31,862 nucleotides of DNA from the NCBI GenBank assembly GCA_945635805.1, contig CALZCW010000001.1, forward strand, positions 1 to 31,862, in the 5' to 3' direction. Origin of the DNA: an uncultured Clostridia bacterium. Lineage in GTDB: Bacteria; Bacillota; Clostridia; Oscillospirales; Oscillospiraceae. Position numbers and translations under genes: made by a program. The notes beneath the pieces are model-generated. The model saw only the letters and a list, made by a program, of their open reading frames with translations. It had not been told where the DNA came from and did no database searches. Of this stretch, positions 1-31,862 are shown one piece after another (the first letter of the stretch is position 1; each line of letters begins with the position of its first letter).

Positions 1-71
1 TAGCTGTGCTTTACCGGAGTCTCGTTCGCTTCAAAGACCTCCTTGCACAGTTTGCATTTGAACTTTTTCAT
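1..71 (-). CDS. Small CxxC metal-binding (rubredoxin-like) protein, 5' end only
   Basis: Only the first 23 codons lie in the window; the rest runs off the left edge. The ATG at 71 has an excellent ribosome site (GGAGGT) 8 bases upstream. The peptide begins MKKFKCKLCKEVFEANE and carries a CxxC knuckle at residues 6-9, as at the N-terminus of rubredoxin-like or zinc-ribbon domains. Clostridia often keep rubredoxin or rubrerythrin genes near perR, which lies upstream here, so an oxidative-stress role is plausible. With so few residues the family cannot be fixed; a general zinc-ribbon protein is the main alternative. Confidence 0.5.
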   Translation of the reverse strand, partial: MKKFKCKLCKEVFEANETPVKHS

Positions 72-93
72 TGTTTTTTACCTCCAAATTGAT

Positions 94-210
94 TTTATTT
101 TCTAAGCAGTACAGGATGCCGGTGAATTGAGTCATCTCCCGTCCGTTGTCACAGGTTAGGGGCAGGCAATGGGCGGAAGGATTTCCCTTTATTCTTCGTT
201 CCAAGGCTCT
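94..210 (-). pseudogene. IS30-like transposase remnant (about 39 codons)
   Basis: Read on the minus strand this gap is open from just after a TGA at 211-213 and contains LPLTCDNGREMTQF. That matches the region around the second catalytic Asp (xDNGxEF) of IS30-family DDE transposases. It has no start codon or ribosome site of its own. It begins within a few bases of the perR stop and dissolves into the leader of the CxxC gene, so it is a fossil, not a gene. Recognition rests on one motif; chance similarity is possible. Confidence 0.4.
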
Positions 211-216
211 TCACCT

Positions 217-609
217 TTATTCCCCACTCTTTTTTCTGCAGTCGGGACACAGGCCCTCAAAAATCAGGCGGTGCCGGTGAATCTGAAACCCTGTCTCTTC
301 TTCGATCTGCCCGTCATACTCTGCGTGGTAGGACAAGGGAGCGTCAAAAACCCTGCCGCATCCCGTGCAGAAAATATGATAGTGGCGGTCACAGCGGGAG
401 TCATACCGGTCCGCCGCAGGCACCTTGACATTTGTGATCTCCTCATTTTCGGAGAGGATTCCAAGATTGCGGTATACCGTTCCCCTGCTGATTTTGCCGT
501 CTATGGCGCGCACATCCAGATAAATCTGGTCGGCGGTCGGATGGTCACATCTCGCGGTAACCGCGTCCAGAATGATCCGGCGCTGTTTTGAATTGCGTTG
601 CTTTTTCAT
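217..609 (-). CDS. perR: Fur-family repressor, PerR type (peroxide sensor)
   Basis: This 130-residue protein has the length and layout of Fur-family regulators: an N-terminal winged helix (about 1-75, with GTVYRNLG as recognition helix) and a metal-binding C-terminal half. Structural zinc ligands appear as two CxxC pairs (CTGC and CPDC). The regulatory site has an Asp (RYDSRCD), the HxH of RHYHIF, and an Asp in GRVFDAP where Fur proteins normally carry Glu, which favours PerR over Fur. PerR represses peroxide-defence genes until Fe-catalysed histidine oxidation releases it. The ATG at 609 follows AGGTT. The gene has a sigma-A promoter overlapped by an inverted repeat, so it is probably autoregulated. 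Zur or Fur remain possible until the ligands are tested. Confidence 0.85.
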   Translation of the reverse strand: MKKQRNSKQRRIILDAVTARCDHPTADQIYLDVRAIDGKISRGTVYRNLGILSENEEITNVKVPAADRYDSRCDRHYHIFCTGCGRVFDAPLSYHAEYDGQIEEETGFQIHRHRLIFEGLCPDCRKKSGE

Positions 610-621
610 GGGAACCTCATA

Positions 622-644
622 ATATTAGGACTTATTACTAATAT
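622..644 (-). promoter_or_regulatory. Putative PerR/Fur box (autoregulatory operator)
   Basis: A perfect 7-base inverted repeat, ATATTAG-N9-CTAATAT, lies between the perR promoter and its start codon and overlaps the -10 hexamer at 640-645. The size and AT-rich spacing resemble Fur/PerR boxes, and the position is ideal for blocking polymerase. Assignment to PerR itself is inferred from position. Confidence 0.6.
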
Positions 645-668
645 AGCAGAGAATTTCAAAATTGTCAA
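640..668 (-). promoter_or_regulatory. Sigma-A promoter of perR
   Basis: On the minus strand TTGACA (663-668), a 17-base spacer and TATATT (640-645) form a near-consensus promoter. The predicted transcription start is about 634, leaving a short leader to the perR ATG at 609. Confidence 0.8.
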
Positions 669-695
669 GAATTTATGGCCACTGCAATACAAAAC

Positions 696-728
696 TTCCC
701 GGCGCGGGCCTGAGGTCCGTGCCGGGAA
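696..728 (-). terminator. Rho-independent terminator after the GNAT gene
   Basis: A 12-base-pair stem (696-707 with 717-728, one G-U pair) has a 9-base loop. On the minus strand it is followed by GTTTTGTATT. It starts 10 bases beyond the acetyltransferase stop codon. Confidence 0.75.
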
Positions 729-737
729 CGGCTGGGA

Positions 738-1415
738 CTATATCAGTTGGCCGGGGAGCTTGCGCTTTTCTTTGGGTGGGAACTGCCGGTCAAACGCTTC
801 GGCCTCCGCATCGCTCACAAAGTATCCGTCCGGATCCCGGTATGTGCCGGAAACCCCGTCCAGAAACCCCGGAATCAGTTCGGCAATCAGAAAGTAGTCC
901 GCTCCCGGATCATCCGCATAGCGGATGCCCCTGTTTTTTGCGACGGTAAAGCCGGATTTGCCGTAGAATCCGATATTCCCCGTGATGGCAAGAGCGCCGC
1001 AGCCCATTTCCTTCGCTTTCTCCATCGAATGGCGAAGCAGCACCGTTCCATAGCCCTGACGCTGATACTCCGGCGCAATGCTGATCGGTCCGAAGGTCAT
1101 GATCGGGATTTCTTTTCCTTCGTCGGTGAGAATCTTCGATCGCGCATACATCACATGCCCGATCAGGGTTCCCTCCCTTTCCATGACCAGATCCAGTTCA
1201 GGAACGAAGTCCGGACGGCTCCGGTAACAGTGCAGCACATAATGCTCGGTGCAGCCCGGGCGGTAAACATTCCAGAAGGCTTCCCGCGTCAGGAACTCCA
1301 CTTTACGCCAGTCACTTTCGGTCTCCCTTCGGAACGTGACCGTCTGCGCAATTGCTCTCTCAGACATCTGCCGGAGCGGTTGTTCGGATGCAGCGGACAG
1401 AAATAAGTTTTTCAT
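738..1415 (-). CDS. GNAT-family N-acetyltransferase
   Basis: The 225-residue protein carries a GNAT fold. Motif A with its acetyl-CoA pyrophosphate-binding loop is seen as SIAPEYQRQGYGTVLL (QxxGxG), followed by the helix HSMEKAKEMG. Motif B is seen as ALAITGNIGFYGKSGF. These enzymes transfer acetyl from acetyl-CoA to an amine; the acceptor cannot be inferred here. The layout with a C-terminal extension (DPDGYFVSDAE) resembles YhbS-type N-acetyltransferases. The start at 1415 is favoured by AAAGGA about 10 bases upstream; an internal Met at residue 18 is an alternative close to where the domain begins. It is monocistronic, with its own promoter and terminator. Confidence 0.85.
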   Translation of the reverse strand: MKNLFLSAASEQPLRQMSERAIAQTVTFRRETESDWRKVEFLTREAFWNVYRPGCTEHYVLHCYRSRPDFVPELDLVMEREGTLIGHVMYARSKILTDEGKEIPIMTFGPISIAPEYQRQGYGTVLLRHSMEKAKEMGCGALAITGNIGFYGKSGFTVAKNRGIRYADDPGADYFLIAELIPGFLDGVSGTYRDPDGYFVSDAEAEAFDRQFPPKEKRKLPGQLI

Positions 1416-1535
1416 TGTATGATAAATCCTTTCTTAATAATTATAATCAGAAAAGATCTACCACAATCTCCAAGGTGTTGTTTCTTTTCAAACAGCATTC
1501 TCCAAAAATGAATTCAGACGTATCGTCCGATAAAC

Positions 1536-1564
1536 AGTATAGCACGCTTTTTCTTAAAAAACAA
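1536..1564 (-). promoter_or_regulatory. Probable promoter of the GNAT gene
   Basis: On the minus strand TTGTTT (1559-1564), a 17-base spacer and TATACT (1536-1541), preceded by TG as an extended -10, lie about 115 bases upstream of the start codon. The weak -35 makes this moderate. The remaining leader, 1416-1530, shows no recognisable riboswitch. The rest of the 1416-1777 gap holds only the terminator at 1639-1667. Confidence 0.5.
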
Positions 1565-1638
1565 GTTTCCGGCTTCTGCAAATTTCTCAAAACGGCCTTT
1601 TGGGCTCTCCGGCGGTCCGCCCTTTCCGGGTAAGGAAA

Positions 1639-1667
1639 CCGGGCGGATAGATTCCCTATCCGCCCGG
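1639..1667 (-). terminator. Terminator hairpin of the TetR-ABC operon
   Basis: A perfect 12-base-pair stem (1639-1650 with 1656-1667) has a 5-base loop. It lies about 110 bases past the permease stop on the minus strand and is followed there by TTTCCTTA, a weak U-tract. Confidence 0.6.
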
Positions 1668-1777
1668 AAGGGTGAGAAACTCCATTTCACCGTCGGAACT
1701 GTTCGATCCTCAAATCTCCTGATAAACCAACGCTCCGTAGAGGAAGCGGAAAATGTATCAACTTTCTGTCCGGGCCT

Positions 1778-2509
1778 TCATTGCCGCCTCATCTGGCGTA
1801 AAAACAGCAGCACCGCCGCGGCGAACGCAGCCGCCGCATAGCCCATGATCCACCAGATATGCGGAAAAATCCCCGCAAAATTTCCTGCCAGAACGGCTTT
1901 TTCCAAGGCCACGGCATGAACATAGGGCAGAAGATTTGCAATTTTCTGGAAAGCTCCGCCGATCAGCGAGAGGTCAAACCACGCGCCGGAAAGCCACGCC
2001 GTCAGCGTTGTCAGCAGCGCGCCGCAGATTCCCCCAACCTGCTTGGTGGACAGGATGCTGCCGAAAAGGAGTCCCAGCGCGATAAAAAACAGAGACACCG
2101 GCAGAACAAACAGCACCGCATAGACGACGGTCACAGTCGCGGGAAGCCCCAGCAGAAGCGCGACAAGGTAACAAACCGCGCCCTGCGCCACCGAAATGGG
2201 CAAAAGCGGCAGCGCATAGCCGAAAATGAAATCCGCAGCGGTGAGCGGCGTGGTATACAGTCTTTGCAGCAGGGCGGTCTCCCGATCCTTGGCAATCAGC
2301 GTCGCGGAGAAGAGCGTCATGAAGGAAAGGCCGAATACGGTAATGCCGGGCGTCAGCGTTGCGATCTCAAAAAGACTGACCGGGACATTGGCCTGAATCG
2401 CGCTCATCAGCAGCAGCAAAATGACCGGAAAGCCCAGGCTGAACGCCGCCGTCAGCGGATCGCGCAGAATCTCCTTGACGTTCCGCCCCGAAAATGCAAG
2501 CAGTTTCAT
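1778..2509 (-). CDS. ABC-2 type transporter permease
   Basis: This is the membrane partner of the ATPase encoded immediately upstream. From the ATG at 2509 the protein is 243 residues. The open frame extends further upstream but only as an out-of-frame shadow of the ATPase. The chosen start overlaps the ATPase stop as ATGA and follows GGGGGAGAG. It shows about six hydrophobic segments: one near residues 20-38 (SLGFPVILLLLM), then four in the middle, and one near the C-terminus (GYAAAAFAAAVLLFL). Between the first two is an extracellular stretch, then the typical KDRETALLQRLYTTPLTAADF cytoplasmic loop of ABC-2 exporters. With a TetR regulator in the operon, drug or peptide export is likely; the substrate is unknown. 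Confidence 0.85.
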   Translation of the reverse strand: MKLLAFSGRNVKEILRDPLTAAFSLGFPVILLLLMSAIQANVPVSLFEIATLTPGITVFGLSFMTLFSATLIAKDRETALLQRLYTTPLTAADFIFGYALPLLPISVAQGAVCYLVALLLGLPATVTVVYAVLFVLPVSLFFIALGLLFGSILSTKQVGGICGALLTTLTAWLSGAWFDLSLIGGAFQKIANLLPYVHAVALEKAVLAGNFAGIFPHIWWIMGYAAAAFAAAVLLFLRQMRRQ

Positions 2510-3234
2510 TGTCTCTCCCCCTTCACGATTGCCACGAAAGCTTCCTCGAATTTTTCCGTACCTGTCTGCGTTTTTAAGCTCTCCGCCGTTCCCAAGGCGA
2601 GCAGTCGGCCGTCTTTCATAATACCAATCCGGTCGGACAGCGCCTCCGCTTCCTCCATGTAGTGAGTCGTCAGGATCATTGTAATCCTGCCCTTCATGCT
2701 GCGGATAATGTCCCAGAGATCGCTGCGCGCCAGCACATCCAGTCCGAGCGTCGGCTCGTCCAGAAAGAGGATTTCGGGTTCGCTGATCAGAGCCATGGCA
2801 ATGCTCAGACGCCTTTGCCAACCGCCGGACAGCTTGCCGGCCTTCCTGCCGAGAACCTCTGTCAGGTCAAACCGTTCGGTAAGCTCCTCAAGCTTCCGCT
2901 GCCGTTTTTCTCTGGAAAAACCATGGACACCGCACATCAGTGTCAGATTCTCCTTTACCGTCAGGCCGGGAGCGACTGCGGTCTCCTGCGGCGACACGCC
3001 GATGATGTTTTTGACCTCCGCCGCATCTCTCGCGATACTCCTGCCCAGCAGAAAGGCGTCGCCGCCCGTCGGTTTCGTCAGGCAGGAGAGCATCTTGATC
3101 GTCGTCGTTTTTCCCGCGCCGTTGACGCCCAGCAGGGAGAACAGTTCTCCCCGCTCCACGCTCAGATCAAGGCCGTCCACGGCGGTCAGGTTCTTGTATT
3201 TTTTTGTCAGTCCCACTGTTTTGATGGCTTCCAT
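2506..3234 (-). CDS. ABC transporter ATP-binding protein (ABC-2 exporter type)
   Basis: A complete 242-residue nucleotide-binding domain powers the adjacent permease. Walker A is at residues 36-44 (GVNGAGKTT), the Q-loop at Gln83 (SPQET), the signature LSGGW at 135-139, Walker B at 155-160 (ILFLDE), and the switch His in LTTHYMEEAE. The short form with GGWQRR and MEEAEALSDR resembles the CcmA/DrrA-type exporter ATPases. The start follows GGGGAGG, and the stop overlaps the permease start by four bases. It lies 60 bases downstream of the TetR gene, in one operon. Confidence 0.92.
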   Translation of the reverse strand: MEAIKTVGLTKKYKNLTAVDGLDLSVERGELFSLLGVNGAGKTTTIKMLSCLTKPTGGDAFLLGRSIARDAAEVKNIIGVSPQETAVAPGLTVKENLTLMCGVHGFSREKRQRKLEELTERFDLTEVLGRKAGKLSGGWQRRLSIAMALISEPEILFLDEPTLGLDVLARSDLWDIIRSMKGRITMILTTHYMEEAEALSDRIGIMKDGRLLALGTAESLKTQTGTEKFEEAFVAIVKGERQ

Positions 3235-3294
3235 TCCGGTTCCTCCCCATATACATTCTGTGTCTTTGCACGCCGAGCAGGATTCCCTCCGGCT

Positions 3295-3885
3295 TCATGC
3301 GTCCGCCCCGTTTCCGGCGGCGGAAACCGCCTTCTCGGAAAACCGGTGCTTCAGTCCCAGATAGGCGTCCGTCAGGATTTGGCTTACCGTGTCCATGTCC
3401 CACGACAGATAGGAAGTTGCGACCATGGTCGCAATCCCGTGGACATACACCCACATCTCCACGTGAAACAGAAACGCGTCCTCCCTGTCGAGGCCCGTAT
3501 TCCTTTGAATTTCCTCGATCAGCGGCTGTATCGAGGATGGATCCTCTGGCACCTCGTGCGAACGGTCGCGCATGAACAGCAGCTTGAACAGCTCCCGTTC
3601 CTCCTTTGCAAACGCAATGTATGCCATTCCGCTGGCCTTATACGGCGGATACTGCCGGCTTGCCATGGCTTTCTGCAGGCGGCTCTGGTACAGGCGGTCG
3701 GCGGCTTTCAGAACCTCCTGCTGCACCTCCTGCATGTTCTCGAACAGGCCGAAAATCGGCTTGGCCGAGGAGCCGAGCCGCGCCCCCAGCGCTCTGGCCG
3801 TCACCGCGGAGATTCCGCTTTCTCTCGTCAGCTCCAGCGCTGCCTGAAGGATTTCCTCTCTGCTGAATTTAAACTTCGGCGGCAT
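3295..3885 (-). CDS. TetR/AcrR-family repressor of the ABC operon
   Basis: From the ATG at 3885 the protein is 196 residues. This start is chosen because GGGAGGG precedes it; the longer frame upstream would cross the promoter and operator. The N-terminal helix-turn-helix spans about residues 8-52 (REEILQAALELTRE, then SAVTARALGARLGSS and a divergent tail in place of the usual LYxHF). The C-terminal ligand/dimer region includes SGMAYIAFAKEERELFKLLFM, typical of TetR proteins with the WHG-type C-terminal domain. It leads the operon with the ABC exporter genes and probably represses them and itself until a transported compound binds. Confidence 0.85.
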   Translation of the reverse strand: MPPKFKFSREEILQAALELTRESGISAVTARALGARLGSSAKPIFGLFENMQEVQQEVLKAADRLYQSRLQKAMASRQYPPYKASGMAYIAFAKEERELFKLLFMRDRSHEVPEDPSSIQPLIEEIQRNTGLDREDAFLFHVEMWVYVHGIATMVATSYLSWDMDTVSQILTDAYLGLKHRFSEKAVSAAGNGADA

Positions 3886-3913
3886 CTTCTTCCCTCCCAA
3901 AAAAGAAACAAAG

Positions 3914-3923
3914 GTTGCGCAAC
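3914..3923. promoter_or_regulatory. Putative TetR operator
   Basis: The perfect 10-base palindrome GTTGCGCAAC sits just downstream of the predicted transcription start (about 3928) of the TetR operon and before the ribosome site. This is a standard location for an autorepressor. Binding is inferred. Confidence 0.5.
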
Positions 3924-3934
3924 TGATGTTTTCT

Positions 3935-3963
3935 ATTATATTCCCTGTTTGCCTGGATGTCAA
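3935..3963 (-). promoter_or_regulatory. Consensus sigma-A promoter of the TetR-ABC operon
   Basis: On the minus strand TTGACA (3958-3963), a 17-base spacer and TATAAT (3935-3940) match the consensus exactly. It diverges from the lacI promoter at 4245. Between the two, 3964-4200, I see no gene or other clear element. Confidence 0.88.
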
Positions 3964-4200
3964 GGACGTTTTCTTTTTTTGCGAGCGGCAGAGCTTTATC
4001 GCCTGCGCCGTGCTGTGTGCAGCGCAGGCGGGCGGACAAGGAGGGAGGCTCAGGAGTCTCCGGAGACATGGCTGCGCTTTCAGCGCACTGTTCCAGCCCG
4101 CGCCGATCTCCGCAAAAGCAGCTTCCCGAAACGTCCTTGTGATTTTTTACAGAAATGCAACCGGAGCTGCCGGAGGAACCGGCGGAAAACTGTGTGCTTT

Positions 4201-4214
4201 TCACAAATTTGTGA
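4201..4214. promoter_or_regulatory. Perfect 14-base palindrome upstream of the lacI promoter
   Basis: TCACAAATTTGTGA is fully self-complementary and ends 30 bases before the -35 box, in the place an activator or a second repressor site would occupy. The binding protein is unknown; the sequence is not a catabolite-control (cre) consensus. Confidence 0.4.
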
Positions 4215-4244
4215 TGGACAGCAAAGATTGCTTATGCAATGTGC

Positions 4245-4273
4245 TTGACAAATGGCATAGTCAAATATATAAT
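4245..4273 (+). promoter_or_regulatory. Consensus sigma-A promoter of the carbohydrate locus
   Basis: TTGACA (4245-4250), a 17-base spacer and TATAAT (4268-4273) match the consensus exactly. The predicted start is about 4280, some 50 bases before lacI. It is the only strong promoter I find for the 26-kb co-directional locus, so strict repression would be needed to keep it off. Confidence 0.9.
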
Positions 4274-4277
4274 GTTA

Positions 4278-4290
4278 TTGAACCGTTAAA
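4278..4290. promoter_or_regulatory. Candidate LacI-family operator at the transcription start
   Basis: The imperfect inverted repeat TTGAACCGTTAAA (five of six arm positions pair around a central C) directly follows the -10 box. Its AAC/GTT core resembles LacI-family operators. It would let the first gene product repress its own operon. Binding is inferred. Confidence 0.4.
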
Positions 4291-4328
4291 ATAAACTATT
4301 GAAGGACGGAAAGCGAGGTGGATACCGG

Positions 4329-5393
4329 ATGAAAAAGCAGGTCAGTATTAAGGATGTTGCAAGAGAAGCCGGTGTATCCCCCGCGACTGTTTCCTATATT
4401 CTGAACAGCACGCCCGGGCTGTCCTTTACCCCTGAAACCCGTGAGAAAGTCATGGCCGCGGTGGAAAAGCTGCATTATGTTGCCAATCAGGCCGCAAAAA
4501 CGCTTGGCTCAAGCAGAACCGAGGGAATTGTACAGTCCAAGCTGATCGGCATTGTCATCCCGCAGACGGAAAACAAGCGCCGGGAATCCCACATTATGTT
4601 TGGGAACCCCTTCTACGGCACCTTTCTGAGCGCGGTGGAGCTGGAAATCCGAAAGGCCGGGTACCATTTGATTCTTTCCGGAACAAATCCCGGACAAAGC
4701 TATATAGACATCGTTAAGAGCCGGACGCTGGACGGCGTAATCATTCTGGGCGCTTATCCCTCGGATGATGCGGCGGAATATAAAAAGTATAAAATCCCGG
4801 CGGTGCTGGTCGATTGTTACGGCAGCGGCGACAGTTTTTTCTACAGCGTCCGGACGGACGACCGGCTTGGCGGCTACATGGCAACCAGATACCTGATTGA
4901 AAAGGGTCATCGGAATATCGCCATCGTCACCGGCGAGCTGAAAGAGCACGGCGTGAATTCCGAGCGCTACCAGGGCTATCTGGACGCGCTGCGGGAAGCG
5001 GGAATCCGGCCCCTGAAAAGAAACCTGTTTGAAGGCTATGTGGACTACCGCTATGGCGCGGAAGCGGCGCAGAACCTTGCCAAAAACCGCAGGGGTGTTA
5101 CCGCGGTCTTTGCGACAGCGGATATTACGGCAGTCGGCCTGATTAACGGCCTGCATGAGGCGGGCATCTCGGTTCCCGGCGATATTTCCGTCATCGGCTT
5201 TGACGATGCGGAATATGCAAAAATGTGCTTCCCCGGGTTGACGACAATTCGTCAGAATATCATGGAAAAGGGCAGACAGGCTGCGCGTCTTATGATAGAA
5301 GCGGTGCAGAACCATGGCTTGCCCCGCGTTGAGAGAATCATTCCCATGGAATTAATCGAGAGAGGAACGGTGATGGAAGTATATGACAATTAA
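4329..5393 (+). CDS. LacI-family transcriptional regulator of the locus
   Basis: From the ATG at 4329 (GAGGTGG 8 bases upstream) the protein is 354 residues; an upstream in-frame TTG at 4299 has no comparable site. Residues 6-25 form the LacI helix-turn-helix (SIKDVAREAGVSPATVSYIL), followed by a hinge helix near VANQAAKTL. The rest is a periplasmic-binding-protein-like sensor (LIGIVIPQ, then RTLDGVIILG, GHRNIAIVTG, SVIGFDDAEYA and LTTIRQ). The family senses a sugar or sugar derivative and releases operator DNA. It is the promoter-proximal gene and overlaps the GH31 gene by 11 bases, so it most likely controls the enzymes and transporters that follow. Confidence 0.93.
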   Translation: MKKQVSIKDVAREAGVSPATVSYILNSTPGLSFTPETREKVMAAVEKLHYVANQAAKTLGSSRTEGIVQSKLIGIVIPQTENKRRESHIMFGNPFYGTFLSAVELEIRKAGYHLILSGTNPGQSYIDIVKSRTLDGVIILGAYPSDDAAEYKKYKIPAVLVDCYGSGDSFFYSVRTDDRLGGYMATRYLIEKGHRNIAIVTGELKEHGVNSERYQGYLDALREAGIRPLKRNLFEGYVDYRYGAEAAQNLAKNRRGVTAVFATADITAVGLINGLHEAGISVPGDISVIGFDDAEYAKMCFPGLTTIRQNIMEKGRQAARLMIEAVQNHGLPRVERIIPMELIERGTVMEVYDN

Positions 5394-7989
5394 GCATATG
5401 CCCAGCGGCCTTTTCCCGCATTTTGACAGCGCGTTGGAGCGCCGGCCCTTCTTTGTCAAAGCGGGAGATACGGTTCGGTTCGGCTGCCGGCTGGACGGAT
5501 CTAAAGCCGCTTCCGTCCGGTTGGAGATCACGGATGATCATGGAACCCGCTCTCTCCCCGGAACGTATCACAGCACCAACGACCGGGGCCAGCGCTATTT
5601 CAGTTTTACCCATTACATAAAACAGGATGAGAAAACCTTCACCTATCGTTTCGTCACATCAGACAATGAAGCCAGCAGAACCTATGAATGTCCCGTACTG
5701 CGGGAGCTCACGCTTTCCCCCGAACTGATAAAGCAGAGCGATGTGACAAACCTGATTTTCAGAACGGATACACAGGCGTATCGAATTGAGATTTCAAGCG
5801 CACCTTGTATCCGAATTATTTTATCATCTAATTTAACCGATAAAATATATGGAAAATATGACAAAATAGAACAATTAAGCTCAATATATGAGTTCAAAGA
5901 TCAAGGCGGCGCTTCCCTCTTCCGTCTTGGCACGGCATTGAAGGTGATGGTTGACGAAGAAGGCAACGCCTACAATCTTCGTCTGCATCTGGAATTCCCC
6001 GGCACTGCGGTATATGGCCTTGGAGAAAAATTCGATGCGGTGAATCAGGCCGGAAAAAAGCCCCTGAATTACGTGGTAGAACAGTTTTCCAACCAGCAGG
6101 ATAAAACCTATTTTCCAATTCCCTTTTTGTTCACGGATTCCGGCGTCAGCTTCCTGCAGAAAAACACCTACCCCTCCTCCTTTGATTTCACCGCGCCTGC
6201 GGGGGACGGCTGGGTTGGTATGGAGTTATTTGCGGTCTGCCCGAGAAGCGGCATACTCTATGAGGCGTCGGTCCACACCGGAACACCCGCGGAGCTGCTG
6301 GAAGCCTACGCCGGCGAAACCGGAAGAGCTGTTTTGCCTCCCAAGTGGGCCTTTGGTCCGTGGATGTCCTCCAACGGCTGGAACACCCAGAAGGAGACAC
6401 TGGAGCAGCTTCGGAAAATGAAGGAAACCGCAATTCCCGCCACCGTCATGGTGCTGGAGGCGTGGAGCGATGAGGAAACTTTCTACATCTGGAATGACGC
6501 AGAATACCGGCCCCGGAAGGATGGAGGGCCCCTCCGTTACAGCGATTTTACCTTTCCGGAGGGCGGAAAATGGCCCGATCCCAAGGCTTTCTGCGACACA
6601 CTGCGGGCCGACGGCGTGCGGCTGATCCTGTGGCAGATCCCGGTCATCAAATATGAAGCGGCGCCGCATGGGGAACAACTGGATCTCGATTGGGAATATG
6701 CACGTGAAAACGGACTGTGCCTGAAAAATGCGGATGGAAGCCCCTACCAGATCACGGAAATGTGGTTCGGCAATTCCATGATTCCCGATTTTACCAACCC
6801 GAAAACATGCGAATGGTGGTTCAACTGCCGCAGATATCTGGTGGAGGAGCTGGGTGTGTCGGGATTCAAAACCGACGGCGGTGAATTTCTTTTTGACCCG
6901 GACGTATATTTTGCGGACGGCCGCAGGGTCGCCGAGGCGCATAACGATTTCCCGAATCTGTATGAGGGTGCCTATCATGCGCTGCTGAAGGACAGCGGCG
7001 GTGTCACCTTCAGCCGGGCGGGCTACACTGGGGCGCAGCGCTTCCCGATCCACTGGGCCGGCGATCAGCTTTCCACGTTCTCCGAGCTGAAAGCACAATT
7101 GACAGCGGGTCTTTCTCTCGGACTGTCCGGTGTTCCCTTCTGGGGCTTTGATATCGGCGGTTTTGCGGGGGATTTCCCAACGACAGAGCTGTATCTGCGC
7201 AGCGCGGCCTTCGGCGCCTTCGCCCCGGTGATGCAGTTTCATTCCGAGCCGAGGGGCGGACAGTACTACATGGTGGAGCGGAATCACTGGAATAACGACC
7301 GCAGTCCGTGGAACATGGCGGAGGCCAATCGGGACGACAGGATCGTTCCTGTTTACAGGTTTTTTGCCAACCTTCGCATGAATCTGCTGCCCTATATCTG
7401 GCAGGAGGCGCGGCATTGCAGCGAGGCCTCCCGGCCCATGATGGCGCATCTTATATACGATTATCCGGAGGATGAATCGGTACGCGACATAGAGGACGCA
7501 TACATGTTCGGCCGGCAGCTCCTGGTTGCCCCCGTCGTTTCGGAAGGCGCATCCGGCCGCGACGTCTACCTGCCGGAAGGAAGCTGGTTCGATCTCTGGA
7601 CCGGAGAGGAATTTCGCGGAAAGCAGACGGTATTCTGCCCCTGTCCTCTGAACCGGATCCCTGTCTTTGTCCGCGGCGGCACGGCGATCCCTGTAAACAT
7701 GAACGCAAACTTGTGCATGGGTACTCCGGATATGGACGGCGCCGTGTCCAACAACCTTGAACGATACGAGAATCTCTGCTTCCTGCTTTACGGTGCGGAG
7801 GGGACGGGCGTGTTCCGGGATGAACTGGGCAACGATATGACGCTGACCTGGAACCGGGAAGAGGAAACCATCGGCGGCAGGCTCTCCTGTCCTGTCACCG
7901 TTTTCCGGCTGGATGGCCGCGACCACGGAGCTACCGATGGCAGCCTGTTTGGCAGAGCCGTCCGCGGCGTGAGAAAGGAGAAGCTATGA
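5383..7989 (+). CDS. Cytosolic glycoside hydrolase family 31 enzyme, KTDGGE type
   Basis: This 868-residue protein has no signal peptide. It has the GH31 order: N-terminal beta-sandwich (about 1-310, with the VYGLGEKFD motif), (beta/alpha)8 barrel (about 320-690) and C-terminal beta domains. The predicted nucleophile is Asp498 in FKTDGGE and the acid/base Asp561 in HWAGDQ; the conserved FWGFDIGGF follows. The KTD context resembles the YicI-type alpha-xylosidase branch (KTDFGE), not the WxDMNE of classical alpha-glucosidases, so activity could be alpha-glucosidase, alpha-xylosidase or alpha-galactosidase. The ATG at 5383 lies inside the end of lacI; an alternative ATG is five codons in. It is paralogous to the lipoprotein GH31 at 24597 and probably completes inside the cell what that enzyme begins outside. 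Confidence 0.9.
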   Translation: MTIKHMPSGLFPHFDSALERRPFFVKAGDTVRFGCRLDGSKAASVRLEITDDHGTRSLPGTYHSTNDRGQRYFSFTHYIKQDEKTFTYRFVTSDNEASRTYECPVLRELTLSPELIKQSDVTNLIFRTDTQAYRIEISSAPCIRIILSSNLTDKIYGKYDKIEQLSSIYEFKDQGGASLFRLGTALKVMVDEEGNAYNLRLHLEFPGTAVYGLGEKFDAVNQAGKKPLNYVVEQFSNQQDKTYFPIPFLFTDSGVSFLQKNTYPSSFDFTAPAGDGWVGMELFAVCPRSGILYEASVHTGTPAELLEAYAGETGRAVLPPKWAFGPWMSSNGWNTQKETLEQLRKMKETAIPATVMVLEAWSDEETFYIWNDAEYRPRKDGGPLRYSDFTFPEGGKWPDPKAFCDTLRADGVRLILWQIPVIKYEAAPHGEQLDLDWEYARENGLCLKNADGSPYQITEMWFGNSMIPDFTNPKTCEWWFNCRRYLVEELGVSGFKTDGGEFLFDPDVYFADGRRVAEAHNDFPNLYEGAYHALLKDSGGVTFSRAGYTGAQRFPIHWAGDQLSTFSELKAQLTAGLSLGLSGVPFWGFDIGGFAGDFPTTELYLRSAAFGAFAPVMQFHSEPRGGQYYMVERNHWNNDRSPWNMAEANRDDRIVPVYRFFANLRMNLLPYIWQEARHCSEASRPMMAHLIYDYPEDESVRDIEDAYMFGRQLLVAPVVSEGASGRDVYLPEGSWFDLWTGEEFRGKQTVFCPCPLNRIPVFVRGGTAIPVNMNANLCMGTPDMDGAVSNNLERYENLCFLLYGAEGTGVFRDELGNDMTLTWNREEETIGGRLSCPVTVFRLDGRDHGATDGSLFGRAVRGVRKEKL

Positions 7990-9797
7990 ACTACTATGTG
8001 ACCGGCAATGAGTATGTTTCCCTGCCTACGATTCGGGAGTCCGACGGCGCAATCGAGGGCCTGAGCTTCCTGCACATGGGAGCCAAGGGAATGATCGAGC
8101 TGTGCGGCAGCGGCGAAAAGCCCCTTTTGAAACCATTTCTGCAGGTCAATCAGAAGGAAATGCCGCTTGCGAATCTGAAATGGCATCGGATGCATCACTG
8201 GATTCCGACTTTTTCCGCAACCGCGGAAGAGATGGAGCTTGACGGGGTGATTCTGGCTCCCATCGATGAGCGCGGTTTTGGCTACCGCCTGCGGATCACA
8301 AATCACGGGCAGGAAGCAACGGTCCGTTTTGGCCTGCGCGGTGCATGGGTGGAAACAAAGCACTCCGTCAACGAAAGCAAACCGGTCGAGATCCGGAAAA
8401 ACCTCTATCCCAGCGGCTGGAACCACTGTCATGTGATGGATCTTCGACCCGCGCTTTCCCTGTTCGCCTTTGCGCCGATTTATACCGAGTGTCCCGACGA
8501 ATGCCCCATTCAATCCTCTTTTGAAAAACAGGGCGACGAGATTCACTACTGTCTGGAGCTTTCTGCGCCTGTCGCGCCGGAGGAAAGCCTGGAGATCTGC
8601 ATCTGGTTCGGGCTCGGATTTGAGGAAGTTGCAGCGGCAACCTCTGCCAAGGAAATGCTCCGTCAGGGTTTCGATGCGGAACTGGAAAAGACAGTCAACT
8701 GGCTGGCTGAGCGGGAGCGGTCAGTGGGAAGCCCCGCTCTGGACGAGATTCTCAACGTAAACCTGTTTTTCAGCTACTTCTTTGGCGGCGGAAAAACGCT
8801 GGACACGGAAGAATTCGTGCTGGTCACCTCCCGAAGCCCCCGATATTATGTCAGCGCGGCCTATTGGGATCGCGACAGCCTGCTTTGGAGCTTCCCGGCA
8901 ATTCTGCTGGCGGATCCGGAAACAGCGGAGGAAATGCTCCATTATGTATTCACCCGCCAGATCCGCAACGTCGGCATCCACAGCCGCTTTATTGACGGCA
9001 CCCTGCTGGAGCCGGGTTTCGAGATGGATGAGTTATGCGCGCCGGCAATCGCTCTGCTGCGTTATGTGGAGTATACCGGCAACACCGCACTCCTGCAGAA
9101 GCACTACATCAGAGACGGATTGCGCTGCATCCTGAAACGCCTTCAGAGCCGGCGTCATCCGGACGTGGCTTTGTACGAGACCTTTCTCCAGCCCACGGAC
9201 GACCTGCGGGTCTATCCGTATCTGACCTATGACAACGTGCTGGTCTGGTATACACTCCGGAAGCTGGCGCGCTATTATCCTGAATATGCCGGACTTGAAG
9301 CGGAAGCGGATAGAATCATGGCGGCAATCCATGAACACTGCGTCAAGGAAAAGGACGGCAAAAAAATGTTTGCCTGGTCTGTGGATCTGAAGGGCAACTG
9401 GGATATTTATGACGAGCCTCCCGGAAGTCTCCTGCTGCTGCCGCACTATGGCTTCTGCAGTCAGGATGACGAAATCTGGAGGCACACCACGGACGTCATC
9501 CGCAGGAAGGATTACCCCTACTCCTTTGCGGATTGCCCGATTGCGGAGATCGGCTGTCCACACGCTCCGCATCCATGGGTGCTGAGCATTGCGAACAGCC
9601 TGCTCTCCGGCAAACAGGAGGAGGCCGGAAAGCATCTGGCTCTTTGCAAGCTGGACAATGGAATTGCCTGCGAAAGCGTCGATGAATATACGGGAGAAAG
9701 CGCAACGGGAGAGGCGTTCGCCACCTGTGCCGGTTTTCTGGCCTATGCCATCGACTCTGCCTTCACAGGCAGAAAAAAGAAGGAGGTGGACACTTGA
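7986..9797 (+). CDS. Clan GH-L (alpha/alpha)6-barrel glycosidase, GH125-like
   Basis: This is a cytosolic 603-residue protein. Residues 1 to about 230 look like a beta-rich N-terminal domain; the rest reads as an (alpha/alpha)6 barrel. Motifs parallel those of GH125 exo-alpha-mannosidases: YWDRDSLLW, LQPTDD (Asp405/Asp406; GH125 has FRPSDD with the catalytic acid), DEPPGSLLLLPHYG (GH125 DDANVPSLLxLPYLG), and CESVDE with Glu563 at the place of the GH125 base in HESF. GH125 proteins are shorter (about 430) and lack the N-terminal domain, so this may be a separate GH125/GH15-related family. It starts at an ATG overlapping the GH31 stop (ATGA) after AAAGGAG and overlaps the next gene as TTGA. The substrate could be alpha-mannoside or alpha-glucoside. 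Confidence 0.65.
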   Translation: MNYYVTGNEYVSLPTIRESDGAIEGLSFLHMGAKGMIELCGSGEKPLLKPFLQVNQKEMPLANLKWHRMHHWIPTFSATAEEMELDGVILAPIDERGFGYRLRITNHGQEATVRFGLRGAWVETKHSVNESKPVEIRKNLYPSGWNHCHVMDLRPALSLFAFAPIYTECPDECPIQSSFEKQGDEIHYCLELSAPVAPEESLEICIWFGLGFEEVAAATSAKEMLRQGFDAELEKTVNWLAERERSVGSPALDEILNVNLFFSYFFGGGKTLDTEEFVLVTSRSPRYYVSAAYWDRDSLLWSFPAILLADPETAEEMLHYVFTRQIRNVGIHSRFIDGTLLEPGFEMDELCAPAIALLRYVEYTGNTALLQKHYIRDGLRCILKRLQSRRHPDVALYETFLQPTDDLRVYPYLTYDNVLVWYTLRKLARYYPEYAGLEAEADRIMAAIHEHCVKEKDGKKMFAWSVDLKGNWDIYDEPPGSLLLLPHYGFCSQDDEIWRHTTDVIRRKDYPYSFADCPIAEIGCPHAPHPWVLSIANSLLSGKQEEAGKHLALCKLDNGIACESVDEYTGESATGEAFATCAGFLAYAIDSAFTGRKKKEVDT

Positions 9798-11974
9798 GCG
9801 GATTGAGAATCACTCCATGGCGTATTGAAAGCCGGGATCTTGTCGGCCGCTCCTATCGGGAAAGCATTTTTTCTCTTGGAAACGGCTACATGGGTACCCG
9901 GGGCTACCGGCCGGATGAACGGGGAGAACATCCGGCCTGGCGTTCCACATTTCTGGCCGGCTTTTATGAATATGTAAAGCCCGGCATTACGGATCTGGTA
10001 AATCATCCGGATTTCTCGGGCATACAATTCCACCTGAACGGAATCGACAGCGAAGCGCATACGGTATCGGATTTCGTGCAAACGCTGGATCTGCGCTGCG
10101 GTCTGGCCGCATGGGAATACATACTGGAAGATCCGGCCGGAAACCGAACCCATGTGAAACAGGAGAAGTTTCTGAGTATGGCGGATCACCATACGGCTGC
10201 GATCCGCATCCGGCTGACGCCGCTCAACTGGAGCGGGCCGTTGGAGCTGTCCGGCGGGCTTGACGCGTCTGTGGAAAATCTGCCGGTCTCGGATGATCAG
10301 CTCACGGAGAATGTGGAGTTCGTAAAAATCTGGTCCGATGTACGGACGGAAGCCATTCCCGGCGGCGGCATTCTGACCGCAGAGACGGGAATCTCCCGCC
10401 GCCGGATCGCTCAGGTCTATCTTCTCAGCGGCGAAGGCAGCGGTGAAACCACGGCCGGCAGCAAAGGCATAACCACAACGCTCCGCGCACAGCTTGTCCG
10501 GGGAACGGCGTGGGCCTGCGAGAAGCGCGTCGCCGTAGCCTCCTTCCGGGACGGCGACCCTGAGGAGCTTGTCAGGAAAAAGGCCGAAGCACTTGGCTCG
10601 ACAACCTTTGACAGGCTTCTTGAGGAATCCACCGAAGCATGGGCAAAGCTTTGGGAAGCCTCGGATGTCCAGATCACCGGCAACGATGAGTGGCAGGGTG
10701 CCATCCGCTATAACATTTTCCAGCTCATGCAGGCGATGCCTTACGGCGACCCGTATGCCAGCATAGGCGCCAGAGGGCTGACCCATGGGCGCTATAAGGG
10801 CTGCTACTTTTGGGATACGGAAATATTCATGCTCCCCTTTTTTGCCTATACACAGCCCGATGCGGCAAGAACCCTGCTGGAATACCGCTATCACACGCTT
10901 CCGGATGCCGTGGAAAGCGCGGCCAGATTCTCAGCGAAAGGCGCCCGGTATTCCTGGATGTCCTCAGATACCGGCTTTGAGCAGTGCGGAACCTGGGATA
11001 CCGGCTGCTGCGAAATTCACATCACAGCGGACATCGCGTATGCCATCGGACAATATGCCGCGCTGACCGGAGACAAAGCGTTTATGCGGGACTGCGGCAC
11101 CGAGATGCTTCTGCAGACGGCACGGTACTGGGTAGACCGTTTCAACTATTCCGCTTCAGAGGACCGGTACCATCTTCTTTTTGTCAAGGGGCCGGATGAA
11201 TACTGCGGTGTGACGGTCGATGACTTTTACACGGTCAGCCTCGCAAGAGATCACCTGACACTGGCCGCTGCGTCCGTGCAGTGGATGCAGGAAGCATATC
11301 CGCAGGTATGGGAGGCTCTGGCGGATAAAACAGGCTTCCGGCCGGAGGAGAGCGAAAAGTGGCGCGATATCTCCGCAAAGGTCGTGCTCCGCTGCGACGG
11401 AAAAAACTCCCTCTGGAAGCAGGACGCAACCTTTGATCTGCTGGAGCCTCTGGATATTCAGGCCCATAAAGACGACGACGTGCCGCTTTACCACAAGATC
11501 GGCTTCGATCGTCTCCAGCGGTATCAGGTGCTGAAGCAGCCGGCTGTGCTGATGTACATGGCACTCTGTCCGGAAAAGTTCAGCAGGCAGGAAATTGAGG
11601 CCGCATGGGATTACTATGAGCCCAAAACCCTGCACGATTCCACCCTGAGCTTCGGAATTCACGCCTTGCTCGCCGCAAGGCTGGGCCGCGAAGAGCAGGC
11701 TGTCCGGTATTTTGAAAAATCTCTGTTTCTCGATCTGAAAAACGTCATGCAGAATACCGGCAAAGAAGGAATTCACACCGCCTCTCTTGGCGCCACATGG
11801 CAGGCTCTCGTCCTAGGCTTCGGCGGCCTGTCCGTAGATTCCGGCGCTCCGGCGGTTGAAAACCGTCTGCCGGCGGGGATAGAGGAAATGCGCTACCGGA
11901 TCCGTTATAAAGGCATCCCCTATCGGATTGTGCTCAGAAAAAACCGCGCTCCTGAGGTCATTCCCGAAGGTTGA
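9794..11974 (+). CDS. Glycoside hydrolase family 65 disaccharide phosphorylase
   Basis: The 726-residue protein has the standard GH65 plan: N-terminal beta-sandwich (about 1-265), linker helices, (alpha/alpha)6 barrel and a short C-terminal beta domain. It shows the YFWDTEIFMLPFF signature, the catalytic acid Glu469 in GPDEY, and late phosphate-site motifs (HDSTLSFGIH, and HTASLGATWQALVLGFGG). GH65 enzymes cleave alpha-glucosides such as maltose, trehalose, kojibiose or nigerose with phosphate, giving beta-glucose 1-phosphate. The beta-phosphoglucomutase needed for that product is encoded in this operon at 27302. GPDEYC with GVTVDD after it departs from the GPDEYH of maltose phosphorylases, so the acceptor may be unusual. 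The TTG start is fixed by AGGAGGTGG 5 bases upstream and overlaps the previous stop (TTGA). Confidence 0.92.
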   Translation: MSGLRITPWRIESRDLVGRSYRESIFSLGNGYMGTRGYRPDERGEHPAWRSTFLAGFYEYVKPGITDLVNHPDFSGIQFHLNGIDSEAHTVSDFVQTLDLRCGLAAWEYILEDPAGNRTHVKQEKFLSMADHHTAAIRIRLTPLNWSGPLELSGGLDASVENLPVSDDQLTENVEFVKIWSDVRTEAIPGGGILTAETGISRRRIAQVYLLSGEGSGETTAGSKGITTTLRAQLVRGTAWACEKRVAVASFRDGDPEELVRKKAEALGSTTFDRLLEESTEAWAKLWEASDVQITGNDEWQGAIRYNIFQLMQAMPYGDPYASIGARGLTHGRYKGCYFWDTEIFMLPFFAYTQPDAARTLLEYRYHTLPDAVESAARFSAKGARYSWMSSDTGFEQCGTWDTGCCEIHITADIAYAIGQYAALTGDKAFMRDCGTEMLLQTARYWVDRFNYSASEDRYHLLFVKGPDEYCGVTVDDFYTVSLARDHLTLAAASVQWMQEAYPQVWEALADKTGFRPEESEKWRDISAKVVLRCDGKNSLWKQDATFDLLEPLDIQAHKDDDVPLYHKIGFDRLQRYQVLKQPAVLMYMALCPEKFSRQEIEAAWDYYEPKTLHDSTLSFGIHALLAARLGREEQAVRYFEKSLFLDLKNVMQNTGKEGIHTASLGATWQALVLGFGGLSVDSGAPAVENRLPAGIEEMRYRIRYKGIPYRIVLRKNRAPEVIPEG

Positions 11975-12007
11975 CCGCTATCGTTTCTTTGTCATTAACC
12001 CCTTTTG

Positions 12008-12055
12008 CCCCGCAGGCGGCATCCGGCCCGGGAAACGGATGTCTGTCCGCCGGAT
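12008..12055 (+). other. Imperfect stem-loop before the solute-binding protein gene
   Basis: In the 129-base gap after GH65, GGCGGCATCCG can pair with CGGATG and then, after a 5-base bulge, with CCGCC. No U-tract follows. It may be an mRNA-processing or stabilising structure separating enzyme and binding-protein expression. No promoter is obvious in the gap. Confidence 0.3.
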
Positions 12056-12103
12056 AAGACCGGAGGGGTTGATAATAAAATCTAAAAAATGGAGGAAAAC
12101 GTA

Positions 12104-13612
12104 ATGAAGAACTGGAAATCCCTGTTAGCACTGTTTCTGGCCCTGATTCTTGCTGTCGGTGTTCTGGCGGGCTGCCAGACAACGTCCCAGCCCGACGACA
12201 CAAAGGCCAGCGACAATCCCTCGGACCCCAAGACGTCCGACACTCCGTCCACTGCTCCGGAGGACGATGTGTATCAGATGAAAGGCTCTGTTACCATCGC
12301 ATATCCGGAAGCGGAAATCGCGGAGATTCAGCCTGTCCTTGAGGCTTTCCGCGCGCAGTATCCCAACATTGAAGTCGTGGAAGAGCCCTTCCCCGGCTCC
12401 ACCGGCGGTGCATTCAACGAGTACCTGACGCAGAAAGCCGCCGCCAACAGCATGCCCGATCTCATGTGGCTGGACTGGAACGATTTCGCGCCGGAGGTCG
12501 CCAGCGGCTTCGTCATGCCTCTGGATGAGTATTTCGACGCGGATCCGGAAGCGGCCTATGTTCCCAGCGGCATGACCGACCCCTATGTTTACGGCGGAAA
12601 GCTGTATGCCCTGCCCTGCCAGATGAACGCCATGGGTATCACCATTAATCTGGATATGCTGGAGGCGCTGAACATTGAAAAGCCCGGCTATGACTGGACG
12701 GTGGATGAGTTCATCGACATCTGCAAGAAGGCGATCACTGCCGACACCTGTGCCGCAGCCACCCTCGAGGACTGGGATCAGGTCTACTCCGCGCAGGCAG
12801 AAGGCCTGTTCTATCCGGCATACGATTATGTGAATCAATCCTTTGACTTTACCAACAAGTGGGTTCCCGCCATGAATCAGCTCGCCGAGCTGCGGGCGAT
12901 CCCCGGCCTGGAGGCATGGTCGATGCGCTTCCCCAAGAATGAGGACGGCACCACCTCCATGGATTCCGAGTATGTCGCGAAATTCGGCGAAGCCGGCAAG
13001 GACGACAACCACTACACCTTCAAAAACGGCATGGCTCTGCTGTGCACCAACGCCACCTGGAACGACAACTGGATGCGTGCCGAGTGCCAGGTCAACTGGG
13101 ATTACTGGCCCTATCCGCGTGTGGATGAGAACACCCCCACCTACACCCCCATTCATGTGGACTGCGCCTACCTCACCAGCACCTGCGCCGACCCGGATGC
13201 AGCCTTCCAGCTTCTGAAATGGCTGACCTACGGCGTTGAGGGCAATATGCAGCGGCTGGATATCTTCGCGGCCCGTGTCGACGGTCAGACTGCCGGCGAA
13301 GACACCAAGCTCATCAAGACCTGGTTTATTCCCTGCACCCAGCATCCCGATGTTCTTGCGAAGTTTGAGCAGGCTCCCAATGTCAGCGAAGGTCTGATGG
13401 CTCTTTACAAGAGTCTGGAACACTCCATGCGCGGCGACATCAATAAGATTATCCCCGGCTACAACAACATCTTCAACGACGAAGTCTGGTCCATGCTCAA
13501 CTCCGTCCGCGAAGGCAAGGCCAATGCCGCCGATGTGGCCGGCCAGATCGACTCCATCGTCAACGCGGCGCTCCAGGAGCAGCTTAAAATCTTCAACGAA
13601 AAAGTAAGCTGA
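12104..13612 (+). CDS. Sugar ABC transporter solute-binding lipoprotein
   Basis: From the ATG at 12104 (GGAGG 8 bases upstream) the protein is 502 residues. It begins with a lipoprotein signal whose lipobox LAGC puts the lipidated Cys at 24, followed by a Ser/Thr/Asp/Pro-rich tether to about 55. The mature part is a family 1 extracellular solute-binding protein (VTIAYPE, then VLEAFRAQYPNIEVVEEPF, PDLMWLDWND, YGGKLYALPCQMNAMGI, and DPDAAFQLLKWLTYG near the end). Aromatic residues are abundant, as expected for sugar contacts. It captures the oligosaccharide outside the membrane. Its permeases are not adjacent but follow in two pairs. A very stable hairpin follows its stop codon. Confidence 0.9.
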   Translation: MKNWKSLLALFLALILAVGVLAGCQTTSQPDDTKASDNPSDPKTSDTPSTAPEDDVYQMKGSVTIAYPEAEIAEIQPVLEAFRAQYPNIEVVEEPFPGSTGGAFNEYLTQKAAANSMPDLMWLDWNDFAPEVASGFVMPLDEYFDADPEAAYVPSGMTDPYVYGGKLYALPCQMNAMGITINLDMLEALNIEKPGYDWTVDEFIDICKKAITADTCAAATLEDWDQVYSAQAEGLFYPAYDYVNQSFDFTNKWVPAMNQLAELRAIPGLEAWSMRFPKNEDGTTSMDSEYVAKFGEAGKDDNHYTFKNGMALLCTNATWNDNWMRAECQVNWDYWPYPRVDENTPTYTPIHVDCAYLTSTCADPDAAFQLLKWLTYGVEGNMQRLDIFAARVDGQTAGEDTKLIKTWFIPCTQHPDVLAKFEQAPNVSEGLMALYKSLEHSMRGDINKIIPGYNNIFNDEVWSMLNSVREGKANAADVAGQIDSIVNAALQEQLKIFNEKVS

Positions 13613-13635
13613 ACACTGTCTTTCACCATTCAAAA

Positions 13636-13671
13636 CCCGCACGGCAGCCGGTCACCCGGCTGCCGTGCGGG
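13636..13671 (+). other. Very stable intercistronic stem-loop after the binding-protein gene
   Basis: A perfect 16-base-pair GC-rich stem (13636-13651 with 13656-13671) has a TCAC loop and lies 23 bases after the stop codon. A second small hairpin (13671-13676 with 13680-13685) abuts it. There is no U-tract, so it is more likely an mRNA 3'-end stabiliser or attenuator that keeps binding-protein mRNA above permease mRNA, as between malE and malF. It may also slow read-through. Confidence 0.65.
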
Positions 13672-13701
13672 GATACCCAGTATCCGGGGAGGTTCGCATC
13701 T

Positions 13702-16590
13702 ATGAAACGTACCATTTTCATCATAGCAGGCGTATTGCTCATTCTCTGCCTTGTGGTGCTGGCAGTGTTTTCGGTGGTCGTCCATCAGGAAACCGCCGGC
13801 CTGCACACGGAGGATATGCTTGGCCGAACCTATTTGCTTTCTGATGAGGAAATGGCTGCCGGTCAGCTTGACTTTCAGAATGCGGTCAGCGCCAGAACAG
13901 AGTTTCCAGACGGCCTGCGGATCAACGCAGAGGAGACAAAGCAGGTTTCGCTGCGTCTGAGCGCTTCGGGAACCTACTGCCTTGCCGCCGTCTATGCCGC
14001 TCCGGAGAAGAACCTTTTTGAAAACCTAGTCGACTTCACGGTAGGAAACACAGCATTCACAAGCACGCTTTCCTTCCTGTGGGCCGATGACATTGAGCAA
14101 ATCAAAACAGACCGCTACGGAAACGAGGTGCTGCCGGAGCAGTATCAGCTCCCCTATGCCGCCTCCTTCCTGAGGGAATACGAGTCTTTTTCCGGTATTC
14201 CGCTGTTATTCGACTTGCCCGCCGGGGAGGTGGAAATCACCGTCCGCCCTCAGAATCAGGGACTTCTTTTGTACGGGATTTACGCGGTCGCACCCCAGCG
14301 GGACCTTTCCTATTCCGAATATCTCTCCGCTCTGCCCTCCGACACTCCTTATACAGGGGAGCTTCTCACTCTTCAGGGTGAAGACTACCGAGCAAAGAGC
14401 GACAGCTCCATTCGGGGAACCAACGTTCCCAATGTTTCCGTCTCTCCCCAGAGCCCCTATGTAAAGCTGATCAACGCGACTGCGGACGAATCCAACAAGG
14501 GCATGGGGCAAAAGCTTTACTATGAAGCAGAGGCTCCCGAGGACGGAATCTACTATCTGAGCTTCAAATACAGCCAGCCAAAGAAAACCGGCGGCTGCGC
14601 TTATCGAACCATTGAAATCGACGGCAAAGTGCCGTATGCGGAACTGCGGGACGTGGGCTTTCCGTATACCGGCATCAATACATATAAAAATCTAACGCTG
14701 GATACAGGCGTATATCTGACGCGCGGGATTCATGTCATCTGTCTGGAAGTCACCGCAGGGCCCATGGAAGCCCCGTATCAGGAGCTGCTGGCCGTTGTGA
14801 ATGAGATCAACGACACGGGCATTGCGCTGAAGCGGATTAAGGGCAATAATTCCAATGAAAGCGCGGGGGTTGACACCAACCGCACCTGGGACATCCTGCA
14901 GTATATGCCGGATATTCTGGAGCGGCTCGAGGGCTGGTCGGCCCGGCTGACTGCGGTTTATGACACGCTGAAGGATATCGGCGGAATGGAGCCCGCTTAT
15001 GTCTCCGATCTGATGCTGGCAGTTCAGAATCTGGAGCGGCTGGCGGAAAAGCCGCGGGAAATCCCGAACAAGCTGAGCCTTCTCAGCGACGATTCCAGCT
15101 CGGCGGCACAGCTTGCCGCCCTGACCCTGACGAATATTTATGAGCAGAACCTGAGTCTGGACTGCATCTATCTGCACGGAGCCGGCGAAAAACTGCCCTC
15201 CCCTACGCCCGGCCTTCTCTCGGGCGTAGCTACCGGCATCAAGCAGTTCCTGTATTCCTTCTCTGACAACATGAATGAAACGGTGGATGTGGAAAATGAG
15301 GCGGAGGCTCTGACGGTATGGGTCAACAAGCCGTCCCAGTATGTGGAAGTGCTGCGGCAGTTGACTGCCGATCAGTTCACAGCGGACACGGGAATCGAGG
15401 TCAGCTTCTCGATCATGCCGGACGAAAAGAAGATCACGCTCGCAAACTCCACCGGCAATAATCCGGATATCGCGCTGGGGTTGAGCTACTACCGCCCCGC
15501 CGAATTTGCGATGCGCGGCATGGCCGTGAATCTGCTGGAATTCGATGATTTTCTGGACTGGTATGGAGCGGAATACAATCTTCAGGCGCTGTCGCCCATG
15601 GCTTATGAAGACGGTGTGTACGGCGCCAGCGAGACACAGGAGTTCTATGTGCTGTTTTACCGCACGGACATCCTGGCGGATCTTGGGCTGGAAGTGCCGC
15701 AGACCTGGGACGACGTCAAGGCCATGATGCCGGTGCTGCACCGGAACGCCATGAATTTCAATCTGCCGCTGGCAAACAACGTCGGCTACAAGAGCTTTGA
15801 GGCCACCGGCGGTTTTATCTTCCAAAATGGCGGCGACTACTATTCCGACGACGGCTTTTCCTCCAACTTTGGAGATCCCGACACCCTTCAGGGTCTTCGG
15901 GAGATGATAGACCTGTATCAGGTCTACGGCCTTGCGCAGAATATTCCCAACTTCTTCAATGCCTTCCGTTCCGGCAGCGTTCCGATCGGCGTATCCGGCT
16001 TTTCCACCTATCTCCAGCTTCAGGTCGGCGCGCCGGAGCTGAACGGCCGTTGGGAAATTGCTCTGGTTCCGGGGACAAAGCAGGCGGACGGCACCATCTG
16101 CCGCTACTGGTCCGCCGACGCAACCTCCTCCATGATTTTTGCAAATACCCGCAAAAAGGATGAGGCATACCGTTTTCTGAAGTGGTGGCTGTCCTCGGAC
16201 ACGCAGCTTAAATACGCGACGGAGCTTCAAATGAAATACGGCTCCGATTACATCTGGAACACAGGCAATCATGTTGCGCTGGCGGGTATGTCCTATCCGC
16301 TGGCCCATAAAAAGATCATTCTGGAACAGTGGTCCTGGCAGAAGGAGGCGCTGCGCCATCCCGCCAGCTACATTCTGGAGCGCGAGGTCTCAAACGCGTG
16401 GATTGCCATCGTAACACAGGGCGAGCCTTTCCAGGCGCGCATTGATGAGGCGACACTCGCCTCCAACCGCGAAATACAGCGAAAGCTGACCGAATTCGGA
16501 TATCTGGATCAGGACGGAAACCGGCTGCGGGACTATAACATCCATCTGATTGATGACCTGATTGCAGAAAGAGAGGAGGAAGGGCATTGA
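13702..16590 (+). CDS. Membrane-anchored protein: beta-sandwich domains plus solute-binding domain
   Basis: A 962-residue protein starts at an ATG preceded by GGGGAGG. Residues 5-27 form one hydrophobic helix without a lipobox, probably an uncleaved anchor. Residues about 30-390 are beta-rich and include a segment (about 265-370; LYYEAEAPEDGIYYLSFKY, TIEIDGKVPY) resembling carbohydrate-binding modules of the CBM35/CBM6 kind. A helical linker (about 395-525) follows. From about Ala534 it is an extracellular solute-binding domain (ALTVWVNKP, ITLANSTGNNPDIALG, MAVNLLEFDDF, DEAYRFLKWWLSSDTQ). It is roughly twice the length of an ordinary binding protein. It overlaps permease 1 as TTGA and probably delivers sugar to it. 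Similar long proteins occur, from memory, in Paenibacillus and clostridial operons with YIP1 and DUF5696 genes. Confidence 0.8.
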   Translation: MKRTIFIIAGVLLILCLVVLAVFSVVVHQETAGLHTEDMLGRTYLLSDEEMAAGQLDFQNAVSARTEFPDGLRINAEETKQVSLRLSASGTYCLAAVYAAPEKNLFENLVDFTVGNTAFTSTLSFLWADDIEQIKTDRYGNEVLPEQYQLPYAASFLREYESFSGIPLLFDLPAGEVEITVRPQNQGLLLYGIYAVAPQRDLSYSEYLSALPSDTPYTGELLTLQGEDYRAKSDSSIRGTNVPNVSVSPQSPYVKLINATADESNKGMGQKLYYEAEAPEDGIYYLSFKYSQPKKTGGCAYRTIEIDGKVPYAELRDVGFPYTGINTYKNLTLDTGVYLTRGIHVICLEVTAGPMEAPYQELLAVVNEINDTGIALKRIKGNNSNESAGVDTNRTWDILQYMPDILERLEGWSARLTAVYDTLKDIGGMEPAYVSDLMLAVQNLERLAEKPREIPNKLSLLSDDSSSAAQLAALTLTNIYEQNLSLDCIYLHGAGEKLPSPTPGLLSGVATGIKQFLYSFSDNMNETVDVENEAEALTVWVNKPSQYVEVLRQLTADQFTADTGIEVSFSIMPDEKKITLANSTGNNPDIALGLSYYRPAEFAMRGMAVNLLEFDDFLDWYGAEYNLQALSPMAYEDGVYGASETQEFYVLFYRTDILADLGLEVPQTWDDVKAMMPVLHRNAMNFNLPLANNVGYKSFEATGGFIFQNGGDYYSDDGFSSNFGDPDTLQGLREMIDLYQVYGLAQNIPNFFNAFRSGSVPIGVSGFSTYLQLQVGAPELNGRWEIALVPGTKQADGTICRYWSADATSSMIFANTRKKDEAYRFLKWWLSSDTQLKYATELQMKYGSDYIWNTGNHVALAGMSYPLAHKKIILEQWSWQKEALRHPASYILEREVSNAWIAIVTQGEPFQARIDEATLASNREIQRKLTEFGYLDQDGNRLRDYNIHLIDDLIAEREEEGH

Positions 16591-17534
16591 AATTAAAGGA
16601 GAAGAAAAAAGCGGGGCATCCGCTCCGGCGTGCCGTATCCCCTCTGGTAAAGCACTTCAACCGCCACCCCGTGTTCTATATGCAGGCACCTTTTGTAATA
16701 CTGTTCCTGCTCTTTATTGTCATCCCCGTAATTCTTGCCATTGCCCTGTCCTTTACGGACTTCAACTCCATAGAAAAGCCCAATTTTATAGGTCTGGAGA
16801 ACTATATCAACATTCTGACCAACGACAATACTTTTACGGAATATGCGATCCCAAACACCATCGTATACTCCGTCATCGTCGGCGTCGGCGGCTATGTTCT
16901 TTCTTTCTTCCTTGCCTGGTCTCTGGCGCAGATTCCCAAGGGGCCGAGGACGGTCATGGCAATTGTACTCTACCTTCCCTCCATGACCGCGGGCGTCATG
17001 CTCTCAACCGTGTGGCAGGTTTTCTTTGCGGGCGACAAGGTGGGATATCTGAACGCCCTCCTTCTGAATCTGGATATCATTCAAAGCCCGATCACCTGGC
17101 TGTCGGATTCCAGATATCTGATGGTGATTATGATTATCGTCTCTTTGTGGAGCAGCATGGGCATCGGCTTTCTCTCCATGCTGGCAGGCATCCTGAACGT
17201 CAACAGGGAGCTTTACGAGGCGGCCCATATTGACGGCGTCAAAAACCGGATTCAGGAGATCATTTATATCACAATCCCGGCGATCAAGCCCCACATGATG
17301 TTCGGTGCGATCATGGCAATCGTAAACGCCTTTCAGAACGGCAGCATCGGCGTCCAGCTTTCCGGCGCAAATCCGACGCCCGGCTACGCCGGACAGCTTC
17401 TGGTGACCCACGCGGATGAATATGCCTTTGTCCGTTATGAAATGGGATACAGTGCGGCACTCTCGGTAATCCTTCTGATCATCGTCTGGGGCGTGTCTCA
17501 GATATCCAAGAAGCTCTTCGCGGAAAAGGGGTGA
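16587..17534 (+). CDS. Sugar ABC transporter permease (MalF/UgpA type), pair 1
   Basis: The TTG start at 16587 follows GAGAGGAGGAAGG and overlaps the previous stop (TTGA); the next Met is 31 residues in and would cut into the first membrane segment region. The 315-residue protein has six predicted transmembrane helices, beginning APFVILFLLFIVIPVILAI. It carries the EAA coupling loop as EAAHIDGVKNRIQEIIYITIPAIKP, where an MsmX/MalK-like ATPase docks. It forms the inner-membrane channel with the next gene product. No ATPase gene is in the window. Confidence 0.9.
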   Translation: MKLKEKKKAGHPLRRAVSPLVKHFNRHPVFYMQAPFVILFLLFIVIPVILAIALSFTDFNSIEKPNFIGLENYINILTNDNTFTEYAIPNTIVYSVIVGVGGYVLSFFLAWSLAQIPKGPRTVMAIVLYLPSMTAGVMLSTVWQVFFAGDKVGYLNALLLNLDIIQSPITWLSDSRYLMVIMIIVSLWSSMGIGFLSMLAGILNVNRELYEAAHIDGVKNRIQEIIYITIPAIKPHMMFGAIMAIVNAFQNGSIGVQLSGANPTPGYAGQLLVTHADEYAFVRYEMGYSAALSVILLIIVWGVSQISKKLFAEKG

Positions 17535-17539
17535 ACGGT

Positions 17540-18457
17540 ATGAGAAGATCCAAACGCCTGCAGATTATCGGCATCAATCCAAAGCATTTTGACCGCTCCC
17601 AGATCAAGTTTTTCCTGTATCTGATTCCGGTTACGATCCTGATGGGGCTTCCCATCGTATTCATCTTCTTCAACGCCTTCAAGCCGCTTGATGAGCTGCT
17701 CAATTATCCCCCGAAATTCTATACTCTGCGTCCGACCCTTCAGAACTTTCAAAACCTCATGGCAACCTCTGCCAACAAGGCAATCCCCATGAGCCGTTAT
17801 CTCTTCAACAGTATTCTGACCACGCTGGCAGTCGTATTCTTTACCCTGATCATCACGACCATGGCGGCCTACTGCATGTCCAAGAAGAACTACCGTCTGA
17901 AAAACTTCCTCTTCGGCATCAATGAAGCTGCCTTGATGTTCGTTTCCGCCGCAGTCGCCATCCCCCGATACATCATCATAAACCGTCTGGGGCTGGTTGA
18001 CAGCATATGGGTTCACATCATCCCCCTGCTTGCCATGCCCGTCGGGCTGTATCTTGTCAAGCAGTTCATCGACGATCTGCCGGACGAGATGATCGAGGCG
18101 GCCCGGCTGGACGGAGCAGGCGACTTCTACATTCTGCGGAAAATCGTCCTGCCAAACATCAAGCCCACGCTGGCAACCGTCGCGATTCTCGCCTTCCAGG
18201 CCTCCTGGAACAGCATGGAGGCGTCCAACTATTATATCAACAATGAGGCCCTGAAAAGCTTTTCATTCTATATGTCCACGCTGACGCAGTCCTCCGGCAA
18301 TGCGAACGCCATGGTAGGCCAGCTCGCAGGCAACGCGGTTGCCGGGCTGGGCATGCAGGCGGCGGCAACACTGATCATGTTCCTGCCGAATCTGATTCTG
18401 TTTATCATCCTCCAGTCCCGGGTCATGAATACCATGTCCCATTCCGGTATGAAGTAG
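17540..18457 (+). CDS. Sugar ABC transporter permease (MalG/UgpE type), pair 1
   Basis: This is the partner of the preceding permease. The ATG at 17540 (AAGGGGTGA 6 bases upstream) gives 305 residues; a GTG at 17531 overlapping the previous stop is possible but too close to the purine-rich site. Six predicted membrane helices are present, the first at KFFLYLIPVTILMGLPIVFIF. The EAA loop reads EAARLDGAGDFYILRKIVLP. The large loop after the first helix contains the family's PPKFYTLRPTLQNFQNL stretch preceding a long helical segment. Confidence 0.9.
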   Translation: MRRSKRLQIIGINPKHFDRSQIKFFLYLIPVTILMGLPIVFIFFNAFKPLDELLNYPPKFYTLRPTLQNFQNLMATSANKAIPMSRYLFNSILTTLAVVFFTLIITTMAAYCMSKKNYRLKNFLFGINEAALMFVSAAVAIPRYIIINRLGLVDSIWVHIIPLLAMPVGLYLVKQFIDDLPDEMIEAARLDGAGDFYILRKIVLPNIKPTLATVAILAFQASWNSMEASNYYINNEALKSFSFYMSTLTQSSGNANAMVGQLAGNAVAGLGMQAAATLIMFLPNLILFIILQSRVMNTMSHSGMK

Positions 18458-18470
18458 GGAGGGCTGCGCT

Positions 18471-20519
18471 GTGAAACGAAAACGCCTAACGGCGGCACTG
18501 CTGTGCATATGCCTTCTGTTTGTATTCCTTCTCAACGCGCTTCCCGCGCATGCGGTGGAAGGAACCTCCTACACATACACGCTCTCTGCCGACCGCTCAG
18601 ACTTTATTCCCACCATGGACGCTTACCTGCCCGCCGGCGTCTATCTTCTTGAGGCCGGGCTGAACTCCCCGGAGGATCTGTTCCTCTGCGGGCGGGAATT
18701 GTATATCGCAGATACGGGCAACAAACGGATTGTTGTCTATTCGATGGATACCGGAGAGATTGACACCTTCGGTGAAAATGAACTGGTCAAGCCGACCGGC
18801 GTCAGCGTTGACGCGAACGGATATATTTACGTTGCGGATTATGGAGCGGAGCAGGTCGTAATCTTTGCGCCGGACCACAGCGTATCCCGCTGTCTGACCC
18901 GTCCGCCGGAAATCTACTACGGAACAAGTCCCTATAAGCCGCAAAAGGTAGATCTCGACAGCTACGGAAACCTCTTTGTCATCAGCGAGGGCACTTATGA
19001 GGGCATCCTGCAGTTCGATAAGAACGGCCGCTTTAACGGCTTCTTCGGCGCGAACAAAACGAAGGGGCTGAGCGCCGTCGAATGGTTTCAGAAGATTTTC
19101 TACACGGAAGAGCAGAAATCGAAAATGACCTTCCGGACGCCGCCCAACATCGTATCGCTGGACGTTTCCGACTCTGACATGGTATTCTCCATAACGCAGA
19201 ACGACAAGGACAACGCCGTCCGCAAGCTGAACATGGCAGGAGTCAATGTTTTTGCGGACGACAGTATCTGGGGCTTTGAGAACTATGTTGACGTCACCGT
19301 CCTGCCGGACGGCACCTTCTATGCGGTCACAAGCACCGGCTGGATCGACGAATTCAATGAGGTGGGCGACTTCCTGCTTCAGTTTGGCGGGGAGGCCAAA
19401 AAAACGGACCGCAACGGCCTGACGGCGGTTGTAAGCGCCATAGAAGCGGACGACGCAGGAAACCTCTATATTCTGGACAAGGAACGCAACGTGATTCAGC
19501 TCTGGTATCCGACGGAGTATGCCGCCCTGCTGCATCGGGCCGAAGCGGATTTCCGGCAGGGGCATTATGAAGAAAGCCTCGCCGCATGGGAGGAAATCCT
19601 GCGGATGAATCCCGCCGCCTACATGTCCAATCTTGGCTTCGCAAAGGCTCTGTTCCAGTTGGGACGGTATGAAGAAGCGGCAGAGCATTTTGAAGCAATC
19701 CGGTACGCGCCCGGTTATTCGGACTGCTTTTGGGAGATCCGAAGCGAATGGATGAGAGCCAATATGAAGTGGATTCTGCTCGGTCTGGCTCTGTTTGCGC
19801 TGCTCTGTCTGATCCTGAGTCTGCTGGAAAAGCGGTACGAATGGAAAGAGGCCCTTGCGGAGCGGTACGCGCGGTGCTGCGGCAGGCACAGCCTGCTGCG
19901 GGAACTGACAACCGATGTTCTTTTCTTCCTGCGGCATCCCATCGACGGCGTTTACTATCTGAAAATCGGTCAAAGGGGCAGCGTAACGGCTGCAAGCATC
20001 CTTTATCTCACGGCGCTGCTCGTCTATATGGTATGCCGGGGTCTGACATCCTTTGTCTTTGGCGGCGGGTATTCTTATTACAACGATCCGTTTGCGATCC
20101 TGCTGATTGTAATCGTCCCCTCCGTCCTGTTTCTGGCAGGCAGCTATCTGATCAGCTCCATCCATGACGGCGAGGGCAGTTTTCGGGCGGTTTACGTGGC
20201 CTTCGGCTACTGTCTGTCCATGTTTATCCTCTGCTGGCCCATCCTGACGCTGCTTTCCCATGCGTTCACCCTGACGGAAATCTTCATATACCGTCTGCTC
20301 GCCTTCCTGATTCTGGGTTATACCGGTATTCTGATTTTCATCAGCATCAAGGAAGCGCATGTATACAACCTGCGGAAAACCGTCGCCAATATTCTTCTGA
20401 CGCTTTTCTTTATGGTGGTGGCAATTCTGGCTGCAATCATACTCTACATTCTGTGGAGAGAGCTGCTGTCCTTCCTTTCCGAAGTTTTTGAGGAGGTGCG
20501 TTACCGTGTGTTCTCGTAA
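18471..20519 (+). CDS. Exported NHL-propeller / TPR / YIP1-like membrane protein
   Basis: The start is a GTG preceded by GGGAGGG; the length is 682 residues. A signal peptide ends near AHA (residue 29). Residues about 55-350 form an NHL-type beta-propeller (LNSPEDLFLCGRELYIADTGNKRIVVY, GVSVDANGYIYVADYG, IEADDAGNLYILDKERNVIQLW). Two TPR-like helix pairs follow at about 355-420 (AEADFRQGHYEESLAAWEEIL, ALFQLGRYEEAAEHFEAI), then a transmembrane helix at about 432-452. The C-terminal 200 residues carry five or so helices in a YIP1-like arrangement (HPIDGVYYLKIGQRGS). The propeller should face outside. It sits between permease pair 1 and DUF5696, so a role as scaffold, sensor or assembly factor of the transporter is inferred. 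No enzymatic motif is seen. Confidence 0.7.
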   Translation: MKRKRLTAALLCICLLFVFLLNALPAHAVEGTSYTYTLSADRSDFIPTMDAYLPAGVYLLEAGLNSPEDLFLCGRELYIADTGNKRIVVYSMDTGEIDTFGENELVKPTGVSVDANGYIYVADYGAEQVVIFAPDHSVSRCLTRPPEIYYGTSPYKPQKVDLDSYGNLFVISEGTYEGILQFDKNGRFNGFFGANKTKGLSAVEWFQKIFYTEEQKSKMTFRTPPNIVSLDVSDSDMVFSITQNDKDNAVRKLNMAGVNVFADDSIWGFENYVDVTVLPDGTFYAVTSTGWIDEFNEVGDFLLQFGGEAKKTDRNGLTAVVSAIEADDAGNLYILDKERNVIQLWYPTEYAALLHRAEADFRQGHYEESLAAWEEILRMNPAAYMSNLGFAKALFQLGRYEEAAEHFEAIRYAPGYSDCFWEIRSEWMRANMKWILLGLALFALLCLILSLLEKRYEWKEALAERYARCCGRHSLLRELTTDVLFFLRHPIDGVYYLKIGQRGSVTAASILYLTALLVYMVCRGLTSFVFGGGYSYYNDPFAILLIVIVPSVLFLAGSYLISSIHDGEGSFRAVYVAFGYCLSMFILCWPILTLLSHAFTLTEIFIYRLLAFLILGYTGILIFISIKEAHVYNLRKTVANILLTLFFMVVAILAAIILYILWRELLSFLSEVFEEVRYRVFS

Positions 20520-22758
20520 ATGGATCGTCAGAATCGGTGCGCTCCTGTTGACCGGAGCAATGCTGCTCAGCGTACTTGCTGTGGAAGAGAACCGCAGGGA
20601 CCCCTCTCCGGCGGCGTCTTTCACGGCGGGAGGTCTGTTGGAAGCCAACTCCAACAGGCAGGTACATCCCTTTTCCACAGAGGAAGTAAAAAGCCAGTTC
20701 ACAGCCGAGGGCTTTGAAAAGGCCGGCGAAACAGACAAACTTGAGATTTTTCTGAACCGGGAGGAGGGCGCGCTGCGGATCCGCAATAAACACACGGGGT
20801 ATCTGTGGGGCGCGCTCCCGATCGGTGAGGCAGAAGGCTTGAATTCCTCCTGGCGCTGCTATGGCAACGGTCTTGTTTCGATCGAATGCTTTAACAGCGA
20901 AGGCGTTGAAAGCCGCGTCAGCATCGGTAAGGACGGCGCCGCGCAGTACGAGTTTCTGGACAGCGGTCTGCTGTGCAGCGTGGAATTCCGTGAGCAGGGC
21001 ATTTCCTTTCAGGTCAGAGTGCTCTGGGAGGACGACCGCATCTCCATGGAGCTGGTGGAGGGTTCGCTTGCCGAAAAGTGCAATGACAGCGGCTACTCCC
21101 TGAAATCCATGACCTTTCTTCCCTTTCTCGGCAGCTCCTATTCCGATTCGGTGGACGGCTACATTCTGATTCCGGACGGCAGCGGCGCCCTGATCCGTTA
21201 CCGGCAGCCTGCGAATTACAGCTCCACCTATGCCGCGAGAATATACGGGAAGGACTACGGGATCGAGTCTCTGGCAAGCACCGCAGACAACACCGCCCGT
21301 CCGGAGGCACAGGCTCTGATGCCGGTCTACGGGATGGTGCATGGCGCCGGTCAGAACGGGTACCTTGCGGTGGTGGACGGGGGCGCGGAATATGCCAGCA
21401 TTCTTGCAGCACCGGCACAGACGAATAACCCGTACAACTGGGCGGCAGCGCGGTTTGAATTCCGGCAGAAGTACGTCAAGAACATCAACCGCAAGGAGGG
21501 CGCCGGTGCAAATGTCCCGCAGGAAGCGGCCAATGCCGTCATTCCAAAGATTTCCTTCTATTTCACGGACGGCGCACAGGCAAACTATGACGGCATGGCC
21601 GTCATGTATCGGGAAATGCTCATCTCGCAGGGCGTTCTGACGCCGTTGAATCCCACGGACGCTGCCGTTCCCCTCCGCCTTGAAGTTCTGGGCGCAGACA
21701 AGAAGGAGAACTTTCTCTGGAATACCACGGAGGTCTTCACGACAATTTCCGAGATAGAAGAAATCCGGGCGTCGCTTCGGAATGCAGGTATCGACGATCT
21801 GGATATGATCCTGCGCTGCTATACGAAAAACAACGAATGCGGAAGCAGGCTTTTATCTTCCCTGGGCAGCCGAAAGGAGCTGGAAACGCTGGGACAGGAG
21901 CTTCAGAATACCGGCGGTTCCCTCTCCCTCTATCTGGACCCAGTCACCGCCAACGAAGACCAGATCACGCTGAGGACCGAAGCGGCGAACAGCATGTCCA
22001 GAAATGAGATCAGGTGGATCGACGGCCTCGCGTCTCAGATGTACCCTTATACATATCTCTATCGTCTGACGGAGGCAGAGCAGCGCATCCAAAAAGCCAT
22101 AAAAAGAGACTATGGCGCCGGCTTTGCGCTGGCGCAGGCTTCCAATAAGCTATACAGCGATTTCACCTCGGGCAAGGAGGTGCCGCGCGCGGAGAGCCTG
22201 CAGAGGGTGATCTCCATGGCAGAGCTTCTGTCGAGCGGGCAAAAAATTGCCATGTACCAGCCGAATCAGTATCTCTGGCAATATGCGGATAAAATGTATG
22301 ACCTCCCCGCGGCAAACAGCCAGATTCTCTTTGAAACCGACTGTGTCCCCTTTCTGCAGATTGTTCTCAGCGGCTGTGTGGAATTGTACGGCAGCACAAT
22401 CAACACTTCCTCCTATTCCACGGAACGCCTGCTGCGGCAGATCGAATACGGTCTGGCTCCGGCCTTCATCGTCACGGGCTGTGACAGCACCAAGTTGTAT
22501 CACACCGCTCAGGAACGGTATTTCTCAACCAGCTTTTCGGATTGGCAGCCCCGCATCGAGCAGGCTTACTGGACGGTCTCGGAAGGTCTTGGCAAGGTCT
22601 GGGGGCACAGCATCGTATCGCATGGGTGTCTGCAAAACGGACTGATTCGGGTGGAATACGACAACGGCGTCAGCATTTACCTGAATTATACAGACACACC
22701 TTTGACGGCCGGTGAAATTCGGGTCGAGGCCGGATGGTTTTCGGTGATTGGGGGTTAA
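20506..22758 (+). CDS. DUF5696-like exported protein, possible glycosidase fold
   Basis: The GTG at 20506 is chosen because AGGAGGTG lies 7 bases upstream; the in-frame TTG at 20488 is part of that site. The protein has 750 residues and overlaps the previous gene by 14 bases. Residues 10-26 form a signal peptide or anchor. After it comes a beta-rich domain (about 75-330, with RIRNKHTGYLWG), then a region alternating strands and helices (about 395-640: LRLEVLGADKKENFLW, DDLDMILRCYTKNN, SLSLYLDP, QILFETDC), and a terminal beta segment (VEYDNGVSIYLNYTDTP). That order resembles retaining glycosidases with an N-terminal sandwich and a TIM barrel. I match it to DUF5696 from memory of its neighbourhood with YIP1 and permease genes. 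Activity is unproven. Confidence 0.6.
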   Translation: MCSRKWIVRIGALLLTGAMLLSVLAVEENRRDPSPAASFTAGGLLEANSNRQVHPFSTEEVKSQFTAEGFEKAGETDKLEIFLNREEGALRIRNKHTGYLWGALPIGEAEGLNSSWRCYGNGLVSIECFNSEGVESRVSIGKDGAAQYEFLDSGLLCSVEFREQGISFQVRVLWEDDRISMELVEGSLAEKCNDSGYSLKSMTFLPFLGSSYSDSVDGYILIPDGSGALIRYRQPANYSSTYAARIYGKDYGIESLASTADNTARPEAQALMPVYGMVHGAGQNGYLAVVDGGAEYASILAAPAQTNNPYNWAAARFEFRQKYVKNINRKEGAGANVPQEAANAVIPKISFYFTDGAQANYDGMAVMYREMLISQGVLTPLNPTDAAVPLRLEVLGADKKENFLWNTTEVFTTISEIEEIRASLRNAGIDDLDMILRCYTKNNECGSRLLSSLGSRKELETLGQELQNTGGSLSLYLDPVTANEDQITLRTEAANSMSRNEIRWIDGLASQMYPYTYLYRLTEAEQRIQKAIKRDYGAGFALAQASNKLYSDFTSGKEVPRAESLQRVISMAELLSSGQKIAMYQPNQYLWQYADKMYDLPAANSQILFETDCVPFLQIVLSGCVELYGSTINTSSYSTERLLRQIEYGLAPAFIVTGCDSTKLYHTAQERYFSTSFSDWQPRIEQAYWTVSEGLGKVWGHSIVSHGCLQNGLIRVEYDNGVSIYLNYTDTPLTAGEIRVEAGWFSVIGG

Positions 22759-22762
22759 GAAT

Positions 22763-23653
22763 ATGAAAAAGCAGAAAAAAGAAGCTCGGAGAAGCCGCCT
22801 GCGTCTGAGCTATCGCGCGCGCAGCACCGTCACCGGAACCATGTTCTTTCTCCCCTGGCTCATCGGTTTCTTCGCCATTACCGCCTATCCGCTGATCTAC
22901 TCTCTTGTAATCTGCTTTCATCAGGTGCAGATCAAGCCCGGAGAGATCGGGCTGGAATACATCGGCTGGGAATATTTCCGGCAGGCGTTCGCGGTGGATA
23001 CGGAGTATCCGACCAAGCTCATCTCCTCTGTCTGCAATGTGCTGATGGGAACACCTCTGGTGGTCGTGTTCTCTCTGGTCATCGCCCTGCTGCTGAACCG
23101 GAAGTTCCGGGGAAGGACGGTTTATCGTATTGTATTCTTTCTGCCGGTTGTCATCATGTCCGGCCCCGTAATGTCCGAGCTGATGTCGGAGTCCTCCGCC
23201 ATGAGCATCAATATGGATATCATGGGAATCCGCAGCATCCTGATGGAGCTTGACTATGGCTGGGCAAGCGTCCTTCTGACATTCCTGAACAGCTTTGTCC
23301 GAATTCTGTGGTTCTGCGGGGTTCAGATCATTGTATTTCTTGCAGGCCTGCAGAAGATCGACCGGAATATGTATGAGGCCGCCGCCATCGACGGCGCAAC
23401 CGCATGGGAAGCCTTCTGGAAAATCACCCTGCCACATATGCGGCCGATCATCCTTCTGAACACGATTTACACGATTGTCGAAATGGGAACCGCTTCGGAC
23501 GATGCGACAAATGTGAAGATCGTCGGGGCTATCCGCGACATCGCCCGTCCTTACAGCTATGCCGCAGTTCTTTCCTGGATCTATGCGTTCTGCCTGCTGC
23601 TGCTGATTCTGATTGCGTTCGTGCTGCTGAAGCCGCGGAAAGGAAGTGAATGA
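22763..23653 (+). CDS. Sugar ABC transporter permease (MalF/UgpA type), pair 2
   Basis: The ATG at 22763 (GGGGG 8 bases upstream) gives 296 residues; the in-frame TTG at 22748 lies within the preceding gene and has no better site. Six membrane helices are predicted, the first at TMFFLPWLIGFFAITAYPLIYSL, a common opening for this family. The EAA loop is EAAAIDGATAWEAFWKITLPHMRP. It is clearly different from the pair 1 permease, so the locus encodes two distinct heterodimers. Confidence 0.9.
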   Translation: MKKQKKEARRSRLRLSYRARSTVTGTMFFLPWLIGFFAITAYPLIYSLVICFHQVQIKPGEIGLEYIGWEYFRQAFAVDTEYPTKLISSVCNVLMGTPLVVVFSLVIALLLNRKFRGRTVYRIVFFLPVVIMSGPVMSELMSESSAMSINMDIMGIRSILMELDYGWASVLLTFLNSFVRILWFCGVQIIVFLAGLQKIDRNMYEAAAIDGATAWEAFWKITLPHMRPIILLNTIYTIVEMGTASDDATNVKIVGAIRDIARPYSYAAVLSWIYAFCLLLLILIAFVLLKPRKGSE

Positions 23654-24594
23654 GTTTGAAAAAAGACCGAACCTACTGGCAGAGAAAGACCTACTGGCTG
23701 ATTGGCAGCCGCGGAAAGGAAAACAGCCGGCTGGGAAAGCTGACGACTTACTTCATTCTGACCGGAATGGGCTTTGTGTTTCTCTATCCCCTGCTGTATA
23801 TGCTTTCCGTCAGCTTTATGGATACCGAGGATCTGGTGGACGCGACGGTGACCTGGATCCCGACGCATTTGTCCGTTGAAAGCTTTCTCAAGGCGGCCAA
23901 AACTCTGGATTTCTGGAGCGGCATAAAGGATTCCCTGATCATGACGGTCATTCCTGCCGGTCTTCAGACCTTTACACTGGCATTGACCGGATATGGCCTT
24001 GCCCGATACCGCGTTCCGGGCAAAAAATTCTGGATGGCGCTGGCCGTATTCATCTTCCTCATACCCACGCAGGTCACCATGATTCCGCGGTTTTTGCTTT
24101 TCAACTCCTATAAGATGATCGGCACCATCTGGCCCGTGTATCTGATCAGCGCTCTGGGTCAGGGTGTGAAAAGCTCCGTTTTTCTTCTGATCTACTACAA
24201 CTTTTTCAATTCCTATCCAAAGTCCCTCGACGAAGCGGCAAAAATCGACGGCGCCGGCCCGCTGAAGGTGTTCTTCAAAATTGCCCTGCCGATGGCAAAG
24301 CCTGCGCTGGTGCTGACATATCTGTTTTCCTTTATCTGGATCTGGAACGACACCACACAGCTTCCGCAGTATTCAACCGGCGCGGCAACGACGCTGCCCA
24401 TGCATCTGCAGCAATTCGTGGAGCGTTTCAACAAGCTGTATGCCTCGGTCGGCGTCAGCACCGGCGGCGCGCTGAACGAATCCATCCGGCTCGCCGGCAC
24501 GCTGCTCACAATCCTGCCGTTGATTCTTCTGTATTTCCTGGTACAGAAGCAGTTCGTGGAAAGCATCGAACGAACCGGACTGACGGGTGAGTAA
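23650..24594 (+). CDS. Sugar ABC transporter permease (MalG/UgpE type), pair 2
   Basis: This 314-residue partner of the preceding gene overlaps it by four bases (ATGA). Its first membrane helix is at TYFILTGMGFVFLYPLLYML. It has the VPGKKFWMALAVFIFLIPTQVTM stretch typical of MalG-like subunits and the EAA loop EAAKIDGAGPLKVFFKIALPMAKP. A hydrophilic N-terminal extension of about 30 residues (WQRKTYWLIGSRGKEN) precedes the first helix. As with pair 1, the ATPase must come from elsewhere, most likely a shared MsmX/UgpC-type subunit. Confidence 0.9.
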   Translation: MSLKKDRTYWQRKTYWLIGSRGKENSRLGKLTTYFILTGMGFVFLYPLLYMLSVSFMDTEDLVDATVTWIPTHLSVESFLKAAKTLDFWSGIKDSLIMTVIPAGLQTFTLALTGYGLARYRVPGKKFWMALAVFIFLIPTQVTMIPRFLLFNSYKMIGTIWPVYLISALGQGVKSSVFLLIYYNFFNSYPKSLDEAAKIDGAGPLKVFFKIALPMAKPALVLTYLFSFIWIWNDTTQLPQYSTGAATTLPMHLQQFVERFNKLYASVGVSTGGALNESIRLAGTLLTILPLILLYFLVQKQFVESIERTGLTGE

Positions 24595-24596
24595 CA

Positions 24597-27305
24597 ATGA
24601 AGTGGAAATTGACCGCACTGCTTTTCCTGATTGCGCTTTTTCTGACCGCGTGCTTCACCTCTAAAAAAGAAACCGCTCCCGTGCAGCCTGATGCTGCATG
24701 GGAGGAGCTTTTCTCCGATTGCATCCGTCTGCCCTCCGATGGGCTGATGCATGACCCCTTCGGCTGGGACAGCCTGTACGGCAGCAAGGAGGTTCCCACC
24801 GTCTGGTGGCAGCGCACGCCGCGCGATCCCGTGGCGGATACGGAAACGGAAATCTGTATCGCAGCGGCAAAATCTCTGGAGGGGAAGGAACTCTGGCTTG
24901 AATGGGCGAAAAACGGGCAGCGGATGGAGCCGGTTCCCTGCCGCCGCCGGGCAAACCTTCAAACCGACGGCGTTGAAAAAATTCAGTATATCGGCACGCT
25001 GCCCCGTACCGCATCCGGAGATCAGGTGCAATACATGATCTGTGCCGGTGAGGACGGAGTCGCCCTGAAAAGCCTCGGGCCGTTCAGCTTCAGCACCTCC
25101 TCCTGGGAGATCTTTACGCCCACCGGCGTACGAAGCTCTGAGACGGAGCTTCTGATCTGCGGAACGGCCGGGGAAAAGTCCGCCTGTCTCGCGGTACAGT
25201 CTAACGCGGAGGGGTTCCGGCTTCTTCTGTCTGACCGTGCCTGTCAGGAGATGGAGCCGCTTCCCGCCGTCCTTTCCGCCGGAAGCACAGCCTTCGCGGT
25301 GGACGGCAACGGCTGCTTTTCTCTCCTTGAAAACGGCCTTGCGCTGCTGCGCGGGCAGAAATTTGAACTGCTGACGGACGGATCGAAGGTGCAGGCTGTA
25401 CGCTTCACGCTGGATGCGGAAGAATCCGATCATTTTTACGGCTTCGGGATGAAATACGACTCGCTGGATCAGCGCGGAAAGGCAGTGGATACCTACTGCG
25501 TCAACTGGTATAAGGACCAGCGAGGAGAAACCTATACGCCTGTCCCGTACTATTTTGTCCCCAACCGGTACGGACTCTTTGTGGATTCCACATACTATTC
25601 CAGATTTGAAATGTGTACGGTCAACACGGGCAATGCCTGTGTGATTGAAGTGGACATGGGCGGCACGGAAGCGTTTGAACTGCCAATTCATCTGTTTACC
25701 GGCAGCAACGCTCAGATCGCGGCTTCCTATGCCGCCGTGGCCGGGCAGGCCGCGCTTCCTCCGGTATGGGCCTTTGGCCCGTGGATCTCGGCAAACGAAT
25801 GGAACAGGCAGTCTGAGATTATGGAGCAACTGGAGGCGACGCTCAAATATGAGATACCGGCCAGCGTGATCGTCATCGAAGCATGGAGCGACGAGGAAAC
25901 CTTTTACACCTTTAACGACTCCCGTTTTGAAACGGCTGAAGGCGGTGAGACGCTCAGTTACGAGGATTTTACCTTTACCGGACGATGGCCGGATCCCAAG
26001 GGGATGGTGGAGGCTCTCCACAGTAACGGAATCAGGTGTCTGCTATGGCAAATTCCGGTGCTGAAATACTCCACGGATGCAACGGCGCAGTCCGTGCGGG
26101 ATCAGCTCTACGCGGTGGAACAGGGATACGTCCTAAAATACGATGACGGCAGCATTTACCGGCTGCCGGGCGGCACCTGGTTCGGCAATTCCCTGCTTGT
26201 GGACTTTACAAATGAGGAGGCGTCCAGTTGGTTCCTGGAGAAGCGGCGGTATCTGCTGGAGGACGTGGGCATCGACGGCTTCAAAACCGACGGCGGCGAA
26301 TTTGTCTGGGGCCGCAGTGTCACAGCCTCTGACGGAACCCGTGGCGACGAGCTTCGCAATGCGTATCCCGACCTCTATGCCCAGGCCTACTATGACTTTG
26401 CAAACGCAGTCTCCGGCGGCAAGGTCACTTTCAGCCGGGCCGGCGGGAGCGGCATGCAGAAGCATCCGCTCTGCTGGACCGGTGACCAGAACTCGGACTT
26501 CGCCGCCTTCCAATCCGCAATTCGCGCCTCTCTCAGCGCAAACATGTCCGGAATTCCCTTTGTGGCATGGGATATTGCCGGATTCAGCGGGGATGTTCCC
26601 TCGGCGGAGCTTTATCAGCGCAGCGTGGCGCAGGCCGCTTTTTCCCCGGTGATGCAGGTTCATTCCGAGAATTCCGGCGACCCGACGCCCTCGCAGGCAA
26701 GAACGCCCTGGAACATGGCACAGCGCAAGGGCGACGATGCCTGTCTTGAGACCTACCGGTATTATGCCAATCTGAGAATGAACCTGCTGCCCTACATCTA
26801 CACAGAGGCCAGATGGGCCTCCGAGCGCGGGGAGCCGATGATGCGGAGCATGGCCTATGCCTTTCCTGAGGACAAAACCGCGGCAGAATATGAGTTTCAG
26901 TATCTTTTGGGCAGAAACCTGTTGGTTGCCCCTGTAACGACGCCCAACGCAAAGCAAATTGAGGTGTACATTCCGGAAGGTATATGGTATCATTTCTTTA
27001 CCGGCGAGCGTTATGAAGGGGGGATTCACCTGATCCCCGCTGCAGTGGATGAAATCCCCGTATTTGTTCGGGAAGGGACGATTCTTCCGGTCAACACGGA
27101 TGAAACCGGAATGCTTGCTTCCTACGTCGGCAACGGTACCGACGAATTTGTAAACCAGTGGTATCTTGTGTTTCCCGGAAACGGGAGATACACCTGGTAT
27201 GACTATGTCAACCAGAGGGAAATCATGGTGGAAACAAACGGTTCGGAACTTACCGTGGACGGCGCGCCGGCAACAAACTGGGAAATTCGAGGTAAAGGTG
27301 CATGA
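24597..27305 (+). CDS. Surface GH31 lipoprotein, KTDGGE type
   Basis: The 902-residue protein starts two bases after the permease stop. Its signal ends in the lipobox LTAC (lipidated Cys19), so it acts outside the cell. The beta-sandwich N-terminal region (about 60-395, with FYGFGMKYD) is followed by the barrel. The predicted nucleophile is Asp565 in FKTDGGEF and the acid/base Asp630 in CWTGDQ, then AWDIAGFSGD. Barrel segments such as EAWSDEETFY, RWPDPKG, LLWQIPVLKY and WFGNSL align with the cytosolic GH31 at 5383 almost residue for residue, so the two are paralogues sharing a linkage preference. Its likely job is first trimming of the polymer or oligosaccharide at the surface. Its stop overlaps the fusion gene start (ATGA). 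Confidence 0.9.
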   Translation: MKWKLTALLFLIALFLTACFTSKKETAPVQPDAAWEELFSDCIRLPSDGLMHDPFGWDSLYGSKEVPTVWWQRTPRDPVADTETEICIAAAKSLEGKELWLEWAKNGQRMEPVPCRRRANLQTDGVEKIQYIGTLPRTASGDQVQYMICAGEDGVALKSLGPFSFSTSSWEIFTPTGVRSSETELLICGTAGEKSACLAVQSNAEGFRLLLSDRACQEMEPLPAVLSAGSTAFAVDGNGCFSLLENGLALLRGQKFELLTDGSKVQAVRFTLDAEESDHFYGFGMKYDSLDQRGKAVDTYCVNWYKDQRGETYTPVPYYFVPNRYGLFVDSTYYSRFEMCTVNTGNACVIEVDMGGTEAFELPIHLFTGSNAQIAASYAAVAGQAALPPVWAFGPWISANEWNRQSEIMEQLEATLKYEIPASVIVIEAWSDEETFYTFNDSRFETAEGGETLSYEDFTFTGRWPDPKGMVEALHSNGIRCLLWQIPVLKYSTDATAQSVRDQLYAVEQGYVLKYDDGSIYRLPGGTWFGNSLLVDFTNEEASSWFLEKRRYLLEDVGIDGFKTDGGEFVWGRSVTASDGTRGDELRNAYPDLYAQAYYDFANAVSGGKVTFSRAGGSGMQKHPLCWTGDQNSDFAAFQSAIRASLSANMSGIPFVAWDIAGFSGDVPSAELYQRSVAQAAFSPVMQVHSENSGDPTPSQARTPWNMAQRKGDDACLETYRYYANLRMNLLPYIYTEARWASERGEPMMRSMAYAFPEDKTAAEYEFQYLLGRNLLVAPVTTPNAKQIEVYIPEGIWYHFFTGERYEGGIHLIPAAVDEIPVFVREGTILPVNTDETGMLASYVGNGTDEFVNQWYLVFPGNGRYTWYDYVNQREIMVETNGSELTVDGAPATNWEIRGKGA

Positions 27306-30300
27306 TTGGAGCAGTGATCTTTGATTTGGACGGCGTGCTGGCGGAAAGCGACCGCTATCATTTTTCCGCATGGCAGCAAACCTGCGAAAAATGGGGGATC
27401 CCCTTTTCCGCCGCCACCGGCGACCTGATCCGAGGGGTCAGCCGGCTGGACAGCGCGCGGATCATCGCAGCACAGGGCGGCGCACAGCTCACGGAGGACG
27501 AGTTGGCGGCTTTCGCCGAAGAAAAAAACAACTGTTATGTTCAGCTTCTCGAAACAATGACAGAGGCGGATCTGCTTCCCGGTGTGATGCGGCTGCTGCG
27601 GCGGATGCATGAGCTGGGGCTTCCCGCTGCGGTGGCGTCCTCCAGCAGAAATGCGCCGCTGATTCTGGAAAAAACCGGATTGCGCAGCTTCTTCTCCGTC
27701 GTCATTGACGGAAGTCAAATCAGCCATGCCAAGCCGGATCCGGAGGTCTTTCAAAAGGCGGCAGATGCGCTTGGCATTCCTTATGAAAACTGTCTGGTAG
27801 TGGAGGATGCCGTCAGCGGCGTGCAGGCGGCGCTCAAGCTGGGCTGCCAGGTGGCCGCGGTGGGTGGCGCCGCCGCAGCAGCGGGGGTTTCCTATCCGCT
27901 GAAGGTAACTGGGGATCTGCTGGAAATACTGGAAGGCGAGCTGATGCCCCATCTTCGGATCGCATCCCACCCCAAAGCGCTCCGGGAGAACATGATTCTG
28001 GACGGGGCGTATCGCATCACCGTTCTGACAAACCGTCTGTTCCGCGTGGAGCGCGGCGGCTTTACGGATGAGGCCACGCAAGCCGTCTGGTACCGGGATT
28101 TCCCCGCGGTGGATTATACCTACCAGGCAGACGAAAACACGCTGCGCGTACAGACCGATGCCCTGACGCTGATCCTCCACAAGGCAAACTTTTCGGACAG
28201 TGAGGTCATCTTTTCCGACGGCACCCGCGCAAAGCTGGATAATGCAGAGAATCTTTTTGGTACCTGCAGCACGCTGGACACGAACGGTTCCCACCTGCGT
28301 GAAAATCCCTCGGTGAATCAATACGACCGCCAGCACATTCCGCTGGACATGGGCGTCTGCTCCAGAAACGGCGCGGCAGTCTATGACGACTCCCGCAGTC
28401 TGCTCCTCCGTCCCGACGGAACGCTTGTTCCCCGTGGCGACGGGATGGACGTCTACGTCTTTGCCTATGGGCATGATTATCCGGCGGCGGTAAACGCCCT
28501 CTACCGGCTCTGCGGCGCCACGCCTGTTCTTCCCCGCTGGGCGCTGGGCAACTGGTGGTGCCGCTACTGGCCCTATACCCAGCAGGAATATCTCAATCTC
28601 ATGGATAATTTTGCGGATGACAGTATCCCCATCTCTGTCGCCGTCATCGACATGGACTGGCATCATGTTCAGATCGACCGGGATTTCGGCATCCGCGAAA
28701 AGGGTCTGGACGATGAAGCCCACGGGGGCACCGACGGCTGGACGGGCTACACATGGAACGAAAAGCTGTTTCCGGATCATGCGGCCCTTCTGAAGGAGCT
28801 TCACAAGCGCGGTATGCATACGGCGCTCAATCTGCATCCCGCCCTCGGCGTGCGTTGGTATGAGAAGCCTTACCACCGGATGGCGGAGCGCATGGGCATG
28901 GATCCGGAGGAAAAGAAAGTCGTTCCCTTCCGGATTGCCGACGCTCGGTTTGTCAACCATTATCTGAACGTCCTTCATCATCCTCTGGAAGCGGAGGGGG
29001 TCGACTTCTGGTGGATTGACTGGCAGCAGGGCAGGAACTCCGGTCTGGCCGGTCTGGATCCGCTATGGGCCTTGAACCATTACCATTATCTGGATCACGC
29101 GCATCGCTATGGGGAGGGGTTGATCCTTTCACGCTATGCAGGGCTCGGCTCTCACCGCTATCCCGTCGGTTTCAGCGGCGATATCCATATGGACTGGGAG
29201 TTTCTGGACTATATGCCCTATTTTACCTCCACCGCGGCCAACGTGGGTTACGGCTGGTGGAGTCACGACATCGGCGGCCACCACAGAGGGCTGCGGGATG
29301 AGGAACTCTACCTGCGCTGGCTCCAGTTCGGAGTGTTCAGCCCGATTAACCGCATCCACTGCTGCCCCGCCGAGGTTACTTCCAAAGAGCCCTGGACGCT
29401 GTCGGCGCCCATGCGGGCCATGGCGGAAAAATGGTTCCGCCTGCGCCACAGGCTGGTACCGTATCTTTACAGTGCTTCCTGGAAGAATACGCTCGAGGGA
29501 ACCCCGCTGATTCGCCCGATGTACTACGTCTGGCCGGAAGAAGATGCCGCCTATGAGGCAGATCATCAGTATCTGTTCGGTGACCTGCTGGTCGCGCCAA
29601 TCACCGAGAGGTCCAGGGAGCTTGGGATGGCAGAGAAAAAGGTGTGGCTCCCGGAGGGCGTCTGGACGGACCTCTTCACAAACCTTACCTATACCGGCGG
29701 GCGCTGGATAAGCGTTTATCGTGACAGCGGTTCCATGCCTGTATTTGCGAAAGCGGGTACCATTCTGCCTTTGGACGCCGCAGCGGAAAACAGTTGTGCG
29801 AAACCGGACAAACTGGACGTCCTCGTTTACTCAGGTAACGGCAGCTACGCGCTTCAGGAAGGCCGGGAGGACACAATCCGCTTTGCCGCTGAGATGGTGG
29901 AAGCAAACGACAGCCGGCGGCTGAAGGTTCTTATTTCCGGAAGCACAAGAGAAATCACCTACCACGTCTATTTCAAAGACATCGAGGACGGCACGTGCAG
30001 TCTGAGGGTAAACGGGAAGCCTGCGCGGGCACTGATCCGTAAAAACCGCTGCCTGCAGGCGGTCTTTACGCTTGCTCCGGCAGAAGATGCCGAACTGACG
30101 GCAGACTGGCAGCCAAAAGGCTCTTCCGCGTTGCTCCGGGAGAGGCTTCTTGCCTGCTTCATTCAACTCCCTCTGGATAACTGGTATAAGGAAATGCAGT
30201 GGGAGGCTGCAAAAGAAATCCGTACCTTCTCCGGCTGGCTCCAATGGATCGAATCTTTGCAGCTGTGCAGGACGGGAAAGCAGATGCTAATGGAGCGGCT

Positions 30301-30319
30301 GAACGCTGTTCGTATATAA
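27302..30319 (+). CDS. Fusion of beta-phosphoglucomutase (HAD) and a GH31 glycosidase
   Basis: A single uninterrupted 1005-codon frame. Residues 1 to about 212 match beta-phosphoglucomutase: nucleophile Asp8 and acid/base Asp10 (FDLDGV), Ser16, His20, the GVSR substrate motif, ASSSRN, the KPDP lysine and the VEDAVSG metal ligands. All catalytic positions known from the Lactococcus enzyme are kept. From about 215 a GH31 follows, with nucleophile Asp573 in WWIDWQQG and acid/base Asp627 in FSGDIH, then SHDIGGHHRG. This subtype is unlike the two KTDGGE enzymes. A helical tail of about 60 residues ends the protein. There is no signal peptide, so it is cytosolic. Beta-PGM turns the GH65 product beta-glucose 1-phosphate into glucose 6-phosphate. 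An internal ATG at 27944 with GGAAGGCGAG before it might also yield the GH31 part alone. Confidence 0.9.
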   Translation: MIGAVIFDLDGVLAESDRYHFSAWQQTCEKWGIPFSAATGDLIRGVSRLDSARIIAAQGGAQLTEDELAAFAEEKNNCYVQLLETMTEADLLPGVMRLLRRMHELGLPAAVASSSRNAPLILEKTGLRSFFSVVIDGSQISHAKPDPEVFQKAADALGIPYENCLVVEDAVSGVQAALKLGCQVAAVGGAAAAAGVSYPLKVTGDLLEILEGELMPHLRIASHPKALRENMILDGAYRITVLTNRLFRVERGGFTDEATQAVWYRDFPAVDYTYQADENTLRVQTDALTLILHKANFSDSEVIFSDGTRAKLDNAENLFGTCSTLDTNGSHLRENPSVNQYDRQHIPLDMGVCSRNGAAVYDDSRSLLLRPDGTLVPRGDGMDVYVFAYGHDYPAAVNALYRLCGATPVLPRWALGNWWCRYWPYTQQEYLNLMDNFADDSIPISVAVIDMDWHHVQIDRDFGIREKGLDDEAHGGTDGWTGYTWNEKLFPDHAALLKELHKRGMHTALNLHPALGVRWYEKPYHRMAERMGMDPEEKKVVPFRIADARFVNHYLNVLHHPLEAEGVDFWWIDWQQGRNSGLAGLDPLWALNHYHYLDHAHRYGEGLILSRYAGLGSHRYPVGFSGDIHMDWEFLDYMPYFTSTAANVGYGWWSHDIGGHHRGLRDEELYLRWLQFGVFSPINRIHCCPAEVTSKEPWTLSAPMRAMAEKWFRLRHRLVPYLYSASWKNTLEGTPLIRPMYYVWPEEDAAYEADHQYLFGDLLVAPITERSRELGMAEKKVWLPEGVWTDLFTNLTYTGGRWISVYRDSGSMPVFAKAGTILPLDAAAENSCAKPDKLDVLVYSGNGSYALQEGREDTIRFAAEMVEANDSRRLKVLISGSTREITYHVYFKDIEDGTCSLRVNGKPARALIRKNRCLQAVFTLAPAEDAELTADWQPKGSSALLRERLLACFIQLPLDNWYKEMQWEAAKEIRTFSGWLQWIESLQLCRTGKQMLMERLNAVRI

Positions 30320-30451
30320 GGCAGCCCCCTCCCCGCTGCGCAGAAACAGCACATTTATGCCGCTATGCCAACAGAAAGCATCATCGGCGGGAGTTTATTA
30401 TCACATCCCTATAAGCAAGCCGTCTTTCGTGCGCGGACACATTCGACCCGG

Positions 30452-30958
30452 TCAGCAGTTTGCCCGAATGCCAATGAAAGCTGAATCCAAAGAGGAACGC
30501 CCGAAAAGACTTTTAAGCTTTTCGGGCGTTCCTTTGTGATTGAGATTTCTGCTGTCAATGTACGCAATCGCAATCCCGGAAGCGTCTCTTAACGGTAAGA
30601 GAAGCCAGGAAACATCATATTTCTCATACAATGCGTTTTTGGCATCTACGCTCCCCTTTTCGGCAAACAGCCGGAGCAATTCGAAAAAGTGACAAAACGT
30701 CCAATCAAGGTGTCGCGGAAGCTTCTGAAAAGCATCAATGGTCGGCGCAATAAAATATGCGTCATCGTGAAAACAGGAAGCAAGCTGATAGATGTATGCG
30801 GCTCTTGTGCCTTCGCATTGCGTGTCGTAGGACAGGTTATGCAGGCAACCCCAGAGCACAATCTCTCTGTATTGCTCTATGTTATCGGACTTGCGCAAGG
30901 TAAGGACGCATCGGCCAAGGCCCTGCCGCATATAGCGCTTAAATTCTTTTCTGTTCAA
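30452..30958 (-). pseudogene. Truncated gene, N-terminal part of a HEAT-repeat-like protein
   Basis: The open frame has 168 codons from a TTG at 30958, chosen for the AGGAGA site before it. The first 125 or so residues look like genuine protein: alternating helices and a recurrent style (YREIVLWGCLHNLSYDTQCEG, DAYFIAPTIDAFQKLP, FFELLRLFAEKG, ALYEKYD), which I associate, from memory, with longer HEAT-repeat-like clostridial proteins. The last 30 residues are encoded by a 15-base-pair terminator hairpin and beyond, so the natural 3' end seems lost. It lies downstream of the tRNA fragment on the same strand. An intact short protein is possible. Confidence 0.5.
30494..30532. terminator. Strong bidirectional hairpin, end of the carbohydrate locus
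   Basis: A perfect 15-base-pair stem (30494-30508 with 30518-30532) has a 9-base loop. TTT follows on the plus strand and TCTTT on the minus strand. It is the first strong hairpin after the fusion gene stop at 30319 and probably ends that transcript. In the gap before it, 30320-30451, I see nothing else. Confidence 0.65.
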
Positions 30959-30981
30959 AATACTTTCTCCTATCAAAGCAA

Positions 30982-31007
30982 AAGCCGCAGAATTCCCTCT
31001 GCGGCTT
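30982..31007 (-). terminator. Rho-independent terminator downstream of the tRNA fragment
   Basis: On the minus strand a perfect 9-base-pair stem (AAGCCGCAG with CTGCGGCTT, 8-base loop) is followed by TTGCTTT. It lies 27 bases past the CCA end of the tRNA-Pro fragment, where a native tRNA terminator would be. Confidence 0.8.
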
Positions 31008-31033
31008 CGAGTTTGCGGTCAAAACCGCGACTT

Positions 31034-31078
31034 TGGTCCGAGTGACTGGTTTCGAACCAGCGGCCTCGTGGTCCCAAA
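31034..31078 (-). repeat. 3' half of tRNA-Pro(UGG): probable attachment-site remnant
   Basis: Read on the minus strand this is a tRNA from the anticodon loop to CCA: loop TTTGGGA (anticodon TGG), 3' anticodon stem CCACG, variable AGGCC, T-arm GCTGG-TTCGAAA-CCAGT, acceptor strand CACTCGG, discriminator A and CCA. Upstream of the loop the sequence no longer pairs (AGTTG cannot form the stem with CCACG), and no D-arm or 5' acceptor CCGAGTG is present. So it is not a working tRNA. Such 3' halves are what integrases leave at the far junction of an element inserted in a tRNA gene. Confidence 0.75.
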
Positions 31079-31213
31079 CAACTGACGGGACTTTTTTCTA
31101 ACATTTTACGCTCCTTTTTGGCACCTTTTATTCCAGAAAAGCTGCTCTTTAAAACTCTCGTCTCCACTGTCTCCATGTACTCCAAACCCGGTTATGGTCA
31201 AATATGTGGTCAA

Positions 31214-31240
31214 GCCCCGGTTCTATTTCCGAACCGGGGC
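31214..31240 (-). terminator. Terminator hairpin after the DUF3841 gene
   Basis: A perfect 10-base-pair stem (31214-31223 with 31231-31240) with a 7-base loop begins 6 bases past the stop codon. The U-tract is weak. Between it and the tRNA fragment (31079-31213) there is a 35-codon open frame that I cannot assign. Confidence 0.6.
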
Positions 31241-31245
31241 GTTCA

Positions 31246-31809
31246 TTATTTCGCAATGAAGTGTTCCATTTTCTTCACTTGGGACATACGGACCTCCCAA
31301 AGCGTCGCTTGAATGGTGCGTTTATCAGGTTCAGGGTCCCAGTTAGGTGCATAACGGTTTAGGTCGAAAACCTTATCCCAGGATGCGATGATTTTATCGG
31401 TTCTGGAATCACTGTCATTTGCGTAAAAGTCATCCCAGTCCTTTTCATTATCTGCAATATAGCAGTTATTGAGAACAGAGTGCCAGTCATCAAAATCAGA
31501 AAGCAGGAAGTCCTTATTATCAGCCTCAAATGTGATCTGCACCATAGGCGTTCCTCTTTTGGCATAGCCTGAATGTCGAAGGTCTCTACGTTTCCGTTTG
31601 CCTTCCCACTGATACCATGCCCAGACCGGATATTGTACTCCAACAGGAGCCGCACCAATACGCTTACGCATTTGGGTTACCATCCAGTCGTAAGCGTACT
31701 GAAACTCACCGCCAAATATCAGATGGCTTGGATTTGCACGCAGCACACCTGTTTTCTGGAAAGCTTCAAAGGCAGCTTCATCTTGAATTGTCCATAGTGT
31801 TTCCTTCAT
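31246..31809 (-). CDS. DUF3841-family protein
   Basis: From the ATG at 31809 the protein is 187 residues, close to the family size, and begins MKETLWTIQDEAAF. The recognisable DUF3841 features are WTIQ near the start, an AYDWMVTQMRKRIG helix, the VQYPVWAWYQWEGK block and FDDWHSVLNN. The function of the family is not known to me. AGAGG lies 6 bases before this ATG, but the reading frame stays open upstream to the window edge, so a longer fused product is possible. The lower GC and the neighbouring tRNA remnant fit a gene carried on an integrated element. Confidence 0.75.
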   Translation of the reverse strand: MKETLWTIQDEAAFEAFQKTGVLRANPSHLIFGGEFQYAYDWMVTQMRKRIGAAPVGVQYPVWAWYQWEGKRKRRDLRHSGYAKRGTPMVQITFEADNKDFLLSDFDDWHSVLNNCYIADNEKDWDDFYANDSDSRTDKIIASWDKVFDLNRYAPNWDPEPDKRTIQATLWEVRMSQVKKMEHFIAK

Positions 31810-31860
31810 AGCGGCCTCTATTGAGTAGCCAATCGCTCTTGTGGATTCCATTAGCGTTGG
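31810..31860 (-). pseudogene. Possible 5' remnant of a GHKL/MORC-like ATPase fused to DUF3841
   Basis: In frame with the DUF3841 gene and directly before its start, the minus strand encodes PTLMESTRAIGYSIEAA. This strongly recalls the first helix of GHKL ATPases of the MORC/Hsp90-like prokaryotic group (ESxRxIGYSxEAAIADxIDNS). The helix is cut before its catalytic Asn, at the DUF3841 start codon. The match is to a short motif from memory, so confidence is limited. Confidence 0.35.
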
Positions 31861-31862
31861 TG

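Follow-up and report, generated by a model that had tools for sequence, protein, structure and literature searches.

The capture of complex glycans by Gram-positive gut and soil bacteria is less understood than the SusCD systems of Bacteroidota, in which a constant transporter core, centred on SusCD in polysaccharide utilisation loci, is repeated per genome beside varied glycosidases. The locus described here resembles such loci in this arrangement, and the comparison concerns only how the systems work. CUT1 importers with an orphan ATPase, such as AraNPQ, GanSPQ and MdxEFG of Bacillus subtilis, combine MalF/MalG-type permease pairs with EAA loops and a solute-binding protein (SBP) in clusters without an ATPase; multitask ATPases such as MsmX serve these importers (PMC7658222). 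While our locus shares all these traits, it adds a second permease pair, a large SBP with CBM35-like relatives, and two fixed partners, an NHL/TPR/Yip1 protein and a DUF5696 protein. The latter leads to a further group of described proteins, the GH129 and GH129-like enzymes NagBb (5wzn) and DagB/ZgGH129 of Zobellia (5opq, 8rzk).

The window, i.e., the whole analysed stretch of 31,862 nucleotides, carries the seven cassette genes on its forward strand. Module A comprises SBP2 (13702..16590; 962 aa), with an N-terminal hydrophobic segment, a region with CBM35-like relatives and a C-terminal solute-binding domain, followed by the MalF/UgpA-type permease P1a (16587..17534) and the MalG/UgpE-type permease P1b (17531..18457). 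Module B comprises a protein with NHL propeller, TPR and Yip1-like membrane domain (18471..20519), the DUF5696 protein (PF18952; 20488..22758), the MalF-type permease P2a (22748..23653) and the MalG-type permease P2b (23650..24594). The junctions are overlaps of 4, 4, 32, 11, and 4 nt and one gap of 13 nt; since the DUF5696 reading frame begins with TTG, its exact start is provisional. Thus the seven adjacent, tightly packed genes of the initial annotation are present, and the Pfam matches agree with them. Rfam and tRNA scans of the window delivered no match, nor did a scan against viral contigs. We consider the cassette to be probably a two-module CUT1-type ABC glycan importer with a shared MalK/MsmX-type ATPase acting in trans. 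Module B, often accompanied by an ordinary binding protein, would be its constant core, while module A would contribute the additional permease pair together with a large binding protein, usually encoded in the same operon.

The gene order is highly conserved. Among 124 DUF5696 loci, 104 show exactly the same seven-gene order, while 16 are cut and four are rearranged or decayed (the count includes the window and L131, which repeats L130, after exclusion of the repeat records L031, L034, and L065). Such agreement places the arrangement beyond chance. A survey of 164 loci, compiled apart from the window and L099 and restricted to modules on the DUF5696 strand, gave a similar picture: NHL/Yip1 lies directly upstream of DUF5696 in 156 loci (seven cut by ends, one separated by an insertion) and the P2 pair directly downstream in 156 as well. 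Six of the latter exceptions are cut, in one the pair has moved, and the last (L181) has P2a-P2b in place yet was scored without them owing to over-long ORF starts; downstream room was short in L190. Propeller/Yip1 and DUF5696 proteins thus are fixed permease partners, as had been proposed. Among 291 genomes of the class, 78 of 83 strong DUF5696 matches (E<1e-60) have NHL/Yip1 immediately in front; one of the other five comes with NHL and Yip1 genes, and four are located at contig ends. Only one of 23 weaker DUF5696 rows lies beside NHL, at a contig edge. This survey comprised 106 DUF5696 rows, after removal of fragments continuing another match and of rows weaker than about 1e-12, and 81 NHL rows, after removal of Yip1-only rows continuing an NHL row. 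Cassette loci occur in both Paenibacillus and Clostridia, in line with the initial annotation, which had also supposed the unit to be functionally undescribed; our literature search, of limited coverage and terms, found no published description of the seven-gene unit.

The one larger uptake machine suggested initially, which might import long oligosaccharides, is supported insofar as NHL/Yip1 and DUF5696 are fixed partners of P2 at the level of gene neighborhood. However, the unit divides into two modules. Module B lacks an adjacent module A in eight loci with sufficient room, seven of which possess an ordinary SBP; a single indivisible seven-gene unit is thereby ruled out. All five genomes harboring these loci have SBP2 elsewhere (E<=1e-90, at most two candidates per genome, so that copy numbers are lower bounds), and module A could therefore act in trans. 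In three genomes with no DUF5696 match (G448, G497, and G424), SBP2-like genes lie on short contigs (3-4 kb); these could represent either module A without module B or mis-binning. The same division is visible in distance-matrix correlations across the 104 cassettes, which partly reflect common ancestry and unequal rates: 0.91 for P1a-P1b, 0.85-0.90 among NHL, DUF5696, P2a, and P2b, and 0.75-0.78 for DUF5696 or NHL with P1. In 300 subsamples of 60, the P2-minus-P1 contrast was 0.106 (0.025 to 0.175) for DUF5696, 0.085 (0.014 to 0.146) for NHL and -0.006 (-0.088 to 0.064) for SBP2.

An extracytoplasmic solute-binding protein, as expected of a CUT1 importer, is encoded twice in the window. The cassette companion SBP1 (12089..13612, forward strand) is a conventional binding protein with a lipobox-like N-terminus (SBP_bac_1, E 5e-16). 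In SBP2, matches to SBP_bac_8 (E 9e-20 at 556-843) and SBP_bac_1 are confined to the C-terminal part. Of the 34 proteins aligned for SBP2, 11 match CBM_35, the window protein not being among them. Outside of its SBP domain, the profile of this alignment finds CITase structures. At its N-terminus, SBP2 of the window has a hydrophobic segment (residues 5-23) and no lipobox; in the 104 full cassettes this end is hydrophobic in 97 and bears a lipobox-like motif in seven. Of the membrane anchor initially ascribed to SBP2, the hydrophobic segment is real; however, in several homologues it resembles a cleavable signal, so that both an anchored and a secreted protein are possible.

All four permeases of the window match BPD_transp_1, and each pair has the EAA loop (E...G...P) that is cytoplasmic in CUT1 permeases. 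These ATPase-docking loops are intact: scored by aligned columns, E, G, and P are kept in 82-104 of 104 loci per permease, while a strict pattern search missed many. The weakest column is the E of P2b (E in 82 loci, D in 21). In a phylogenetic tree, each permease forms its own clade (support 0.996 for P1a with 12 sequences, 0.968 for P1b, 0.969 for P2a, and 0.767 for P2b), and P1 and P2 are separate lineages, mutually no closer than to the two ordinary permeases per type that were included. On this comparison, a recent duplication as origin of the two pairs is ruled out.

Separate lineages would also be found if SBP2 with P1 and SBP1 with P2 were two ordinary, independent ABC importers, merely co-transcribed, with DUF5696 and NHL/Yip1 as dispensable accessories. 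The loci with module B and an ordinary SBP but no adjacent module A fit this explanation, as do the SBP2-like genes lacking a DUF5696 match in three genomes and the further SBP seen within the stretch in 111 of 164 loci (none in 53; the stretches span no more than about 23 kb, or 28 kb in two plasmid records). Nevertheless, we regard it as unlikely. DUF5696 and NHL/Yip1 accompany P2 in every uncut, unmoved, and uninterrupted locus, at 28-49% mean identity between loci, which is hardly expected of dispensable accessories, and 38 of the 104 full cassettes lack a second SBP in the stretch.

The two fixed partners of P2 are central to the importer that we favor; alignments, window included, covered 43 of 56 listed NHL proteins and 50 of 58 listed DUF5696 proteins. 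In the upstream one, NHL and TPR score above the Pfam cut-off, while Yip1 (PF04893) reaches 20.8 bits, below the curated cut-off of 28.6; all 25 separate homologues match Yip1 at E<=0.01. The structure matches listed for the predicted model are propellers (residues 45-350) and so cover this part rather than the membrane part. What distinguishes the cassette from known Yip1 domains and NHL propellers is that a Yip1-like domain, a propeller and a TPR segment are combined within a single protein, or encoded by adjacent genes, beside permeases. The propeller and TPRs presumably lie outside, with the Yip1 bundle in the membrane, and the protein would most likely scaffold DUF5696 to P2.

The downstream partner matches DUF5696 with 482 bits (cut-off 25.6; E 3.7e-144), and its predicted fold is that of GH129. 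In GH129 enzymes, the catalytic pair consists of an Asp nucleophile and a Glu acid/base. At the corresponding places the window protein has Gln and Tyr. The columns, placed via alignments at about 12% identity, hold Asp in 37 and Glu in 19 of 123 cassette proteins, four of which are fragments of <600 aa. Both residues are kept in nine cassette proteins, compared to 14 of 14 stand-alone relatives, whereas an N-x-Y motif is present in 109 of the 123. Thus the loss is not universal, and an unusual mechanism is conceivable. In most cassettes, however, DUF5696 combines the predicted GH129 fold with an incomplete catalytic pair, and its most probable role is to bind glycans, or guide them, on the outer face. 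Alternatively, DUF5696 might still cleave glycosides outside the cell by means of rearranged catalytic residues, which would make the cassette a degrade-and-import unit. The GH129 fold, the conserved acidic positions 230, 256, and 653 of the cassette proteins and the nine proteins with both residues are in favor of this, as is DagB of Zobellia, whose residues differ partly from those of NagBb (PMC5698469, which names Asp435/Asp486). However, one Asp is retained even between DagB and NagBb, and it is this residue that only 37 of 123 cassette proteins keep and that is replaced by Gln in the window protein. Since glycosidases are also often supplied by neighboring genes already, we judge an active enzyme to be very unlikely.

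No ATPase family was matched among the window ORFs scanned with Pfam, an absence that had been thought noteworthy. However, OB_MalK is found once in the window's own genome (34.6 bits against a cut-off of 27). Of the 16 cassette genomes, 15 possess a MalK-type ATPase, and 13 have exactly one, including G046 with its six DUF5696 matches; none was seen in the remaining genome, which is 86% complete. With MsmX-like sharing known (PMC7658222), the missing ATPase is ruled out as a special feature. A MalK-type gene lies within the stretch in one of 125 loci (E<1e-30) or, at a laxer threshold, in six of 164, one being a plasmid cassette, and in Paenibacillus cellulosilyticus the cassette is immediately preceded by ugpC. 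The single MalK-type ATPase of the window's genome would serve the cassette importer, powering both modules in trans.

The surrounding genes, all on the forward strand, give a hint toward the cargo. A LacI-type regulator (4299..5393; LacI, Peripla_BP_3) heads the gene cluster, followed by GH31 (5383-7989), GH125-like (7986-9797), and GH65 (9794-11974) proteins, all without hydrophobic N-terminal segment, which suggests that alpha-glucosides are handled inside the cell. Downstream are a GH31 with lipoprotein-type N-terminus (24597..27305), probably extracellular judging from this feature, and a beta-phosphoglucomutase fused to GH31 (27302..30319; TIGR01990, 196.9 bits with a cut-off of 189.4; Glyco_hydro_31_2nd, E 2.7e-56). 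The cargo of the window cassette is most likely an alpha-gluco-oligosaccharide. Elsewhere, GH32, GH30, GH5, GH26, GH2, GH43, and GH127 are among the families downstream of cassettes (Pfam scans covered 62 of 120 listed downstream ORFs, one stray stretch, L061:13000-13100, and 31 of 32 same-strand upstream ORFs). A sensor, or an exporter or assembly system for cell-surface glycans, could be argued from one cassette neighbored by flavin oxidoreductases instead of glycosidases and from Yip1-like and propeller domains, to our knowledge uncommon in importers, but is extremely improbable given a binding protein and importer-type EAA-loop permeases in 104 full cassettes and the catabolic neighbors in the window.

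Strong DUF5696 matches (E<=1e-60) occur in 64 of 291 genomes of the class and, in a sample of 398 genomes from across the phylum, in 37 (up to three candidates scored per genome, copy numbers thus being lower bounds), beside many glycosidase families, so that the importer could be a general uptake platform. The unit is found across many gut and soil bacteria in nearly constant gene order, and offers a testable role for proteins whose sole annotation is DUF5696 or Yip1/NHL. It also hints that a transporter component may have evolved from a glycosidase fold. One might speculate, tentatively, that module B is the core of an undescribed class of Gram-positive glycan-import machines: a membrane-standing pseudo-glycosidase would catch glycan chains and thread them into P2, held by the propeller/TPR/Yip1 scaffold, with the second, large-SBP importer docked alongside. 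Such machines would do the work of SusCD in bacteria without an outer membrane, present in up to 17 copies per genome for different substrates. Repeated copies were counted in two MAG-like assemblies with at most 5% contamination, G426 with 17 NHL/Yip1 loci and G385 with ten.

The seven ORFs that the initial annotation placed at 13702-24594 of the window are all present, in a single reading direction and with short overlaps. Pfam confines the binding-protein domains of SBP2 to its C-terminal part, assigns BPD_transp_1 to all four permeases, sorts the NHL/Yip1-like protein to NHL and TPR, with a Yip1 score below the cut-off, and identifies the protein after it as DUF5696 (E 3.7e-144). Our comparisons confirm the finding and make it stronger than the initial annotation could have known. 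Its suspicion that the arrangement is conserved in Paenibacillus and Clostridia was borne out by 41 named loci and 20 neighbourhoods that repeat it, the exceptions being contig ends and variants such as L021, L130/L131 and L112. Of 60 genomes, 17 have DUF5696 matches, one of these being that of the window; none was detected in the 16 other genomes of the window's genus that were searched. Within the class, 83 strong matches (E<1e-60) are spread over 64 of 291 genomes, 78 of them with an NHL/Yip1 gene immediately upstream on the same strand; when the five exceptions were read, four lay at contig ends and one had NHL and Yip1 genes. The exact seven-gene order is kept in 104 of 124 loci (window counted); contig ends truncate another 16, and four deviate. 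In 59 of these 104 cassettes the Yip1 part is encoded by its own gene. Among the variants, the P2 pair is relocated upstream at L021 and P1b is relocated at L130 and its duplicate L131. At L112, SBP2, DUF5696 and P2a are broken and P1b was not found, as if the cassette decays as a whole. A literature search of open-licence papers found no prior description of the cassette.

The seven genes had also looked like a single unit. The conserved order stands, but indivisibility does not, because the phylum sample (strong DUF5696 match in 37 of 398 genomes) includes loci with module B (NHL/Yip1 gene, DUF5696, P2 pair) ahead of module A (SBP2, P1 pair) and loci with B alone. Of the two modules, B is the constant core and A a partner that often joins it. 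Adding 20 stretches after the phylum sample and excluding the window, we tallied 164 loci. NHL/Yip1 lies immediately upstream of DUF5696 in 156 (seven cut, one separated by an insertion, L106) and the P2 pair immediately downstream in 156 (six cut, plus L021 and L181; the L181 case is spurious and due to over-long ORF starts), so that both genes are indeed steady permease partners. Module A is complete within the stretch at 137 loci and partial at five; it is absent from 14 with a short upstream side and from eight despite at least 7.4 kb upstream of DUF5696. An ordinary SBP adjoins module B in seven of these eight, and none at L190; all eight come from five genomes (G385, G407, G426, G479, G508), each with SBP2 elsewhere. 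SBP2-like matches without any DUF5696 match occur in G448, G497 and G424 (loci L204, L205 and L206), on contigs of only 3.1-4.3 kb. Neither these three genomes nor the module A copies in trans tip the balance between the possible readings. At L106, two opposite-strand genes (11203-13450) interrupt DUF5696 and, judged by eye, resemble an insertion element.

The distance matrices fit the division into core and partner. With shared ancestry included, correlations reach 0.91 for P1a-P1b and 0.85-0.90 among NHL, DUF, P2a and P2b, 0.75-0.78 for DUF or NHL with P1, and 0.79-0.85 for SBP2 with all other components. Partial correlations and subsampling point the same way, and the four permeases form four distinct clades.

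Most likely, the cassette serves ATPase-sharing glycan import, in which the DUF5696 pseudo-glycosidase would act as receptor and the propeller/Yip1 protein as scaffold; gene content and conservation were observed directly, and transport, binding, assembly and substrate are inferences. The importer would draw on an ATPase common to several importers, an arrangement established for MsmX and MsmK (PMC7658222). The EAA loop is preserved in all four permeases. Of 16 cassette genomes, 15 contain a MalK-type OB domain, 13 of them exactly one; the genome of the window, 67% complete, gives a single match at 34.6 bits. The Paenibacillus cellulosilyticus cassette has ugpC as its immediate upstream neighbour. 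The solute-binding domain of SBP2 has Lin1841 as its nearest structure (E 4e-35 with the profile). Outside this domain the profile matches cycloisomaltooligosaccharide glucanotransferase structures, and the N-terminal region matches CBM_35 in 11 of 34 SBP2 relatives.

The wider cluster extends from a LacI regulator (4299) to 30319, with GH31, GH125-like and GH65 genes and then a second SBP (12089-13612) upstream of the cassette. After it follow a lipoprotein-type GH31 (24597-27305), probably extracellular and carrying an Lmo2446-like N-terminal domain, and a beta-phosphoglucomutase/GH31 fusion in one ORF (27302-30319; TIGR01990 above cut-off). Judging from these families, the pairing of GH65 and beta-phosphoglucomutase suggests that alpha-gluco-oligosaccharides are what is taken up. 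A DUF3841 gene (31246-31860, minus strand) is open at the window end.

Elsewhere, SBPs make up 15 of 31 scanned genes immediately upstream of SBP2, and the 63 rows downstream of P2b include GH32, GH30, GH5, GH26, GH2, GH43 and GH127 members. Five phylum genomes hold 8 to 17 NHL/Yip1 loci each, counted by reading the match list; G426, G385, G407 and G479, of 2-3 Mb, have 10 to 17, the 17 belonging to G426, which is listed with 5% contamination. At L162, on a Paenibacillus cellulosilyticus plasmid, ugpC lies just upstream, and the downstream genes encode LLM-class flavin oxidoreductases and two SBPs. The cargo there may be something else than a plain glycan. At L167, six ordinary binding-protein ORFs follow P2b in a row, which suggests that several SBPs feed one transporter, although the first two of these ORFs overlap and could be parts of a single broken gene. 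Pfam DUF5696 also covers a second group (L082-L095, 561-668 aa) that stands away from any cassette, and all 14 of its members retain the GH129 Asp and Glu. It looks like an active glycosidase family hidden under this name.
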